From contig JAJFJQ010000063.1 in assembly GCA_021773835.1 (NCBI GenBank), positions 1 through 64,000 on the forward strand: a stretch of 64,000 nucleotides of DNA. The letters are read 5' to 3'. Source of the DNA: Gammaproteobacteria bacterium. Its GTDB lineage: Bacteria; Pseudomonadota; Gammaproteobacteria; Ga0077536. Under the pieces are notes generated by a model. That model had not been told where the DNA came from. It searched no databases and worked only from the letters and a program-made list of their open reading frames with translations. Positions 1-64,000 of the stretch are shown here, piece by piece (within the stretch, counting starts at the first letter, position 1; each line of letters opens with the position of its first letter). Both the position numbers and the translations under genes were made by a program.

Positions 1-15
1 CGTTATGATTGCTTT

Positions 16-86
16 AACCTGCATGGTGTCCTCCAGTGAACCAATTGATATCGCTATCGATCAGATCACTGGATGCCATGCAGGTT
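16..86. repeat. Nested inverted repeat (hairpin)
   Basis: The outer arms AACCTGCATGG (16-26) and CCATGCAGGTT (76-86) are perfectly complementary. Inside them TCCAGTGA (32-39) pairs with TCACTGGA (66-73), and a further GATA/TATC pair lies at the tip. The structure is too long for a simple terminator and has no T-run after it. It could be a REP-type element or part of a structured RNA. Confidence 0.6.
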
Positions 87-136
87 CCCTAACCCTATCT
101 ATTTGTTTTTGATCAGCTTTTCGTGGGGAGCCTTCA

Positions 137-201
137 GGGTCGGAGTCATTATTTTTCAATTCCAAGGTCGTAAAGTTCTTTTGGGAAAACGACTCCGACC
201 C
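137..201. repeat. REP-like inverted repeat
   Basis: GGGTCGGAGTC (137-147) pairs perfectly with GACTCCGACCC (191-201) around a 43-nt loop rich in T and A. Similar GGGTCGGAGTC ends are, from memory, common as dispersed palindromes in gammaproteobacterial genomes, often beside RAYT-type transposases. Only one copy is seen in this window, so the repeat status is inferred. Confidence 0.45.
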
Positions 202-483
202 CGTTAGCTAGCGTCGTGGATCACAAGCCAACTGCGCTGATTGACGTGCGTCGATAGAGGCGTCTATCGAACGTTCCGGGCGACACTTAGTCATAGCTGA
301 CTTTAGGCGACCGTGCTAAGCTTCGCCGGAGCTTGCCGGCCACGAACGCGGCTATACAATCAAAGGCTTATCTAATTTGTTTGATAACGAACTGGAGTGT
401 CGACATACAAGCTTGGTTTTCCCCGCGCTACAGCGGCGGCGGCCAGCGGTCCTGCTGACTATTTCTCCAACTAACAGGCCATT

Positions 484-1779
484 TTGATCCCAACAATATC
501 AACATACTTGTCCGGTTGGTTTTCACGCCAACATAGCGGTGCGTTATCCGAAACTGCGCGGGCACCAGCTCCGAAACTCGGACGCGTTGCACAGCGTATG
601 TCGCTGCAATTCGGCCGATTGGGGGCTCGTACGCCAGTGTCGAGTTCCGCGGAAATCACTTACCGGACGCAGATATACACATCGATTCACGAAATAGACG
701 CGGGATCTTGGGATGCGATACTGGGGCACAATGGGTTGATTCGCTCACATGCGTATCTGGCCGCAGTCGAAGCAGCGTCAATTGAGGACTGCCAATATTT
801 CTACCCGGTAATAACCGATTCGAATGGGCAGATTGTGGCGCACGCGTGTGTCTATACGATTGCGACGGATTTCGCCCAATTGTTACCGAAGTCGTTGGCG
901 TGGTTTCCGCAAATTACCCGTCGGATCTGGAAGCGTTTTCTGCACGTACGTGTTACAGAATGCGCTTCTCCGCTGTCAGCAAGTCACTCGATATCGATAA
1001 TGCCAGGCGCAGACCGCAAGAACTTAATTAAAAAGATTGGCGAAGCGGTAAATTCGATTGCCCGAACCCAAAGCAGTAGCCTCCTAGTCGTGCGAGATTT
1101 TTTGACGGACGATAGGGACGATTTCGATACGCTACTACGTGACGGCTACAATTTAGTTTCTAACATGCCGCTCGCGCGTATTCGGGTGCGGTGGAATAGC
1201 TACGAAGAATACCTCTCGAGCATGCGCTCGCGCTATCGCAAAGACGTCAAACGGCGTCTGAGGCGAGCCGCAAAATCGGGGCAGGAAGTGCGCGTTTTAG
1301 AATCATTTGGCGAGCAGTCCGACCTCTGGGTGGAGCAAGCTCGTACTGTTCAAGAAAATACCAAAGGCTTCAAGCGAGAAATTCTCCCGCCCGGTTACTA
1401 CCAAAACATGGATTTGAAGCTCGGTGAGAAAAGCCTACTCGTCGCCGCGAAGCGGGATGGGCGTATCGTCGCCCACGGTATGGTGCTTCACGATGACTCC
1501 GACACCATCGCAACATACTTTGGGCGTAATCGAGGGCCAGCAAGCCAAGAATGGTTCCACCTTGTTAACGAAGTGATCCGCATCGGCATAGACCGCAAGA
1601 GCGACTATATCAATCTCGGGCTCGGATCTTACGACGCGAAGTCAAATGTAGGCGCCGACGTGGAGCCATTGTTTGTCTATAGTAAGAGCACGATAGCCTG
1701 GGTGAATTGGCTAATGAGACTTATACCGCGCACCATGGATTTTCCCGTTAAAGAGCCCAAACGGGTTTTTCACGAATAA
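484..1779 (+). CDS. FemAB/GNAT-like acyltransferase (Acetyltransf_6 type)
   Basis: This 431-residue protein has the layout of the Acetyltransf_6 (PF13480) branch of the GNAT fold, whose members transfer acyl or aminoacyl groups, often in polysaccharide or cell-wall pathways. The signature helix of this branch, SMRSRYRKDVKRRLRRAAKSG-like, starts near residue 242. The acyl-CoA-binding strand with VAHGMVLHD lies near residue 328, and GLGSYDAKSN follows. The frame opens with TTG at 484; an ATG at 598 is an alternative start, but residues before about 60 look poorly conserved in composition. The substrate cannot be inferred, because the neighbours on the other strand are an exporter and a hydrolase. 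Confidence 0.7.
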   Translation: MIPTISTYLSGWFSRQHSGALSETARAPAPKLGRVAQRMSLQFGRLGARTPVSSSAEITYRTQIYTSIHEIDAGSWDAILGHNGLIRSHAYLAAVEAASIEDCQYFYPVITDSNGQIVAHACVYTIATDFAQLLPKSLAWFPQITRRIWKRFLHVRVTECASPLSASHSISIMPGADRKNLIKKIGEAVNSIARTQSSSLLVVRDFLTDDRDDFDTLLRDGYNLVSNMPLARIRVRWNSYEEYLSSMRSRYRKDVKRRLRRAAKSGQEVRVLESFGEQSDLWVEQARTVQENTKGFKREILPPGYYQNMDLKLGEKSLLVAAKRDGRIVAHGMVLHDDSDTIATYFGRNRGPASQEWFHLVNEVIRIGIDRKSDYINLGLGSYDAKSNVGADVEPLFVYSKSTIAWVNWLMRLIPRTMDFPVKEPKRVFHE

Positions 1780-1819
1780 TAATGGCGGCCTGACGCCGAC
1801 GTCTAAAGTGGCATTGAAA

Positions 1820-2434
1820 TTAGTACTCGGGGGACAGCGACAGAAGCGCTGATCTCGTCGCTTCGATCACTGCATCTTCGTCGGATCCGCCTCGGATCCC
1901 ATCACTGAGTTCGAGCTGTACCCCGCGTCCCGTTCGGCCGCGGTTACAGATATTGTTCACATGTAGTCCGGGATAGGGGTGCCCGTCGAGTTTCACATCA
2001 ATACCAGCTCGGCACATTCGCACCCCGATATGCTGTTTCAGCCTTTCATCGAGTCCGCCGAGCATTACTGCTTGCCCCTCTCCGCTAAATCCATGAACCG
2101 CGACGACTACGAAGCACTTTGATATGAGTGCTACGCAACTAGGTTCATCGAATCTATGGCTCGTTAAATGCAATGTATCGAAGCTGCCGCTTTCATCTAA
2201 GCCTTCGAACAAATAGAGATTGAACTCGTCTCCAGCAATTGCGCGAGCGATGTAGGATGTCCGACGTTCGATGCTACCGCCGTGCGGTGCAATTATCGCA
2301 ATCTTGCTGACGGGGCGCTGCGTGAGTTGAATATTGTAGTCATGACCTCTGATCTCCTTATCTGCGAGTTCGGCATAGGTTGCGTAGCGGTCTACCTGAT
2401 CGCCTATGTATCCGACCCTTTCGAATTGACTACC
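1820..2434 (-). CDS. Poly-gamma-glutamate hydrolase family protein
   Basis: The product matches the pattern of the phage PghP-like zinc-dependent gamma-polyglutamate hydrolases (PF05908). It starts near VDRYATYAELADKE, then has IAPHGGSIERRTSYIARAIAG, an LHLTSHRFDEP segment, a second histidine in VAVHGFSGEG, and NICNRGRTGRGVQLELSDGIR at the C-terminus. The His and Glu residues in these motifs are the expected zinc ligands. The open frame continues upstream to 2521 inside the ABC gene. A TTG at 2434, which overlaps the ABC stop codon, is the most likely start and suggests translational coupling. The family cleaves gamma-linked glutamate chains; the substrate here is unknown. Confidence 0.7.
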   Translation of the reverse strand, partial: GSQFERVGYIGDQVDRYATYAELADKEIRGHDYNIQLTQRPVSKIAIIAPHGGSIERRTSYIARAIAGDEFNLYLFEGLDESGSFDTLHLTSHRFDEPSCVALISKCFVVVAVHGFSGEGQAVMLGGLDERLKQHIGVRMCRAGIDVKLDGHPYPGLHVNNICNRGRTGRGVQLELSDGIRGGSDEDAVIEATRSALLSLSPEY

Positions 2435-4244
2435 CAACGACTTGGCCGACGCTGTCTTCCTGCTGGAACTGTAATCGTGCAAGGCGCGCGTACAGACCAC
2501 CCCTCGATAACAATTCAGCATGGCTGCCGATAGTTACAATCTCGCCCTGTTCCATGACAACTATTCGGTCGACATTCAATATAGTTGAAAGGCGATGGGC
2601 AATAATGATCGTGGTGCAGTTCTGCATCAGTTTGTGTAGGGCCTCTTGAACAAATTTCTCACTGGCGGCATCGAGTGCACTCGTCGCTTCATCGAGCAAC
2701 AAAATCGATGGCTGTCGCAGGATCGCTCGGGCGATTGCGACCCGCTGTTTTTGCCCCCCTGACAGGCGCACGCCGCGTTCACCAATGAACGTCGAGTACC
2801 CTTGCGGCAGTTTTTCGATAAATTCGTCCGCCCCTGCGGATCGACTCGCAGCGATCACGTCCTCATCTGGTGCGTCAGATTTTCCGTAGCGAATGTTTTC
2901 CATAACATTGTCGGCGAACAATACGGTCTCCTGTGGAACGATACCGACGCGATTTCGGATAACAGCAGGGTCAGCGGTTCGAATATCAACGCCGTCAACG
3001 CTGATCGTTCCTGCACCCGGCTGATAAAAATCTAGCAATAACTGAAAAACGGTGCTTTTGCCGGCACCTGATGGCCCCACCAGGGCAATGGTTTCGCCGG
3101 GACTGACATCTAGACAGAAGTCTTTTAATGCCGGGTGCTCAGGCCGTGAAGGATAATTGAACGACACGTGCTCGAAAGTTGTGGTGCCGAGCGGGACCTT
3201 GGGCAGTGGTGTGGGGTTTACCGGCGACTTAATTCGAGGCTCAGTATCAAGTAGTTCTGCGAGTCGCTCCGTTGCTCCCGCGGCCTGTAACAAGGAACCC
3301 CAGATTTCGGTCAGGCCGGCGGTCGAACTCCCAACGATAACTGCATAGAATAAAAATTGTCCGAGTTCCCCACCGCTAATATGTCCGCTGACGACGTTTT
3401 GCGCACCAACCCATAGAACGACCACAATCCCACAAAAGATAACGAGTATCGCGTATACCGTCATGAATGCGCGGGTCCTAACCCGGCGCAGTGCAGTCTT
3501 AAAAGAGTGGGCGATTGCCGCGTCGTAGCGCTCGCCGTGGAGCTTTTCTAATGTAAATGCTTGGACGACTTGCATTGCATTCAGCACTTCTGCGGCAAGT
3601 GCGCTGGTGTCGGCGATGCGATCTTGGGTGTCTCGAGACAAATTGCGGATGCGGCGTCCGACGAACATTATTGGAAATACGATCACCGGGACGAGGAGAA
3701 TAATCATACCGGTCAGTTTTGGACTGGTGATTGTAAGCATGATCAAGCCGCCAACCAGCGTTACGAAACTGCGCAGCGCGACCGACAAACTGCTGCCAAC
3801 GACGGTTTGGATTAGTGTTGTATCTGCGGTCAATCGTGATAACACTTCTCCGGTGCGTGTTACTTCGAAGAATGTCGGTGTCATTCTAAGAACGTGTTTG
3901 AATACGGCACTGCGTAAATCGGCCACTACCCGCTCACCGATCCATGAAACCAAATAAAATCGTGTCGCTGCAAAGACGGCGAGCACGACCGCGAGCGCGA
4001 ATAACACAATAAAATACCGATCTATGGATCTTGCCTGGTCTGCCGAAAATCCAGCGTCGATAAGATGTCTAAGGGCAATGGGCATACCCAGCGTCGCGCT
4101 TGCAGCGATCACTAATGCCGCGAGCGCAATTACGATCGTCGTCCAATACGGACTGAGAAATGGCACGAGCCGTCGTAGTGGCTGGAGATCGCGCTCGCGC
4201 TTTTTTGTCGCCGGTGCGGGTCCAATTTCCGGTTGCTCACTCAT
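2430..4244 (-). CDS. ABC exporter, fused membrane and ATPase domains (MsbA-like)
   Basis: A 604-residue half-transporter with an N-terminal six-helix type IV exporter domain (roughly residues 30-330) and a C-terminal nucleotide-binding domain. The Walker A motif GPSGAGKST is near residue 388, the ABC signature LSGGQKQR near 493 and Walker B ILLLDEATSALD near 518, followed by the H-loop AHRLS. All catalytic residues are present, so it should be an active homodimeric exporter in the inner membrane. The closest families export lipids, peptides or drugs; the cargo is not evident. It overlaps the downstream hydrolase gene by a few bases, so the two are probably co-transcribed. Confidence 0.9.
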   Translation of the reverse strand: MSEQPEIGPAPATKKRERDLQPLRRLVPFLSPYWTTIVIALAALVIAASATLGMPIALRHLIDAGFSADQARSIDRYFIVLFALAVVLAVFAATRFYLVSWIGERVVADLRSAVFKHVLRMTPTFFEVTRTGEVLSRLTADTTLIQTVVGSSLSVALRSFVTLVGGLIMLTITSPKLTGMIILLVPVIVFPIMFVGRRIRNLSRDTQDRIADTSALAAEVLNAMQVVQAFTLEKLHGERYDAAIAHSFKTALRRVRTRAFMTVYAILVIFCGIVVVLWVGAQNVVSGHISGGELGQFLFYAVIVGSSTAGLTEIWGSLLQAAGATERLAELLDTEPRIKSPVNPTPLPKVPLGTTTFEHVSFNYPSRPEHPALKDFCLDVSPGETIALVGPSGAGKSTVFQLLLDFYQPGAGTISVDGVDIRTADPAVIRNRVGIVPQETVLFADNVMENIRYGKSDAPDEDVIAASRSAGADEFIEKLPQGYSTFIGERGVRLSGGQKQRVAIARAILRQPSILLLDEATSALDAASEKFVQEALHKLMQNCTTIIIAHRLSTILNVDRIVVMEQGEIVTIGSHAELLSRGGLYARLARLQFQQEDSVGQVVG

Positions 4245-4377
4245 TCTGCTGCGGGGCCTTGCTTTTAATACTCGGAACTAGCTTCTTTTTGCGAACCGCC
4301 AAATACTGCACTCTGCGGCGTGGGGCGCAGTGCCGAACGGCCGTGTTGTCTCTGGGTTTCGGAATTATAATCTTGAA

Positions 4378-5127
4378 ATGGACGAATACACCGAAAAGCT
4401 GCGCAATTTAATTCAATTGTCCGATCGAATGACGATTTTCACTGGAGCGGGGATCAGCACGGAATCCGGTATCCCCGACTTCCGTAGTCCAAATGGCATT
4501 TGGTCGAAACTACAACCGATTCAATTCCAAGACTTTATAGACTCGGCCGAAATGCGCGCAGAGGCCTGGCGGCGAAAGATCATCATCGATAAAGACATGC
4601 AAAAGGCGCTACCCAATCGGGGCCATCGAGCAGTCGCTCATCTCGTAGATTCGGGCAAATGCCAGACCGTAATAACGCAGAACATCGATGGACTTCATCA
4701 GGACTCAGGAATACCAGATCAAAACGTCGTAGAACTTCATGGAAATGGTACTTATGCGTCATGTCTTCAGTGTAGTCTGCGACACGAACTCGAACCGATA
4801 TTTGAAGCGTTTAATCGAGACAACACCCTACCGGTATGCCGACACTGCGGTGGGATTGTGAAAACGGCGACGGTTTCGTTCGGACAAGCGATGCCAGAAG
4901 AAGCGATGCGCTTATCCGAGCGCTCTACGCTAAGTTGCGATTTGTTTATCGTGCTTGGATCGTCGCTTGTTGTTTTTCCCGCAGCCGCCTTCCCTCAGAT
5001 TGCGAAACAAAACGGCGCAAAATTGGTGATCGTTAATCGTGAAGCAACGGACCAAGATCGGATCGCGGACCTGGTTGTGCATCAAGAGATTGGACAGGTT
5101 CTTGGCGACGCGACCGGGGTCGACTAA
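4378..5127 (+). CDS. Sirtuin, NAD-dependent protein deacylase (CobB/Sir2 family)
   Basis: The 249-residue protein carries all sirtuin hallmarks: FTGAGISTESGIPDFRS near residue 20, TQNIDGLHQDSG near 100, the catalytic histidine in ELHGN near 120, and two zinc cysteine pairs (CLQC near 127 and CRHC near 154). VLGSSLVVFPAA and the IVNRE NAD-contact segment follow. Sirtuins remove acyl groups from lysines and release nicotinamide. I chose the ATG at 4378 because the sirtuin fold starts there; an upstream GTG would add 16 unrelated residues. It stands alone between an ABC exporter and a Rieske oxygenase, both on the other strand. Confidence 0.9.
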   Translation: MDEYTEKLRNLIQLSDRMTIFTGAGISTESGIPDFRSPNGIWSKLQPIQFQDFIDSAEMRAEAWRRKIIIDKDMQKALPNRGHRAVAHLVDSGKCQTVITQNIDGLHQDSGIPDQNVVELHGNGTYASCLQCSLRHELEPIFEAFNRDNTLPVCRHCGGIVKTATVSFGQAMPEEAMRLSERSTLSCDLFIVLGSSLVVFPAAAFPQIAKQNGAKLVIVNREATDQDRIADLVVHQEIGQVLGDATGVD

Positions 5128-5166
5128 CGCCCCGGCGTGGTCAATCTAACGCGATCGGATATTCAA

Positions 5167-6324
5167 CTAGCCGGCATTCGCCGCAGCCTGGACTGCCTGC
5201 GTGAGACAACGATGAAAATGTGTCAATGCCGGCTCATTGGTGCCGAACGTGATGTGACTTTGTGCTTGTGAATGGAAGCCTCTTTGAATAGTTTCGCCAA
5301 CTGGAAAGTCTTCTTCCTCTACGACGCCAACAACGAGATCTAGGTTTTTCTTCCAATATTGTTTCGTTTTCTCAGTTTCAGCGGGCTCTGGCGTATAAAG
5401 ATCCATACGAACGACCGAGCGCTCCGGGTCATCGGTGCATGGATAAATATGCCACGCTTCTACGTGGTCGAGTTGCCACACGAGCACAGTATTCGGGAAT
5501 AAAACGTAGATACCCACGATGTGTGACAGGATGTTCCAGTCGGATTTGTTATAGGCTCTTAATTCATTAATCGTACGGCGAGCGCTCACGAGCCTAAAAT
5601 TTTCTCCCCAAGTGTCAAATGTCGAGAGATTGTCGTAGAAAATCGGGCAAATCGAATCTTTATGCAAAACGCAAAAATGGTATGACTCCAGGAAAGTGTC
5701 AACGACCAACTTCCAGTTCATCTGTCGGCGAATGATATAGCTGTCAAAGTGGTGAAAAGAGGCTAAATTGTAAGCCGCCAATTCACCGGCAATACCGTTT
5801 AGTTTCTGACCAATGTCGACAGATTGGTCTGGTGAAGGGCAGACCCACAACAGGCCGTCTTGCTCGATCACCGGAAGGCGAGTGAGGCCATGTGTTTCTC
5901 GTGGCATTCCGCCAAATGCCGAATCTTGTGGGCGGGCGATGAGATTACCGTGCAGGTCATAGGTCCACGCATGGTAGGGGCATACGAACGACCTGGCTTT
6001 GCCGCCGTCTTTTGCTACTGCTGACCCCCGATGCCGGCAGACGTTGAGGAAGCCGTGGACTTTATTTTGCGAGTCCCTTGTAAGGAGAATTGGTACACCG
6101 GATAGGGAATCCGTCATAAAACTTCCGGCGTGCGGAAGTCGCGCACTCAACCCAAGACAGAGTAGTTGGCTCCGAAAAAATAAGTTTTTCTCGATTTCAG
6201 CTTGTCGTTCACAGATATATTCTGATACCGGTTGTTCGTATATCTCTGCACCAAGTGCCGTTGTTTTAGTGTCGATATAGTCGAGCAGCCGGTTACCCAC
6301 GACAACTTGTTCACTTTGCAACAC
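5167..6324 (-). CDS. Rieske non-heme iron oxygenase, alpha subunit type
   Basis: A 385-residue ring-hydroxylating-type oxygenase. The Rieske 2Fe-2S ligands are CRHRG near residue 95 and CPYHAW near residue 115. The mononuclear iron site is seen in DTFLESYHFCVLHKDS near residues 205-220, with both histidines present. The usual bridging Asp/Glu lies just before them. Such enzymes hydroxylate or demethylate aromatics, quaternary amines or sterols and need a separate reductase, which is not encoded nearby. The substrate is unknown. Confidence 0.85.
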   Translation of the reverse strand: MLQSEQVVVGNRLLDYIDTKTTALGAEIYEQPVSEYICERQAEIEKNLFFRSQLLCLGLSARLPHAGSFMTDSLSGVPILLTRDSQNKVHGFLNVCRHRGSAVAKDGGKARSFVCPYHAWTYDLHGNLIARPQDSAFGGMPRETHGLTRLPVIEQDGLLWVCPSPDQSVDIGQKLNGIAGELAAYNLASFHHFDSYIIRRQMNWKLVVDTFLESYHFCVLHKDSICPIFYDNLSTFDTWGENFRLVSARRTINELRAYNKSDWNILSHIVGIYVLFPNTVLVWQLDHVEAWHIYPCTDDPERSVVRMDLYTPEPAETEKTKQYWKKNLDLVVGVVEEEDFPVGETIQRGFHSQAQSHITFGTNEPALTHFHRCLTQAVQAAANAG

Positions 6325-6549
6325 GCCGACGGATCCTCGAGATTAGTTCCTGCTGGGCATTATATCGCACGTACCACTATCCAGCGGTGCCTGAGACGCA
6401 GTTCGCAATTCGCGCAATAAATTTGTCGTAAAGCGCATAGCCTACTGATTACTTGGAACAAATTGTTAAAGCGACCGGACGAAACGCCGATACCAGTCTA
6501 AGCTTTGAACCAATCTTTTGACTCCTGGGATAACGAGCGAACCAAACTC

Positions 6550-7800
6550 ATGAAATCGAGCAAACCAGCCATCAAAGCCGGCAGCCTCAAGGCGTTCTAC
6601 CCCTTTACGGAACTCCCTCCTGAATACGTCATTATTGCGGCTAAGTTCGCAGAGCAATTGGACATTTCGGACGGAGATTTGGTACTCGAAGAGAATTCCG
6701 AAGATCCGAATGATTATTTCCTCGTTGAAGGAAAGCTGCATGTTCGAGACATTTACGGTGCAGATTCGACGATGGTCGGAGGGGCGCCGGAAGCGGTACA
6801 ACCGCTACCTCAATTACGTCCCAGCGCTTACCGGATAAAAGGCAATGGCGGCGCTACCTTGCTGCGGGTACCGCAAGAAGTCATTCGGCGCGTGCGGTCC
6901 GAAGCACCAGAAAAGATAACCGCGGTTGAAGACGACATCACGCTGGATATCACGCAATCCCGCGAATTCTTCAACGACTTTAAAGAAGAACTGCAGATGA
7001 ACCGGGTGCGCTTACCAAGTTTGGCGCCGAGCGCATCCCGAGTGCACCGGTTACTCGGCGGCGAAGGCGTTTCGGAATCCGATCTAATTGCGGCGATATC
7101 GATGGACCCGGCAATTGCCGCAAAACTCCTGAAGATGGCGAATAGCTCGCTCTTTAACTTAGAAGAAAAAGTTGAAGATATGTCGGGCATCATTGCGCGG
7201 CTTGGAATTTTCGCCACGCGAGAAATCGCCGCGTGTTTCGCATTTCGTGACGTCTACAAAAATTCGCCGCCCGAGCTCGTTGCAAGGCTGCAAGATCAGG
7301 TTTCGGAGGCGCGTCAGGTTTCGGCGATGTCATCAGCCATCGCCGAGCTTACTGACGATATCGATCCAAAAGTTGCCGGTTTGGCTGGATTAATGCACAA
7401 CGTCGGGGTGCTACCAATTTTCAGCTATTCAATGCAAAACGTTGCCTACGCCATGAATCCAAAGCTTGTAGACCGCGCGATACAAAAGATGTCTCACCAG
7501 GCCGGTGCGCTTTTAGCGAAAAAATGGCGTTTTAGTGACGAGATCGTACGTAGCATCGAGCACTCTAACGAATGGTCATATAAGACCGGCGACCGCCCCG
7601 ACCTAGTCAATATCGTCCTAACCGCGAAATACCATTATCTTCTAAGTCACTCGGGTTTGAAGTCCATCCCAAAACCCAAAGAAGTTCCATCAATCGCTGC
7701 GGCTACCTGCGGGCAATTTGATGAAAAGCTTAGTCTGAAGATCCTTGGTCGAGCCAAAGAGCTGATGAGCGTTGATATGGCCGCCGGTTGTCCGGCTTAA
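6550..7800 (+). CDS. HDOD-domain signalling protein with N-terminal cyclic-nucleotide-binding-like region
   Basis: The 416-residue protein has a central to C-terminal HDOD domain (about residues 150-350), recognised by LPSLAPSASRVHRLL, ISMDPAIAAKLLKMANSSLF, a GIIARLGI helix and AGLMHNVGVLPIFSY. HDOD domains are HD-like but lack phosphohydrolase residues and act in signalling, often with cyclic di-GMP or stress pathways. The first 120 residues resemble a cNMP-binding barrel (DYFLVEGKLHVRD). The ATG at 6550 is preferred; a TTG at 6505 would add 15 residues. It converges with the RpfF-like gene. Confidence 0.75.
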   Translation: MKSSKPAIKAGSLKAFYPFTELPPEYVIIAAKFAEQLDISDGDLVLEENSEDPNDYFLVEGKLHVRDIYGADSTMVGGAPEAVQPLPQLRPSAYRIKGNGGATLLRVPQEVIRRVRSEAPEKITAVEDDITLDITQSREFFNDFKEELQMNRVRLPSLAPSASRVHRLLGGEGVSESDLIAAISMDPAIAAKLLKMANSSLFNLEEKVEDMSGIIARLGIFATREIAACFAFRDVYKNSPPELVARLQDQVSEARQVSAMSSAIAELTDDIDPKVAGLAGLMHNVGVLPIFSYSMQNVAYAMNPKLVDRAIQKMSHQAGALLAKKWRFSDEIVRSIEHSNEWSYKTGDRPDLVNIVLTAKYHYLLSHSGLKSIPKPKEVPSIAAATCGQFDEKLSLKILGRAKELMSVDMAAGCPA

Positions 7801-7823
7801 AATCCGCGAAACGCGAAACCGTA

Positions 7824-7852
7824 GGGCACTAGACCCAGTAAATCTAGTGCCC
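7824..7852. terminator. Bidirectional hairpin between convergent genes
   Basis: GGGCACTAGA (7824-7833) and TCTAGTGCCC (7843-7852) form a perfect 10-bp stem with a 9-nt loop between the convergent HDOD and RpfF-like genes. There is no clear T-run on either side, so termination efficiency is uncertain. Confidence 0.6.
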
Positions 7853-7869
7853 GAGAGTTCCATAATGGC

Positions 7870-9828
7870 TTAATAAGCCGTCATAAATAATCGCTGGTCT
7901 TTACCAAGGGCGTGTCTGCCCTGGGCGTTGAGCACGTTGTCTATCAGCAGATAATCTCCAACTTCGAGTGGCACTTCGATGGTTACGCGCTGATGCACGG
8001 CTGTGATCTCGTCAAGATATGATTGTGGAATCGCTGATCCATCACTGAAGTTTACGTCTAATGATGCCGGCGATTTGACGATGCTAAATAGTTTCGACAA
8101 TAGTGATTTTCGCTCGATAAAATTATTTGACGTAGATTTAAACAAATGGACTTGGTTAAACCACACCCGATCTCGGGTATCGGTGTGGGAGACGCAAGCC
8201 GGCGCGCTATTCCAAATCTCGACGCTGCCATTTGAATGCCATAGGTAGCTCAAGCCATTGTCTCGGCATTTATTTTCTACGACGTCTCTATCGGACGTTT
8301 TGAAAATATTCTGCCACGAATGAACTCTACACGATTCGAGCCCTGTGTCCGGTTTGTAGCTATCAATCGTTGGGAACAGTCGCCGATAAGTGATGCCCCG
8401 TCGTTCAAATTCCAATATGAGTTCGTCGCTGAGGCTTTCGTACATAGAACGCGTGTTCGCGAGCGTGACCGTACCGCCCGGCTGTGGCGCGTTGGCATCG
8501 CACGCCAGTATTTTAAATGACGGAAAAATTGTGCAATCCGAGTAGGCATTGTGCAGCGCCTGTGCGGTCTCAGATAACCAACAATCATCCTCAAAGACAT
8601 TCTCGTACAGCGCTGCGGGAGTTGGAATCGAGCGCGCAGCGTTAAATTGTCGGTCTGGGCGTAAGGCGGCACATAGCTTGCTTAATGAACCGGCACCATT
8701 ATTTGAGAAACCCCGCATTAATATCGCTCCGTGGCGCGATAGGTTTTCGTATACCCAGGGACGCGAATTTTTTACAAACGCGAAGAATTCCGTTTCATTG
8801 AACCGTCTTACCGTCTTTGGGGTGATTACTAAGGGTGACAATTTCCCGAACTCGGCGTCCGGAATCATTTGTTCGCTTATCAGGTCTCCGAAATCGATGG
8901 TCCGCCTTAGGTGGGTTACGGTTGCCTTTGCCGGTTTTTCCGATGCGCGTTTCTGCGCTTCCAAGATGTAACCCATTGTGCGCAGTTGGCGGCGATTAAG
9001 ACTCAACGCTTGGTCGACCCACTCATCAACGGAATCGAGCAGCTGGTTGCGGTCGAGATCTGCAAACCGGGTCCGATATTGTAAGGTCGTCTCATTCGAC
9101 GCAGTTTCCATCCAAGCGTCTAACGTTTGCTGCCCTTCGCCTTGTTCTGCAAGAATGTCGATTACACCCATTTCGTGCAACATCTCTGCTGAGTACCGGT
9201 TAGTACTTCCAATCAGTCGTCTAGCGCAATCCGAACCCGCCCGAGCGCTCAATAGCGCATGGCCACCCATACCGGGAAACAGTCCAAACAAGGCTTCGGG
9301 AAATCCGAACATGGCACCCTTTTCAGCGACTAATAGGTGCGCTGACAGCGCTGCTTCGAAGCCGCCACCTTGTGCCTCTCCTTGAACTAGTGCGACTGTC
9401 GTCAAATCCTCGACGTTTGCCCCCTGTGTGTTTGTCCAAATCGCGTCGAGCGAGGCGTGGGCATAGTGGGCCAACTCATTGCGATTGTTTTTATCGATAC
9501 AATCGCGGAAGCGAGCGAGATCACCACCTAGCGAAAAGATCCCAGGCCGTTTTGATGCCATAATTTTGAAATTAACCGGGGGCGCATGGTCGGGGCTTCG
9601 AGCGAGCGCAGTTGAATACACGTTGTCAACGCTCAACAGGTCTTCCATCATTTCCAACGATACGAAGGCCGGCGCACGGTCTGTGAGGTAAATCCACAGT
9701 GCACGCCTGCTTGAGTCGTAGCTCAGGTCGAGGTAATCAGTGTTGGGAATTTGGACAGTGCGGTTAGGTTGCTGCCGTGCACTTTCCGACGGCGCAAAGC
9801 TTCGCTGTGAAGCAATCACATTAGACAT
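7870..9828 (-). CDS. RpfF-like crotonase (DSF synthase family) fused to a TauD-like domain
   Basis: A 652-residue two-domain protein. Residues about 30-310 are a crotonase closest in pattern to RpfF, the DSF synthase: FSLGGDLARF near 96, GGGFEAAL near 155, FGFPEALFGLFPGMGG near 176 and YSAEMLHEMGVID. Both glutamates used by RpfF (in GGGFEA and FPEALF) are present. RpfF makes cis-2-unsaturated fatty acid signals from 3-hydroxyacyl-ACP. Residues about 330-652 have the TauD/SyrP-like 2-oxoglutarate oxygenase pattern (GGTVTLANTR, GDYLLIDN), but the usual H-x-D/E is HNA near 425 and the distal His of the HGR motif is Gln (AQGR near 637). The domain is therefore either catalytically altered or dead. 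An ACP and a ketosynthase gene lie divergently next to it. Confidence 0.85.
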   Translation of the reverse strand: MSNVIASQRSFAPSESARQQPNRTVQIPNTDYLDLSYDSSRRALWIYLTDRAPAFVSLEMMEDLLSVDNVYSTALARSPDHAPPVNFKIMASKRPGIFSLGGDLARFRDCIDKNNRNELAHYAHASLDAIWTNTQGANVEDLTTVALVQGEAQGGGFEAALSAHLLVAEKGAMFGFPEALFGLFPGMGGHALLSARAGSDCARRLIGSTNRYSAEMLHEMGVIDILAEQGEGQQTLDAWMETASNETTLQYRTRFADLDRNQLLDSVDEWVDQALSLNRRQLRTMGYILEAQKRASEKPAKATVTHLRRTIDFGDLISEQMIPDAEFGKLSPLVITPKTVRRFNETEFFAFVKNSRPWVYENLSRHGAILMRGFSNNGAGSLSKLCAALRPDRQFNAARSIPTPAALYENVFEDDCWLSETAQALHNAYSDCTIFPSFKILACDANAPQPGGTVTLANTRSMYESLSDELILEFERRGITYRRLFPTIDSYKPDTGLESCRVHSWQNIFKTSDRDVVENKCRDNGLSYLWHSNGSVEIWNSAPACVSHTDTRDRVWFNQVHLFKSTSNNFIERKSLLSKLFSIVKSPASLDVNFSDGSAIPQSYLDEITAVHQRVTIEVPLEVGDYLLIDNVLNAQGRHALGKDQRLFMTAY

Positions 9829-10236
9829 CTTGTAAACCCTCCTCCGGGTAAGTCGCGGATACCAGCATTTAAAATTGCTTGTAGCGATAGCGACTTTTTT
9901 CGAACCAACGACCCTTTTAATACTGATGCGGTCTTTTGTTGGTTCTTGGGCGAACGTGGAACTTTCCGTTTCCCACGCAGTTCTATTTATAATTCACGCA
10001 CCAAACGTGTGCCGTCCAGAGAAGCTACGGAAGACGTAATTTTCGTCGCATCACCAATTTGGGGTAGTCAATTTCGAAGTGTGATGAGGTTCACATTGCG
10101 AAAATCAAGGATAATGCGTATAAATAACCTAAAAACAGTAGTTTATAGCGTTAAATTTATTTGAATTATTATATATATCAGATTAAAGATAAAAGTTAAT
10201 CTTCGTCCCCTATCTATCTAAAATATAAGCAATCCT
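9829..10236. other. AT-rich divergent intergenic region
   Basis: About 400 bp separate the RpfF-like gene and the ACP gene, which diverge. The half next to the ACP gene is strongly AT-rich (tatatatat near 10170-10178). This is where promoters for both directions should lie. I see no protein gene in it. Confidence 0.5.
10180..10202. promoter_or_regulatory. Operator-like inverted repeat upstream of the ACP gene
   Basis: AGATTAA (10180-10186) and TTAATCT (10196-10202) form a perfect 7-bp inverted repeat with a 9-bp spacer, 35 bp before the ACP start codon. Size and position fit a dimeric regulator site, but no regulator can be assigned. Confidence 0.4.
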
Positions 10237-10506
10237 ATGAAGCTTAATCGCGACGAGACGCTCACTGCGGTATTGGAAAGCGTTGCTGAAACGCTCAGTA
10301 TCCCCTTGACCGATCTTACTGAGGACACGTTGATTCGGGAGGACCTCGAAGCCGATTCGATGGACGTTGTCACGTTGATGGTTTTGCTAGACGACAAATT
10401 CGACGCGGAATTTAATCCAGAGGACATTCCGGACGAGGAAGTGTCAATCCGTTGGGTGGTCGATCACATCATTGAAAAACTGGAGAGCGCCGCGAATGGA
10501 TCGTGA
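10237..10506 (+). CDS. Acyl carrier protein, dedicated type
   Basis: An 89-residue acidic protein with the ACP fold and the phosphopantetheine attachment serine at residue 41 in EADSMDVVTL. A short helix IPDEEVSIRWVVDHI completes the domain. It is not the housekeeping AcpP, whose usual fab neighbours are absent. Its stop codon overlaps the GTG start of the ketosynthase (GTGA), indicating translational coupling. Together they probably make or hold an acyl chain, plausibly the substrate of the RpfF-like enzyme encoded divergently. Confidence 0.9.
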   Translation: MKLNRDETLTAVLESVAETLSIPLTDLTEDTLIREDLEADSMDVVTLMVLLDDKFDAEFNPEDIPDEEVSIRWVVDHIIEKLESAANGS

Positions 10507-11867
10507 CCAATAATCGCGTTGTCATAGCGGGCCTCGGGGTGGTGTCCGCGCTCGGCAATAACGTCGATAAATTTTGGGAAGCGTGTCTAGCGGGGCACTC
10601 TGCGATCGAATCGATACCCGAACAATGGGCCCACTACTACAAATCTAAGAGCCAGTCGTGGTCGCCATTGACGCTGCCGGACTATAGCGTGTATGGATTA
10701 ACGCGCGCCGATACCTTGCGCTACGATCGGGTTGTATTGAACGCGATCACTGCAGCGGACGATGCGATCGCTGATGCCGGATTCGAAAAAGTAGAGCACG
10801 ATGCGCGGGCGCGGTCGTATCGCCTCGCCGGAGTCAATAGAGATCGATTTGGTGTCTTTATCGGTTCGGGCTTGGGGTGTATTTCATCCGCCTTTAACAA
10901 CTACGTCCCGCATTTGCTCGGTAATGCGTCCGAGGATCTATTTGGGCCCGACCCTGAAGTTCGTAGCGACATGACAGCCGAGCTACGGACGAACTTACAG
11001 GGGTTCCCGCGGGTCAGCCCATTCGCGAGTGTGCAATCGATGGCGAATGCGATTGGTGGACTCCTATCAATTCGATACGGCTCGCGAGGTGCAACCGAAA
11101 CATTGATCTATGCCTGTGCGGCTGGAACAGCGGCTATTGCACGCGCGTATCGCGCAATTCAAACCGGGGAGATTGATGTTGCTATCGCCGGTGGTAGTGA
11201 ATATTACGGCGACCGTGCTGGCGGTGTGTTCATGGCATTTGACCGTCTACAAACATTGGTTTCATCCGAGCAGCCACCGGAGCGCGGAAATTGCCCGTTT
11301 GACGAAGCTCGAACCGGGTTCCTATTTAGCCAAGGTGGTACTGGGATGGTGCTTCTGGAATCGGAATCTCACGCACGCAAACGTGGTGCGTCATCGCTTG
11401 CAGCTATCAAAGGCATGAGCATAACTTCTGATGCGCACTCGCTTGCGGCAATTTCAGAAGAAAACAATGCGATCGAATTGATGTTTAGAAATTTGCTCCG
11501 TGATAGCGAGCTACAACCGGAGGACGTTTCATATATAAACGCACATGGCACTTCGACCTTACAGAACGATCCAATTGAGGCAAATATTTTAGGGCGGGTC
11601 TTTCCCAATAGACCCTACATTAATAGTACGAAATCTTTGCTCGGCCACACGATCGGGGCAAGTGGGGCGATTGAGTGCATCGTAACCATACTTTCAATGC
11701 GCGACGGAAAGATCCACCCGTCGCGGAACTTAGAGAACCCTATCGCTGACTTAAAATTCGCGACCGACGTTTGTACGGCTCCCATCGAATTTGCGGTTAC
11801 GCACAGCTTTGGCTTTGGTGGGCATAACGCGGGGTTAGTGTTACAAAATATTTCTAGCGAGACTTAA
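10503..11867 (+). CDS. Beta-ketoacyl-ACP synthase (FabF/KAS II-like)
   Basis: A 454-residue condensing enzyme with the full Cys-His-His triad: Cys205 in YACAAGTAA, the first His near 347 in NAHGTSTLQNDPIEA and the second near 380 in LLGHTIGASGA, plus the GFGGHN C-terminal motif. It should condense malonyl-ACP with an acyl primer. The GTG start overlaps the ACP stop. At 454 residues it is longer than FabF (about 410) and carries an insert around residues 85-160, as seen in specialised or aryl-polyene/lipid type synthases. The product chain is unknown. Confidence 0.9.
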   Translation: MTNNRVVIAGLGVVSALGNNVDKFWEACLAGHSAIESIPEQWAHYYKSKSQSWSPLTLPDYSVYGLTRADTLRYDRVVLNAITAADDAIADAGFEKVEHDARARSYRLAGVNRDRFGVFIGSGLGCISSAFNNYVPHLLGNASEDLFGPDPEVRSDMTAELRTNLQGFPRVSPFASVQSMANAIGGLLSIRYGSRGATETLIYACAAGTAAIARAYRAIQTGEIDVAIAGGSEYYGDRAGGVFMAFDRLQTLVSSEQPPERGNCPFDEARTGFLFSQGGTGMVLLESESHARKRGASSLAAIKGMSITSDAHSLAAISEENNAIELMFRNLLRDSELQPEDVSYINAHGTSTLQNDPIEANILGRVFPNRPYINSTKSLLGHTIGASGAIECIVTILSMRDGKIHPSRNLENPIADLKFATDVCTAPIEFAVTHSFGFGGHNAGLVLQNISSET

Positions 11868-11921
11868 CACCATTTTGTTTAGTAGATTCCTCGTCTGCAT
11901 AGATGAGACCGGGAGAAGGCT

Positions 11922-12884
11922 GTGCAACAACCAGACATACCGCTCGAAGAACCGACACGTATAGATGCGCTGCGCGAACTGGAACTGCTTGATACGCTAC
12001 CTGAAGAACGCTTTGACCGTATCACCCGCATCGCCAAGCGCCTATTCGGCGTATCTATTGCGCTGATCAGTTTGGTCGACGATAAGCGCCAATGGTTTAA
12101 GTCAAAAGCCGGACTGGATGTAGACGAGACACCTCGAGACATTTCGTTTTGCGGACACGCCATCCTTGGCGATGAGTCGTTCGTCGTAACCGATACACTT
12201 GAAGATAGTCGTTTTTGCGACAATCCGCTGGTGACAGAAGAACCCCATATTCGGTTCTACGCAGGTTATCCGCTCGTGGTATCTGGCGGTAGCAAGATTG
12301 GTACCTTGTGTATTATCGATAGTAGTCCGCGCGCATTTACCACCGAGGATGAAGAGCTATTAAGAGATCTGGCGAGCCTGGCGGCACAAGAACTGATTGC
12401 CTTGCAGCTCGCCACCATGGACCACCTGACCAAGTTATCCAATCGGCGTGGTTTCGAGACGCTGTCGCACCACGCACTGGAATTGTGCCGACGCATGGGG
12501 ACACCTGCGGCGTTGATTTATTTTGACCTTGACGACTTCAAGACAATAAACGACGAGTTCGGCCATTTGGAGGGAGACAGTGCGCTGGCGAATTTCGCGG
12601 CGCTATTAAAGATCGAATTTCGCGGGTCAGATGTCATTGCACGTTTTGGTGGTGATGAGTTTGCGGTAATGATGCTCGATTCCACCGAAGCGGGCCTAGA
12701 CACCGCGTTAGAACGATTCAGGCATTCCGTAGATGCATTCAACGATGAGGGATTGCATCGCTACAAACTCGAGTTCAGCTATGGCTTGGTGAAAGTCGAT
12801 ACCGCGCGGCACTCAGGTGTTGCGAGCCTGGTGAATGAAGCGGACCAGTTAATGTATCAGCAGAAAAGGAGCAAACGGCGCTAG
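11922..12884 (+). CDS. GAF-GGDEF diguanylate cyclase
   Basis: A 320-residue cytosolic protein with an N-terminal GAF domain (about residues 20-160; FCGHAILGDESFVVTDTLED and AGYPLVVSGGSKIGTLCIID are typical) and a C-terminal GGDEF domain. The active-site GGDEF is intact near residue 243 and FDLDDFKTINDEFGH marks the metal site. It should make cyclic di-GMP under control of a ligand or redox signal in the GAF domain. I see no RxxD inhibitory site. The start is GTG at 11922 after a purine-rich GGGAGAAGG. It lies beside the DSF-like block, where RpfG (a c-di-GMP hydrolase) would normally be found. Confidence 0.9.
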   Translation: MQQPDIPLEEPTRIDALRELELLDTLPEERFDRITRIAKRLFGVSIALISLVDDKRQWFKSKAGLDVDETPRDISFCGHAILGDESFVVTDTLEDSRFCDNPLVTEEPHIRFYAGYPLVVSGGSKIGTLCIIDSSPRAFTTEDEELLRDLASLAAQELIALQLATMDHLTKLSNRRGFETLSHHALELCRRMGTPAALIYFDLDDFKTINDEFGHLEGDSALANFAALLKIEFRGSDVIARFGGDEFAVMMLDSTEAGLDTALERFRHSVDAFNDEGLHRYKLEFSYGLVKVDTARHSGVASLVNEADQLMYQQKRSKRR

Positions 12885-12956
12885 CGACTCGGTGTGGCCG
12901 CTAAATTTGCCGCGGATCTAAAAGCATCGTGGTCGAAAATTAGATAGCGCCACGCG

Positions 12957-13802
12957 CTATCCCGCCGCGCCTTCGAACTTTGGCAAATCGTCGGTGATGG
13001 GATACCAAGTTGATTTGGAGCCTACGAAGATATGGTCGTCGGCGCCGCGTCGCGGGTCGTCGTCTAACGATCCAAGCGGCACCACGGCTAGCTGTCGTTC
13101 TTCATCCAGCCGTGGCAGGCCTGAACCACAATCTGGGCAGAACACCTGTGCAAAGTATTTCGCCGCTGCTACGCGATAGGTTTTAATTGCGTCGCCGCCG
13201 CGAGTGAAGCGTATATCGTCTAGGTCAACAAACCCGTTAGTCGTGTGCGCCGCAGCCCGCGCCTTGCGGCAACGTGAGCAGTGGCAGTTGTGTACCACTT
13301 TGAATTCGCCGTCGATTTCATAGGCAATTTTCCCGCAAAGACAGCTACCGCGTAGAATGCCGTCGGAAGATGGGGTCCGTTCAGTTCGGTCAACTGCGGG
13401 TTCAGCCTGTCCTGGGTAATTGTCGTGCTGAGGTAACGCATCGGTGATTGCGTGCCAGGGTGCTTTCCATTTCGCAAATATGTGAGCGGACGGTGATAGC
13501 CCTGGATCACCGTCCATGGACCCGACAGGTATGGCGACAATGTCCCCAAGGTCGGTATTCGGTAGCACCGAGCCGCAGTGCGAGCAAAATGAGCGGATGA
13601 AGCCTCGCGACGACTCGTAGGACGACTTTTCATCTGCACCGGCGGTGTACTCAAACGGTGCATGAGATCCAATCGCATACGATGCGAACGGTGCAGCGTG
13701 TGCCTTGCGGCATATACCGCAATGACAATGAGTGATGCGATCGAATTCGCCGTCGTAGTTCCAGCGAACGGTACCGCAGAGGCAGCCACCTGTAATCATC
13801 AT
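12957..13802 (-). CDS. Tandem GFA-domain protein (glutathione-dependent formaldehyde-activating fold)
   Basis: A 281-residue protein with two GFA/CENP-V domains. Repeat one has CLCGTVRW, HCHCGICRK and FCSHCGS; repeat two has CLCGKIAY, NCHCSRCRK and FCPDCGS. Each binds two zinc ions through these cysteines. Members of the family react with S-hydroxymethylglutathione or are of unknown function. Single-domain forms are usual, so the duplication is less common. No operon partner is evident. Confidence 0.85.
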   Translation of the reverse strand: MMITGGCLCGTVRWNYDGEFDRITHCHCGICRKAHAAPFASYAIGSHAPFEYTAGADEKSSYESSRGFIRSFCSHCGSVLPNTDLGDIVAIPVGSMDGDPGLSPSAHIFAKWKAPWHAITDALPQHDNYPGQAEPAVDRTERTPSSDGILRGSCLCGKIAYEIDGEFKVVHNCHCSRCRKARAAAHTTNGFVDLDDIRFTRGGDAIKTYRVAAAKYFAQVFCPDCGSGLPRLDEERQLAVVPLGSLDDDPRRGADDHIFVGSKSTWYPITDDLPKFEGAAG

Positions 13803-13937
13803 TATTTCCTCAATTTATTCTGTTTATGTGGATTGTATGGAGTCCCACACTGACTCCATCTCACTGTAAAACGGCAATCATGAAACGATCGTCGACACTC
13901 TTGCTGCGACGTGTGCGATCTGTAGCGCCGTTACGAA

Positions 13938-16541
13938 CTAATACAGCGCCCGGATCCCTTCGGTGGTTTGCGCAAACGTCGCCAGGATATCGTCGTGTAA
14001 CTCAGTATGGTCGCGCACTAACCGCTGTGTATCGGCCATCTCAATATTACGCGCCGTCTCAGCGAGTTTCTCCGCCCCAATAACAAGACACGCCCCGGCG
14101 AAGGCGTGCATGGCATCGCGCGCTGCCTGTACCTTGCTCACCTCATCGCAGTCGATCAACGTAGCAATATAGCTCGAGCCATCCGTAATAAAATCTTCAA
14201 AGAAACTCGCTCGCTCCGCCTCGTTCATGTAGGAGACGAGTTCTTCTACCGCGGTGGTATTGAGCAGGTCCGACCCGATGGTGGTGGATTGCGCCGGTGC
14301 CGGGAGGGACTCGTACGGAAACCCACCGCTATTGGTGTCGCTTATTACCGCGATCCCGTCCTCGATATCATTGTTCGCCGCGACCGAGTCGATGACATCG
14401 ACCAGCTGTCTTGGTGTGATGGGTTTCGTCACAAAGGCATCGATACCATTCGCACGAGCTTCCTCGCGGGCCTCAACCCGGCTGTCGGCCGTCATCATGA
14501 TCAGTGGGATGCGACCATCTGGTTCGAAATGCGAGAAGTTATACACCTTGGCAACTTCAATACCGTCGCGATGCGGCATATGCATGTCCAGTATTGCCAG
14601 ATCGTAAGTCCCCTCATGGAGGGCTTCCAAGGCTTCATCGCCGTCGCCGACAATGGTGCAGCGATGCCCCGCATCTTCTAAGACCATCTGTGCGATGCGT
14701 TGGTTGGTGGGGTTGTCTTCCGCCACCAAGATGTGGAGTCCCTTAACACTGTCCGCCGACGGGGCAAACTGCTCTGTCGCGTCGTGTCGCAGGGCGCTCA
14801 CCATGTTCAGCGTTCGGCTAACGAGTTGCTTATCGTCGAGATCGGCGATGTAGGCCGCATACCCCGCAGCGATGGCCGACGATCGGTAGGCATCCTCTCC
14901 ACAAGCGTATACCGGGATGATCCGATCGGTGAAGATCGCCGAGATCGTGCGCACCACACCGCCTAAGTTCTCGGCAAATTGATCGGCATTGACGAAGATC
15001 GCCTCCGGCACTGTCCCGTGCTTATCGGCACCGTGGAATTCCGACAGACTGGCAGCGGTGGGAAAGTTGACTATTTTGGTGCCGAATTGAGATAAAACGG
15101 TGGCGAGATGTCCCTCGGCTTCATCGAAGCCAATACCCGCAACCGTGAACGGGTACAGTGGCGAGACGTCATCGCGCTCAAGCAGTTTCTGCAAATCAAC
15201 GTCAATGGTGAACTTCGTGCCCACACCCTCGGTCGACTCGACGTCGATGTGCCCATCCATCAATCGAATGAGCTCTTTGGCGAATGCCGTACCGAGCCCG
15301 GTGCCACCATGTTTGCGCGTCATCGGTGAATCGGACTGGACGAACGGCTCAAAGATATTGGCCAGCGCGTGCTTTGGTATCCCGGGACCGGTGTCGCTTA
15401 TCTCAAAGCGGACCGTCACGGTGTCGTCTGTTTCGCCTTTGTACAAAACCCGCACAGCTACCTGACCGGCCTCGGTGAACTTCACCGCATTGCCGCACAG
15501 GTTGATCAACACCTCTTGCAATTGATGTGGCGAGCCGATGAGCGCGTTGTGGATCTCAGGGTCGATGTAGACCTGCAGTGCCAGCCCTTTCTCTAAAGCC
15601 TGTGGCCACAGAATATTTGCGGTATCGTTGACCACTTCGTGGAGGTCCATTGGCTGCTGTTGCAGCGCGATCGACTTCGACTCGAACTTACTGATATCGA
15701 GGACACGATTGATGAGTTCGAGCAACGAATTTGATGAGGTGGAAATGATCCGGATCATCTCTCGTTGCTTCGGTGAGGCGGCTGTACCGCGCAACAGATC
15801 CGAGGTTGAAATAATGCCGTGCAGCGGTGTTCTGAGTTCGTGGCTCATCATCGCCACGAAGTCACTCTTCGCCCGGTAGGCTAAGTCCTTTTCAGCGACC
15901 GCCCGTTGCAGTTGCGCAATTAGAAAACCGACATAGGCTGGGACAATAATGAGACCGAACATCATGCCGGCAAATAGTCCCGGGTTGTTAGACCAAAATG
16001 GCGTATACCATCCCGCGACTGCAAAGCAGCTCACCGCCAACGACAACTCAGCACACAGATACCTCAGACCGTATCGAATTCCGTAGCCAACGGAAATCCA
16101 GATGTACAACGCGAAAAAGCCGGCAAAAGTAGCGCCGCCGAAGTAGATAACCCACGTAATGAAAAACGTGTCGCTCAGCATGCTGACGATACGCTGGCTA
16201 ACCCGCCAGATATGTTGGGATTTTCGTTCGTTTAATTGAGTTGCCCAAAAATACAAAATGGCCCCAGCCGGTAAACCAACTACGGCTGTGGCTAGGACCT
16301 TTACAGAGTCAATCTCTGGGTCTAGTCGTGCTGCGATTACGGCGAGCACGATTAGCGAGACGTGCATCCAATTTCGTATTTTTGCTTGTGCGACCTCGTT
16401 CAGTGTGGCGGCCGAAACCGCGAACGACTCCTCGTGTCTACTTGAACTGGCTATGCTGGGGTCGGATGCCGATCCATTACGAACCTTCGGCTCACGGTGA
16501 AGCCGCTTATCGGAAGCGCGTTTAGTTCGTGGAGAAACCAT
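13938..16541 (-). CDS. RpfC-type hybrid sensor histidine kinase (TM input, HK, receiver, Hpt)
   Basis: An 867-residue hybrid kinase. The N-terminal membrane region (about residues 50-210) has the RpfC-like pattern of a helix with an Asp, then a segment ending in GYGIRYGLRYL. It is followed by the H-box SHELRTPLHG near 230, ATPase motifs (INLCGNAVKFTE, DTGPGIPKHALANIF, GGTGLGTAFAKELI), a degenerate receiver-like spacer, a receiver with the phosphoacceptor Asp in LAILDMHMPHRDG near 650, and a C-terminal Hpt with His in AMHAFAGACL near 811. RpfC senses DSF and phosphorelays to RpfG. No RpfG gene is in this window. ATG at 16541 is preferred to a TTG nine codons upstream. Confidence 0.85.
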   Translation of the reverse strand: MVSPRTKRASDKRLHREPKVRNGSASDPSIASSSRHEESFAVSAATLNEVAQAKIRNWMHVSLIVLAVIAARLDPEIDSVKVLATAVVGLPAGAILYFWATQLNERKSQHIWRVSQRIVSMLSDTFFITWVIYFGGATFAGFFALYIWISVGYGIRYGLRYLCAELSLAVSCFAVAGWYTPFWSNNPGLFAGMMFGLIIVPAYVGFLIAQLQRAVAEKDLAYRAKSDFVAMMSHELRTPLHGIISTSDLLRGTAASPKQREMIRIISTSSNSLLELINRVLDISKFESKSIALQQQPMDLHEVVNDTANILWPQALEKGLALQVYIDPEIHNALIGSPHQLQEVLINLCGNAVKFTEAGQVAVRVLYKGETDDTVTVRFEISDTGPGIPKHALANIFEPFVQSDSPMTRKHGGTGLGTAFAKELIRLMDGHIDVESTEGVGTKFTIDVDLQKLLERDDVSPLYPFTVAGIGFDEAEGHLATVLSQFGTKIVNFPTAASLSEFHGADKHGTVPEAIFVNADQFAENLGGVVRTISAIFTDRIIPVYACGEDAYRSSAIAAGYAAYIADLDDKQLVSRTLNMVSALRHDATEQFAPSADSVKGLHILVAEDNPTNQRIAQMVLEDAGHRCTIVGDGDEALEALHEGTYDLAILDMHMPHRDGIEVAKVYNFSHFEPDGRIPLIMMTADSRVEAREEARANGIDAFVTKPITPRQLVDVIDSVAANNDIEDGIAVISDTNSGGFPYESLPAPAQSTTIGSDLLNTTAVEELVSYMNEAERASFFEDFITDGSSYIATLIDCDEVSKVQAARDAMHAFAGACLVIGAEKLAETARNIEMADTQRLVRDHTELHDDILATFAQTTEGIRALY

Positions 16542-17276
16542 GTCGGCGGCAGCGATGTATTCCCGCAAGAGGCAGTAAATTAGACATCAAATTATAGCGT
16601 ACCCCGCCTGACGAATTTGTCGCACGAGTGGCTAAAATTGGCTCTATATAACGAATTTCGCCTAAAACTAGCGTGATTGACCTTTGTTCACTTGATTAAG
16701 CGTTGATTGTTGAGCCGCAGCGGGCAGTACGGCAGGGTTCGTGACGAAAACGAATGTGTCGGGAAGAAACCGATCGGCATGCGAATTTGCAATTTTCGGA
16801 TCGCTTTCCTAGGTTCCGAGTTTCGGTAAACCACCCTTGGTATAAATCGAAAATGGTCGCTATTGTGAACTGGGCCGTCTGCGCAGCAGCCAGGGAGTTC
16901 AAATGAAATAGGGCATCAAATAGCCGCCAACCGATGGTTCGAGGGGGCGCTATAGTCGGTCCTCCAGAGCTCCGAGAAGCGTCACATGTCACTACGTGTA
17001 GTAAGGTCGTGTCGCGTCGGTTCCGATGCACGCTCGCATTAACAACTGGGTCAATTATCTAGCTGAACGAAGCGATACTCACGAGCAATACGAGATAACA
17101 TAGCATTCTCGAACCGGGCGTTCGGTGGGTTCGGACGCTTTCGTTGAAAAACTTGAACATGCAACCGGTAGACGACTTAATAAAGCGTAATGTAGGACAG
17201 CTGGCCATCGACACAGAAATATTCAACTGGAGACATTCCGAAATAGATCGCCTGTCCTGGAATTCCTGAATATCGA
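16542..17276. other. Intergenic stretch without recognised gene
   Basis: About 730 bp separate the sensor kinase and ligase genes. Short open frames exist on the minus strand, but their composition (Arg, Ser and Cys rich) looks non-coding. I see no tRNA, repeat or clear terminator. Confidence 0.4.
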
Positions 17277-18890
17277 TCAATCGAGGTTTGGCTTGAGATC
17301 GCCTTCTTTGAACATGTCCGCTAGCTTGAATTTCTGAATTTTCCCCGAGGCCGTCAGCGGGAAGGTATCGACCTTGATCCAAAGCTTCGGTGTCTTATGT
17401 GGCGCGAGATGCTCGCGCATATAGTCATGGAGTTCTGCGGCACTCAACTGCTCACCCTCGTTGAAACGCAGGAACGCGGAGACTTGTTCGCCCCAACGTT
17501 CGTCGGGGATCCCCACCACCGCGACCTCGGCGACCGCTGGGTGATCGAAAAGCCGTTCCTCGAGTTCTCGCGGATAAATATTCTCGCCGCCGCGGATGAT
17601 CATATCCTTGAGGCGGCCTTCCACGTAGCAATAACCTCGCTCATCCATGCGACACAAGTCGCCGGTGTGCAGCCAGCCCTCGGAATCGATGGTTTTGGCG
17701 GTTGCTTCTTCGTTTTCGAAATAGTCGGTCATCACCAGGTAGCCGCGGGTGCACATCTCGCCGGTCTCACCGATAGGGAGCGTGTCGCCGCTCTCCGGAT
17801 CGATGATCTTAACCTCGGTGTGCGGCAACGCCGTGCCGAGCGATTCACTCTTGTCTTTCGGCGAATCGTCAAGTTTGATCATCGTGATGACCGGAGAGGT
17901 TTCGGTCTGGCCGAACAAAATCGCGAATGACACACCCATTTCCGCTTCAATACGTTTGACAAGATCAATGGGGACCGTCGCCCCGCCTGAGACAACGACG
18001 CGCATAGAAGAAAGATCGCGTGGATTTGCGGCATACGCTTCCAACAAGGCCACGAGCATTGTCGGCACCGCCAGCGTATACTCGCCGCGTTCCTGCTCGA
18101 TGAGATCAAGAAATAAATTGGGGTCAAACTCGGGCAACAACACCAACGTGCCCTGAGTTTGCACAGTGCCAAGTACGCCGGCAACGCAGCCGCCGGTGTG
18201 AAACAACGGCATCGCACAGATGTCAACCGTGCCATCTCCAGCACCTCGTCTGATCGCCGTTAGCCGTGCGTTATTAGTGATCCCATAGTGATGCAGGTGC
18301 GCGCCTTTAGGAAAGCCGGTGGTACCCGAGGTATATTGAATCATCACTGGGTCGCCCGGATTAACGTCCGGTAGTTTAGTGTTGGTGTCACCCCGCGCAA
18401 CGAATGTGGAGAAATCGTCCAGGCAGATTCGCTGACGCAATTCGGGCAATTCCCCAGCGACTTCGGCTATCGATGCGCTCATCGGATTGCCACGGAAGCT
18501 CGTTTGATAGAACACTCCAACGGAGCGCGATTGACCGAGCACATACTTTAATTCGGCGGGCTGGTACGCAGGGTTAACAGTAACTAAGACCATGCCACTG
18601 AGGGCGATTCCAAACTGGAGAATTACCCACTCAGGACAGTTGCCGGACCATACCGCGATGTGATCGCCGGGCTCGAACTGGTTTAATAATGCCCGCGCCG
18701 TGCGCTCAGAGTCGCCCAGTAGCTCGGAGTAAGTCCAACGCCGCCGCGCTGAGCGATCCGCATTACCTTCGATCAGGGCTATCCCGTTTGGTTTGGCGGC
18801 CGCGGCTGCACGTAGCGCATCGCCGCAAGTCGAATCCAATAAGGTTCCGTCAGCTTGTAACGGCCAAAAAGATTCACTCAGTGTAGTCAT
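17277..18890 (-). CDS. AMP-forming fatty acyl-CoA ligase (RpfB/FadD-like)
   Basis: A 537-residue adenylate-forming enzyme. The P-loop YTSGTTGFPKGAHLHH is near residue 190, the A5 motif LFGQTETSPV is present, and GWLHTGDLCRMDERGY and TASGKIQKFKL mark the hinge and catalytic lysine. It activates a carboxylic acid to acyl-AMP and then to the CoA thioester. In xanthomonads the ligase RpfB is encoded next to rpfF and removes DSF-type fatty acids; this gene is the natural candidate for that role here. ATG at 18890 follows AAGGAA with good spacing. General fatty-acid or short-chain acid activation cannot be excluded. Confidence 0.85.
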   Translation of the reverse strand: MTTLSESFWPLQADGTLLDSTCGDALRAAAAAKPNGIALIEGNADRSARRRWTYSELLGDSERTARALLNQFEPGDHIAVWSGNCPEWVILQFGIALSGMVLVTVNPAYQPAELKYVLGQSRSVGVFYQTSFRGNPMSASIAEVAGELPELRQRICLDDFSTFVARGDTNTKLPDVNPGDPVMIQYTSGTTGFPKGAHLHHYGITNNARLTAIRRGAGDGTVDICAMPLFHTGGCVAGVLGTVQTQGTLVLLPEFDPNLFLDLIEQERGEYTLAVPTMLVALLEAYAANPRDLSSMRVVVSGGATVPIDLVKRIEAEMGVSFAILFGQTETSPVITMIKLDDSPKDKSESLGTALPHTEVKIIDPESGDTLPIGETGEMCTRGYLVMTDYFENEEATAKTIDSEGWLHTGDLCRMDERGYCYVEGRLKDMIIRGGENIYPRELEERLFDHPAVAEVAVVGIPDERWGEQVSAFLRFNEGEQLSAAELHDYMREHLAPHKTPKLWIKVDTFPLTASGKIQKFKLADMFKEGDLKPNLD

Positions 18891-18893
18891 CAA

Positions 18894-19320
18894 CGATTTC
18901 CTTGATCATTGGCCATAAGAAATAAACGGAAGAGAAGAAAAAATAAAAAACACCCTCGAGAGTATTACGCCGCAGAACGCTATCTGCCACTAAGCCATAA
19001 GGTGTGTCGGACACCGACACGAGGTGTGAGCGGGCTTTTGCAATTTTCTCGTCGTCCTTGACAAGATTGCGTTACAACGCCGTTGTTACGCTAGTTGATT
19101 TCAGATCCGTGCTCAACGCTTTTTGTGGGTGTACTGTAGTTTTTCTGGAATGGCGCTTGATTCCAGAATTCCCATATAGACACGCTTCTCTTCATTTTCA
19201 GTCCCGGAATTACGGGAGCCATACGAAGCCGGTAATCTTGCTTTCGGTGCCAAAGCTCGAAAAAGTCCGGCACTCCATGTGAGAAAGCGAGAAACGACTG
19301 CTGTATGACCGTGCTAACGC
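18894..19320. other. Intergenic stretch before the tRNA remnant
   Basis: No credible gene is seen. The region is the original upstream flank of the tRNA-Arg locus, between the ligase start and the island's left end. Confidence 0.4.
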
Positions 19321-19398
19321 TCTGAATCTGTTATAGTAATTGAATAATGCGCCCATAGCTCAGCTGGATAGAGTACCTGGCTTCGAATTATGTGGTCG
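19321..19398 (+). repeat. attL: tRNA-Arg 5' half with upstream region (direct repeat)
   Basis: Bases 19321-19387 repeat 39062-39128 with only two mismatches, and a further GTGGTCG (19392-19398) matches 39133-39139 after a diverged 4-bp gap. The repeat contains a TATAGT -10-like box and the first 39 nt of the tRNA (19349-19387), through the anticodon loop. After that the tRNA sequence is replaced by element DNA, so this copy cannot make a tRNA. The offset between the copies is exactly 19,741 bp. Confidence 0.9.
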
Positions 19399-19741
19399 TT
19401 TTGTAAATCTTTGTTTTTAAATAAAACATGCAGGCGCCCGTTGCAGCTGAGCGCATTACCGTGCACAACAATGCACTACTCTTCCCCGCAAAAGTCCCGC
19501 ACACGTAATTTTAGAATTAAATTTTCCTCTACAGTTATCTGAGTTCGGAGGCTCGGCTATCGCTGCGATCTTAGAGTTGGCCCCGTAATAGTCCGCTTAA
19601 CAGTTTTTCGGGTGCGAAACGGACCGGGCCGTCCTGCAGTTCTCGAATTGCGCTTGTCGGTATAACAGAACGTATGAGGACGAAAACTACCGCGGAGCTA
19701 CTATCAGGCACGGAACCCGATCGGTAATACGTTCCCGTTGA
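19399..19741. other. Non-coding left terminus of the island
   Basis: About 340 bp between attL and the first gene. No gene is seen. Such ends normally hold integrase arm-binding or excisionase sites, but I could not define repeats that prove it. Confidence 0.35.
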
Positions 19742-21310
19742 CTATTGCAGCATTAGCAATCTTTTTTTAGGCGCACTCGTTTGCTCCGCAGAGCTACCAA
19801 CGATCATCATCGAACGCGCAAGTAACCACCAGGCGAAAACTGGCCCGAATACCGTGGCAAAGGCTAAGCGGGACGCAAGCATTTTTCCAGATTCTGGAAG
19901 TAGCGTTGTGCAGGCTCGCGATAATTGTTCTGTGTCGATTCGATCTCGTAGAAAGGCGACAACAAACGGCCAAAGTTTGACGGCTGCATTTGCTCCAGAA
20001 GTTGATGCAGCAGCTTCTAGTGGGTCAATCCGACCAAGTTCTCCAACCAGCGTATCGAAGTTTTCCCGAGTAATTTCCGTAATTGCCTCATTCGAAATCC
20101 CTGAAGCCCAAACCAAATCATCGTATCCGAAGGCCTCCGCAACTTCGTCTGTCGAGACTATCGGGTACTCAGGGTACTTCGCCAATGCTCGCTCTAAGTA
20201 GCCAAGTTGGTCCGTTGCCTTCAATGAGACCTCAACAGTTTCACCAGTTTCTACATTCTCGAAAATTAGATCGCTACCTGGGTACTGCTCGTCGTCGTGG
20301 AGTACTGCTTTCCATGCGTCCGAATCCTGATTTTCATATCGCGCCACCATTCTCTCAAAGAGTTTGCCCTTCAAAAGGTTAATTACCCCTGTCATTTGTG
20401 CCTCTGAATATCGCTCCATGTGTTCGGCAATTTCACTGATAGGTGCATGTGCTAGATCCGGGTAACGATCTCGAATTGACTCGATGAATTCTGCTCCAAG
20501 GGGGCTTTCAAAGTTATGTTTCTCACCCCGAAGCAATAAAATCATTGCTGCAGCTGACGCTAGCTCGCCCCTTAAACGAGGGATGTCAGAAGGAACCTCG
20601 CCCAAAAGCCACCCTTTGAGGCGTTGACCGATTAAGAGCACGTTTGTCGGGTTCAAAGATTGCGCACCGGTGTCGTACTGATGTTTTAGCAAGGCTGACA
20701 CTTCTTCGATCATCCTTTTTGCACTCGTCATGGGAAATGCGAACTTGCGGCCTTCCCGCATTTCCTCAAACATGATCCAAAAGATGACGCCAAACAGATC
20801 AGTTACGATCAGTTGAGTCACCGCAGTGCCTAAACCTGCCACTGGCATAATTGCAGTAACCACTGGGAAAGTTAAATTCAGTACGGCTTTAAACCCGACG
20901 AGCACCAATCCCGCGCTAGCGGCCCATCCTACGACCGTACTAATTGCCTGGTCACGAGACAGACCAAGCCCTAACGCCACTGAAATCGCGTATGCCATCC
21001 AGAGTTCAAGAGCAATTGATACGAATACGCCGACCCCTAACGACCCAGGGAGTCCGGCTATCACTGCATTAACTAACGCGACCTGCGTAATAATCGTACG
21101 TGTATTGCGTGCTTCTCCTTCACCGGGTACTTTGAAAATCCCTTTAACCGGTTCGAAGATGAAATCTCGTAGTACTGGGTATTCAAACAATGTCTCAATC
21201 TTGTTCTGATTAGATCGCAGCCAGGCCGTCGCGCGCTGAATGTTTTCCTGATTTCGGAAGCTTTCGAAACGATCCTTAGCCGCATCCGTAAAATTTTTAT
21301 AGTCAGCCAT
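19742..21310 (-). CDS. Membrane protein with possible nuclease-like segment
   Basis: A 522-residue protein I do not recognise by name. Residues about 75-185 form hydrophobic and glycine-rich segments (IAGLPGSLGVGVFVSIALEL, VVGWAASAGLVLVGF) expected to span the membrane, and another hydrophobic helix lies near the C-terminus (FATVFGPVFAWWLLARSMM). Between them a soluble part contains GKLFERMVARY near 320 and, some 30 residues later, GSDLIFENVETGETVEVSLKA. The spacing of acidic residues and the lysine recalls a PD-(D/E)XK-like or related endonuclease core, but the middle acidic position (S-L-K) is not canonical. It could be a membrane-tethered effector. It is the leftmost island gene. Confidence 0.55.
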   Translation of the reverse strand: MADYKNFTDAAKDRFESFRNQENIQRATAWLRSNQNKIETLFEYPVLRDFIFEPVKGIFKVPGEGEARNTRTIITQVALVNAVIAGLPGSLGVGVFVSIALELWMAYAISVALGLGLSRDQAISTVVGWAASAGLVLVGFKAVLNLTFPVVTAIMPVAGLGTAVTQLIVTDLFGVIFWIMFEEMREGRKFAFPMTSAKRMIEEVSALLKHQYDTGAQSLNPTNVLLIGQRLKGWLLGEVPSDIPRLRGELASAAAMILLLRGEKHNFESPLGAEFIESIRDRYPDLAHAPISEIAEHMERYSEAQMTGVINLLKGKLFERMVARYENQDSDAWKAVLHDDEQYPGSDLIFENVETGETVEVSLKATDQLGYLERALAKYPEYPIVSTDEVAEAFGYDDLVWASGISNEAITEITRENFDTLVGELGRIDPLEAAASTSGANAAVKLWPFVVAFLRDRIDTEQLSRACTTLLPESGKMLASRLAFATVFGPVFAWWLLARSMMIVGSSAEQTSAPKKRLLMLQ

Positions 21311-21410
21311 CGTGCCGAAAAAATACTAGATTTCCTTCGAAATTTAAATGTTAAAATATCAGTCGACTTTAACCCGCCTACTATACGGTAGGAGGGAGAG
21401 CTACCCGAAT

Positions 21411-21438
21411 AGGTTGTTAGGTTGTTAGGTTGTTAGGT
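21411..21438 (+). repeat. AGGTTGTT tandem repeat, 3.5 units
   Basis: Three and a half perfect copies of an 8-bp unit lie in the intergenic region between the membrane-protein gene and the terminase gene. It is a simple slippage-prone repeat that could vary in length between strains. Confidence 0.8.
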
Positions 21439-21585
21439 CTGTGGACAATGTTTCACTGGAACACTCGCCATGGAGTTGTTATGTATTTGACGAGTGTTGT
21501 GATGACTAAAGAAATGGGATGTTACGGCGACGTGAAATATCGTTAATTTTGTCACCACCTATTTTAACAATTGGGTTATCCGAGC

Positions 21586-22014
21586 CTACTCATCTCGCAT
21601 CGAACCGCCCGCCATCTCAAGTAGTTCTTCAGTTGAAAGTGACTCGATATGCTTCTGATATCGTTCTTGTCCGATAGAAAGATTAACCTCCGTCCGTACC
21701 GGTTCGTGGAATCCCAAAATCTTATTGACCTCAGACCACCCCCTCACAATTGCGCTTGGATTCCGGTCCTCGTCCGCGATCTGAATTGCACGCAGGAGAC
21801 CTTCAAGCACGGTTTCACGATCGATCCTGTGGCGCTCTGCAAGATCCTCTAAGCGACGATCTATCACTACCCGTATGTCATCGTGTGTAAGTAAGCGATG
21901 CGCTGTCTGACGCGCACAAGACGCGCTGTATCCTGCTCGAATTGCAGCTTGAGCGCCGTTACGATCTACTAGGTATTCGTCTATAAAAGCGAGCTGATTA
22001 GTGTTGAGATCCAT
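21586..22014 (-). CDS. Phage terminase small subunit
   Basis: A 142-residue protein with the Terminase_2 (PF03592) pattern: LNTNQLAFIDEYLVDRNGAQ, AAIRAGYSASCARQTAHRLL and a C-terminal alpha-helical oligomerisation region ending NKILGFHEP. Small terminase subunits recognise pac/cos sites and hand DNA to the large subunit. The open frame reaches to 22158, but ATG at 22014 is preferred because AGGAG lies nine bases before it and the family begins there. No large terminase or structural gene is present, which in satellites means redirecting a helper phage's packaging. Confidence 0.85.
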   Translation of the reverse strand: MDLNTNQLAFIDEYLVDRNGAQAAIRAGYSASCARQTAHRLLTHDDIRVVIDRRLEDLAERHRIDRETVLEGLLRAIQIADEDRNPSAIVRGWSEVNKILGFHEPVRTEVNLSIGQERYQKHIESLSTEELLEMAGGSMRDE

Positions 22015-22224
22015 CTCATATAACTCCTGATTGTTGCGAAACCCCCTAGTTCCCCAGCCACGAAGCCCGCTGCAGCACGGTGCAACGAGGGCAAGTGCCT
22101 GCGCTTCGCTCCACTTGGTCTGCGCAGCGGCGTAGTCATCTAACTTGGCGGTGGGCATCCGCCGTCTTTGACGAAGGTATATAAATTAGATATCAGGCGG
22201 GGATCTGCGTGTCAAATGCGTCAT

Positions 22225-22256
22225 AAGGCCCGCAATAAAACACGGGCCTTTTTTAT
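22225..22256 (+). terminator. Rho-independent terminator without an upstream gene
   Basis: AAGGCCCG (22225-22232) pairs with CGGGCCTT (22243-22250) and a TTTTTTATTTT run follows, a textbook intrinsic terminator on the plus strand. No plus-strand protein gene precedes it. It may end a small RNA reading from the terminase side or be left over from a lost gene. Confidence 0.7.
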
Positions 22257-22453
22257 TTTCCTCTCTGTCGCCACGCAGACCCACTGCTCGCCCTTCTTCG
22301 GTACGCCGATTGGTGAATACGGTTTCACGGCAGGACTGGAAGCTCGATAAGTGCCCCGTCGGGCGAATCGGGGATGAGAAATTGGATAACGGTTCGTACT
22401 AGGAGGGTATAATAATATGGCCGTCCAGACTCGGAGCTATACGCAGCGAAAAA

Positions 22454-22882
22454 ATGAGAACGCATACCGCACGCGCTTTTTACGCCGTTTCCATGATATC
22501 CCTTTTCGCATTCTTTGGGGCTTTCAACAGCTCGCTCGGCATACAATTTGAGGACGGGGCCAAGGCAATATATTTCTTCGGTGAGGACCGAGACTTTCAC
22601 ACCGTGGTAACTAGTTTATTTTTTATCACGACACTTGCTTTCTTAACTGCGATGCTTGTGTTCCCTGAAGATGTATACAGGGAACGTTATAACCTGCACG
22701 TATATGTGCCAATTACAATAACCTGCCTAGGTTGGGTGGTATTTAGCTTCTCGACAGAGGAAGCAAAGGGAATGCACCAATTCATCATGTATGGGTTTAT
22801 TGGAGCAGCGGTTTTTTGGGGACTGCTCATGTACTTCGCCAGAGGAATCAGGTGGTGCTTCAAGGATGGCGTTTTCAAGTGA
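22454..22882 (+). CDS. Small four-helix membrane protein, unknown
   Basis: A 142-residue protein with four hydrophobic segments (about residues 8-30, 48-70, 80-98, 108-128) and a short charged loop with FPEDVYRERYNLH. I recognise no family. The ribosome-binding site is weak. It stands alone downstream of the plus-strand terminator. An inner-membrane location is expected; in this context superinfection exclusion is possible but unsupported. Confidence 0.5.
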   Translation: MRTHTARAFYAVSMISLFAFFGAFNSSLGIQFEDGAKAIYFFGEDRDFHTVVTSLFFITTLAFLTAMLVFPEDVYRERYNLHVYVPITITCLGWVVFSFSTEEAKGMHQFIMYGFIGAAVFWGLLMYFARGIRWCFKDGVFK

Positions 22883-23362
22883 GTAACCCGCCCATCATCT
22901 AGACTCCACTTCGATCAACGAAGTACCGTCGGGACTACGTTGTACTGATCGTATGATTAGTAGTGGAATCTCCAGCCTTTCAGACTTCAGCCTCGAGCGG
23001 GGTGTCAACGGTGTCTGCAATTCCTGTCGTGCATCTAAGAAGCTTCCTATTGGATCACAATATAAATGCGTACGGCGATATTCCGTTCAGAGCACCCAGT
23101 CCAAGGTTGCGCTGTAAGAAGTACGGCTCGCGTGACTGTGGGATTCGGATTGTTTGGTCGCAAATTTGCCGATGCATGAAAAGTGCGAGCCGTTGACAAA
23201 ATGTTAACCCTTGTCGAACTGATCTTGCGCAGTATCTAGGGCTAATCGAAATCACTCGGAGAAGGTCAAGCGTTGCCGAAAATCCAAAATGTCGGTACAG
23301 TCGGAACGGTGTCAACGAGCGCGCCCACCACGGAGTCGGAAAGGAATCTAGTACGTTCAATC
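22883..23362. other. Intergenic stretch in the island
   Basis: About 480 bp with only short open frames lacking ribosome-binding sites. I see no repeat, tRNA or terminator. Confidence 0.35.
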
Positions 23363-23671
23363 ATGTTGGTTATGGTCCACATGAGATACAAACGCCCGAA
23401 TACTGGGACTTACGTCCTTACCGCCATGCTTATTATTTCGCTTCCGGGATGTTTTCATGACAAGCATGAAACGCCCACACCTCAACTAGCCGAAAGCTGC
23501 TCCCCCACTATGCCGTCAGAAGGGCAAGAAGCACAGATTCCCCACCCAAATACTCCCAGCCAGTGCTTGGGCGTCGTGCTCAAGTGTAACTATTGTGAGT
23601 ACGATCGTCGTGGTAATTTCGTAAAAACTGAATTCGAAATTTGCGGAGCGTGTGTCGGCGCAGATTTTTGA
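23363..23671 (+). CDS. Small cysteine-rich lipoprotein
   Basis: A short basic N-terminus and hydrophobic stretch lead to the lipobox LPGC, so the protein should be acylated and exported. The mature part is about 75 residues, Pro-rich and then Cys-rich (CNYC, CGAC near the end). The open frame extends upstream to a TTG at 23273, but those residues precede the signal peptide; ATG at 23363 or 23381 is more plausible. No family recognised. It is followed by a second lipoprotein gene. Confidence 0.5.
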   Translation: MLVMVHMRYKRPNTGTYVLTAMLIISLPGCFHDKHETPTPQLAESCSPTMPSEGQEAQIPHPNTPSQCLGVVLKCNYCEYDRRGNFVKTEFEICGACVGADF

Positions 23672-23812
23672 CGCTCAAGGCGAATATTTTTCCATTTGAC
23701 GTACTAGAGATTCAAACTATCCATTCATGTAGGCCCCATCTTCAGAGTTTGTGCGCTACTTAGCCGACCAGTTTAACTAGATGGAACTTGTTAACGATGT
23801 TAGGAGAATATG

Positions 23813-24433
23813 ATGCGAAAATCGGCTGAGATTTTCAGTTTGGTTGTGTTGCTTACTGCATGTGGCGAAAGTATTAATGACGCAAAAAAAGCGGCGAAAG
23901 AGGTCGCAGCGGAACTCGGAAAAAATATCGACGTAGTAAGAATTGAACCACGCGTACAAGCCGAATTAGCGCTTGAGCGATTGCGGAACGAGCTCAGACC
24001 AGTAGTTAGCACTTCCGGTAAAGAGGTCACGATATGGCTTAACGCGATCGATCGCCGCGAGTATTATTACATAGCTGGGCGTATGAAAGGGTTGGCACAT
24101 TCCTCGACAGGCAAGGGCAGCGCTCGCGTCTTCATTAAGAGCGCGACAACGGGCAAAAAAGAGGTAGTCGCAATGGGTGACGTAGTGTCCGGCGAAGAAG
24201 GGAAGGATATTGAACTCTTCACGGTAACTGAGGGCGGCCCGGGACACCATACGAAGGATAACGGAATTGTCATATCGATTACCCCGTCTAACACGGTTGC
24301 AATAAGCGCGACCGGAAGTGTCGACGGCGGCTTCGACATCCACTACGTCGAACTTTCTGCATACCTTGTTACGCCTGATGAATTCCGTAAAAAGGTCGCG
24401 GAGCAAGACAACGATGGAAACGGCGGGGCGTAG
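23813..24433 (+). CDS. Lipoprotein, unknown function
   Basis: A 206-residue protein whose signal peptide ends in the lipobox LTAC (about residue 17), followed by a helical AKKAAKEVAAELG segment and a beta-rich C-terminal part (VAISATGSVDGGFDIHYVEL). The start at 23813 has TAGGAG six bases upstream. I recognise no family. With the preceding lipoprotein and the pair at 27095-28070 it makes an envelope-directed cargo group in the island. Confidence 0.6.
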   Translation: MRKSAEIFSLVVLLTACGESINDAKKAAKEVAAELGKNIDVVRIEPRVQAELALERLRNELRPVVSTSGKEVTIWLNAIDRREYYYIAGRMKGLAHSSTGKGSARVFIKSATTGKKEVVAMGDVVSGEEGKDIELFTVTEGGPGHHTKDNGIVISITPSNTVAISATGSVDGGFDIHYVELSAYLVTPDEFRKKVAEQDNDGNGGA

Positions 24434-24622
24434 TCGTATTTTTATTTTAGGGAGGGCGCCATAGAATGTGGCATTAATCGCACGTAGATACGAGCGGTAC
24501 TAAACTTGAACCCCAATTTTAACCAGTGTTACCTCTCCGTCGCCACATACACGCACGCTTCATCCTACTTCGTGATGTACATACTCGCGCGAATATATCT
24601 AAGACGCTTCGAGGCGGGGTTA

Positions 24623-24916
24623 CTATTTAAATAGCGAAACAATTATTGCGAATAGGCTAATGCATATCGCCCACCATGCCCTTCGACCTGCAACACGCGC
24701 CATTTCCATAGAGTCCGCTTCGCGCGCGTCTTCTCGCTTAGCCTCTTGAATCGCTAGCCAACTCTGCGCACGTTTATCGCCGGCGGAGTCCGGATGCCCA
24801 TAGTGGTGAGCTAGCACTTTGTCACGCGCTTCCTCGAATGGGACGGCATCTAGTTCGGCGTGGATTTGGTTTTGAGGTTTGTAAGTGATGTGTACTCCAT
24901 CTTTTAGACTTGCCAT
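24623..24916 (-). CDS. Tail-anchored small membrane protein
   Basis: A 97-residue protein with a soluble helical N-terminus (FEEARDKVLAHHYGHPDSAG) and a single C-terminal membrane helix (WWAICISLFAIIVSLFK). GGAG precedes the ATG. It is the last gene of a minus-strand run that begins at 26414. No family recognised. Confidence 0.5.
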   Translation of the reverse strand: MASLKDGVHITYKPQNQIHAELDAVPFEEARDKVLAHHYGHPDSAGDKRAQSWLAIQEAKREDAREADSMEMARVAGRRAWWAICISLFAIIVSLFK

Positions 24917-25011
24917 GACTCTGTATTCTCCGATAATTCTTGAAGAGCTTCGAGACTGCGCGACGGGGTCCCCCTTTCGACCTTTTGTCTAGTAACGTAG
25001 CAGCTGATTGA

Positions 25012-25551
25012 CTACGGAACCTCTAAGGACATGTGCTCTCTCACAAGCACCATATTTAGCTCGCCAGCTGTTGTGTAATATCGATCGGTAGCGTGCCTTA
25101 TTTCTGTTTTTAGTTCATTTACGACTTCAGTTCCGGGATCTTCAAAATCTAAAATGTCACTAAGTTCTCCAAACACCTCAAAATATTTCTTAACCATCTG
25201 CATACTATCTTCAGTAATCCATAACCGAATGACCGAACGAAGTGGCTGAACAGCCTTGAGTGCTTGATAAGTCCGAGCACCGGCCTGATTAGCCTCGTCA
25301 CTTTTAAAGCCAAACGTCATTACTGAGGTAGTTTGTTCGACGATCCCCATTTCCAATTCTGTCATGTGCTGAATAAAGCTTGATATGGCCGCTCTGCGTT
25401 CTGCAAGATAATCCTTCTTAAGCTCGGTGCGGGTTTGCTTATTTGATACCACCAGCGCTGTAACAGTCGAAGCGATGGCTGAGAAAACGAGGAAGAGCCC
25501 AGCAATCAATGCTGCTGTCACAGTTGCAAATGGTAATAACGTTTCTTCCAT
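25012..25551 (-). CDS. Single-span membrane protein with helical cytoplasmic domain
   Basis: A 179-residue protein with one N-terminal membrane helix (FATVTAALIAGLFLVFSAIA) and a long charged helical region. The arrangement is like many unassigned island-borne membrane proteins. A good AGGAG lies seven bases before the ATG. It belongs to the same minus-strand run as the MtlR-like pseudogene. Confidence 0.55.
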   Translation of the reverse strand: MEETLLPFATVTAALIAGLFLVFSAIASTVTALVVSNKQTRTELKKDYLAERRAAISSFIQHMTELEMGIVEQTTSVMTFGFKSDEANQAGARTYQALKAVQPLRSVIRLWITEDSMQMVKKYFEVFGELSDILDFEDPGTEVVNELKTEIRHATDRYYTTAGELNMVLVREHMSLEVP

Positions 25552-25587
25552 TCTGGCACTCCTAGGGGGCAGAGACTGAGTAGCCCC

Positions 25588-26155
25588 CTACGGTCGTGAA
25601 ATCTTAAACGTCGGAACTAGTGTGCAGGGTTTTTGATAAACATAAGCAAAACCCAAGAGCTGACCTATGAGAAGTGCGTTTATCAAGAAACACTCCCGCA
25701 TGTTTTCAAGCCTTTCATCAACATACATATCACGTTCTTTGGAATATAAAATCTGCAGCTTCTTACATTTTTTATTAACTATCTCAGATCGAAAATCTAA
25801 GGGCCGCAACTTATGAGCAAAATCATTTCTTATATCTTTCATAACCTTGAGATCTGCGCGAGTTTCCGAGTCTATTAATCCCCAAGTAATAATTAATATT
25901 TACCTTAGCGGAGAGCGTAGCTAACGGCGCATATCCTTTAAGAAGTTTGTCCTCGCGGTTTGTTCCACTCCCTATCAAAAATTTACGAAGGTTTCGTGTC
26001 AAAAATTCTTCCAGAATAGTGACTGACGTTATTGCGGCCGAACGGTCAGAGTCGTTTCTAAGGGCCTCAAACGCGTCGACCATATCCGAATCGAACGAAT
26101 AGACGCCTTCGGCGTAATTTATCAGCGTAAGTCGTAATGGTGGGGGTGCTTCCAT
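25588..26155 (-). pseudogene. MtlR-family (mannitol-repressor-like) protein, frameshifted
   Basis: Two minus-strand frames overlap and together give one MtlR-like protein. Frame one (from 26155) has ALRNDSDRSAAITSVTILEE and KGYAPLATLSAKVNINYYLG. Frame two continues with LIDSETRADLKVMKDIRNDF and AHKLRPLDF down to 25588. The joint is at about 25879-25883 in a run of four G, where one extra base breaks the frame. MtlR-like proteins are helical and occur as operon regulators and in mobile islands. Whether this is a true mutation or a homopolymer sequencing error cannot be told from the sequence. Confidence 0.75.
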
Positions 26156-26162
26156 CTCAGGT

Positions 26163-26414
26163 TTACTGCATCAAGTACGTACTTAAAAACGCGCCAGCAA
26201 CTGCACCAAGTATTACCCCGAGAACACCAAGCAACGCGGAGAATTTCATCCACCGCACCTGCTCCGTGATCAATTCCAAATCGTACTCGTGTTGCTTCTG
26301 CATTGCCCGCCGTTGCCACTCCTTTTCACACAAGATGTAATTATATGCTTCGGGCTTATAGCCCGATTGATGCTGGGCCAACTTTGTGTCATCCATATCT
26401 TGTAGTTTTGTCAT
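26163..26414 (-). CDS. Small C-terminally anchored membrane protein
   Basis: An 83-residue protein with a charged helical N-terminus (ILCEKEWQRRAMQKQHEYD) and a C-terminal membrane helix with small residues (ALLGVLGVILGAVAGAFLS). ATG at 26414 has AGGG upstream; a TTG two codons earlier is the alternative. It is the first gene of the minus-strand run, seven bases from the MtlR-like gene. Confidence 0.55.
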   Translation of the reverse strand: MTKLQDMDDTKLAQHQSGYKPEAYNYILCEKEWQRRAMQKQHEYDLELITEQVRWMKFSALLGVLGVILGAVAGAFLSTYLMQ

Positions 26415-27094
26415 ATACAAACCCTGTCACAATTAGTAGTTTACAAGAAGTAACGTTTAATTTTACGCAGAGAGCGTGCTAGAGGGGGCCCCTCCCTAAG
26501 CAGCTTCGCCGTCCCCCCCCATATAGGATTCGGATTCCGCACCGCCGCCGGAGTTCCAGTCTCCTCGATTCGTCGAGACCGAGTCGCCTCGCTTCTACGC
26601 AACGTAGTTACGTTCTAAGCCTGATGGTTAGTCGCGTCGCTACGAAGTAACATCGCCTCTCCGTGCCTAACGTCTTCGAGATTGTGCAACGGAGTGCCCC
26701 GGTTGGATTATTGCCTAGACCCGCGGTGGCTGGTTGCTTTAAGTGTAGTTGCTTCGACACGGCGGTGCAGGCAGCCGAACATATCCTTAGGCTTAGGTAT
26801 GGCATCAACTAGAACGCGGATACTCGTTCACATCCGTCACGACGGTCGCAAAACGACTCTCAGGCGCCCTCCGATCAGATACGTTAATTGGGACATTCTT
26901 CGCATCGAACGTTTAGTCGACAGCTTTCTATAAGCATGCGCGTTGGTTTTGAATTTAGTAAAACACGCAGTACTATTGATAACTAAGATGTTGATATTTA
27001 TAGACAGAGAGAATTAGTCCTACCTAAATGCAGAACACTAAAAAGACATTTAGGTCCGCGAATTCTAGACGCTAGCGTAATTGAGTGAACGCTT
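26415..27094. other. Intergenic stretch in the island
   Basis: About 680 bp between divergent gene groups. It contains G and C homopolymer runs near 26480-26520 and several short open frames without ribosome-binding sites. Promoters for both directions are expected, but I could not identify convincing boxes. Confidence 0.35.
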
Positions 27095-27568
27095 ATGAGA
27101 CTCGTTATTATCTTGCTCGCGATTTTTACGCAGATATCGGCATCATGTGCAACAGAAGATGCTAACAGCTCTGTCGATACCTTAATCGAACAATCAGGAT
27201 TAGCTCACTTACCCGAATCAGATCGTAAGAAGCTATCAGATCTAATAGTAGCGGTCATAGACGCCGGAACCGCGGAAAGTGCAAAACAAGCGCACTTGGC
27301 AGCATTGGCAAGCAACTATTTTTCGGCCCAAGGCTACAAACTATTGTTTCTACAACTAGCACAAGTAGACGGAAAGGCCTGGCTCGTTGTTAACGATACA
27401 TTTCAGCGTTACACCACATACGATTTGCCGGTTATGTTCCCAAAAACTACGTTTCGCGACGGATACTATTTCTGTAAGCCCGAGATAATCATAGGAATAA
27501 GTAAAATGATCGATGAGACAGGGAAAGAACAAAGTTTTTCATTCGCAAAGTGGAAGCAAGTGCGTTAA
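27095..27568 (+). CDS. Secreted protein, unknown
   Basis: A 157-residue protein with an N-terminal signal sequence (hydrophobic residues 3-15, then SASCAT, which may also serve as a lipobox). A helical region follows (ESDRKKLSDLIVAVIDAG) and then a beta-rich C-terminus. No family recognised. The next lipoprotein gene starts seven bases after its stop, so they form an operon. Confidence 0.55.
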   Translation: MRLVIILLAIFTQISASCATEDANSSVDTLIEQSGLAHLPESDRKKLSDLIVAVIDAGTAESAKQAHLAALASNYFSAQGYKLLFLQLAQVDGKAWLVVNDTFQRYTTYDLPVMFPKTTFRDGYYFCKPEIIIGISKMIDETGKEQSFSFAKWKQVR

Positions 27569-27575
27569 CAGTCTC

Positions 27576-28070
27576 ATGAGCATGTGTGAAATATCCGTGC
27601 AATCACGCCTCCTCGCGGCTCAGCTCATGCTCATATTGGTAATTTCGTTGGCCTCGTGCGGTAGTGGACGATACGACTCTAAAGAACGTGACCAAGTTGA
27701 GAGCTTTATTAGAGCGTCAGAATTATTTCTTGCCGCCGGCGACGATAGAAAAGCAGTATTTGCAGAGTATCAACCCGAACGCGTAAGGAGCGGGACGATT
27801 ACGGATGATCAACTACAGAAATTCATTCAGAAGCTCCACGCAGCGAAATCGGAAGTGGAGAAGGTATCACCCGAAGTTCCAACGAAAATTCACCCGGATC
27901 TGCCCGAGGCGTTTGAAAAGAAAATGCGGGCATCATTAGCCAACCAAATCATTGGCTACACAAGCAACAATATGGAAGAGCGAATCCAAGCTCAAGTAAT
28001 TGGCGTGAGCTTACACAATGAGTGGATTCGATGGTGGAATAATCATGATCAGGGCTTTCAGACAAAATGA
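27576..28070 (+). CDS. Lipoprotein, unknown
   Basis: A 164-residue protein with a signal peptide ending in the lipobox LASC and a helical mature part rich in Lys, Glu and Gln. ATG at 27576 is preferred over the upstream frame opening because it starts just before the signal peptide and directly follows the previous gene. No family recognised. Confidence 0.55.
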   Translation: MSMCEISVQSRLLAAQLMLILVISLASCGSGRYDSKERDQVESFIRASELFLAAGDDRKAVFAEYQPERVRSGTITDDQLQKFIQKLHAAKSEVEKVSPEVPTKIHPDLPEAFEKKMRASLANQIIGYTSNNMEERIQAQVIGVSLHNEWIRWWNNHDQGFQTK

Positions 28071-28367
28071 GCCCTAACCACGCGCAGCAGCCGTACCGTG
28101 ACAGGGTCATTGTTGCGTCACCGGTCCACTCGTCGCATGCAGTCAACAGCACGTTAGTGAGACGTTGAGGGTGTAGTATTAGTCAGAACGAAAAGTTGCA
28201 ATTAAAATCCACCTTCTCAAATGCGCTGTACGCTCCGATCTCGGTGTCAATAACGCTCCTGACACCCCGAAAATGCACCAAATATTGAGCGACCAGACGT
28301 ATCCTGCACCCGCGTTAGCTTACAGAGCGGGCTACATGCCGCCGCAACCGCCCAGGAAAAATCGCCG

Positions 28368-29951
28368 ATGGTAAAGAACAAAGGGGAAACGGTAGACGCA
28401 ACCCCGTCGAAGCGTCTTTACCTCTCGATAATCGCAGATTACACGGTCGAGAGGGCTCTTTGCGAGCTGATAGACAACGCCGTTGACCTTTCTTGCAAGC
28501 CAGATGGACAAGATAACCTAACGGTCTCTATCGACCTAAATCTTGATCAGCAGTTAATCCGAATAACGGATAACGCTGGCGGCGTACCTCACGCGCGACT
28601 TCGAGACATCGTCGCACCGGGCTCTACCGGAAATACGGGAGTCGATGAAACTATTGGAATATTCGGAGTAGGCAGCAAACGTGCAACTATCGCCCTAGCT
28701 CAGGAAGTGCGAATCCGAACACGGGAAGCAGCAGCCGATACGTTTGAATTGTCTTTAAACGATGAGTGGATAGAAGAAGCGGATAATTGGGATGTTTCAG
28801 TAAGAAAGGCCCCCAATATCGACGAAGGCACTACCGTTATCGAATTAGTAAAGCTCCGAACCCCATTAACTATCGGGGAAATAGACGAAGTACGCCAATA
28901 TGTGTCCGCTACGTACGGAAAAATATTTCTATCCAGCAAGCTAGCCATAGTGATCAATGGCGAATCGGTCTCCGCGACAACATTCGAGGATTGGGCTTAC
29001 CCGCCGGAATTTGAACCGCGAAGATATCTAGGGACGGTGTCCACAGCGAGCGGTGACGAGATTTCTGTCGAAGCAATAGCAGGGTTGTCGAAAACGTCCA
29101 GCCCGGCAAGTGGCGACTACGGCGTCTACTTCTATTGCAACAATCGATTAATTGCCCGCGCCTTAAAGTCTATTGATGTCGGCTTTACTACTGGACTCGC
29201 GGGCAAGCCGCACCCTGACGCTTCCCTGATGCGCGTCATAGTCTCTTTATCTGGCCCCGCGCGGTTAATGCCGTGGAACAGCAGCAAATCGGACATCCAC
29301 GCAGGCCACGAAGTATTCGCGGCCATTCGATTATGGCTAGTGCAGGTCGTAAAAGATTTCGCGTCGCTATCTCGCAGACTCAATAAGTCTGAAGGTGGTT
29401 GGCACGGAAATGTATTCGCCTATCGCACTGGAGAAATAGTTACGATACCCATGGACGATCTACCGAACGCACGAACGTCATTTTTACCACCATTACCAAC
29501 CGCGAAGCCAAGGTTCGACACGAAAGTAACGGCTTTAAATAAGACGCTGGCGAAAAACAAGCCGTGGGTTATGGGTCTGTACGAAGCGATAATAGCCGTC
29601 GACATAATCGACAAAAAGAACTTTAGCCAAGGGAATCGAATTAACCTCATTCTCCTTGATAGCACGCTGGAGATCGGGTTTAAGGAGTTTCTTGTAAATG
29701 ACGTTCAGTCCCGTTATGGCGAAAAAAGAATTCAAGATATATTCTCCAATCGTGTCGATGTTCATAATGAGATCAAGAAGCACAAACGCATCGCGAAAGC
29801 CGACTGGAAGAGAATCGAATATTTTTACAACTTGAGGTGCTATCTGATCCATCGTAAAGCAACCGCGTCGATCGACGACAACGAAATACTAGAATTCCGA
29901 TTGTTAGTACAAAAAGTACTGGGTAAGCTCTTTCAGGTTAAATTCGATTGA
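28368..29951 (+). CDS. GHKL ATPase with C-terminal HEPN-like domain
   Basis: A 527-residue protein. The N-terminal third is a GHKL ATPase (HATPase_c_3 type): N-box ALCELIDNAVDL near residue 30, DNAGGVPHA near 67 and the G2 lid GIFGVGSKRATIAL near 97. The middle part resembles the GyrB/MORC transducer region (YFYCNNRLIARALKS). The last 130 residues are all-helical and contain YNLRCYLIHRKA, matching the R-x4-H motif of HEPN RNases, within a HEPN-like pattern. GHKL-plus-HEPN would couple ATP-driven sensing to RNA cleavage, a plausible anti-phage or abortive-infection design. The function is inferred; the GHKL call is firm. Confidence 0.75.
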   Translation: MVKNKGETVDATPSKRLYLSIIADYTVERALCELIDNAVDLSCKPDGQDNLTVSIDLNLDQQLIRITDNAGGVPHARLRDIVAPGSTGNTGVDETIGIFGVGSKRATIALAQEVRIRTREAAADTFELSLNDEWIEEADNWDVSVRKAPNIDEGTTVIELVKLRTPLTIGEIDEVRQYVSATYGKIFLSSKLAIVINGESVSATTFEDWAYPPEFEPRRYLGTVSTASGDEISVEAIAGLSKTSSPASGDYGVYFYCNNRLIARALKSIDVGFTTGLAGKPHPDASLMRVIVSLSGPARLMPWNSSKSDIHAGHEVFAAIRLWLVQVVKDFASLSRRLNKSEGGWHGNVFAYRTGEIVTIPMDDLPNARTSFLPPLPTAKPRFDTKVTALNKTLAKNKPWVMGLYEAIIAVDIIDKKNFSQGNRINLILLDSTLEIGFKEFLVNDVQSRYGEKRIQDIFSNRVDVHNEIKKHKRIAKADWKRIEYFYNLRCYLIHRKATASIDDNEILEFRLLVQKVLGKLFQVKFD

Positions 29952-30608
29952 AGCAGTACGACGATCGAAAAAATCTGCAATTTAACGATGCGCCAACCTA
30001 CCCGTTGACGACGTCCTGGAATGCCCGCTTGAGGCGTGGCGGCCCAAGCTAGATCTCCTACTGCCGGTAAGATCGGATACTGACGTTTTCTTGGAAAACC
30101 CGACTCGGGATCCGTCGCTACCAAGCTACTTCACCACGAAGTAACTCGACACCAACGACGCTCTGTACGTATTGACCACGAGACGGTGCAGCTGTCGGAC
30201 CACAGTAGGTCCGAGACCAAGACACCTCGCGACGAGGGTCTCTATACAAAAAAATAAAAATAATTTTTTAAAAACTCAAATAAAGCGTGTCCGGTACGGG
30301 TAGCCCCGGGAACTCAAAGGCCTACCCCCACTTCGGATTCGTGTCCCGAATCGAAGTCGAATTTAGGGTTCTCTGGCTATCGCAATTCGATAATATTTAA
30401 CTACCGTGCCTCTCGGCGAATCTACCGAATTAACGAAACGCGCGGGTATTATGCGACATGCTGAAGCACGTTAAAGGGCTGCCTCCCCGCATAATATGCG
30501 TTTAGTCTAAATCGGTAGGTTCTCGCTCGGTTCGGTAGCACACGGCGATTCTCGCCGCGTGTTTTCTCTTTTTGTCATGTGTTTTTTGATTTATTGGAGA
30601 TTTATCAT
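29952..30608. other. Intergenic stretch with AT-rich run and hairpin
   Basis: About 650 bp. It holds an A/T run (30246-30275), an imperfect repeat of the motif CGCATAATATGCG/CGGGTATTATGCG, and an imperfect GC-rich hairpin at about 30539-30562 (cacacggcga/tcgccgcgtg) followed by a T-rich tract, probably a terminator before the RadC-like gene. No gene seen. Confidence 0.4.
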
Positions 30609-31106
30609 ATGACAAACGCGTTTCACTTAAACGAGACCACAGGTCGCTACTTACCAACACGTCCTTTGTTGGCAAACGACATTATCGCGAAAGCGAAAGA
30701 ATTGGTGTCAGCGGCGTTAAAGCGCGATAGCGCATGCCTCTGTAACCCTTCGGCCGTACGTGATTATCTTCAACTGGCGCTTAGTGGTTGTGAGCGTGAG
30801 ACTTTTGCCGTCTTGTACTTAGACACTCGGCATAGAGTCATCACTGTCGAGCATCTCTTCACTGGCACCATCGACAGCTGTAACGTCTATCCTCGCGAGG
30901 TTCTCAAATCTGCGTTGAATCATAGCGCTGCAGCCGTAATCCTCGCCCACAATCATCCGAGCGGCGACTCAGAGCCCTCGGAGGCTGATAAATGCATCAC
31001 ACGTCGTTTGCAAGAAGCCCTGAAGCTCGTCGATATCCGTGTTCTCGACCACTTCATTGTTGGCTCGAATGAGCCTTTGAGCTTTGTGGAGCGTGGATTA
31101 CTTTGA
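30609..31106 (+). CDS. RadC-like JAB/MPN-domain protein
   Basis: A 165-residue protein with the RadC/YeeS C-terminal domain and the full JAMM metal motif: AHNHPSGDSEPSEADKCIT near residue 115, with the partner Glu in the conserved strand before it. The helix-hairpin-helix of chromosomal RadC is missing, as in island-borne YeeS-type proteins. The start at 30609 has GGAGA eight bases upstream. Such genes travel with prophages and defence islands; the biochemical role is unresolved. Confidence 0.85.
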   Translation: MTNAFHLNETTGRYLPTRPLLANDIIAKAKELVSAALKRDSACLCNPSAVRDYLQLALSGCERETFAVLYLDTRHRVITVEHLFTGTIDSCNVYPREVLKSALNHSAAAVILAHNHPSGDSEPSEADKCITRRLQEALKLVDIRVLDHFIVGSNEPLSFVERGLL

Positions 31107-31280
31107 AGCTTGGAACGACGCCATTTTGTGGCGTCCGTTCAAAGCGGATTAAGGGACGTTCATTGTGCCGAGGCGTCGAGCCCTTAGCGGTCATGGGGGG
31201 TTCTTCAACCCATGCTCTCCCGCACTTTACGACGGCTAATTGGAGCGGCAGCGGAGAAAGGAAACAGTCAGGCGCCAGAT

Positions 31281-33293
31281 TCATTGCTTGTTAGGTTTCG
31301 CCCCGCGGCCCGAGAGATCTTCACCGTCGATGACAACGCCTTTCGTAAACTGAGAATAGGTGTCTCTAAGATGTTGTAGTGCGTCGTTTTGATCGATTTC
31401 GTAGTTCAGTTTTTCACGAACAAACTCCAAGCGAAATTTGTTTTCTCGAATAATCTGCGACCAGGTTTTGGCCCATACTGTAACGTCTGGCCCCTCAGTG
31501 CCTCTATATAGGACGCCTTTCGGTCTTCCGGTTTGGTTAGCTTCGCGCACCGCATGATTATCGAGTTCGTTCGAAATTATCCAGAAATCCCATTTGGCAG
31601 ACAGCGAGGAGAATCGCTCGTCTTCGATTACGGCGAACGCATAGCTTTTTATTTGCGAACATTCCTTTTCCCTGATTTTTACTTTCGGTGCCTTGAGCTC
31701 AACCACTAGATGTTCGACTTCATTTTCTCTGTTGCACGGGATAGATCGGGACAACATTAAGTCAACGATGCCTACGCTTCCGTCCACCTTGGTGACATTT
31801 TCGTCGATATGGATCTCGTCGCCGAGGATTTGCCTGTGTTTCCGTAGCACCTGTGTAAGCGATCGATCGTTAACGGATATAGAAAATTCCTGTCCGAACA
31901 GCCAGGTATTCTCCGCCACAATCTTATGTAACTGACTGCGCTCCTTTAGCGTTTTCTTTGAATCAACATCAAACAGCAACAGCTCTAATCCAGCTATAAA
32001 CTTTAAGCGATCGGTAACCAGTTTGGACGCATTTATAACTCCTACCAGTGACACGTCACGGAGTAAATCTGATAGTTGATCTAGTTCCTTCTTCGGGAGG
32101 TTTAGAACCTCAGTAATTACTGCTTGGAGTTCGTCGGGGCCACGTTCTACAGCGTGACGAAGCATTCTCAGTTGGAAAGCCTTGGACGTTCTATCTGATT
32201 CCTCAAATGCAGGGAGGCTTTCAGCTACTTTCGTGGCAACAACGTCGAATACTTCACGCTCAGCGACTTCCACTGGCGAGGTGGCATCTTCCGCAAACGG
32301 ATATACTTTTTCCTCTTTCCATTTTCGGATCGCTTCTCGTCCTTCTTCGCGTAAGCGCAATAAGAAATGGGACTTAATGGCGCGTATCGCGCCGTCGCAC
32401 GCGTCACGGAGATGCGTATTTAGCTCCCCGAGGCCTAACGTCCCGTCGTTACTCAATACGCTGATAAGCTCAGACTTAACGTAGGCGGAAAAGCCAAATT
32501 CGCCTATGCCCCGGATCTGCTTCGGATACGGTTCAATCGGAAACCCGCTAGCAGTGCACAGCCACAATTCCCTATCGCCGCCCTCTCGCCATTCGACGAT
32601 CTCAAGACTGACCGGGTAATCAACCTCGTTGTACGCCACGGTATCCAGTGCGACTGTCTCAACGTTTCGAATTGCAGTTGTCGGGTCTAGGCGTATGCCT
32701 TCAATTGTTATCGTGGCTGTTTGATAAGTACGAAGGTATAGAGCAAATATCGGTAGCAATTTCTCGAACGCTACTTCCGGGTCAAATATCGCAAATTCTC
32801 GCTCCGGTTCATTAATGCGGACTGTTACGCCAGGGGTAGTACGAGAGCCTACGCCACCTTCTTCAAGTTGAAATTCTTCAAGCCGATCCGCGAAGGCGCT
32901 AATTTGAAACGGTGATGCTACGGAGCCATCACTAGCTTTTGCAACTACAGTCCATTGGACACATCGGCCCAGGGCGAAAGCCTTGAATCGCCCTTGACCC
33001 TCCTTCCCGTGGAGTTGACGGCCATCCTCCGTTTTCTCCTTTCGTGCCTTCCATGAGCCTCCCAGCGCCGTGAATAAGGATTCGGCTTCCGCCATTAGGA
33101 AGCCACGACCGTTGTCCTTTACGATGAGTTCAAGGGTGCCGAGATCACCTTTAGTGAAATAGACTTCGACTGAAGTCGCATCTGCATCAAGCGCGTTCCA
33201 TATTAACTCGGCTAGTCCCCGCTCAGGACTCGCGTGCGCGATCTTTGATAGGTGATCACGTTGAACTTCGACTCGGCACGTTCGTTCAGTCAT
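31281..33293 (-). CDS. GHKL ATPase with C-terminal Shedu-like PD-(D/E)XK nuclease domain
   Basis: A 670-residue protein. The N-terminus is a GHKL ATPase: GLAELIWNALDADAT near residue 25, DNGRGFLMAEAESLF near 60 and GKEGQGRFKAFALG near 96. After a helical middle, the last 230 residues contain IVAENTWLFGQEF near 450, then GIVDLMLSR near 505 and HLVVELKAPKV near 528. The Asp and the E-L-K triad fit a PD-(D/E)XK nuclease like the DUF4263/Shedu family. This is an ATPase-sensor plus DNA-cutting effector design typical of single-gene defence systems. The ATPase call is firm, the nuclease call strong from motif spacing, the defence role inferred. Confidence 0.8.
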   Translation of the reverse strand: MTERTCRVEVQRDHLSKIAHASPERGLAELIWNALDADATSVEVYFTKGDLGTLELIVKDNGRGFLMAEAESLFTALGGSWKARKEKTEDGRQLHGKEGQGRFKAFALGRCVQWTVVAKASDGSVASPFQISAFADRLEEFQLEEGGVGSRTTPGVTVRINEPEREFAIFDPEVAFEKLLPIFALYLRTYQTATITIEGIRLDPTTAIRNVETVALDTVAYNEVDYPVSLEIVEWREGGDRELWLCTASGFPIEPYPKQIRGIGEFGFSAYVKSELISVLSNDGTLGLGELNTHLRDACDGAIRAIKSHFLLRLREEGREAIRKWKEEKVYPFAEDATSPVEVAEREVFDVVATKVAESLPAFEESDRTSKAFQLRMLRHAVERGPDELQAVITEVLNLPKKELDQLSDLLRDVSLVGVINASKLVTDRLKFIAGLELLLFDVDSKKTLKERSQLHKIVAENTWLFGQEFSISVNDRSLTQVLRKHRQILGDEIHIDENVTKVDGSVGIVDLMLSRSIPCNRENEVEHLVVELKAPKVKIREKECSQIKSYAFAVIEDERFSSLSAKWDFWIISNELDNHAVREANQTGRPKGVLYRGTEGPDVTVWAKTWSQIIRENKFRLEFVREKLNYEIDQNDALQHLRDTYSQFTKGVVIDGEDLSGRGAKPNKQ

Positions 33294-33888
33294 ATGATGA
33301 ATATAGACGGTTGGATTTTGAGACGCCCAACTTTGGATTAGACAGGAACCTTTAATAGGGTAATTGGCGGAATCTGGCTAGCGATATAATTCATGATTAC
33401 GTTTTGGTAATTCTCACTGAGAGCTTATCGTAGGGCTCGGTGGAACGATATGCTTCTGGGACCGCTTAGGGTGTATTGTGTTGAAAAAGTCTTAACAAAC
33501 GACGACAGAAATCGTTAGCCAAATTCGACCGCACAGGATCGCGCGTGCGCCACGATCGGCACTTGAGCAATGGGTCAGCGACCCTTTAAATTAAAGCGAT
33601 TTTTCGATTGCGGCCTTTTTCAACAGAATAGGTCGCTAACTGTCTGCTGCGTCGCAGCATCATTGGCGGTTATTCACAGCGTAACGGACGGACACGTCTA
33701 CCTAGTTAGATTGAGATTTATCGGCGTTATCGCGCCGAGGAAGTTACCCTCTAGAAAATACAAATGACGCCCAATCATCTACTGCTTAGACGCAATGTCT
33801 CATGCTCTTGTGTACGGCACGGGGACCGTTTGCTGACTACCCGAACCACGCAATATTGATATCTACTTACACCTGAGTTCTCGACCAG
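33294..33888. other. Intergenic stretch in the island
   Basis: About 600 bp without a recognised gene. Short open frames exist but have no ribosome-binding site or family pattern. Confidence 0.35.
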
Positions 33889-34053
33889 ATGATCAATTAC
33901 CGCATCATCAAGCGTACGATGTCCCCACACGTCTTGTTCGAAACACATTTCAGCAACTATCACGACCAAGTCGCCACAGGCATATTCGACGAGAGAGCAA
34001 AGGACGTCGTAGAAGTGATCGACTGGATTAATTCGAATGTGGAGCTGGGTTAA
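33889..34053 (+). CDS. Possible small protein, 54 residues
   Basis: A short frame starting ATG at 33889 and ending four bases before the next gene. The C-terminal part FDERAKDVVEVIDWINSN has a protein-like amphipathic pattern. There is no clear ribosome-binding site. If real, it is an operon partner or leader of the following HTH gene; it could also be the remnant of a longer gene. Confidence 0.35.
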   Translation: MINYRIIKRTMSPHVLFETHFSNYHDQVATGIFDERAKDVVEVIDWINSNVELG

Positions 34054-34057
34054 CGTT

Positions 34058-34714
34058 ATGGCAAAGAAAATATTGCGCACAGATAGCAAAGATAAACCGC
34101 TCGCATTGCGCGCAGTGCCGTTGATGCTTGGATGCGGTGTAGACGACGTCCTACACCTAATTCGTAAGCATTTCTGGAAGAGCGAAACCGATCCAATCAA
34201 AAAATTGCCCGTTTATCGTCTTTACCCTGACTCAAGATACGATCGCGTTGCTGACCTAGACAAATTTATTCCAAGCACTGGCGCAAAACTGTCACTCATG
34301 GAATTAATCGAGACTATCCCCAAAGACTGGTTCGTTTTTTTAAACGATCTAAAAGAGGCCGTAGCCACATGGGACGAACGCAATCCTTTCCGTGGCGCGA
34401 AACCAATCGATCTCGATCCGACAGTGCACGGATTCGAAGAGCTTATAAAAAAATGCCCGTCGGAACTTTGCTCAACAATTAGCACGGTACACACCTCGAA
34501 AAAGAAAACCCTTACTAATGATGGTCCTAAAGAGAAGCATGATGAACGGAAAGACCGCTGGATGGAGGAAGCCGTATCGCTTTATAAAGGCGACGATAGT
34601 TTGACGCTAAAGCAGATATCGGAACGAATTGCTGGCCGAGAATATGTGAGGGCCGGCACAATTCAACGGATTCTAAGTATGACCGCTATCAGAAAAAAAG
34701 CGCGCCTTTCTTAG
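34058..34714 (+). CDS. Possible HTH protein upstream of the origin
   Basis: A 218-residue charged protein. The C-terminus has a helix-turn-helix-like pattern (LTLKQISERIAGREYVRAG, then TIQRILS). The N-terminal part (LMLGCGVDDVLHLIRKHFWK) may be another DNA-binding or interaction region. ATG at 34058 is preferred to one at 34037. Its position just before the iterons and replication genes suggests a replication or regulatory role, but I recognise no family. Confidence 0.55.
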   Translation: MAKKILRTDSKDKPLALRAVPLMLGCGVDDVLHLIRKHFWKSETDPIKKLPVYRLYPDSRYDRVADLDKFIPSTGAKLSLMELIETIPKDWFVFLNDLKEAVATWDERNPFRGAKPIDLDPTVHGFEELIKKCPSELCSTISTVHTSKKKTLTNDGPKEKHDERKDRWMEEAVSLYKGDDSLTLKQISERIAGREYVRAGTIQRILSMTAIRKKARLS

Positions 34715-35015
34715 TTCGCTTTTTCGCCTGCCGCTAAAACGTTGACGTAGCGCCGTTCATCTGCCGCTTTAGGTCTTTTTTTATCTAAACGCCAGATTTT
34801 CGCCTCTCTGAAAAGCCCCGGATTCATTGAGTGTTGCGTTCCAGCAACGCCTCCGCGCCCCGTAGATTTCGCTTTTTTGCCTTGAGATTGTGCGTGCCTA
34901 CCGACGCAGTGTTGCGTCTTATTAAGTATACCAAGGCAGTAAAAAGGAAAAATAAATGCACGGGAATTTTTATACCAACGGCGCTCTAACATTAGCGCAA
35001 AAGCGAGGTGCTGAA

Positions 35016-35219
35016 GGAATACGCGGAATACGCGTTTTTTTGCAAAACCTCTATACGCTAAGTACTCAACGATACGTACTTTACATCCGTATTTTCCTCT
35101 TCAGGGTAAAAGGAGCGTATTCCGCGTATTCCTTTGTAATTACCCCTTTATTAACAAAGAGTTACAGCATAACAAACGCGTATTCCTCGCGTATTCTGCC
35201 CCCCTGTTTTGCGTATTCC
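35016..35219. repeat. Iteron array, putative replication origin of the island
   Basis: The 9-mer GGAATACGC occurs twice in tandem at 35016-35033. Its complement GCGTATTCC occurs twice in tandem at 35115-35132, again at 35178-35186 and 35211-35219, with an 8/9 copy at 35189-35197. The two tandem pairs form an exact 18-bp inverted repeat around an 81-bp AT-rich centre. Directly downstream are the primase and SF3 helicase genes. This is the expected layout of an iteron origin bound by the element's own initiator. Confidence 0.8.
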
Positions 35220-35251
35220 CGCACCAATTCCACCCATGGAGGGCAGCAGTA

Positions 35252-35926
35252 ATGGAGCTTGTATTCCTTGAAGCCGCCTGCGGTACGCCGTTAACCAAGT
35301 CCTTCGACCGTAAAAACGACGGATCGATTTCCAAGTCGAGCTACCCTCTCGTCAGCTATTTCACCAGTCACTCTGAGAAAGTGGACTCAATTGATGATTT
35401 CCACGCGGTGATAAAGAAACATAGCGACGTGGGCGATTGTCTACTGAAAGGGCAACTCGATCGACCTCTGTTCAACGAGCGACGTGCCGGACACACCAAC
35501 GCCGACACCCCAACGGAGTGGGCCGCGCTCGATAACGATGGTCTCGACGATCTCTCACCAGGCGATCTAATGAACTTGGTCGGTCTGGGTGATATCGACT
35601 ACATCGTCCAGTACTCAGCCTCCGCTGGTATCACCGGCCCAGTGAACCGGTACCACACGTTTTTCCTACTGGAGCAACCAATGCTTCCGGCAGCATTAAA
35701 GGTGATTGTGAAACGTTGGAACCTGGCGATCCCCGATATCGGTAAACACTTGCGCCTGACTAAAACGCAGTGTGCTCTGCGCTACCCGCTCGATGTCTCG
35801 ATCAATCAGAACGACAAACTCATCTATATCGCTGAGCCGAATATTGCTGGTGATGTCGAGGTCAACCTTACTGAGCCTCGCTACAACCTTGTTCGTGGCT
35901 CCAAACGCCGAGGAACCATTTCATGA
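35252..35926 (+). CDS. Primase-like replication protein (AEP-type)
   Basis: A 224-residue protein immediately after the iterons. Features recalling archaeo-eukaryotic primases are WAALDNDGLDDL (acidic metal-binding segment near residue 90) and VQYSASAGITG followed by RYHTFFLLEQP near 125-145. The next gene, an SF3 helicase, overlaps it by 4 bp (ATGA). In related satellites and plasmids, primase and helicase are often one polypeptide; here they are split but coupled. The family call is from motif pattern and context. Confidence 0.6.
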   Translation: MELVFLEAACGTPLTKSFDRKNDGSISKSSYPLVSYFTSHSEKVDSIDDFHAVIKKHSDVGDCLLKGQLDRPLFNERRAGHTNADTPTEWAALDNDGLDDLSPGDLMNLVGLGDIDYIVQYSASAGITGPVNRYHTFFLLEQPMLPAALKVIVKRWNLAIPDIGKHLRLTKTQCALRYPLDVSINQNDKLIYIAEPNIAGDVEVNLTEPRYNLVRGSKRRGTIS

Positions 35927-37686
35927 AAAAAACAGACCTTACCCTGACACGGGCATTAGAAAGCGAACATATAAATCGCCTGCGAAAAGCCGCCGGGTTA
36001 CCCACAAAGAAAATAAAGTTTTCGAACGTTAGCGGTGTTGAGGTGGCAATAAACCCTGATACCGCCACGGTAACCAGCTACCGCGAAACCGATGAATTCG
36101 TACGCATCAATTTAAACGGTGGCGACAGCGAAGCCTATTACCATCCCGTCATAAATCCCGAAATTCTTTACAACTTCAAAGGGGAGCCGAACTATCACAT
36201 CAAAGATCTTGATCCTGACTACTACAAAAAGGCGAAGGAGCGCGCCAAGGAAGTCAAACTCGAACAGGCGAACGAGAAGAGTCGACAAGTTGAAGACGAT
36301 TTTCTATCCGATCAACAAAAGCTATTAACCGAGCAGATAGAATCGGACGGGAAATTTTACTTCGCATTCAATGACCGAACGACAGATCAGTATTTCGTTG
36401 GGTATCACGACTTTGGTGAAAACAGGAACGACTTTCAAGGTACTAGCTCCAAGGCAAAGATACGCGATTACTTGGCACAGCATGGTCTTTCCAATCCGAA
36501 GATAATAGAGACTTGGAACTACGTCTTTGACCCAACCACGACGGCGTTGTTCGATCCTGAGAATAAGATCGTCAACAAGTTCGATCCTTCGAGTTACATG
36601 CGAAATGCGAAGCTAACCAAGCGCCTCACGGTTCCGAGCAACATTCGCCGACTGATCAAAAGCGCTTTGGGCGACGACCCCGAGATGATTGAACATTTCT
36701 TGAACTGGCTCGCGTGCATTTTTCAATTTCGATGCAAAACCGGCACGTCGTTCATTTGGCAGGGTACGACTGGTACCGGGAAGGGTATGCTCATTGAGAA
36801 GGTAATACGGCCATTAATTGGCGAGAATCATTGTCGCATCGTAACTCTCGCGAATCTCAAAGGTGACTTCAATGCATTCCTCGATACAACATTGGTGCTC
36901 TTCATCGACGAAGTTGATACCGACCAGCTGCATAAGATCGACGAGCTGATACCTCGACTTAAAAACATGATAACCGAGCCTAGGTTGGCAATCCGCGCTT
37001 TGTACACGGAGTTAAAGGAATCACGAAGCTACCTCAACATCATCATGGCTTCGAACAAACTGAACTCTATGCGCATCGAAGCAAATGACCGACGTTTCAA
37101 TGTTTGTCCGCGTCAAGAAAAACCGTTGTTCAAGCCGGGTGAGGAGAAAGCCGAGTTCGTCAAGATGATAACAAACGAGCTTCCGCGCTTCGCCGACTAT
37201 TTACGCAGCCGAGAGGCGTCCCTCGATAACGCCGCGAAAGCAATCGAAAACGATGCTAAACGGTTGATGCAGGCGATCACTCAGGCCGCTATCGAGGAGG
37301 TTATTGAAGCGTTGAAGAACGGCAATCTTGCCTTCTTTATTGATCACGCGCCGATACCCATACCGCACCGCCGACAGTTGTCCACCGGTTATCGCGGATT
37401 AATGCATACCGCTGTCTGCCATGCCGAAAGTGGTACTCGTCATTTCCTAAAAATTGATCCCTTACGCGAAATTGTGGACAGGATTATTGGCGACGTCGCG
37501 GTGCCTCGCGGTAAATTCGGAAAATATCTATTGCGCTTTGGTCTTGAGTATCCCAGTGGCCCTACGCGGATCGATAACGACTCGGTTCGAGGCTACGGCG
37601 TTAAGTGGCAAGCGACAAAACAGCAGCTAGTGGCGTGGAAGAAGGATTTTCCGTCACCGCCAGGATTACAGGAGGCGCCACGGTAA
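35923..37686 (+). CDS. SF3/D5-like replicative helicase
   Basis: A 587-residue ATPase. Walker A is IWQGTTGTGKGMLIEK near residue 285 and Walker B is LVLFIDEVDTDQL near 325, followed by the sensor segment NIIMASNKLNSMRIEANDRR. This order is typical of phage and plasmid D5/P4-type SF3 helicases. It would unwind the iteron origin after excision. The start overlaps the primase stop by 4 bp, and the stop overlaps the next start by 1 bp, so the whole replication-excision block is one transcript. Confidence 0.85.
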   Translation: MKKTDLTLTRALESEHINRLRKAAGLPTKKIKFSNVSGVEVAINPDTATVTSYRETDEFVRINLNGGDSEAYYHPVINPEILYNFKGEPNYHIKDLDPDYYKKAKERAKEVKLEQANEKSRQVEDDFLSDQQKLLTEQIESDGKFYFAFNDRTTDQYFVGYHDFGENRNDFQGTSSKAKIRDYLAQHGLSNPKIIETWNYVFDPTTTALFDPENKIVNKFDPSSYMRNAKLTKRLTVPSNIRRLIKSALGDDPEMIEHFLNWLACIFQFRCKTGTSFIWQGTTGTGKGMLIEKVIRPLIGENHCRIVTLANLKGDFNAFLDTTLVLFIDEVDTDQLHKIDELIPRLKNMITEPRLAIRALYTELKESRSYLNIIMASNKLNSMRIEANDRRFNVCPRQEKPLFKPGEEKAEFVKMITNELPRFADYLRSREASLDNAAKAIENDAKRLMQAITQAAIEEVIEALKNGNLAFFIDHAPIPIPHRRQLSTGYRGLMHTAVCHAESGTRHFLKIDPLREIVDRIIGDVAVPRGKFGKYLLRFGLEYPSGPTRIDNDSVRGYGVKWQATKQQLVAWKKDFPSPPGLQEAPR

Positions 37687-38048
37687 TGAGAACGACTACG
37701 AGCCGTGTGGTATCCACTCCGCGCCTTATTCGCATGCGAGATGCGCCGAGGTATTTGGGTATGGACCGCAACCGATTCAATAAAGAAGTCCGGCCTTACG
37801 TTATTGAAATACCGATCGGCGAGCAGGGAATTACTTTTGATCAACTTGATTTAGACGACTGGGCAGACGAATATAAGCATCGCAACGGGCGTCCTGCACA
37901 GGAAGGAGGACGCAAATGGGTAAAAGAAAAACCCCAGGTCTCACGAAGCGCAACGGGATCTGGCACATCGACAAAGTGGTCAAAGGATACGGACGACTTT
38001 GCGAATCTTGTGAAACAGGAGAAACGGAAGAGGCGGAACGTCTCTTAA
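37686..38048 (+). CDS. Excisionase/AlpA-like HTH protein
   Basis: A 120-residue protein with an N-terminal winged-helix of the excisionase type (RLIRMRDAPRYLGMDRNRFN, then the ITFDQLDLDDWADEYKHR wing and helix). AGGAGG precedes the ATG with proper spacing. It overlaps the integrase gene by 133 bp in another frame, an arrangement like lambda xis-int. Such proteins bias recombination toward excision and may regulate the integrase. Confidence 0.75.
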   Translation: MRTTTSRVVSTPRLIRMRDAPRYLGMDRNRFNKEVRPYVIEIPIGEQGITFDQLDLDDWADEYKHRNGRPAQEGGRKWVKEKPQVSRSATGSGTSTKWSKDTDDFANLVKQEKRKRRNVS

Positions 38049-39049
38049 ACCACCGGTTACACGAAATACGAGACGCGACTAGATACGGGGTTCGGCCGAA
38101 TCGAACGTTTAAGGAGGCGGCGACGAAATATCTCCGCGAGAACATCGATAAGGCCACTATCGAATTTGATGCTCAGCATCTCGATAAACTAGCCCCGTAT
38201 ATAAATGAACTCACGTTAGATCGTGTACACATGGATAGCCTTAAGCCGTTCATAGAAGGGCGTAAGCGGGAAGGGAAGAAGACTAAAACGATTAACCTCG
38301 CATTAAGCGTGGTGCGTCGAATCCTTAACCTCGCTGCCCGTGTGTGGAGAGATGAGACTGGAATGTCCTGGATCGCTCAGACCCCGCTCATCGAAATGCT
38401 AACCGTGACTGACGCTGCGAAACCATACCCGTTAGATTGGAATGAGCAGGATCGCTTTTTCAAACATCTGCCGTTACACCTTGCTGAAATGTCGCTATTT
38501 AAGGTGAACACCGGGAACAGGGAAGCTGAAGTATGCGGGTTACGATGGGAATGGGAGATAGAGTTTCCTGATTTTGAGCCGGTCGTGTTTTTAATTCCTG
38601 GTGATCAGCCATTGATTGAAGGTGAAACGGTCCAGGTGAAGAATCGTCGTGACCGGATTGTCGTTTGCAACGATGTTGCCGCTCAAGTTGTCGAGAGTCG
38701 TCGTGGTAAGCATGCCAAGTACGTTTTCTCGTACCGTGGGAGGCAAACCAAGCGAATGAACAATACGGGATGGCAAGCTGCGTGGAAGAAAACAGGCTTT
38801 CCAATAAATGGTGAATATCTGAAAGGGCCGCATAATTTGAAGCATACGTATGGCCGTCGTCTTCGTGCGGCTGGAGTCCCTAAAGATACCCGACGGGTAC
38901 TCTTGGGACACCGCACTGGAGACATAACGGATCACTATTCAGTGCCGGAATTGCAGGAGTTATACGACGCGAGTAATCGTATCTGTGATGATGAATCCCG
39001 CAAATCTCCCGCACTGCATATGGTGAAGCGAAAGGTGGTGAATGCTTAA
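37916..39049 (+). CDS. Tyrosine-family integrase
   Basis: A 377-residue recombinase with an N-terminal arm domain, a SAM-like core-binding domain and a catalytic domain. Box I has the Arg in NTGNREAEVCGLRW near residue 200. Box II reads HNLKHTYGRRLRAAGV near 305, with Lys where most integrases have Arg. The later LLGHRTGDITDHYSV holds the second His and the catalytic Tyr. The start has GGAGGA upstream. The gene ends 40 bp before the tRNA it uses as attachment site. The HxLKHT variant is, from memory, shared by a subfamily, so it need not be inactive. Confidence 0.9.
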   Translation: MGKRKTPGLTKRNGIWHIDKVVKGYGRLCESCETGETEEAERLLNHRLHEIRDATRYGVRPNRTFKEAATKYLRENIDKATIEFDAQHLDKLAPYINELTLDRVHMDSLKPFIEGRKREGKKTKTINLALSVVRRILNLAARVWRDETGMSWIAQTPLIEMLTVTDAAKPYPLDWNEQDRFFKHLPLHLAEMSLFKVNTGNREAEVCGLRWEWEIEFPDFEPVVFLIPGDQPLIEGETVQVKNRRDRIVVCNDVAAQVVESRRGKHAKYVFSYRGRQTKRMNNTGWQAAWKKTGFPINGEYLKGPHNLKHTYGRRLRAAGVPKDTRRVLLGHRTGDITDHYSVPELQELYDASNRICDDESRKSPALHMVKRKVVNA

Positions 39050-39061
39050 CCTTTGTAACAG

Positions 39062-39139
39062 TCTGAATCTGTTATAGTAAATGAACAATGCGCCCATAGC
39101 TCAGCTGGATAGAGTACCTGGCTTCGAACCAGGTGGTCG
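39062..39139 (+). repeat. attR: direct repeat joined to the intact tRNA
   Basis: Right copy of the repeat described at 19321. It contains the TATAGT box (39073-39078) and the whole 5' half of the tRNA, with crossover presumably in or next to the anticodon loop and stem (39119-39139). The 28 bp upstream of the tRNA are duplicated too, so the element brings its own core promoter for the tRNA. Confidence 0.9.
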
Positions 39140-39166
39140 GGAGTTCGAATCTCTCTGGGCGCGCCA
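39090..39166 (+). tRNA. tRNA-Arg (anticodon UCG)
   Basis: A 77-nt cloverleaf with a perfect 7-bp acceptor stem (GCGCCCA/TGGGCGC), a D-arm GCTC/GAGT, anticodon stem CCTGG/CCAGG with loop CTTCGAA (anticodon TCG), a T-arm with TTCGAAT loop, discriminator G and encoded CCA. It reads CGA codons. The gene is a hybrid: 5' half from the island, 3' half from the chromosome. Confidence 0.95.
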
Positions 39167-39201
39167 AACTTTAAGGGCTCCTTTAGGGGCCCTTAAAGTT
39201 T
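39166..39201 (+). terminator. tRNA terminator hairpin
   Basis: AAACTTTAAGGGC (39166-39178) pairs perfectly with GCCCTTAAAGTTT (39189-39201) around a 10-nt loop, directly at the tRNA 3' end. Only a short T stretch ends the stem. Confidence 0.75.
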
Positions 39202-39221
39202 GATGTGTTCAGGGCATTGGT

Positions 39222-39309
39222 TCGAACTCCCAGTTCGACAATCTTCCAAAGGAAGATTGGACGACCGCAGGTCGCCCCGCAGGGGAGAGAAAAACGAAAC
39301 TTCGTTTTT
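39222..39309. repeat. Chain of five contiguous micro-hairpins
   Basis: Five perfect palindromes with 2- or 3-nt loops lie end to end: TCGAACT/AGTTCGA (39222-39238), CAATCTTCC/GGAAGATTG (39239-39259), CGACC/GGTCG (39262-39274), CCCC/GGGG (39275-39285) and AAAAACGAA/TTCGTTTTT (39290-39309). The last is also enclosed by GGAGAGA and TCTCTCC. No known feature type explains the chain. Confidence 0.7.
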
Positions 39310-39375
39310 CGAATCTATCTCTCCAATAACAACGGCACTTTCTCTTAAACAACACTACGGCGTATCTAAACCTTT

Positions 39376-39386
39376 TGGGCGCGCCA
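39376..39386 (+). repeat. Second copy of the tRNA-Arg 3' end
   Basis: TGGGCGCGCCA repeats the last 11 nt of the tRNA (39156-39166) 220 bp downstream. It may mark the end of an earlier small insertion in the same tRNA gene or an att relic. The 220 bp between contain the micro-hairpin chain. Confidence 0.6.
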
Positions 39387-39825
39387 TTTTTCAATGACTT
39401 ACGGCTGCTAAAAAATATCGGCTGTCCAATAGCGCCCAATTCCGAACTTCTATTGGACAACGGCGTTCTTCTACACGGGTGGACGTTGTCCGTCGATTAA
39501 CGCTAAGTCTCTACTAGCGTTCTAAATAATCCGATGTTTGCGCTGTTTATGGAGCGTCAAAATAAATTGCACGTCTGGCCGGAGCATAAGCTGGTCAATC
39601 GGTAAAACACACCGAGTAGGGTCGATTTGCGGTTTAGAGACTGGCTTTACCATGTTTATGGCGAATCCCAACAGAAAGTTACTCACTGCGATAGCGGTGC
39701 TAGCTCTGGACATCTACGTTGGTACCTATCCGTGTTGTTCATCTACGCGCTTTCGACTGAGTAACCGCGCATGTCAATATCATTATCATTAGCGGTTATA
39801 AATTTTCGGTGTGTTCAAGAGACAA
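39387..39825. other. Intergenic stretch with one long inverted repeat
   Basis: No gene is recognised. TGTCCAATAG (39423-39432) and CTATTGGACA (39450-39459) form a perfect 10-bp stem with a 17-nt loop. Confidence 0.5.
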
Positions 39826-40698
39826 CTAAACGTACCTGGAATTCTCACCCTGTATAAGCGGTCGCTGCTGTTCAATTATTTCGAGTAGAAACTCGCGACA
39901 AACCCGCACTCTTGCTGTTGTTCGTAAATCGACATGACTAAGTATCCAAACGCCCCAGTCGGAAGGCTCGAGTGGGACATCCAAGCGGCGCAGGTCGGGG
40001 TCTGAATCCCCGACATAACAGGGTATGCGAGACAGCCCAAGATGATTTCTTGTGGCAGCTACCATTGAGGAGACATCGTCAACCCGCAACACAATTCGTG
40101 GACATGAAAAGTTGTTCGATACCCATAGAGGACGCTCGGCTTCGCTCCGAAACAAGATGACGTTAACGGGATCGGTGAGTTTTCGTAATGTACGGGCTGT
40201 GCCATAAACCCCGTGTCGTAGCGGCATTATTTCCCGCCCGACTAAATAGTCTGGTGGTTTTCCCGTCATTCTGAGCGCGATGTCAGCTTCACGCGCTGCG
40301 AGATCTACTAGATCGGTAGTCGTTAGTAGCTGAAGATCGATCTGTGGGTATGCTTCTGAAAACGCCCGAAGCTTCGGTATGATCAACCGTTCTGCACTAT
40401 CGTGCGATGCCGTTAGCTTTAGCGATCCCGCAAGCTCAGCGTCTTGTCCAAAAACCTCCCGGTCCACTGCCTGAGCAAGCGATTCCATCGAGAGCGCGTG
40501 CTCAAATAAATTCTCCGCCGCCTGGGTCATTGCGTACCCACCGGGCAGACGATCAAACAAGCGCGTCTGTAGCCGTTCTTCTAGTGCAGCAATCCGGCGA
40601 GCGACGGTCGTGTGCTTGACGCCAAGGATCCTACCAGCACCACTCACCGACCCTTCACGTGAGAGCGCAAGAAAGAAGCGCAAATCGTCCCAATTCAA
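39826..40698 (-). CDS. LysR-family transcriptional regulator
   Basis: A 290-residue regulator with the LysR winged HTH at residues 1-65 (MNWDDLRFFLALSREGSVSG, then TTVARRIAALEERL) and a substrate-binding domain. It is divergent from the CmcJ-like oxygenase gene 168 bp away, the classic LysR arrangement, so it probably controls that gene in response to a small effector. Confidence 0.9.
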   Translation of the reverse strand: MNWDDLRFFLALSREGSVSGAGRILGVKHTTVARRIAALEERLQTRLFDRLPGGYAMTQAAENLFEHALSMESLAQAVDREVFGQDAELAGSLKLTASHDSAERLIIPKLRAFSEAYPQIDLQLLTTTDLVDLAAREADIALRMTGKPPDYLVGREIMPLRHGVYGTARTLRKLTDPVNVILFRSEAERPLWVSNNFSCPRIVLRVDDVSSMVAATRNHLGLSRIPCYVGDSDPDLRRLDVPLEPSDWGVWILSHVDLRTTARVRVCREFLLEIIEQQRPLIQGENSRYV

Positions 40699-40866
40699 GG
40701 TAAATCAGAGTCGTGCATATTTGCACAATAATTGTTCATAATTAGTTATTTAAGTGCATTAACGCACACTCTAGCATTGCGGTCTGAGATGTAAAGAGCG
40801 GGCGAAGGCGAACTGTTTAAACATTCGGGGTACCCGCACTCCGTTCAAACCAAAGGGCATAGCGAG

Positions 40867-41727
40867 ATGAAACTCAATCAGAAATCAACCATAAACAACG
40901 CCGCAATCACCGTTGAACCGTGGCCTCTTCTAAACGTAATTCACGCGCCAATGAAGTATCGCGATAGGGCATACAACGATCGGGTGATCTACCCAGGCAC
41001 TCCAGAACTCGACGACGGCTTCGAGAACCGAACCGTTTCCATTGCAGACGGAAGACCGATTGTTGAGCGTTTGTCCTTGGATGGAGAGGGCTTTGAACTG
41101 CGGCCTCACGACACCGCAGTCTCAAATTTCTATGACGACAACGAAGTACGGAAGGTCTATTACCCGGAAGTCGACCAGCTTGTGAAAGCGGCGACCGGCG
41201 CCTCGCGCGTGGTCATTTTTGATCATACCGTACGCATCGAAGACGAAGCGCAACGTGATGAGCGGGCGGTGCGGGGTCCTGTGCAGCTCGTGCACAACGA
41301 TTACACCGAGCGCTCGGGGCCGCGGCGGGTGCACGACTTGCTTGATGCAAAGGAAGCCGAGACCTTTCTGCGTTATCGCTTTGCTATCGTCAATGTGTGG
41401 CGCTCAATCGACGCGCCGATTGAGACGACCCCGATCGCCGCGGCGGACGCGCAGAGTATCGTGCCTGCGGATTTCGTGGCGACCGATCTCGTCCGTCCGG
41501 ATCGGACCGGCGAGATTTACCAAGTTGCCTATAACCCCAACCATCGTTGGTTTTACTTTCCAAAAATGCGTCGCGACGAAGCGCTGTTGCTCAAGTGTTA
41601 CGACTCTGCGATCGACGGACGAGCACGGTTCACCGCACATAGCGCATTCGATGATCCAACCGCGCCGAAGTATGCCGCGCGGCGTAAGAGTATAGAGGTT
41701 CGCACGCTAATTTCATTCGCTCCGTAA
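40867..41727 (+). CDS. CmcJ/NvfI-type 2-oxoglutarate oxygenase-like protein
   Basis: A 286-residue protein with the pattern of the CmcJ/NvfI/EfuI family: an Arg-rich N-terminus, then QLVHNDYTERSGPRRV (iron-binding His and Asp near residue 143), NVWRSIDAPIETTPIAAADA near 178, YNPNHRWFYFPKMRRDEALL near 220, and FTAHSAFDDP (distal His near 260). Fungal and bacterial relatives act in secondary metabolism, as hydroxylases or isomerases; many are annotated as methyltransferases. An A-rich region with GCGAG precedes the ATG. It is probably regulated by the divergent LysR protein. Confidence 0.8.
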   Translation: MKLNQKSTINNAAITVEPWPLLNVIHAPMKYRDRAYNDRVIYPGTPELDDGFENRTVSIADGRPIVERLSLDGEGFELRPHDTAVSNFYDDNEVRKVYYPEVDQLVKAATGASRVVIFDHTVRIEDEAQRDERAVRGPVQLVHNDYTERSGPRRVHDLLDAKEAETFLRYRFAIVNVWRSIDAPIETTPIAAADAQSIVPADFVATDLVRPDRTGEIYQVAYNPNHRWFYFPKMRRDEALLLKCYDSAIDGRARFTAHSAFDDPTAPKYAARRKSIEVRTLISFAP

Positions 41728-41992
41728 TGCAGCAGCATGGATGTAGACCGGTAGTATCCTCAATGAGCTTTGCGAATACAGAGAAATCGCCAGTGTCGTT
41801 CAGGAATACATCGGTCGCGATGCGTCGGGAAAAGGCGGGGACATGAATATTGCCGTCTACAAGAACGCGACGAACTTTGGTTAGGTTAGTTCGAGCCTTT
41901 TGGCTGTACACAAATGGTCTGGAGAAAAAGTCAGGTGGTTAAAAATTTCAGTCTTTATTAGAGTCGTCAGAATTGATTTGACCAGTCTTTTG

Positions 41993-42781
41993 GGTATTGA
42001 CAACTTAAGTATCGTTGAACGGTAATAGTTGGATGAGTAAATCCGGAACAACGTACAAACACCATAGATTTCCGCCAGATATAATTCAGTATGCGGTATC
42101 GATCTATTACCGATTCAATCTCAATCATCGAGATATTGAAGATCTACTCGCTGGACGAGGCATTGTCGTGAGCTAAGAATCGATCCGTTGATGTTGCAGT
42201 AAGTTTGGGCCGAAATATGCGCGACGATTGAAACGTCATCACCAGGGTTACGGGGATACTTTCTACACAGAAGAAGAATTCGTTAAGACCCGCGGTGTCC
42301 AATATTATTTATGGAGAGCTTTCGCTCAAGATAGCGAGATCATTGATGTGTTTCTCCAAAGTCGACGCGAAGGCAAAGCAGCCAAGCGGTTCTTTAAACG
42401 GTTGTTGACGACACATCGGTAGGAACCACGAACGATCGTAACGGATAAATTGAAAAGCTATGGCGTCGCACATCGGGAATTGATGCCAGACACCGCTCAT
42501 GACACATCATAATATGCTAACAACCGCGGCGAACTATCGCATCAACCGACACGAGTAAGAGAGCGGGTGATGCGTCGGTTCAAATCGGCAAAGCAGTGCC
42601 AGCGTTTCTCGACGGTTCACGGTGCAGTACACAATTTGTTCAAGCTCGGCTGTCACTTGGTTTCGGCGAAGAATTATCGAGATTTTCGATCCGAGGCATG
42701 TGTGTCTTGGGATTATGCCGTAGCGTAAGAGCCCAGAATCGCGTGATTTCGGTGACGTTGAATAGTTAAGTTGTCAGTACC
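41993..42781 (+). mobile_element. Decayed IS6-family element
   Basis: The ends are inverted repeats: GGTATTGACAACTTAAGTAT on the left (41993 on) and its imperfect complement at the right, finishing with TTGTCAGTACC at 42781. The 789-bp length fits the IS6/IS26 family. It holds one transposase frame with four internal stops. I found no target-site duplication, so it is old. Confidence 0.75.
42033..42728 (+). pseudogene. IS6-family transposase, four in-frame stops
   Basis: One continuous frame from ATG at 42033 to TAA at 42726-42728 (232 codons, normal for IS6) is interrupted at TAA 42174, TGA 42189, TAG 42420 and TAA 42510, with no frameshift. It shows the family patterns FPPDIIQYAVSIYYRFNLNH near the N-terminus, YYLWRAFAQDSEIIDVFLQS and EGKAAKRFF in the catalytic core. 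The conserved TIVTDKLKSY stretch with a DDE aspartate survives after the third stop. It cannot transpose by itself. Confidence 0.85.
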
Positions 42782-42794
42782 AAGCGGAATTGTT

Positions 42795-43172
42795 TTAGGA
42801 CTGTGCTTCGGACCAGTTTGTTGTATCCGTATAGACCGTTTCCTCACGGATTCTTCCGTGACTAAATCTAAAAACGATAACGACTGAAATTGGATTGCGG
42901 TTTCGTTCAGGATCCACAATGATGGACGCTTCCAGGGTCGCGCGATTTTTAGCGGTAGATAGATGATCAATTTTCATAATCCGCTGCGGCGCCAGCCGCC
43001 ACGCGGAACGCAAGAATTCAAGTAGTTCGACAGTCCCGAAGATAGGGGCGATATCGGGGTAAATCACAACACAATCGTCGTGATACATTTGACGGACCAA
43101 CTGATCGATATTGCTGTTGAACATCTGCACGTATTCGAAGATGGTTTGTCGAGTTTTTTTAACCTTCGCCAT
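42795..43172 (-). CDS. SnoaL/NTF2-like protein
   Basis: A 125-residue protein with a cone-shaped NTF2-like fold pattern: helix IFEYVQMFNSNIDQLVRQMY, the strand DDCVVIYPDIAP, and beta strands with VVIVFRFSHGRIREETVYTD. Members are small-molecule-binding enzymes or polyketide-type isomerases. A purine-rich site lies upstream. It lies beside the decayed IS and has no clear operon partner. Confidence 0.75.
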   Translation of the reverse strand: MAKVKKTRQTIFEYVQMFNSNIDQLVRQMYHDDCVVIYPDIAPIFGTVELLEFLRSAWRLAPQRIMKIDHLSTAKNRATLEASIIVDPERNRNPISVVIVFRFSHGRIREETVYTDTTNWSEAQS

Positions 43173-43494
43173 TGTGCACTCCGAAATATCTTGTGACGGT
43201 TATTTCATTTGACCTCCGACGTAGCGCAGGAAGTTGTCCACGTGCGCGACTTTACAACAGGACATAATTTACCCAATACCCGCAATTTGGGCCAGAAGTA
43301 AGGATAGGAGGTCACTAATTTCCAATTTGTACTTCCGAACTTCGCCGGGACCAGGGGGTGATGGGAAGTGTACCCAAAATGAAACGGTCAATCGCCCCGA
43401 CGGCACCCGGTCGAGCGGCGATTTGTCAATCTCCACTTGTGGCTCATTTCGGTTTAATCTTTTATTTACAATAAATTATGGTTAGGAGTTAATA
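43173..43494. other. Intergenic stretch
   Basis: About 320 bp with no recognised gene or repeat. An open frame of 83 codons (43234-43485) has no ribosome-binding site and unusual composition. Confidence 0.35.
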
Positions 43495-43848
43495 ATGAGG
43501 TGCTTCATAATTGTTTTTTTGCTTTCAATTGCTCCATCTGCTTTTGCTAAGGATCCGCCTAGACCGCCGACGTATGTCGTTCACATATATTTAAAGAACG
43601 TTTCGCCGATTGCGGGAGTTGGCATGGGAGATTCAAAAAGCGGCAGACTCTCGATAAGCACCGACGCGGACGCCCCTAAGATAGTGTCCGATTACGAGTC
43701 TTTCCTCAACGGCGGAACAGTCCGATTTGCTAAGCTTCCGTACCTGGCAAGTCCAGCTAGGCAATGGGTGCAAACGGGCACCATAACAGTCTCGTTTGAC
43801 TCTATTGCGGCAATTCTTGTACATCCTTTGCCGGTTCCGACGAAATAG
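43495..43848 (+). CDS. Small secreted protein, unknown
   Basis: A 117-residue protein with a clear signal peptide (hydrophobic core residues 3-14, cleavage after AFA). The mature part is short and beta-rich with several prolines. TAGGAG lies just before the ATG. No family recognised. Confidence 0.6.
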   Translation: MRCFIIVFLLSIAPSAFAKDPPRPPTYVVHIYLKNVSPIAGVGMGDSKSGRLSISTDADAPKIVSDYESFLNGGTVRFAKLPYLASPARQWVQTGTITVSFDSIAAILVHPLPVPTK

Positions 43849-43861
43849 GGAGGTGAACGGC

Positions 43862-44080
43862 ATGAAACGTCAGTTAATATATGCGCATGCTAACGTGGCG
43901 GAGCGGCGGCGTAATAGTTCTCATTGCGCTGAAGTTCTTCGTCTTCCGCCGGTGAAATCCGGGAAGGTGCCACGGCTTCGGTACCGACAGCCATCTCTAC
44001 TTGCTATGCGAGCATTGCCGCGAACCATTCTAACCCCAAATTGGACTCGCCCGATTGAATTAGAAACGCTGTACTTTTGA
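43862..44080 (+). CDS. Possible small basic protein
   Basis: A 72-codon frame that starts seven bases after a strong GGGAGGTG site, 13 bases downstream of the secreted-protein gene. The product is basic and shows no family pattern. The ribosome-binding site is the main support; the composition is atypical. Confidence 0.35.
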   Translation: MKRQLIYAHANVAERRRNSSHCAEVLRLPPVKSGKVPRLRYRQPSLLAMRALPRTILTPNWTRPIELETLYF

Positions 44081-44086
44081 GGCAAG

Positions 44087-44476
44087 CTACCATTTATACG
44101 GGATGACCTTCCCATCGTTCATTTCGTCCAGTGGTACGAGACGAATGCTAAACGATTTCTTTTTTGGTTTGTCTGTCTTTGGGTCGATCTCGTACATTTT
44201 TATAACGCGCTTTTCGCCAATAGAGCGGCCTTTTATACAAAGGTCCAGCATGCGCGGTACGGCCTCGGCACGATCATCGATATCGATATATTCTACTTCG
44301 TCGCGTACGATGAAAACGCATCCTGGATAGTCCCGGTTTTTCTCCCGAAATAATCTCTCGATTGGATCTATTTCTTCTTGTTGCGGTTCCGGGCTAGAGT
44401 CTGCACCGTAAGCGACTGAGAACATTAACAACGTTCCCGTCCATACGACAACGAATTTGGTTATTGAATGTGTCAT
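44087..44476 (-). CDS. Small secreted protein, unknown
   Basis: A 129-residue protein with a signal peptide (hydrophobic residues 8-22, cleavage after YGA). The mature part is acidic then basic (PIERLFREKNRDYPG, KTDKPKKKSFSIRLVPLDEM). No family recognised. It lies downstream of the PQI operon on the same strand. Confidence 0.6.
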   Translation of the reverse strand: MTHSITKFVVVWTGTLLMFSVAYGADSSPEPQQEEIDPIERLFREKNRDYPGCVFIVRDEVEYIDIDDRAEAVPRMLDLCIKGRSIGEKRVIKMYEIDPKTDKPKKKSFSIRLVPLDEMNDGKVIPYKW

Positions 44477-44596
44477 TCAATTGGTCCTTGCTTTTGATTA
44501 TTTCAGTCCCGGCCATCATTGACTACGAAGTGCACATTTTCAATCGCTACGCTCCCCGATCAATCGCGTTCGAACGAGATATCATCACGGAGGTTA

Positions 44597-45208
44597 CTAA
44601 CCCGGACTGGGTTGTAGTTCTTTGCTCGCACGCGAGCCGAAATACTCGACAATTGTGTCTGCCAATGCCGCTACGGCTGTACTCTCGGCCGTGACAAGTT
44701 CCTGAAAGCTTACACCCGCGATCGGCGTTTCCGCCTCGAAGCGCTGCTCGTAGAGACGCTGCCCCGTTGCAGTTTCGATTATTCGAAACCTGGCTTCTAA
44801 TTTTACGGCATGCCCAGGTCTTCCATCCAGGCGAACTATTTCCACAACGACTCGATAGTCGTGGCCAAACGCCTGCGATGTTGGAAATGCCGCAACATCG
44901 GTACCGGGGAGCCTGGCGGCCAGCCTTGAAATTAGCAGTTCCTGTATATTCTCGCTTAGCGGCGAAGCCCAGCGATCATTCTCTCCTAGGCTTAGTACCC
45001 CGTGATTGTTACGGGTGACGATGAGGGGCTGGTCGAGATAATCGGGGACAATGACAGGACCCACCGCGATATCAAAGGCCGCAGTCGCTGACCCTTGCAC
45101 CGTAGACGTCGGTAAATCCATTGTGAGCAAATAATATCGGGTAGCAATTGGCGCCGAAGCGCATCCGGCTATCATAAATATCACCGCATAGCGCGGGAAG
45201 CCGAGCAT
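44597..45208 (-). CDS. pqiC: PqiC/YmbA-type outer-membrane lipoprotein
   Basis: A 203-residue lipoprotein (lipobox IAGC near residue 16) of the PqiC/YmbA (ABC-type transport auxiliary lipoprotein) family: RYYLLTM, then VAVGPVIVPDYLDQPLIV-like strand pattern, and a C-terminal alpha/beta domain. PqiC sits in the outer membrane and receives the periplasmic PqiB tube. It starts one base after the pqiB stop. Confidence 0.85.
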   Translation of the reverse strand: MLGFPRYAVIFMIAGCASAPIATRYYLLTMDLPTSTVQGSATAAFDIAVGPVIVPDYLDQPLIVTRNNHGVLSLGENDRWASPLSENIQELLISRLAARLPGTDVAAFPTSQAFGHDYRVVVEIVRLDGRPGHAVKLEARFRIIETATGQRLYEQRFEAETPIAGVSFQELVTAESTAVAALADTIVEYFGSRASKELQPSPG

Positions 45209-45209
45209 C

Positions 45210-46844
45210 TCAATTTTCCTCTATCAGTACTGGTTGCGATTTTTTCTTTCCCCAAATTACCGCATTAGGATTCCTCTCGATACTCTCGGCGAGAACCCGA
45301 AGTGCGCGCGCGGCAGCGTCCACATGCTTTAGCGTCGTACTCAGTTGCGATTGGAGTGCGGAATTCTTATCAACGCTGGCTAAGGTTTCGTGCAGGCGAC
45401 TTGTGAGTGGCACGAGTCGGGCATTCAAGTCGCTTGTGAGCGATTGGATGGACTCGAGCGAGGCTTGCGCCGACGAGAAAACATCGCCGATCTGCGGGGA
45501 TTTAATCAGTGATTCCAAACTCGTTATTGTCGCAAGGCTCTGCTCGCCGATTTCCTCCAGAGGAAGTTTGCGCAAATTATCCAGGACCTCACTCGCGTTA
45601 AGTTTCAATTCGGCAAGTTCAGACGGGACTGTCGGGATCTGCGCGATTGATGTCGGGTTGCGAACTAAGGTGGCCGGCGTATCCGGATAAAATCCCAACT
45701 CGACGAACATTTGCCCGGTCAGAAAACTACCGGTCTGGAGACGCGCACGGAATCCCTCTTCGATTAACGCTCCGATGATCGCATTGGGATCTTGTTTCAC
45801 CGTCGCTGTCGCGGCAGCTAGGCGTTGTCCCTGTATTGCAATGGTGACCGGTACGTTTATGGCCGATGGGGTTTCGCCGACTTCCAGTTCAATTTTGGTA
45901 ACGGAACCGAGTCTTATGCCCTTGAACTCGACCGGCGCACCGACACTAAGTCCGCGTACGGATTCATCAAAATACAGTCGGTAGGGTATTTGCTCCGATG
46001 GATCTATCTCAGCAGTCTTCTCGACACTATCATATAACCAAAATTTGGTACCGGGCGGCGACGGGACTTCCTTACTTCCCGGCGGGGAATCGAAACTAAC
46101 GCCGCCGACCAATAAGGTTTGCAGTGAACTCGTCGTCAATTCCAATCCGTCCGCAGTCACCGTGACATCGATCCCGCTCGCGTGTGAAAACTTGGTCGTG
46201 CCTCTTACCAGAAGTGTGTAAGGCTCACGGATGAAAATATGCACGGTTACCCGGTCGCCATCGTCCGCCAGTTTGTAGCCCAAAACCTCGCCGACTGGAA
46301 TATCGCGAAAGAGCACCGGGGCGCCGGCGAGGAGTGATCCCAGTCTGTCTGATTGAAGAATGTACTGATTTCCGGGGACGTCGTCCGACACAATTGGTGG
46401 CGTTTCTAGACCGATAAAGTTTCTTCGGGGCGGGCCTTCGCCGGGGTCAATCTCGATATAGGCGCCGGATACCAATGTGCCGAGCCCGGAGACTCCGGAC
46501 GCACCGACCCTCGGGCGCACCACCCAAAAACGCGTGCCTTCATTGAGCTGCGTCGCGAAACTCTTCTCGACCCGGGCAGTCGCGATCACGTGCTGTAAAT
46601 CGTCCGCGATATGCACGGCCATGACTTTGCCGACCTGTATTGCCTTGTATTGCAACGTGGTCTTTCCGGCCTCAATACCTTCACCGCGTTGAAATGCAAT
46701 TGAGATAGTCGGTCCGCGTTGTTCTAAAGTATCGTAAGCCAACCACGCGCCGACCAACGCCGCTACGATCGGCAGCAGCCAAACGACCGACAATCGGCGC
46801 GTTTCCTCGATGCTCGCTTCGGGCAGCTCGTTATCGTTTTTCAT
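45210..46844 (-). CDS. pqiB: PqiB, three MCE-domain periplasmic tube protein
   Basis: A 544-residue inner-membrane-anchored protein: one N-terminal helix (VVWLLPIVAALVGAWLAYDT), three MCE repeats (roughly 40-135, 160-225 and 285-385; LQYKAIQVGKV, FRDIPVGEVLGYKL and FKGIRLGSVTKIEL), and a long C-terminal helix. PqiB hexamers form a syringe-like bridge for lipid transport between membranes. The gene order pqiA-pqiA'-pqiB-pqiC matches known operons. Confidence 0.9.
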   Translation of the reverse strand: MKNDNELPEASIEETRRLSVVWLLPIVAALVGAWLAYDTLEQRGPTISIAFQRGEGIEAGKTTLQYKAIQVGKVMAVHIADDLQHVIATARVEKSFATQLNEGTRFWVVRPRVGASGVSGLGTLVSGAYIEIDPGEGPPRRNFIGLETPPIVSDDVPGNQYILQSDRLGSLLAGAPVLFRDIPVGEVLGYKLADDGDRVTVHIFIREPYTLLVRGTTKFSHASGIDVTVTADGLELTTSSLQTLLVGGVSFDSPPGSKEVPSPPGTKFWLYDSVEKTAEIDPSEQIPYRLYFDESVRGLSVGAPVEFKGIRLGSVTKIELEVGETPSAINVPVTIAIQGQRLAAATATVKQDPNAIIGALIEEGFRARLQTGSFLTGQMFVELGFYPDTPATLVRNPTSIAQIPTVPSELAELKLNASEVLDNLRKLPLEEIGEQSLATITSLESLIKSPQIGDVFSSAQASLESIQSLTSDLNARLVPLTSRLHETLASVDKNSALQSQLSTTLKHVDAAARALRVLAESIERNPNAVIWGKKKSQPVLIEEN

Positions 46845-46877
46845 CGGGAATATCGCGGAGCCTAATCAAGGGCGCTG

Positions 46878-47534
46878 CTAGCGTGCGCTATCCCACAATA
46901 AGCGCGGGTCGAACGTCATCGCCGCTAGCATCGTGCACACGACAACCGCACCAAAAAATGCCGCACCCAGGCCTGGTTCGACCGTAGCCAGTGTACCAAG
47001 CTGTACGAGCGCAACCAGGATAGAAATCATGAAAATATCGATCATTGACCACCGGCCGAGCGCATCGATGATGTAAAAGGCCGCCGCGCGTTCACGTGGT
47101 CGCCAACGCCAACGCGCATGCACGGAAATTAGTAAGCAAACAATCACCCCGATTTTTACTAACGGCACTACGACGCTTGCGACAAACACGAGTATCGCAA
47201 TCGGCCACTGACCGTCGGCAAACAAGTGTTTTACACCGCTGATAATCGTGTCAGGCGCGCCCGAGCCGAATTGAATTACGGTCAATATTGGTAACAAATT
47301 TGCGGGGACATAACAGATCCCGGCGCAGAAAATCAGCGCCCAAGTCCGTTGTATGCTGAATGGCAGGCGTAAATGGACCGGGGCTCCACAGCGTGGACAA
47401 TGCACGGTTTGCTTACCCGCTCCACCGTGCGGGAATTGGATCATCAATCGGCAGTGCGGGCAAGCACCGAGACCCTTTTCAGCGGCACTGATAAACTCGA
47501 GTGAGTCCATCTCGTTTTTCATCGAGACGACCAA
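46878..47534 (-). CDS. pqiA: PqiA-like membrane subunit, second half
   Basis: A 218-residue protein corresponding to the C-terminal PqiA domain: a zinc ribbon (CPHCRLMIQF and CPRCGAPVHL) followed by four membrane helices with the RWSMIDIFMISILVALVQLG pattern. PqiA is normally one polypeptide with two such domains; here they are two overlapping genes (16 bp). Both halves are complete, so this is a natural split rather than a broken gene. It would form the inner-membrane base of the Pqi system. Confidence 0.85.
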   Translation of the reverse strand: MVVSMKNEMDSLEFISAAEKGLGACPHCRLMIQFPHGGAGKQTVHCPRCGAPVHLRLPFSIQRTWALIFCAGICYVPANLLPILTVIQFGSGAPDTIISGVKHLFADGQWPIAILVFVASVVVPLVKIGVIVCLLISVHARWRWRPRERAAAFYIIDALGRWSMIDIFMISILVALVQLGTLATVEPGLGAAFFGAVVVCTMLAAMTFDPRLLWDSAR

Positions 47535-48151
47535 ATCGCCGCGCCATCGAGATGACTGGTGCTGAACGCGGACAAGATGCTTAACGCACCAAATGCGTAA
47601 AGAGCCGGACCCGGTTCGATGCTCGCTAGATCGCCCAGCTTAACGAACGCGACCAACGCACCCAATAGATAAACCTCGGTCATCCCCCAGGGCGTCAAGT
47701 TCGTCACGAACCGAAGAAATCTGGCATGGCGCGACGGATGTTGGCCTAACATGAGCGGAATTGTGATCCCAATAACAGCAAGCGCCCTCAGTAATGGAAC
47801 AATGATGGTGACGAGCAACACCAATATTGCCGTCTCGAAGCGGTCGCTATCCCACAGTGCCGCCACTCCCTGTATAACCGTTGTAGTCCGGCGCTGCCCT
47901 TCAAGTTCTAGCGACATGATCGGAAATACATTCGCAATCATCAACAACACCAATACCGTCGTCGCGAGCGCCAAATTTAGTTGCAAACTTGTGCCAGTAC
48001 CGGTCGACAGAACTTGTCCGCATCTTGGGCAAGTTGCGCGTTCCCGCCGGCGCAATGCTCGACTTCGTTGCAGTAAATCGCACGCGGGACAAGCGATCAA
48101 ACTCATCGCCGCCGGCATCGACGGCGTGCTGCGTTGAGATCCAGTCATCAT
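47519..48151 (-). CDS. pqiA: PqiA-like membrane subunit, first half
   Basis: A 210-residue protein with the N-terminal PqiA domain: zinc ribbon (CPACDLLQRSR and CPRCGQVLS), then four membrane helices with NLTPWGMTEVYLLGALVAFV. Its end overlaps the second-half gene by 16 bp. Splitting of PqiA in two is found in several proteobacteria. Confidence 0.85.
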   Translation of the reverse strand: MMTGSQRSTPSMPAAMSLIACPACDLLQRSRALRRRERATCPRCGQVLSTGTGTSLQLNLALATTVLVLLMIANVFPIMSLELEGQRRTTTVIQGVAALWDSDRFETAILVLLVTIIVPLLRALAVIGITIPLMLGQHPSRHARFLRFVTNLTPWGMTEVYLLGALVAFVKLGDLASIEPGPALYAFGALSILSAFSTSHLDGAAIWSSR

Positions 48152-48219
48152 TACAGGCCGGGGATTCTCTGCGGGACCTAAGGTCTAATGGGGATGACTA
48201 TTGCGCCGCGCATCGTACG

Positions 48220-48594
48220 CTACGGCCGTTCTTTAGTCATAAAATCGCGCAAATAATCGAGTATCGTCTTCTCCTTGTAGTCGCTAAATTCTCCCGCATC
48301 GAAGAATACGCCGGCGCAACTGCTACAAGATTCGTACCAAATATGATGTTGATCCGGCACCACCATTCGGATCATTGCAGTACTGCATTCCGGACAAAGG
48401 TATTGGTCGATTTCATTGAAATCCCGCCCGATAATCGGGTCGCCGATATCAATCTCTTCCGATCCGTCGACCGTCTTAAGATATTCATGTTTCTTGCGAT
48501 CAAGCCAAAGTCCGCGGCAACGGGTGCACCGCTGAACCGTGACCTGGCCAACTTCGACTTCCTCGAATGGAGACTGGCATTTTGGACATTGCAT
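48220..48594 (-). CDS. TFIIB-type zinc-ribbon protein
   Basis: A 124-residue protein with two zinc ribbons: CPKCQSPFEEVEV with CTRCRGLWLD, and CPECSTAMIR with CSSCAGVFFD. The GLWLD/GVFFDAGE pattern is typical of the zf-TFIIB domain (PF13453). Such proteins are unassigned and often stand near membrane-stress genes. It lies just upstream of pqiA on the same strand and may be co-transcribed. Confidence 0.85.
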   Translation of the reverse strand: MQCPKCQSPFEEVEVGQVTVQRCTRCRGLWLDRKKHEYLKTVDGSEEIDIGDPIIGRDFNEIDQYLCPECSTAMIRMVVPDQHHIWYESCSSCAGVFFDAGEFSDYKEKTILDYLRDFMTKERP

Positions 48595-48730
48595 AGACCA
48601 TCGCCCCTTTGTCGATGAATGGCACGACGAAGTCTCCGACGCGGAGATCGATCCGTCAAGTAAATACGGGCTTGGTCAAGATCACCATGCGACCATAGAA
48701 TCTTCAGACACACCATCACGGATCAAGTTT

Positions 48731-49140
48731 TTGAATAACAGCGGTGACCGACCCTCAAGCGCGACGCCTTGGTGGGGCGATATTGCGATTGAGGTTAACG
48801 AACGATTCGAGTGCCAAATCGCATCGCTCAAGATTGGCGTACACCGACTTAAGAGTGAATGGCAAATAATTACGGACGAACCGGAAACGTCGCCTGCAAC
48901 GAATGGGCCACTCCCACCGCGTTGTTTTATGTTTAGCGAAACACGAGGCCCGTTGCATCTGCAGCCTGTGCTCGCCGATCGGCCGGTCATCACACGTCCA
49001 TTCCCGCCGGCGAACTCGCCGAACTGGTTCGCGAGGACACGCTGGTGCGCCAGGCGCCTGACAGTGTACTCGTATCCGAACCCCGGGTACCGGCCGAGAC
49101 GCGTACCTTGTTCAGAGCATTTGGCGCAATGTTTAGCTGA
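48731..49140 (+). pseudogene. DUF432-family protein, internally deleted and frameshifted
   Basis: The first part reads TPWWGDIAIEVNE, LKIGVHRLKSEW, then LHLQPVLADRPVITRP, the N-terminal pattern of bacterial DUF432 proteins. The frame then shifts near 48990-49000, continues with IPAGELAELVRED and finishes VSEPRVPAETRTLFRAFGAM, which resembles the DUF432 C-terminus. The middle hundred or so residues are missing. DUF432 genes commonly precede a small MscS-like channel gene, as here. The start is uncertain (TTG at 48731 is one option). Confidence 0.6.
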
Positions 49141-49164
49141 TCCTCAATGTCGGAGACATGAAGC

Positions 49165-50013
49165 ATGCAGGAAATTTGGTCTAATTTGGTTGGCGGCACT
49201 CAGTTAATTCCAATCATGCGGACGATCGTAATCGTTGCCGCTGGCTTCGCGTTCGCCCGCCTCGGGAGTCTCGCCGCCGAACGAATGGTGACCGCTAACT
49301 TAGACGGTCACCGTGGAATGATTGTCCGCAGGGCGTCCCATTATTTGATCCTTGCGCTGTTTCTGATCACAGCGCTGCATCAACTCGGGTTCAACCTGAG
49401 CGCGCTGCTTGGCGCCGCCGGGATCGCATCGGTCGCGATCGGCTTTGCTTCGCAGACCTCGGCTTCCAACCTTACCAGTGGTTTATTCCTTATTGGGGAG
49501 GAATCATTCCGCATCGGTGATGTGATCCGGATCGGCGATACGACAGGCGAAGTCCTGAACATCGACTTATTGTCGGTAAAACTTCGCACCTTCGATAATC
49601 TCTTTATCCGTTTACCGGATGAATAGCTCATCAAGTCCCGAGTAACAACCCTGACCCGGTTCCCTATCCGTCGTTATGATCTGCAGCTCGGCGTCGCTTA
49701 CAAAGAAGACCTCCCCCGCGTCCGTGAAGTACTTGCGGAAGTCGCAAACCGCAATCCGGCCTGTCTCGAAGAACCGAAGCCGCTGTTCATTTTTCAAGGG
49801 TTCGACGATTCATCGTTGAGCGTGCGATTCTCGGTTTGGGCGGTTCGCGAAAAATATCTGGAACTGCGTAACACCATGGCTGAGCAAATCAAAGCAGCAT
49901 TCGATCAAGTCGGGATCGAGATCCCATTCCCACACCGAACGCTTTATACCGGTAGTGTCACTGAACCATTTTCTATACGTGTGCTCAATGGACCGCTACC
50001 CGAGGATCCGTGA
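49165..50013 (+). pseudogene. MscS-family channel interrupted by an amber codon
   Basis: One frame from ATG at 49165 (GGAGA upstream) to TGA at 50011-50013 encodes 282 residues of a small mechanosensitive channel. It has two membrane helices, the pore-lining segment LLGAAGIASVAIGFASQTSASN and the beta domain GDVIRIGDTTGEVLNIDLLS. At 49624-49626 a TAG replaces the usual Ser/Ala codon in RLPDE-x-LIKS, and the frame remains open with the C-terminal domain intact. It is a single-base nonsense mutation, an error, or readthrough. Length and order are otherwise normal. Confidence 0.8.
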
Positions 50014-50078
50014 TTCTCTCCGGTCTGAAGGCCCAAGGCTACGGTTAGCTTACAACTAAATGCGAACGGTTAAGTCGA

Positions 50079-50870
50079 TTAATTCGCAACAAATGGGATC
50101 CGAGAACGTGTGTAGTTTTTCGGAATGCTAAAGACGTTTGATCGCTCGTCGATGTAGTGGATCCTTGTTAGCCTAAGCTCACGATTTTCCGCGGCCGTGT
50201 AAATAGCGATCGGCAAACCGCCTGTATCTTCTATTTCCATTCTGGGAAGTTGGACGCCGAGGATAGCAAGCAGGTGTTCTGCGCGAATTAACAGTCGAAG
50301 GCTGAAAATCCAAAATGATCGCAATGCGTTGAAATCTTCTACAGATAAATTCAATGACTTGTTATCCGCCATACAGATCTCGGACACAAAGTCTCCGGCG
50401 AGATACGAACGGTATAAACTGCAGGGATATCCGCCAACCGCCAATAGGTTGCCTGTGTCGATCGTGGTCGCGACTCCGTGGGACGCGCCAACGAGGCCCA
50501 AATTTTCGAGCGCTTCCGAAATGACTCCGTTGTCTGAGCTAATTGCGTCTGTAACTGTTTCCGACAACGCCGCCACCTGGCTTATCGCATTGTAGTCAAC
50601 CTCTAAATAGCTTCGCTTGTGATGATCAACGACGAATAGTATGTTCCGATCCGCGTCGAACAGCACATCACTATCAGGATCGCCCCCGCCGCCCTTCACA
50701 AACACTTTGTTCGCGGCGACATTGGCAGTTTGAAAGATCCGGCTGCCGCTTTGATTGATCGCATACTCGATGGTGGCCGCTTCGCATATACCAATTAGAA
50801 AAATTGCGGCAAAAGCAATGATTGCACTACGCCATGATGGTGTTTTGTTATTTTGAGAATGCGTATTCAT
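50079..50870 (-). CDS. Exported protein, unknown
   Basis: A 263-residue protein with a signal peptide (hydrophobic residues 15-28, cleavage near CEA-AT). The mature part is beta-rich (VLFDADRNILFVVDHHKRSY) and later has YPCSLYRSYLAGDF. It resembles DUF4412-like periplasmic proteins in style only. No operon partner is evident. Confidence 0.6.
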   Translation of the reverse strand: MNTHSQNNKTPSWRSAIIAFAAIFLIGICEAATIEYAINQSGSRIFQTANVAANKVFVKGGGGDPDSDVLFDADRNILFVVDHHKRSYLEVDYNAISQVAALSETVTDAISSDNGVISEALENLGLVGASHGVATTIDTGNLLAVGGYPCSLYRSYLAGDFVSEICMADNKSLNLSVEDFNALRSFWIFSLRLLIRAEHLLAILGVQLPRMEIEDTGGLPIAIYTAAENRELRLTRIHYIDERSNVFSIPKNYTRSRIPFVAN

Positions 50871-51198
50871 TTATACGATGTTCTTGTATTAAACCACATG
50901 TAATCTACCCGATCTTTCACGAACAAACTGCCGTGATCGCTCATACTTGGTGCGCCTCAGTGCTCGAGTCTGGCGCGGTCGGATCACCGCCGATTCGAGT
51001 AGAAGCGGGAATAAACATTGCCCATCGCGCGTCTTTAACACTGCAACTGCTGTTTACGTGAGGTTGTGCGGAATTTGTTCCCGTTCGGGGTTCGTTCGCG
51101 CATAGCGGCCGCTGAAAAGGCTTTGTGTGGGGTGTGGCGCAGCAAGCCGCCGCACATCTTTAATTGGAACTACCTATCAACGGTATAAGACCACCATA
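50871..51198. other. Intergenic stretch
   Basis: About 330 bp upstream of the EF-hand gene. No gene, repeat or clear promoter found. Confidence 0.35.
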
Positions 51199-51629
51199 AT
51201 GAATAAACGACTGCGAAACCTGTCTGTGCTGCTTGTGGGTTGCTCGGTGCCCGTTACGATAACTTTTATAGCAATTATAACAACGTTTCCGTTTTTACCG
51301 GTCTCAGCCATGCAATCCGCGGCCTCTATGGCTAAAGATAACGATCGTAATCAGGATGGCCTGATTGGTCGCGCCGAGTTTCAAAATCATTTGCGCGACA
51401 CGTGCTTTTTGTCCGATTTCGACAAGAACGGGAGGATCAGCGCTAGAGAGCTTGCCCAAATCGCGAGTTTGAGCTCTAAGCAGGGGCTTTTGGAAACATT
51501 CGATGCTGACACCGATGGAATCTGGATCTGCATGAGTTTCAACGCGCATTGGCATTCGATTTTGACGCTGCAGATATCAATCAGGACGGTGCGTTGGACT
51601 ATAACGAATTCGGTAGCTTTATCGACTAG
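51199..51629 (+). pseudogene. Exported EF-hand protein with a one-base frameshift
   Basis: From ATG at 51199 the frame gives a signal-anchor region and calcium loops DNDRNQDGLIGRAEF and DFDKNGRISARE. Near 51518-51521 (FDADTDG) the frame is lost. One base shifted, the sequence continues as NLDLHEFQRALAFDFDAADI, then NQDGALDYNEFGSFID and stop at 51629. Four canonical EF loops thus exist across two frames. A missing base in the gga/aat junction explains the break. Confidence 0.75.
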
Positions 51630-51812
51630 AGGCCGTAGATTTAGCAGGATTCGAACCGCCTACCTATGCTTCCGCAAAACTCATGTCGCGCGGAATCAAA
51701 CCGGCGCGGCGCGGAGGTTGGCTGATATTTGACAGTCTATGGGACGGCGAATTCGCACTAAAGTCTTTTAATTCAGGCAAGCCGAACAATAACGTTAATA
51801 GGAGATTTAAAC

Positions 51813-52109
51813 ATGCAAAATCCATTATCTGTGGCCATAAGAACAGCAACCGTGGCAGCCATATTTGGAGGGCTATCCGCGTGTGCGACGGTAAAGCCGG
51901 AGCAGTTGGCTGCAATCGAAGCGAAGGCAAGTAGCGCGATGTCTGAAGCTCGGTCCGCCGCAAGCGCGGCAAAAGCCGCGATGGATGCTGCGAACGCTGC
52001 CGCGGCAGCCGCCGCCAACGCTCAAAGCAGCGCCGACGCGGCGCTGTCGTGCTGCAGCGAAAACAAAGATCGAATCGAAAGAATGTTCGAACTAACAATG
52101 AAAAAATAA
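51813..52109 (+). CDS. Lpp/OprI-type alanine-zipper lipoprotein
   Basis: A 98-residue protein with lipobox LSAC, then a coiled coil of alanine heptads (SAASAAKAAMDAANAAAAAA) and a charged C-terminus ending in KK that could link to peptidoglycan. TAGGAG is just upstream. It should tether the outer membrane to the wall as a trimeric alanine zipper. Confidence 0.85.
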   Translation: MQNPLSVAIRTATVAAIFGGLSACATVKPEQLAAIEAKASSAMSEARSAASAAKAAMDAANAAAAAAANAQSSADAALSCCSENKDRIERMFELTMKK

Positions 52110-52310
52110 CTTCATCCAACCTTTTAGTACAAGCACCTGCCACCACGGGTCTAGATCGGTGGGCGCGCGATTATCGATTTGCCCGAGTGCCCATAGGGCT
52201 TGCGACGCACGCGCCACGAGTAAGGTGGAGTGGCGGATTTCTCGCTGGACTACACGCTGCAGTAGTGAAACGTAAATGCGGCCTCCGGTTCACTGCGAAA
52301 AATCGCCGCG

Positions 52311-53549
52311 CTATTTCAATTCTTCTGTCACCTGCCGTGGATCGATCTCTGCCGACATCGATACCATCGCTAGCGCGTCGCTGAAAGACGCTCTTTCAGT
52401 AGCCACCGCCGGTTCGTGTTGGCGCAAACGATAAATAGCATAAACGGCCACCGCCGCATGTATCGAAGCGGTGTAAACGAAAAGGCTCTTTGCACCGAAA
52501 CCAGCCATTAGTGCCGAAGCAATCAGTGGTCCGACGATTGCGCCGACAGAATAGGTCATTAATAAGCCGCTGGCGGCCTCGACATAACCGTCCGTTTCAA
52601 CAAAATCATTGAGATGTGCAGCACATAAGGCGTATAGCGGAAACGCAAACGTGCCGAATATCATGGCACCAAGATAGGTCGAATACGTACTTGTTGGTGG
52701 TGTTCCGACCAGAACAATCGCACCAAAGGCAGCGGCGATACTTGCCCCGGCGATCACACGCCGCCGATCCACTCGATCCGACAACCGCCCCAAGGGCCAC
52801 TGGCCAAAGGCACCTGCTATCACTGTTAAGCTCATGAAAATTGCTACGGTATTGGTATTACCCGCGTTTAGCTCGGCAAATACGGGCGCAAGAGTCCAGA
52901 AAGCTCCGTTGGCCATTCCGATCCCCAGACAACCAATGACGGCTACGCGCGAGCGCTGCAACAGATCGCTCAGCCGCATCCGCGAGGCTGCAAAATGCGC
53001 CGGTGCAGGGGCAATGCTGATCGCAACCGGAATTGTTGCCATTGATATCAGAATTGCCGCAAGCGCAAATAACGCGAATCCCTGCGTGCTCATCAGCGTT
53101 ATCGCTAGCTGACCAATTGTGATCACCGTCAGTGTTACGATGGTATAGATCGAAAACACGACGCCACGATTGTCGTTCGTGGATTTTTCACTTAGCCAGC
53201 TTTCAATCACCACATATAATGCGGCGAAGCAAATGCCGGTGACCCCACGGGCGAGCCACCAAACCAGGCGCTCGTCGAACAATCCATGGACTAGCGCCAA
53301 AATACAGACACTCGACGTTAACGCGGCAAATGTCCGAATATGTCCGACCCGACGAACCAATCTCGGGCCCAGCAAACATCCAACAAAAAATCCGCCGAAA
53401 TAGGCGGTTCCCATAATGCCGATGTCGATCGAGTTGAAGCCCTGGGCCAAGGCCCGCGTTGGCAGAAGAACGCCTAATAAACCGTTCGCCGTGAGAAGGA
53501 ATGCGACGCTCGTCAACAACGCAAAGATTGGCAGTAATACGTGTCTCAA
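52311..53549 (-). CDS. MFS transporter (YcaD-like)
   Basis: A 412-residue major-facilitator protein with 12 predicted membrane helices. The conserved loop 2-3 pattern is visible as GPRLVRRVGHIR and, in the second half, GRLSDRVDRRRVI. ATVSW-type substrate clues are absent. YcaD-like members export unknown metabolites. It overlaps the upstream small-membrane-protein gene by 4 bp. Confidence 0.85.
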   Translation of the reverse strand: MRHVLLPIFALLTSVAFLLTANGLLGVLLPTRALAQGFNSIDIGIMGTAYFGGFFVGCLLGPRLVRRVGHIRTFAALTSSVCILALVHGLFDERLVWWLARGVTGICFAALYVVIESWLSEKSTNDNRGVVFSIYTIVTLTVITIGQLAITLMSTQGFALFALAAILISMATIPVAISIAPAPAHFAASRMRLSDLLQRSRVAVIGCLGIGMANGAFWTLAPVFAELNAGNTNTVAIFMSLTVIAGAFGQWPLGRLSDRVDRRRVIAGASIAAAFGAIVLVGTPPTSTYSTYLGAMIFGTFAFPLYALCAAHLNDFVETDGYVEAASGLLMTYSVGAIVGPLIASALMAGFGAKSLFVYTASIHAAVAVYAIYRLRQHEPAVATERASFSDALAMVSMSAEIDPRQVTEELK

Positions 53550-53890
53550 AAACCCGCCTCTAGGTTAACGATCGGCGTGAGGCGATGTCGTTTGAATGGG
53601 AGACGCTGCCTACCGTCGCCGGAGACACCGCGCCAAATGATCGTTAGTGCGCATGCGGCTATTAGCACCTCGTGTCCAAACTCGGAGTAGAAAGCGACCA
53701 CCGGTAGGGCGGGGCCATTAATTTCATACGGAAACACAGCGAAGTCCATCAAAATTACTACAAAAACCGACAGCGATGAGGTCTCCAACGGAATACGCTT
53801 GCTCGTGAACAAGAGCAGCGCAAACACCGTAAGCGCTAATACGGCCCACGTGCGCACACTCGCATTTGCAAGGGGGTTCGAAACGATCAT
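53546..53890 (-). CDS. Small membrane protein, unknown
   Basis: A 114-residue protein with about three hydrophobic segments (TWAVLALTVFALLLF, SLSVFVVILMDFAVF, VLIAACALTIIW). It directly precedes and overlaps the MFS gene, so it may be translationally coupled. No family recognised. Confidence 0.55.
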   Translation of the reverse strand: MIVSNPLANASVRTWAVLALTVFALLLFTSKRIPLETSSLSVFVVILMDFAVFPYEINGPALPVVAFYSEFGHEVLIAACALTIIWRGVSGDGRQRLPFKRHRLTPIVNLEAGF

Positions 53891-54096
53891 TTCATAATAG
53901 TCTGACGAACATAGCGATACGACGATGGGGGATAGTGTACTTAAATCGGTCCTTCTGCGAATGAAATAAATCGTCCCCGGAATCGCCGGACGCAGCTTTC
54001 AATCTACGAAAGATCAACAGGCTCTAATGCAACTAACGCCGACTAAAGATTACCCGCGATCACGAGCGGTTTAGAGATCGCTTCAACGGATCAAAA

Positions 54097-54786
54097 CTAG
54101 ATCTGGTCGGCGTAGGCGTTTGAGCCGTATGACTCCGTTTCGATCAATGCATCTAACCAATAGCCTGAGCTGGTGACATCAATGCTCACGGCGTCTTCGC
54201 CTATTGCTTCCGCACTCACTATCCAGACTACTTCTGCAGCGTTGGGAAACGACGATCCCTTGAGTTCGTCGCCGTAAAGGCGATGTAGCACTGCATGTTC
54301 GTCCATGCCATCGGCCAGCAAGCGCACCAACAGTGATTCGTGTGGCATGGGCGTTAGGAGCGCCTTAGCCTGGAGATCTGCAGCCGTAACGTCAAGCGTT
54401 ACCCGAACGGCGTCCGGTTTCGGGAAGGAGTGGGGAAACACGGAATACAACAGGCTTCCGGCATTAAACATTCGTTCATGTAGAGCAGAGTCCGCGTATT
54501 CTTCCCACAGTTTTTCTTCAAGCATCTCACCGGCGAGATTGCGTGCCTGCCCGTCCCGCAAAACATCTTTAAAGTCGTGCTTGAGAACTACATAGGCAGC
54601 TTCCTCTGGACCAAGGTCTTGCAAAGACAAGATGCACATCTCACGGGATTCGCCATCGTCCATGCCGGATTGGTCGCCGTACTCCATGGCGTCCAGTAGT
54701 GCAGCATAATCGGCGCCGGTGCGGCTCCCTTCTATTTCTAGGAGGTTAGAAAAATAGACAACACGAACATGATAACTATATTCCAT
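54097..54786 (-). CDS. Hypothetical cytosolic protein
   Basis: A 229-residue acidic protein without a signal peptide or membrane segments. It has no family motif I recognise. Its gene lies 12 bp downstream of the DksA-like gene on the same strand, so they are co-expressed. Confidence 0.65.
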   Translation of the reverse strand: MEYSYHVRVVYFSNLLEIEGSRTGADYAALLDAMEYGDQSGMDDGESREMCILSLQDLGPEEAAYVVLKHDFKDVLRDGQARNLAGEMLEEKLWEEYADSALHERMFNAGSLLYSVFPHSFPKPDAVRVTLDVTAADLQAKALLTPMPHESLLVRLLADGMDEHAVLHRLYGDELKGSSFPNAAEVVWIVSAEAIGEDAVSIDVTSSGYWLDALIETESYGSNAYADQI

Positions 54787-54798
54787 CCTGCCTCGGCG

Positions 54799-55116
54799 CT
54801 ATGACGCGCATTTGATGCAGGTCGTAGCGTGCGGTAGCGCCTCCAATCGTTTTATAGCGATCATTTCGTCGCACATGTCACAGATTCCATATGTACCGGC
54901 TTCGATTTTTGATAAGGCTGCCTTTATTTTTTGGATTTCCTCTACCGCGAGCTCCCCTACCTCTTCGAGAACTTCGTCATTCTCTGACTCGACAGCGTTT
55001 TCCGACCAATCGGCATCCGGCGGTTCGCTTAAGTCGTCGTCAATTCCGTGTATCCGGGCATTGAGATCGCGAAGCCTGTCTTCCAATTCAAGCTTGATTT
55101 TTGTCATTTCATTCAT
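54799..55116 (-). CDS. DksA/TraR-type zinc-finger protein
   Basis: A 105-residue protein with a coiled-coil N-terminus (LELEDRLRDLNARIHGIDDD) and the DksA/TraR zinc finger CDMCDEMIAIKRLEALPHAT followed by TCIKCAS. It is shorter than DksA (about 150) and lacks the usual Asp pair of the DksA tip, so it is a TraR-like or YbiI-like relative that may act on RNA polymerase. ATG at 55116 is preferred over one at 55146. Confidence 0.8.
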   Translation of the reverse strand: MNEMTKIKLELEDRLRDLNARIHGIDDDLSEPPDADWSENAVESENDEVLEEVGELAVEEIQKIKAALSKIEAGTYGICDMCDEMIAIKRLEALPHATTCIKCAS

Positions 55117-55831
55117 TTTCTTTACCCAGCAAGGGTTGAATTTCAAGTTTGGATGAAATGCCGGCGATTTCCAAGATTTATTATTAACTAAAGATCGGTA
55201 GCGATGATCTGGTGTCCCGCCGCCTGGCTATTCTGTTCCTAGACCTTCTCCTGATGGGCCACAAAGTTATGAGATGACCTGTCTGGCAATGTTCCGAGTT
55301 TCATAGATAAAGTCCGCGAGGAAAATGGGGTGATAACGTTACCTACCTCACGACGTTTAAATTCCCGGTAGTGCCGCGCATCTTTATTGAGACCCGAGTG
55401 TGTTCGGGACCAATGAAAATAACTCAAACAGCCCAGACAAGTTGCTTCGTGTATCCGCGACGTTTTACGTTCGGAAAATTGGCGTTTAGCCGCTTTTATT
55501 CTCGACAAGTTCGCTTCTTTCACGCGTACCGTTTCACTGCCTGGTCTCCTATCGATACCAATTCATTCCCCGCATTTTAAACTCCGCGCCGGACGGCATT
55601 TGTGTCAGGGCGAGTTCAGAACCCCCGGTTGGATCGGTTTATACGGCAGATTTCCCACTTCCGAACAAGCATTTCGATCGTCACTCGATTATCAATGCAA
55701 GCGTTTCAGGTTATTTCTTTGCAAATTAATGTGACCTTTAAGAGTATTGAACCGTCTATGTTTAAAGCTGCGTAAAAAAACAAAAATTAAACGCAATTTA
55801 AACCCTACATACACGCTGGGAGTAACTAGCT
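55117..55831. other. Intergenic stretch before the coiled-coil gene
   Basis: About 700 bp; the 100 bp nearest the coiled-coil gene are AT-rich, likely its promoter. A minus-strand frame at 55239-55523 is Arg and Ser rich with a GTG start and is not supported. Confidence 0.4.
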
Positions 55832-57271
55832 ATGAAGAATGTTTTATCGAGTTTAATAGCATGCGTCATATTCGCCGTAATGGTCACGAGCGTTGCGGCG
55901 GAAACCACAGATACCAATAAAGCGGCTGTTGAAAATGCTAATGCAGAAGTGGCCGTGGAAAAGAAAGCAGCGATTGTTGCGTCTGAATCGGCGAAATTGG
56001 ACGTGGAGCGATCGAAACTCGTTAGCGAACATGCTGATTCGGCCCCACCGGTAAAAGCCGCAAGCGTCGCCGCGAAGCAAGCCGTCGTTGAGCAGGCGGA
56101 GGCGGATATCGCGAAGAACAAAGCGGAAGTTACGAAAAAGGCAGCGGCTGTCGAAGAAAAAAAGGCTGCAGTACTGAAAAAGGAAGCGGCAAACGCCGTA
56201 GAAGCGGCAAGTTCCGACCAGGCACAAGTAGCTAAGGCGAAAAGCCTTGAGGCCAAGGCCGAGGTCGCGGTAGCGAAAGCAAAAGTAGCGAAAGAAGAAG
56301 CGGAAGTAGAAACTCAAAAAGCAGCAATTGAAACTTTAGAAGCCAAGACCGTCGCGACGAAGGCCGCTGCGTTAAAGGCATCTGGCTCGGATGTAGCGAA
56401 AGCCAAAGCTGCAACCGCGGACGCGGTTCGTGTCGAAGCTGAAATCGCGACGGAAAAAGCCGCCGCCGATGAAGCCACGGCGGAGATAGCAAAAAAGAAG
56501 GCTGATATCGCCAAACAGGAGTTGGCAGTAACGAAAGAAAGTGATCACGATGGAACTGCTGCGTCCAAAGCCGAAAAGGAAACGATAGTCGAAGTGGTCG
56601 AAGAAAAGCTCGAAATCGCAGAGAAAAAAGCCGCACTGTCTGCGCGGGAAGCGGAAGTTTCTAAAGAAAAGGCCGAAGTGTTAGTTAAAAAAGCTGAGTT
56701 AGCCGACGAAAAATCCATTCTCGCGGCCACCGAAAATTCCTCGGCAGAAGCAACCGCCGAAGCCGTGGAAATTGCAAAAAAAGAAGCCGGAATAGCTGCC
56801 GCGGAGGCTTCTCTCGCACGTAAAGCTGCGGCAGTTAAAAGCGACGCGGTCGCAGTGGAAAAGGCAGAGGTGGCCGTCGCGAAAAAGGAGCTTTTTGCCG
56901 CGAAGCCGGCCAACGAAGCCCAAGCGATCGTACTTAAAGAGAAAGTGAAAACCGCACAGGTGGAGGTCGCGGCGGCAGAGCGAACCGCGGCCGCCGCTAA
57001 TATAACTGCCGTAAAAGAGGGAGAAAAGGCACTGAAAACTCGCGAGGCAGCGAAACAGGTGCAAATCTCCTTAGCGGATCGTAAAAACAAAGTGGCTGTC
57101 GAAGTCGCCGCAATTGCGCAGCAAGACGCGGAAGTGGCAGACGGCGAAGCGAAAATTCTGCAGACGCAGACGAAGCTTGCCGAGCAAAAAGCAGAGGTTG
57201 CCGTCCGCAAGGCAGCAATTGCGCAACAGGCCGTTGAATTCGGTATGTTGGGTTCTGAAAAAAGCGAATAG
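55832..57271 (+). CDS. Secreted Ala/Lys/Glu/Val-rich long coiled-coil protein
   Basis: A 479-residue protein with a signal peptide (cleavage near VAA-ET) and then an almost continuous, low-complexity coiled coil made mostly of Ala, Lys, Glu and Val, with recurrent KAEVA and KKAA patterns. It has no cysteine after the signal peptide and no domain I recognise. Predicted location is the periplasm or outside the cell. The composition resembles the alanine-rich coiled coils of some surface or envelope-spacer proteins. Confidence 0.8.
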   Translation: MKNVLSSLIACVIFAVMVTSVAAETTDTNKAAVENANAEVAVEKKAAIVASESAKLDVERSKLVSEHADSAPPVKAASVAAKQAVVEQAEADIAKNKAEVTKKAAAVEEKKAAVLKKEAANAVEAASSDQAQVAKAKSLEAKAEVAVAKAKVAKEEAEVETQKAAIETLEAKTVATKAAALKASGSDVAKAKAATADAVRVEAEIATEKAAADEATAEIAKKKADIAKQELAVTKESDHDGTAASKAEKETIVEVVEEKLEIAEKKAALSAREAEVSKEKAEVLVKKAELADEKSILAATENSSAEATAEAVEIAKKEAGIAAAEASLARKAAAVKSDAVAVEKAEVAVAKKELFAAKPANEAQAIVLKEKVKTAQVEVAAAERTAAAANITAVKEGEKALKTREAAKQVQISLADRKNKVAVEVAAIAQQDAEVADGEAKILQTQTKLAEQKAEVAVRKAAIAQQAVEFGMLGSEKSE

Positions 57272-57524
57272 CGTCTCGCTCCCTGTGACCCGTTCGGGCC
57301 CGAATGGCGACGACTTCGAAGCCGCCAGTGCAATTTGCGTGGTAGGCATCGGTTCCACATCGCGCAACGAAAGGTCCGTGCGCTTTACTGGATCTTCGCG
57401 CGATGGCGGCTTTATCGGTTCCCCGGGTTTCCTGGGCAGGTCAATCCTTAAGTCGGCACAGGAAAATACGCCACGCTGAGTCTTAATACGCGTTCCAAAT
57501 TCTGAAACCTTCTGACTTTGTGTT

Positions 57525-57570
57525 AAAGGGATCGGTGACAAATGCGCATTTGTCACCGATCCCTTTTTGC
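57525..57570 (+). terminator. 42-bp perfect palindrome with T-run
   Basis: Bases 57525-57566 are a perfect zero-loop palindrome: 21 bp ending ...GACAAATGC meet their exact complement at the centre between 57545 and 57546. A short T tract follows. It lies about 250 bp after the coiled-coil gene and could terminate it; such perfect palindromes are unusual in bacterial DNA because they form cruciforms. Confidence 0.7.
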
Positions 57571-57660
57571 TATTCCAGGTCGTGGTTCGAATTCCGGCCG
57601 GATCCGGGGGCGATGTTGCCAAGCTGAGCCGACTTTGCGGCCGCCTGCTAGGGAAACGGT

Positions 57661-58281
57661 TCAGAAGGGTTGTGCGAAAAAAACGTTGACTCCACGGTAC
57701 GCTATATAACTAATCACCACCCCAATTATTAAGGCGACCAGGCCGGCTATTAAGCCGATGAATACAACCAATCCATCGCGTTCTAATAACCCGAAGGCAA
57801 GGCACAGCAGGGAAATTGACGGCGGCAGATTGCTGAACGGTAGCGGCAGCATCACAACGAAGGCGAGCGCGATGATCATTAATCCGATCAGGTTTGTCAT
57901 CGGCGGTACGGTCAACAATAGCCACCTGGGTTTTACAAAACGCTCAAACCGTTGAATCCAAGGGATAGCGCTTTCTCCTAGTTCTTTCAAGAGCGCTACG
58001 CCGTATTCATGTTTTCTGAGAAATCTCGGTAGTAACGGCGCGCGTAAGCCGAGGACCATTTGCAGTCCCGGAAATATGATTATCAGACCAGCGAAGAAGG
58101 AGATCCCGGGTAACAGGCATAGCGTCGCAAGTAATAGCAAGATGCCGCCGAACGAGCGCCGGCGAAGCTGCAGCATGATGTAGCCCATGCTTACCGTGTT
58201 CCCGGACAGTTTCGTTAAAACCCGGGTCAACAAAGCTGAGGTCCGTTCTTCAGTGCGTGACGCAAGCCGTTTTATTATCAT
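57661..58281 (-). CDS. exoD: ExoD-family membrane protein
   Basis: A 206-residue protein with four to five membrane helices. The pattern FGGILLLLATLCLLPGISFF, QMVLGLRAPLLPRFLR, then RPRWLLLTVPP-like and LPFSNLPPSISLLCLAFG is that of ExoD, which affects exopolysaccharide production and alkaline tolerance in rhizobia. The gene follows the TerC gene with a 24-bp gap. Confidence 0.8.
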   Translation of the reverse strand: MIIKRLASRTEERTSALLTRVLTKLSGNTVSMGYIMLQLRRRSFGGILLLLATLCLLPGISFFAGLIIIFPGLQMVLGLRAPLLPRFLRKHEYGVALLKELGESAIPWIQRFERFVKPRWLLLTVPPMTNLIGLMIIALAFVVMLPLPFSNLPPSISLLCLAFGLLERDGLVVFIGLIAGLVALIIGVVISYIAYRGVNVFFAQPF

Positions 58282-58305
58282 TGGTTAACGCCCACAAGTT
58301 TTGTA

Positions 58306-59061
58306 TCAGGACGCTCCGGGCGTTGCGGATTTTCTTTGACGAGCGCGGCGAGACAGCATATTCAGACCCTCGACCAACGCAGAAAATCCCATTGCTCCAT
58401 AGATATAACCGCGCGGTATATGCAGACCGAACCCATCAGCAATTAGCGTCATGCCAATCATCAACAGAAAGCCCAACGCCAACATGACGATAGTCGGGTT
58501 CGCGTTGATGAAATTGCCGAGTGGCTCGGCGGCCAGAAGCATCATGATGACGGCAACAATGACGGCGATTACCATGATCGGGATATGTTCAGTCATACCG
58601 ACGGCGGTAATGATACTGTCAATGGAAAAAACCAGATCCAGAAGCAGGATCTGGACAATAGCCGCCCCTACGCTGGTTGCTGCTACAGCGGGATTTAATA
58701 TATCCGGGCCCGGATCTGGGTCGACGGAGTGGTGAATTTCTTTCGTCGCCTTCCACGTCAAAAAAAGCCCGCCGGCAATCAAGATTAGATCCCGCCACGA
58801 AAACGACTGGTCGAGTATTTCAAAAACAGGATCAACCAGCTTGATAACCGTAGCGATTGTTCCGAGGAGCGCAAGCCGTAATAACAGCGCGGCGCTGAGC
58901 CCGATGAGCCGGGCTTTTGGTCTTGATTCTTCCGGCAGTTTATTCGTAACAACCGAAATAAAAATCAGATTATCAATCCCAAGCACGACTTCAATTGCTA
59001 TCAGCGTAGCGAGCGCGACCCATGCTGCGGGATCGGCCGCCAATGTATACAGTGGTTCCAT
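58306..59061 (-). CDS. TerC-family integral membrane protein
   Basis: A 251-residue membrane protein with about seven helices. The conserved Asp motifs [16 protein letters not shown] and [17 protein letters not shown], plus the [17 protein letters not shown]-like helix, are typical of TerC/Alx/YgdQ proteins. These export metals such as manganese to help secreted or membrane enzymes. ExoD follows on the same strand. Confidence 0.9.
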
Positions 59062-59402
59062 TTATCTTCCTGGATTTAGCGGGAGCCAATCGGCAGGATA
59101 TCTACTTTTATGCATTCCCGACCGAAAGCGGTCCCCGTCACTTAACGCTGTGCGGCCATCACTCCAGTTTCCAGCTCTGGAAGCGAAGTACCTACTGCGA
59201 CGATCGTTAGGCCGATGACGATTTCTGTCACACCAAGCGCGCTTGCCAGCGTGATGAAATGCACAATGAATTCGCGCTCTCATTGCCTCACAGGAGGTCG
59301 ACACGGTGGGGCCCATGAATAGCGCCACTTATGGACGCACGGGCGAGATTGTCGTATTTTATAATTAATGAAAAATCGCCCAGGTCTTCTAAGATACGTT
59401 TA
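59062..59402. other. Intergenic stretch
   Basis: About 340 bp with no recognised gene. A plus-strand frame continuing into TerC is antisense. No repeats seen. Confidence 0.35.
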
Positions 59403-60038
59403 TCAGTCCGAGTAAACGCGTCGGTAATCGTCCATAGCCGCTTGTAACAACTGCTCGGCGCGTTCCTTGCCAAAATAGTCACCAACTTCGCAGATGCTCG
59501 TCGGGGACGCATGAATCAGGTAGTGAGAGATTCGTTCCATGACGTGGACCGGGACTGCTGAGATATCGTCGATACCGCCATACGCCGAATCGCGGTGAAG
59601 TACTGTGATGAGCTTGTCGTCGACAAATGATTCATCCCGTACGGGAATTCCCCCAACCACGTTTACTTCGGCCAATACCCCAGGCACATTCAAAGGCCGC
59701 TCGCTTAAAACAAACACGTCGAGCGGCGCGCGGTCGCCGCGCAAGCGAGAGTTCAACTGGGATACTCTGGTTCCGCACAACGTACGCGGTACGAAACCGT
59801 AGGCTTCGGGTGGCAGCGACGATGTATCCTGCGGGTGATCTACCTTTAAATGTCCCGACAGATGATCGACTTCGTGTTTGATCTGCGACAACGGAACGTT
59901 CTCGATGAACACTAGCAACCGGCCCTCGGCAACGATCGGATCGATACCGTGCCAGGGATGTGCTTGGGTGGTTAGGACGTCCACCCCGGTGAGTGTCTCC
60001 GATCCCATAATTCTTATCTCAGCTTTGTAAATCGTCAT
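59403..60038 (-). CDS. Family-I inorganic-pyrophosphatase-like protein with altered active site
   Basis: A 211-residue protein that aligns by pattern with soluble PPases: IKHEVD, AYGFVPRTLCGT, APLDVFVLSERP and RDESFVDDKLITV. Against E. coli PPase the metal and catalytic residues K29, E31, D65, D70, D97, D102 and K104 have counterparts, but D67 is Ala and R43 is His. D67 is the general-base residue, so normal pyrophosphate hydrolysis is doubtful. It could be a specialised or regulatory homologue. Confidence 0.8.
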   Translation of the reverse strand: MTIYKAEIRIMGSETLTGVDVLTTQAHPWHGIDPIVAEGRLLVFIENVPLSQIKHEVDHLSGHLKVDHPQDTSSLPPEAYGFVPRTLCGTRVSQLNSRLRGDRAPLDVFVLSERPLNVPGVLAEVNVVGGIPVRDESFVDDKLITVLHRDSAYGGIDDISAVPVHVMERISHYLIHASPTSICEVGDYFGKERAEQLLQAAMDDYRRVYSD

Positions 60039-60151
60039 CCGGAGTATGACACCGACTGTCGACCTTCGCGCTATCTATACACGCGGCGGTCGCGGTCCTA
60101 CGAAGGCCGACAGCCCCTGACCGCTTTGACAGGTGTCACGTGCCGAGCGAG

Positions 60152-61876
60152 CTAATTCGAAGCCGGCTCAGTGGATTCGCTTGGCGGAAACTCGAGCAGA
60201 AACTTACGCTCGCCCTCGGGCGTACCGATTAATACAATTTCCATATCCTCAGATAAGATTGTCGACGGACCAGGGTTGGTAGTCGTTTCGTAATCGCGAT
60301 CGATGCCAATAACGGTGCAACCGGTCCTTTGCCGAATATTCGATTCTGCCAAAGATCTCCCGGCGAGCTGGGGGGGAACGTGCATCTTAAACACATCCAG
60401 CCCTTCCGCGATCATGAGCAGGTCGCTGCGCTGTAGTAAGTTGAACAGGGCATTCGAGCCCATGGAAGCGGATGACATCACGATATCGCAACCGGCTCGA
60501 TGTAGCGCTTCGACGCTGCGTTCCATCGAAGCACGACTAATAATCTGAATGTCCGACCGGAGTAGCCGGTAAAATATCGCCAGGTATGTGTTCGCCTCGT
60601 CGTCATGAGTTGTGATGATTACCGTCGGCGCCCGTTCAATGCCAGCATTGGTTAGAAACGCTTTATCGGCAGCAGATCCGTGGATGTATTTTTTGGGATC
60701 TATGATGCGTTCTCGAAGTTGTTCGATGATTCTGTAGTCGATTCCGCGCCGGGCCAAAGCCCGAGCGGTGGCGCGGCCGACCCTGCCCCCACCGATTATG
60801 ATGACCGGAGCATGATCGACGCGTTCTTTTTTGGAGATATAGGCGGCTTCAAACTCGTTCAGTTGCTTTCTCGAGCCGGCCATGACGAGAACCGTATTGG
60901 CCTCGATGGTGCTTTCCGGCTGTCCAATCTCGAAATGTCCTCTTGCCCAAAAGCCGACGATACTGATACTTGTTCGCAACTGGGCGGCGATATAATTTTG
61001 ACCGACCAGCGTGGTCTGCGACGCGTCAACTTCTGCTATGAGTAAATCGTCGAGTTGGCCGATCACATGGGTCAGTTGATCGCCGCCTATCGCACGCCGC
61101 GCCAACGCTTCCGCCATTAAGTGGGTTAGGTCCAATACGCGGCTGCAGCCGGCAAGACCAAGTATATCCCTCGAAGCATCTTCTCTCGCGGTCGCAATAA
61201 CCGGTGTTGTTTTTGTGATACCACGGATGGTGAATACCACGGAGGTGTTTACGATATCGGACCGGGTCGTCGCGACTAGCGCGGCGTGTTCGACGCGGGC
61301 ATTGCGGAATGTCGCCGGATCGTTAAGTTCGCCGCAGATGGCATTAATTCCCTGTTCCGCAAGTCCCGTGACTTCTGCGGGATCCGGCAAAACAACAACA
61401 TAGGGATATTTGAATTGCTTGAGTTTCGGAATCAGGGCGCTCGCCAGAGGTCCGTAAAAAGTCAAAATGACGTGGCCGGTTAGATTCTCAGCGACATTTC
61501 TCGGGACAAGTTTGGCTGCCCGCGCGACCATCCACGGGGCATAAAAAAGCTCAATGAAAGTAAACGGTAACAGCACCAGCAAAAATATCATGCCCGATAG
61601 AAGCACAACGATTGAAAACATCCGCCCGAGGTCCGAGGTAAAACTGATGTCGCCATAGCCGAGCGTCGACATCGTAGAAAGCGTCCAATAGAATCCGGTA
61701 ACCCAGGAGTGAGATTGTTCTTCATAATCCATCAGGAATTGGAATATGAGCGAGTAGGACGTAATGAGTGCCGACAAAATGAGGGCGAAGCGGAGTAACG
61801 CTCGAACGTTGCGTTTACGCAGTTGACCTAGAATCCCCTGATCGGACTCGCTCATACGCTTATCTGAACCTGTCAT
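60152..61876 (-). CDS. RCK-gated potassium channel
   Basis: A 574-residue Kch/MthK-like channel: two membrane helices flanking the pore with the selectivity filter STLGYGDIS near residue 76, then two TrkA-N (RCK) domains around 135-250 and 355-475 (VIIIGGGRVGRATARALARR carries the dinucleotide glycines), each with a TrkA-C-type domain. It should form potassium-selective, ligand-gated pores in the inner membrane. No operon partner. Confidence 0.9.
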   Translation of the reverse strand: MTGSDKRMSESDQGILGQLRKRNVRALLRFALILSALITSYSLIFQFLMDYEEQSHSWVTGFYWTLSTMSTLGYGDISFTSDLGRMFSIVVLLSGMIFLLVLLPFTFIELFYAPWMVARAAKLVPRNVAENLTGHVILTFYGPLASALIPKLKQFKYPYVVVLPDPAEVTGLAEQGINAICGELNDPATFRNARVEHAALVATTRSDIVNTSVVFTIRGITKTTPVIATAREDASRDILGLAGCSRVLDLTHLMAEALARRAIGGDQLTHVIGQLDDLLIAEVDASQTTLVGQNYIAAQLRTSISIVGFWARGHFEIGQPESTIEANTVLVMAGSRKQLNEFEAAYISKKERVDHAPVIIIGGGRVGRATARALARRGIDYRIIEQLRERIIDPKKYIHGSAADKAFLTNAGIERAPTVIITTHDDEANTYLAIFYRLLRSDIQIISRASMERSVEALHRAGCDIVMSSASMGSNALFNLLQRSDLLMIAEGLDVFKMHVPPQLAGRSLAESNIRQRTGCTVIGIDRDYETTTNPGPSTILSEDMEIVLIGTPEGERKFLLEFPPSESTEPASN

Positions 61877-61929
61877 ACCCGGAATGATTGCATTTTTTGA
61901 CCGACGCGCGGCCGGTGTGAACTAGCATT

Positions 61930-62439
61930 ATGAATCAAATGACAAATGACGTAACGCCCGATATTGAAGTCAAAAGTACACAGGATTCGTCAGTCGACGC
62001 GAACTCTGGAGCCACTCAAGCGTCAGCGGGCCTACCTGACGGATCTGCGCAGGGAACTCAAAAGTGGGTTGCATGGATCCGAGAATCGCGTGAACGAGTT
62101 CTTCCAGCCGTGAGTAACTTGATGAGGGCACTGAAAGATGTCGTGCTCGGTGGGCGTTCAAGTTCATTGATCACCTACGGAGCTTATCTGTTGCGTTTGG
62201 TGGGTTTAATTCTCGGTGCCCTGGGGGTTTTTGCGCCAATCATCGAGTCCGGTTCGGTCGGCGTTGTCGGCTGGTTTGTCGATCTAAGTATCAACGTAAT
62301 CCTTGGTTTTGCTTGCTTCGTGCTTGCAGAAATTGCGCTGACAATTCGGGAGATTGCAGAGACGATGAAGGACCTTTCCGGCCGAGACAACGGAGGCTAC
62401 ACGATAAAAGATGACGAATCCCGATCAGAAGGATATTAG
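61930..62439 (+). CDS. Membrane protein, unknown
   Basis: A 169-residue protein with a Thr/Ser-rich polar N-terminus, two membrane helices (LVGLILGALGVFAPI, WFVDLSINVILGFACFVLAEI) and an acidic C-terminus. It is divergent from the channel gene 53 bp away. The pattern suggests an accessory of unknown role. No family recognised. Confidence 0.6.
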   Translation: MNQMTNDVTPDIEVKSTQDSSVDANSGATQASAGLPDGSAQGTQKWVAWIRESRERVLPAVSNLMRALKDVVLGGRSSSLITYGAYLLRLVGLILGALGVFAPIIESGSVGVVGWFVDLSINVILGFACFVLAEIALTIREIAETMKDLSGRDNGGYTIKDDESRSEGY

Positions 62440-62533
62440 GGCCAGTTAAACTAGCGGTTTCACCGCTGTTAATGATTGACGCCAAAACTCAGCGGAGGAG
62501 AAGATTGAGTCTAAACCGGGCCCTACCCGCTCA

Positions 62534-62699
62534 CTAGTGCGGTGTCGCGTGATGATGTTTCGTAATTCGCGCCGGATTCGCGTTGCGAGGCAAGGCGCGA
62601 AGAGCGTCGTTTAGCCGGGCTAAACGAGCGATGAGCAACGCCGGATCGCGGTGCGAGGACAAGTGAATTACGGAACAATATTGCGGGACACCACACTAG
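62534..62699. repeat. MITE-like imperfect palindrome
   Basis: Ends CTAGTGCGGTGTC (62534-62546) and GACACCACACTAG (right end, 62687-62699) are inverted repeats, the arms continue to pair imperfectly for about 40 bp, and the centre CGTTTAGCC-G-GGCTAAACG is a perfect 9-bp hairpin at about 62609-62627. No coding capacity. The size and structure match a miniature inverted-repeat element or REP/BIME unit. Confidence 0.7.
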
Positions 62700-62917
62700 C
62701 TATGCTTTATGCCGGTCAATTAATGAAAGTTCGCCGGCTGATGATCAGCAGACCTTGAACTATTGCGCGCCGATGTAGTCTTCTCCTAGCCTGCTACGTG
62801 ATTAAGTCCAACAGGCGTCGATCGAAATTCGATCCGGCAATTCGCGCCGATCCTACCGACACTTAGCTAACGAACGCGCCAAACCTCCGGCAGCGAAGTA
62901 GAACGACAACGGACATT

Positions 62918-64000
62918 ATGCGTAATTTTCACGTTAGAAGGCCCCAAAAGCGCCGCTACCAAGTCGTCGTTGTACTGCTCGGCATATCGTGCGTAGCAAT
63001 CGCTATATTGTTTGTGCCGTCGATTCAAAAGAAACTGTTGCTAGAGCAAGCACCGAAATTCGTCGATGCCTTAACGCTCGAACACGTCCATCTGCTGCCC
63101 TGGTCAGTTACAGTTCGCGGCCTCGATGTCACTGTGAGCGATAATCGGATCCGCATCGAAAACGCGTATTTACGTTTCTGGTTTATCCGGCTATTACAAA
63201 ATATTTTACATGTCCAGGAAATTCGTCTCGACGGCGTCAGTGCGGATCTGATCAGTCCGTCGGAGAAAACCGACCAGCTACCGTTCCCGGGGTTGTTCGG
63301 ATCGATAAATCACGGATTACGAGTCGTCGTTGGCGAATTGTCCATCGACGCCTACTTGAATATCGATAAAACGTATGGGGTAAGGTTGGGAATTCCGCGC
63401 GGCCAGATCGACCTCGACGGTCCGGGATTCATTGACCTCGATCTGATGCTGGAAAATTTAATTGATAAGAGTCGCGGCACGGTCAATGGCACACTGACCG
63501 CAAAGCAAAACGCGACGGCGGGGTTCACAGCGTTGACAGGCGATCTCGATGTGGCGATTGCAGTACCGAACGTGTCCGCGCCCGTTACGTTTAATCTCAA
63601 TCTCGCACTGCAACCATTAATGGTGGACGAACTTGCTCCAGACGCAGCGGAACCGCAGAAAGTCACGATTGGCGATCTATTTGAACTCCAGATCGAGACG
63701 CCGAACCATCAAAACGTTGAAGCGCGTTTCTCCGCGATCGGTAACTACAACGGCAGAAAAAATGCGCTAGACGCAAATTATGCGATGGACATGGAGCCAC
63801 CTTGGTTTCACCGTCTCATCGGCAATGAATCTGTGCCTAATGTAGCAGAGAGCGCCAGCGGGCGAGTTGCCGTAGATCTGAACACGCTGCAAATATCACT
63901 CGACTATTCGGGTGATACGCGCCTCACAACGTTGGAGCGGCTGCTCAAGCAAAACAGTACGCTACCCGGGGAACTGCGCTTTCAGAAAACGCTGCGCATC
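62918..64000 (+). CDS. AsmA/DUF748-like protein, 3' end outside the window
   Basis: ATG at 62918 opens a frame that stays open to the window edge (361 codons). It has an N-terminal signal-anchor (VVVVLLGISCVAIAILFVPS), then repeated beta-strand patterns such as VRGLDVTVSDNRIRIENAYL and QIDLDGPGFIDLDLMLENL, typical of AsmA/TamB-like lipid-transfer beta-groove proteins with DUF748 resemblance. Such proteins bridge inner and outer membranes. The family call is tentative because the C-terminus is missing. Confidence 0.7.
   Translation, partial: MRNFHVRRPQKRRYQVVVVLLGISCVAIAILFVPSIQKKLLLEQAPKFVDALTLEHVHLLPWSVTVRGLDVTVSDNRIRIENAYLRFWFIRLLQNILHVQEIRLDGVSADLISPSEKTDQLPFPGLFGSINHGLRVVVGELSIDAYLNIDKTYGVRLGIPRGQIDLDGPGFIDLDLMLENLIDKSRGTVNGTLTAKQNATAGFTALTGDLDVAIAVPNVSAPVTFNLNLALQPLMVDELAPDAAEPQKVTIGDLFELQIETPNHQNVEARFSAIGNYNGRKNALDANYAMDMEPPWFHRLIGNESVPNVAESASGRVAVDLNTLQISLDYSGDTRLTTLERLLKQNSTLPGELRFQKTLRI

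Follow-up and report, generated by a model that had tools for sequence, protein, structure and literature searches.

The window analyzed here covers the opening 64 kb of a contig 112 kb long, from a genome of 6.1 Mb that is 98% complete, and it was compared with a family sample of 36 genomes and a class sample of 369 genomes; a search at the order level returned the same genomes as the family sample and none extra. A preliminary description had drawn attention to an RpfF-like crotonase, an RpfC-type sensor kinase and an acyl-CoA ligase in this stretch, together with an ACP/ketosynthase (KS) pair, a GGDEF enzyme and an HDOD protein. All of the genes that it named are open frames lying about where it had placed them (Table 1). 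The synthase was said to be a fusion, which it is, and its partner, left unnamed at the time, is a TauD domain (PF02668, 55.8 bits). The gene set is thus real, with a conserved core that differs from the classical rpfB-F-C-G set: rpfF points away from an ACP-KS pair, and the gene of the RpfC-type kinase comes after that pair. No sigma-70-like site turned up when the spacer that separates the rpfF-like gene from the divergent ACP-KS genes was scanned for promoters.

Table 1. Genes and features of the locus, in window coordinates
Feature	Position	Strand	Remarks
HDOD protein	6505-7800	+	tail to tail with the fusion; outside the conserved core
RpfF-TauD fusion, 652 aa	7870-9828	-	crotonase, residues about 30-300; TauD, residues 346-649
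Intergenic region, rpfF-like/ACP-KS	9829-10236	.	presumed site of both promoters
ACP, 89 aa	10237-10506	+	ADSMDVV phosphopantetheine site; PF00550, 31.5 bits; divergent from the fusion
FabF-like KS, 454 aa	10503-11867	+	4-bp overlap with the ACP gene
GAF-GGDEF protein	11922-12884	+	54 bp behind the KS gene
Double-GFA domain protein	12957-13802	-	between the GGDEF and kinase genes; outside the conserved core
RpfC-type hybrid kinase, 876 aa	13938-16568	-	about five membrane segments, HisKA, HATPase, REC, Hpt
Acyl-CoA ligase, PRK12583 type	17277-18893	-	not RpfB-like; outside the conserved core

The crotonase half of the fusion is an RpfF

RpfF acts on 3-hydroxyacyl-ACP as both a dehydratase and a thioesterase and releases a free cis-2-enoic acid (PMC4504480). 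Profile, tree and predicted fold all assign the window crotonase to the RpfF family, as proposed. Its best NCBIfam model is NF006452 (262 bits, with a cut-off of 177), its closest PDB sequences are RpfFs (5fus and 6dgn are among the top matches), and the 12 best PDB fold matches are without exception RpfF-family chains, with TM values of 0.87-0.90 by target length. The RpfF-family catalytic motifs GG(G)FEAAL and (F/L)PExxFxxFPGMG are represented by GGGFEAAL and GFPEALFGLFPGMG, and the two catalytic residues, Glu158 and Glu178, are kept across the aligned RpfF set. The protein misses the cut-off of the RpfF equivalog SgnlFctrSynRpfF (152 vs 550 bits), an observation that counts against the explanation of the locus proposed below; the RpfF of a canonical rpf locus in another family (L059) likewise stays under that cut-off, at 249 bits, so the equivalog model is narrow and does not define the wider RpfF family.

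In a 67-row tree, all RpfF-like rows, three solved RpfFs included, are set apart from two ordinary enoyl-CoA hydratases of the same genome (100/100), which places the crotonase inside the RpfF clade. The 11 family RpfFs with ACP-KS neighbors, counting the window, form a single clade (100/100), and a comparison of one clade with two for the family-level RpfFs as a whole gave an AU p value of 0.19. A correlation between Gly or Asn after PExLF in RpfF and linkage to an ACP (Fisher p = 0.001 outside the family) was set aside because it comprises too few independent pairs.

An ACP-ketosynthase pair adjoins rpfF

The KS keeps its active-site Cys (in YACAAG) as well as HGT and KxxxGH, and has an insert of about 35 aa relative to FabF. 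Housekeeping FabF is encoded by a separate gene on another contig (C71) and scores 652 bits with TIGR03150, as against 311 bits for the KS of the locus. An HMG-CoA-synthase-type beta-branching cassette, which combines an ACP, a decarboxylating KS and a crotonase, was considered as well. The KS has its active-site Cys and no HMGS is seen in the locus, which led us to reject this reading.

With the window counted, the pair occurs at 11 of 16 family RpfF loci (10 of the 15 others), and it is found in 4/51 sampled rpf loci of other families (L111, L124, L114 and L131), both figures being lower bounds because contig ends cut some loci. Five family RpfF loci have neither ACP nor KS, a further point against the explanation favored below, and two loci (L064, L138) have an ACP without a KS. 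The arrangement varies outside the family: the pair is divergent from rpfF in L111, the ACP, KS and rpfF genes all run in one direction in L124, and the pair is placed between rpfC and rpfG in L114 and L131. The KSs of L111 and L124 group with the family KSs (94/95, just under the starred level), and L114 and L131 have an ACP with a different, FabF-like KS. From these two KS types we infer that the association of ACP-KS with rpf genes seems to have arisen at least twice. The papers that our full-text searches of an open-access library brought up contain no description of an ACP-KS pair beside rpfF.

The kinase beyond the KS is of the RpfC type

The kinase, too, is what it had been taken for: the GYGIRYGLRYL motif, the receiver and the Hpt His are present, and the input domain is of the RpfC type. 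This domain aligns with those of nine family kinases at 34-44% identity and also with those of RpfC-type kinases adjoining rpfF-rpfG in other families; when a Lysobacter genome was searched with the window kinase, the top match spanned residues 125-460, reaching into the input (2e-69), and had a second receiver nearby. The Hpt match is slightly under the Pfam cut-off in the window protein (22.7 vs 24.6 bits) and above it in all three relatives' kinases that were scanned. In Xcc, the N-terminal segment of RpfC binds DSF, and residues R15, D17, S18, E19 and Q22 are required for DSF sensing (PMC5391125); every kinase with this kind of input is reported to retain E19, and PA1396 senses through its membrane helices (PMC6536496). 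E19 and Q22 (RpfC numbering) are present in 10/10 family kinases. The family has not retained R15, D17 and S18, which counts against the explanation given below and means that the ligand may not be DSF itself.

An RpfC-type kinase lies directly beyond the KS in 9/10 other family ACP-KS loci, following it in the same direction in eight (L043-L049 and L056) and facing it in L050; an MMPL-type transporter takes its place in L042. The window kinase is convergent with the KS, with the GGDEF and GFA genes between them, and its position on the other strand, 2 kb from the KS, also counts against the favored explanation. These interrupting genes and the different strands could indicate that the rpfF-like gene, the RpfC-like kinase and the ACP-KS pair are functionally unrelated and have come together by chance. 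We regard this as highly improbable, because it is already contradicted by conservation: ten other family genomes, which represent several genera, have the genes next to one another, and most of the protein pairs are roughly 35-55% identical. As a control, the genome's 33 remaining crotonase genes were checked by coordinates, and no FabF-type KS lies within 8 kb of any of them.

Lipid pathways commonly have ACP-KS pairs of their own, and the main role of the RpfF domain might be that of a thioesterase/dehydratase for acyl-ACP in a small pathway to a lipid or secondary metabolite, with the kinase sensing the state of membrane lipids. The transporter that replaces the kinase in L042 fits such a role, as do the fatty-acid desaturase genes directly downstream of rpfF in L042 and L050, two lineages that the KS tree places near the window, and the thioesterase activity of RpfF is broad (PMC4504480). 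However, the kinase beside the pair is specifically RpfC-type at nine of the ten family loci, and the same KS subfamily stands beside full rpfF-rpfC-rpfG loci (L111, L124), so that we consider a lipid or secondary-metabolite pathway unlikely. A likeness of function between the downstream desaturase and the TauD fusion is a matter for speculation.

RpfG is missing, and the other genes are not conserved

RpfG had been noted as missing, and the search of the assembly bears this out: the locus has none, and a REC-HD-GYP protein was not detected elsewhere in the genome, whose two HD-GYP proteins (one of them GAF-HD-GYP) both lack a receiver. Outside the family, 29 of the 51 loci have an RpfG-like REC-HD-GYP gene (by our own count, with domains checked for six), as against none of the 15 other family RpfF loci. 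One cluster-bearing genome that is 99% complete (G018) gave no RpfG match at 1e-30. Unlinked REC-HD-GYP genes occur in other cluster-bearing relatives, such as G025, G031 and G012, and an unlinked RpfG could therefore serve in these; the one REC-HD-GYP gene viewed in its context in G009 is not beside an RpfC-type kinase.

Conservation of the cluster, and with it the proposal that all of its members serve one signal pathway, stands in part. It holds for rpfF, ACP-KS and rpfC. The relatives' loci do not contain the genes for the ligase, the HDOD protein, the GGDEF protein or the GFA protein, and a single pathway is for this reason limited to the fusion, the ACP, the KS and the kinase. No GAF-GGDEF gene was found in relatives at the position between the KS and the kinase, and that of the window is possibly a later addition to the ACP-KS operon. 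The label RpfB-like for the ligase had to be given up: the best NCBIfam model is PRK12583, at 495 bits (cut-off 832), the FadD-type long-chain model PRK07059 gives 230 bits, and the gene is not conserved with the core.

The fused TauD-like domain has an incomplete iron site

Modeled alone with a deeper alignment, the C-terminal half of the fusion is predicted to adopt the TauD fold (pLDDT 83, pTM 0.83), and its nearest solved structure is 1y0z (TM 0.78). Its iron triad is incomplete: H426 is kept, Ala428 takes the position of the Glu (HxE to HNA), and Gln636 that of the distal His. Both HxE and the distal His are kept in 29/29 homologues of one set, and a Polyangiaceae homologue from the first set (L041) has HxA as well but keeps the His. 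In its fold, and at 20-30% identity, the domain resembles the SyrP-like/At3g21360-type TauD dioxygenases, from which it differs in having lost two of the three iron ligands and in being fused to RpfF. Among its relatives are dioxygenases that are separate proteins, encoded next to NRPS-like frames of great length in Variovorax, Lysobacter and Streptomyces. No NRPS is seen among the neighboring genes of the window. The fusion itself was found in one genome; the samples of 36 family genomes and 369 class genomes contain no other case.

An active oxygenase or halogenase at this position would alter the acyl chain and yield a hydroxylated or chlorinated DSF. The full TauD fold is predicted, and SyrB2-type halogenases show the same HxE-to-HxA change. 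Halogenases nevertheless retain both His ligands, and the additional replacement of the distal His by Gln, which leaves one of three protein ligands where all 29 homologues have HxE and the His, makes an active enzyme very hard to credit. The domain probably does not work as an Fe(II)/2-oxoglutarate oxygenase, and it may instead be a scaffold, a substrate- or ACP-binding module or a decaying passenger.

A putative DSF-family locus with a proposed precursor supply of its own

We think it likely that the locus is a derived form of a DSF-family (cis-2-unsaturated fatty acid) cell-cell signaling locus, and it is best read as a putative one that has a module of its own for precursor supply and an output unlike the usual one. 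The dedicated ACP and the FabF-like KS would lengthen an acyl chain separately from the housekeeping synthesis of fatty acids and so supply the substrate, with ketoreduction presumably carried out by a cellular FabG. As expected from its family, the RpfF domain would dehydrate the 3-hydroxyacyl-ACP to the cis-2-enoyl form and hydrolyze this to a free fatty acid signal, which the RpfC-type kinase may sense at its membrane input. Its domains would allow the kinase to pass phosphate by a His-Asp-His route to its own Hpt and, with RpfG not detected in the genome, we assume that the Hpt hands it to some other regulator; more speculatively, the neighboring GGDEF protein may give a link to c-di-GMP. 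A more specific proposal, which we put forward as rather doubtful, is that a private ACP and a private KS build the chains, that they are released by RpfF, whose fused TauD-like domain would be a non-catalytic binder of substrate, ACP or signal, and that an RpfC-type kinase senses the signal and triggers a response free of RpfG; the signal would then be new, either as a DSF-family member or as a relative of that family.

What is known here is DSF-type fatty-acid quorum sensing; the variant has its own ACP-KS, lacks the usual output protein and has an oxygenase-like fusion whose iron site has apparently been lost. With the Xanthomonas rpfB-rpfF/rpfC-rpfH-rpfG genes it shares close spacing, an RpfF-family crotonase with both Glu residues and an RpfC-type membrane input followed by HisKA-HATPase-REC-Hpt, and it differs from them in the dedicated ACP-KS and the RpfF-TauD fusion, in that no RpfG was detected in the genome and there is no RpfB-type ligase, and in the kinase residues R15, D17 and S18. 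The Burkholderia/Cronobacter RpfF-RpfR (BDSF) system likewise has an RpfF-family synthase, but the sensor in the window is an RpfC-type kinase and no RpfR-like PAS-GGDEF-EAL protein is encoded at the locus. Pseudomonas aeruginosa PA1396/PA1397 offers a parallel in which an RpfC-like membrane-input kinase signals via a regulator other than RpfG; PA1396 is not known to have a synthase gene nearby, whereas the window has both a synthase and ACP-KS at the same locus. From the absence of RpfG, it seems that RpfC-type sensing does not always lead to the c-di-GMP phosphodiesterase that is its usual output.

In described systems, the RpfF substrate is drawn from the general fatty-acid cycle. The ACP-KS pair beside rpfF is conserved in one family and recurs in four others, and it would thus seem that the signal is built on a carrier of its own in some bacteria. 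The DSF-dedicated FabG2 of Xcc (XCC0416; PMC5941067) is similar in being a separate chain-building enzyme that feeds RpfF; it serves another step, as a 3-oxoacyl-ACP reductase, and is not described as a dedicated ACP-KS pair.

RpfF types and a variable residue

The family, that is, the relatives of the window genome, contains a second kind of RpfF, at L051, L052 and L053 (genomes G008, G016 and G022), which lacks an adjacent acyl carrier protein (ACP), ketosynthase (KS) or kinase gene and adjoins gat (amidotransferase) genes; it groups with RpfF of comparison loci L111 and L130, apart from the ACP-KS-linked clade, and G008 carries both kinds. At the position following the PExLF motif (codon 182 of the RpfF-TauD fusion), every RpfF of the family has Gly, as do most ACP-linked RpfFs elsewhere; nearly all remaining RpfFs have Asn there, and Xcc RpfF has Asp. 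The residue may affect the substrate choice of RpfF; the distribution comprises few independent cases.

Coordinates of the residue and of neighbouring or related genes
Location	Feature	Position or size
Window 9283-9285	PExLF+1 codon	fusion
Window 6505-7800	HDOD protein	
Window 21586-22158	terminase-like protein	190 aa
L042:345-1229	membrane fatty-acid desaturase	immediately 3' of rpfF-like gene, 4-bp overlap
L050:9019-9912	membrane fatty-acid desaturase	immediately 3' of rpfF-like gene, short gap
L124:3992-5137	RpfC-input/GGDEF protein	381 aa; adjoins rpfG and rpfC
L114:12773-13843; L131:12758-13840	protein with no family name	356-360 aa; adjoins ACP-KS
L041:10001-10825	TauD-like protein	Polyangiaceae

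Neighbouring and related genes

By eye, His boxes are visible in both desaturases, the first ~150 residues of the HDOD protein resemble a degenerate cyclic-nucleotide-binding domain (with no Pfam match in that segment), and the 190-residue protein resembles a phage terminase small subunit, with no further obvious phage genes around it in the listed part of the window. The two rpf loci with the unnamed ACP-KS neighbour belong to different families. In the L124 protein, an N-terminal part matching the RpfC-type input precedes a C-terminal part matching a GGDEF domain; it is possibly a DSF-sensing diguanylate cyclase. The L041 protein has HQA in place of HxE and retains the distal His, making a halogenase-type site possible.

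Follow-up and report, generated by a model that had tools for sequence, protein, structure and literature searches.

Organization of the fusion gene and its locus

The window, a stretch of 64,000 nucleotides of a gammaproteobacterial contig (JAJFJQ010000063.1), contains a gene in which a crotonase domain is joined to a TauD-fold domain, a divergent FabF-like ketosynthase gene, an RpfC-like hybrid kinase gene and an acyl ligase gene (Table 1). The 652-amino-acid fusion ORF at 7870-9828 on the minus strand is real. Pfam analysis showed an ECH_1 match (E = 2.5e-18, residues 89-245) and a TauD match (E = 8.3e-15, residues 346-649), both above the cut-off and in the same frame, which confirmed the crotonase and TauD-like fusion reported in the initial annotation. 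A strong hairpin, common to the fusion gene and the HDOD gene that converges on it, lies about 10 bases past the stop codon.

Table 1. Coordinates of features in and around the fusion gene
Feature	Position	Strand	Basis
Crotonase-TauD fusion ORF, 652 aa	7870..9828	-	ATG start, no internal stops, single open frame
Ribosome-binding-like GGAGGAGGG	9837..9845	-	sequence; 5' of fusion-gene ATG
RpfF/PRK08788-type crotonase domain, residues ~33-300	8929..9732	-	NCBIfam NF006452; RpfF structures
E158, in place of RpfF Glu141	9355..9357	-	structure match, alignment, PMC9864630
E178, in place of RpfF Glu161	9295..9297	-	structure match, alignment, PMC9864630
TauD-fold domain, residues ~332-652	7873..8835	-	Pfam TauD; AF2 pTM 0.76; 1y0z Z 26.4
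H426-N427-A428, first His kept, carboxylate ligand lost	8545..8553	-	homologue alignment, codons
V454, conserved Thr replaced; aligns with Thr of GGDT in E. coli TauD	8467..8469	-	profile and homologue alignment
Q636 in distal His ligand position	7921..7923	-	homologue alignment, codons
Q645 for near-invariant Arg, 9 residues past distal His; presumed 2OG Arg	7894..7896	-	alignment
Inverted repeat/hairpin, terminator-like	7817..7859		between fusion gene and convergent HDOD gene
FabF-like ketosynthase, divergent from fusion gene; ACAAG, HGTST, GHTIG (Cys/His/His) present	10503..11867	+	profile matches
RpfC-like hybrid kinase: membrane sensor, HisKA, HATPase, REC, HPT	13938..16568	-	domains, alignment
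AMP-forming acyl ligase, possibly RpfB-like, weakly supported	17277..18893	-	31% identity to Lysobacter rpf-cluster ligase

The crotonase half was compared with NCBIfam models and with solved structures. It passed the cut-off of NF006452 (PRK08788; 262 bits, cut-off 177). The score against the RpfF equivalog NF053515 was 152 bits and did not reach the cut-off of 550, and therefore this half was assigned to the wider PRK08788 family only. The best PDB matches were RpfF structures (6dgn, 5fus and 3m6m, E <= 2.1e-35; best E 3e-36). In an alignment with 23 relatives, 37 of the 38 conserved columns were kept. Two conserved glutamates of RpfF, Glu141 and Glu161, have been reported to be important in DSF synthesis (PMC9864630). 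Their counterparts E158 and E178, present in all 23 relatives and located within motifs aligned with the RpfF structures, bear out the previous statement that the crotonase glutamates are intact. The sequence of the crotonase half gave no sign of inactivity, and the fusion gene probably makes a fatty-acid cell-to-cell signal. The fusion shares with the DSF synthases RpfF and BCAM0581 its sequence family, both catalytic Glu residues and the linkage to an RpfC-type kinase, but it differs from them in the added C-terminal TauD-fold domain, the divergent ketosynthase and a score under the RpfF equivalog cut-off.

An RpfF-type crotonase was detected, at the threshold used, in 15 of 36 genomes of the order, the window genome included. 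In relatives of the same family the orthologous crotonase (37-46% identity to that of the window) is a separate, standalone gene of about 290-360 amino acids by open frame. In 8 of the 9 neighbourhoods compared, a ketosynthase with 44-49% identity to that of the window lies in divergent orientation to it, and in 7 of these 8 a hybrid kinase homologous to the window kinase comes after the ketosynthase. The divergent pair is also present in the window, together with the homologous kinase, which has the opposite orientation compared with the relatives and is set apart by two intervening genes. At the thresholds used, both the crotonase and the ketosynthase were missing from three genomes that belong to the genus of the window genome. 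The window kinase aligned with RpfC of Lysobacter antibioticus (39%, part of the membrane sensor included), whose rpf cluster contains ligase, rpfF-like, rpfC-like and rpfG-like genes. The window kinase, encoded near the synthase, has the RpfC-type architecture of a membrane sensor with HisKA, HATPase, REC and HPT domains, and it is predicted to sense DSF. Synteny with a ketosynthase and an RpfC-like kinase throughout the family strengthens the earlier description of the N-terminal half as DSF-synthase-like. The locus supports the DSF reading, and the TauD domain seems to have been added in this lineage to an established DSF-type locus.

Other features of these neighbourhoods were also observed. 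A Rieske-type ring-hydroxylating oxygenase gene (5167-6324, minus strand) lies near the fusion gene, with the opposite-strand HDOD gene between them; the corresponding stretches of the relatives showed no such gene next to the crotonase. A likely integrated element at about 19700-39170 adjoins a tRNA-Arg gene (39090-39166) and carries genes for a terminase small subunit, a DUF5906 protein and two HATPase_c_3 proteins, one of which has a weak HSDR_N match; the region 19742-21310 matches the PADLOC candidate PDC-M72B. Downstream of the rpfF-like gene, the contigs of most relatives continue for 0.3-1.3 kb before they end (L076, L077, L079, L080, L082 and, at their starts, L074 and L075), which hints at a repeat at this point. 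A tRNA search at these contig ends gave none.

None of the genomes sampled from the order (36), the class (369), the phylum (398) and another class of the phylum (385) contained a second RpfF-TauD fusion; the samples overlap partly, and one search scored only the best three candidates per genome. Plasmids, phages, viral contigs and a contig scan sensitive to close relatives only also gave none, and a full-text literature search found no description of such a fusion. A 609-amino-acid open frame in L017 was considered as a second fusion and rejected; the frame belongs to a TauD gene that lies, within a siderophore-type cluster, downstream of a thioesterase-like gene. The crotonase-TauD fusion is so far present in one genome among the samples searched.

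Fold and cofactor positions of the TauD half

The AlphaFold model of the TauD half had a TauD-like fold (mean pLDDT 71, pTM 0.76); it was weak at model residues 87-109 and 253-280, and its active-site blocks were of middling confidence. In a full-length model of the fusion protein, the crotonase half was too poor for use. Among the matches listed, the top solved structure was Arabidopsis At3g21360 (1y0z; Z 26.4, 298 residues, 23% identity), and PvcB, IsnB, AtsK and TauD followed at Z 17-19, well below it. SyrB2 was absent among the best 50 listed matches in each of two PDB comparisons, an absence that carries no weight. The sequence relatives of the TauD half are about 21-32% identical to it, and several of them sit in NRPS or AMP-ligase contexts (Lysobacter, Variovorax and others). 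The substrates of NRPS-associated TauD enzymes are carrier-bound residues (PMC7100376). The structural motifs WFNQVHLF, DGS.IP and GD..L.DN were kept in the window domain, which has the same fold and the same WFNQ and DN motifs as At3g21360 and the SyrP-like NRPS-associated TauD hydroxylases, several of which also share its C-terminal length. However, in comparison with these proteins it is without the Glu and His ligands of Fe and the presumed 2OG Thr and Arg, and it is fused to a crotonase.

Alignment with 41-42 homologues showed that four of the five cofactor positions were changed. The position of residue 426 was His in 41/41 homologues and is also His in the window. The position of residue 428 was Glu in 40/41 and is Ala in the window, that of residue 454 was Thr in 38/42 and is Val, that of residue 636 was His in 41/41 and is Gln, and that of residue 645 was Arg in 39/41 and is Gln. 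The HxD/E...H facial triad thus had no match in the TauD half, which has HNA and Q636 instead. An hhalign comparison with E. coli TauD, weak overall, also placed HTD at H426/A428, the GGDT Thr at V454 and the distal His at Q636; this weak alignment put R266 of E. coli TauD at the kept R646, one residue past Q645. Several homologues and the window protein end equally far past the distal His position, so that the change of Arg to Q645 requires no gap. The Arg at this position is presumed from its conservation to hold 2OG in this branch of the family. The position of H639, the His that follows QGR (residues 636-638), was variable among homologues.

The initial annotation had placed HNA near residue 425, had read the distal His of HGR as Gln and had counted one canonical ligand left. 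HNA was found at 426-428, the Gln was confirmed at a universally conserved His position, and H426 was the only canonical Fe ligand kept. The replacement of the conserved Thr by V454 and of the near-invariant Arg by Q645 are further losses, and the original observation was correct and somewhat understated. The only other carboxylate loss observed was in L017, from a Polyangiaceae MAG, where a TauD-like gene of a siderophore-type cluster (10000-10830, plus strand) has HQA for HxE and keeps the distal His. Other conserved residues were lost from this copy, which is degenerate or halogenase-like.

Proposed function and alternative explanations

RpfF-type enzymes dehydrate and hydrolyse 3-hydroxyacyl-ACP, acyl-ACP being the substrate of RpfF (PMC4504480), and the receiver domain of RpfC holds RpfF in check (PMC4504480, PMC9864630). 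The explanation that fits the data best, and that we consider fairly probable, is a DSF-family synthase with an appended TauD domain that lacks the canonical Fe(II) ligands and probably also the 2OG site. The fusion gene would be the DSF-family signal synthase of this bacterium. Homology and synteny suggest that its N-terminal RpfF-type crotonase would dehydrate 3-hydroxyacyl-ACP and release a cis-2-enoic acid, which the nearby RpfC-like kinase would sense. A TauD-fold domain, of a branch with NRPS tailoring hydroxylases that act on carrier proteins among its known members, would have been joined to the C-terminus of the crotonase in this lineage, and it may have lost its Fe(II) and 2-oxoglutarate sites or arrived without them. 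Because these sites appear to be absent, with four of five cofactor positions changed, the domain is not expected to oxidise the signal. A non-catalytic TauD domain, which the initial annotation had offered as one option, is supported by the same losses and is the best reading of the sequence. The domain may still serve to dock or orient acyl-ACP or the product, or it may act on the synthase as a regulator or tune how the synthase contacts the RpfC receiver domain; this role is a guess, which we put forward tentatively. It is somewhat more doubtful that the protein is a signal synthase whose cofactor-free oxygenase-fold module, through acyl-ACP docking or ligand sensing, controls which signal is made or when.

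The main rival to a non-catalytic working domain is a passenger in decay, that is, a TauD domain that was acquired and fused and is losing its function while the crotonase alone matters. Of 31 conserved columns, 10 are altered in the TauD half; the other intact homologues of the set have 0-6 such departures, and no homologue except one degenerate MAG copy has as many. GC at first codon positions was lower in the TauD half than in the crotonase half, and no copy of the domain was found among the order relatives. These data would fit decay. However, the TauD part is still open and in frame, motifs such as WFNQVHLF persist, and the losses concentrate at the cofactor positions, as four of the five are among the 10 departures (hypergeometric about 0.03, a rough value since two positions were known beforehand). 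Decay is considered unlikely. Catalysis of an unusual kind, with halogenase-like chemistry or a metal site rebuilt from H426 and other residues such as H639, is a good deal less probable still. The fold and one His are kept, and the Ala at the carboxylate-ligand position is shared with SyrB2-type 2OG halogenases. In those enzymes, however, the carboxylate alone is replaced, and two His ligands and 2OG are retained (PMC4019311). SyrB2-type enzymes combine HxA/G with two His ligands, whereas the window domain has Q636. A SyrB2-like halogenase is disfavoured because the distal His is missing and, less surely, because the Thr and Arg presumed to bind 2OG have been replaced; the halogenase parallel drawn in the initial annotation is not supported, and the variable position of H639 argues against a rebuilt site.

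The presence of the fusion in a single genome would also agree with a sequencing or assembly error that altered the codons or merged two genes. One base change turns the A428 codon, GCC, into an Asp codon (GAC) and two are needed for either Glu codon; the Gln codon CAG of Q636 is a single change away from His. Several independent base errors at the cofactor codons would thus be required, and in the relatives' stretches the standalone crotonase has no adjoining TauD gene. We regard such an error as highly improbable, the least probable of the alternatives.

If the TauD domain is a working pseudo-oxygenase, it would be a bacterial 2OG-oxygenase fold put to a second use, in docking or regulation during signal synthesis. 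The rpfF-ketosynthase-rpfC-like arrangement conserved in this family provides a testable DSF locus with its own ketosynthase, which could set the chain length. The divergent pairing of the FabF-like ketosynthase with the rpfF-like gene is conserved in the family (L074-L082), and the ketosynthase is a possible dedicated supplier of signal precursor. In L074, a relative in the same family as the window, a fatty-acid desaturase gene (345-1229, minus strand) shares 4 bases with the end of the separate rpfF-like crotonase gene and may be involved in signal tailoring.
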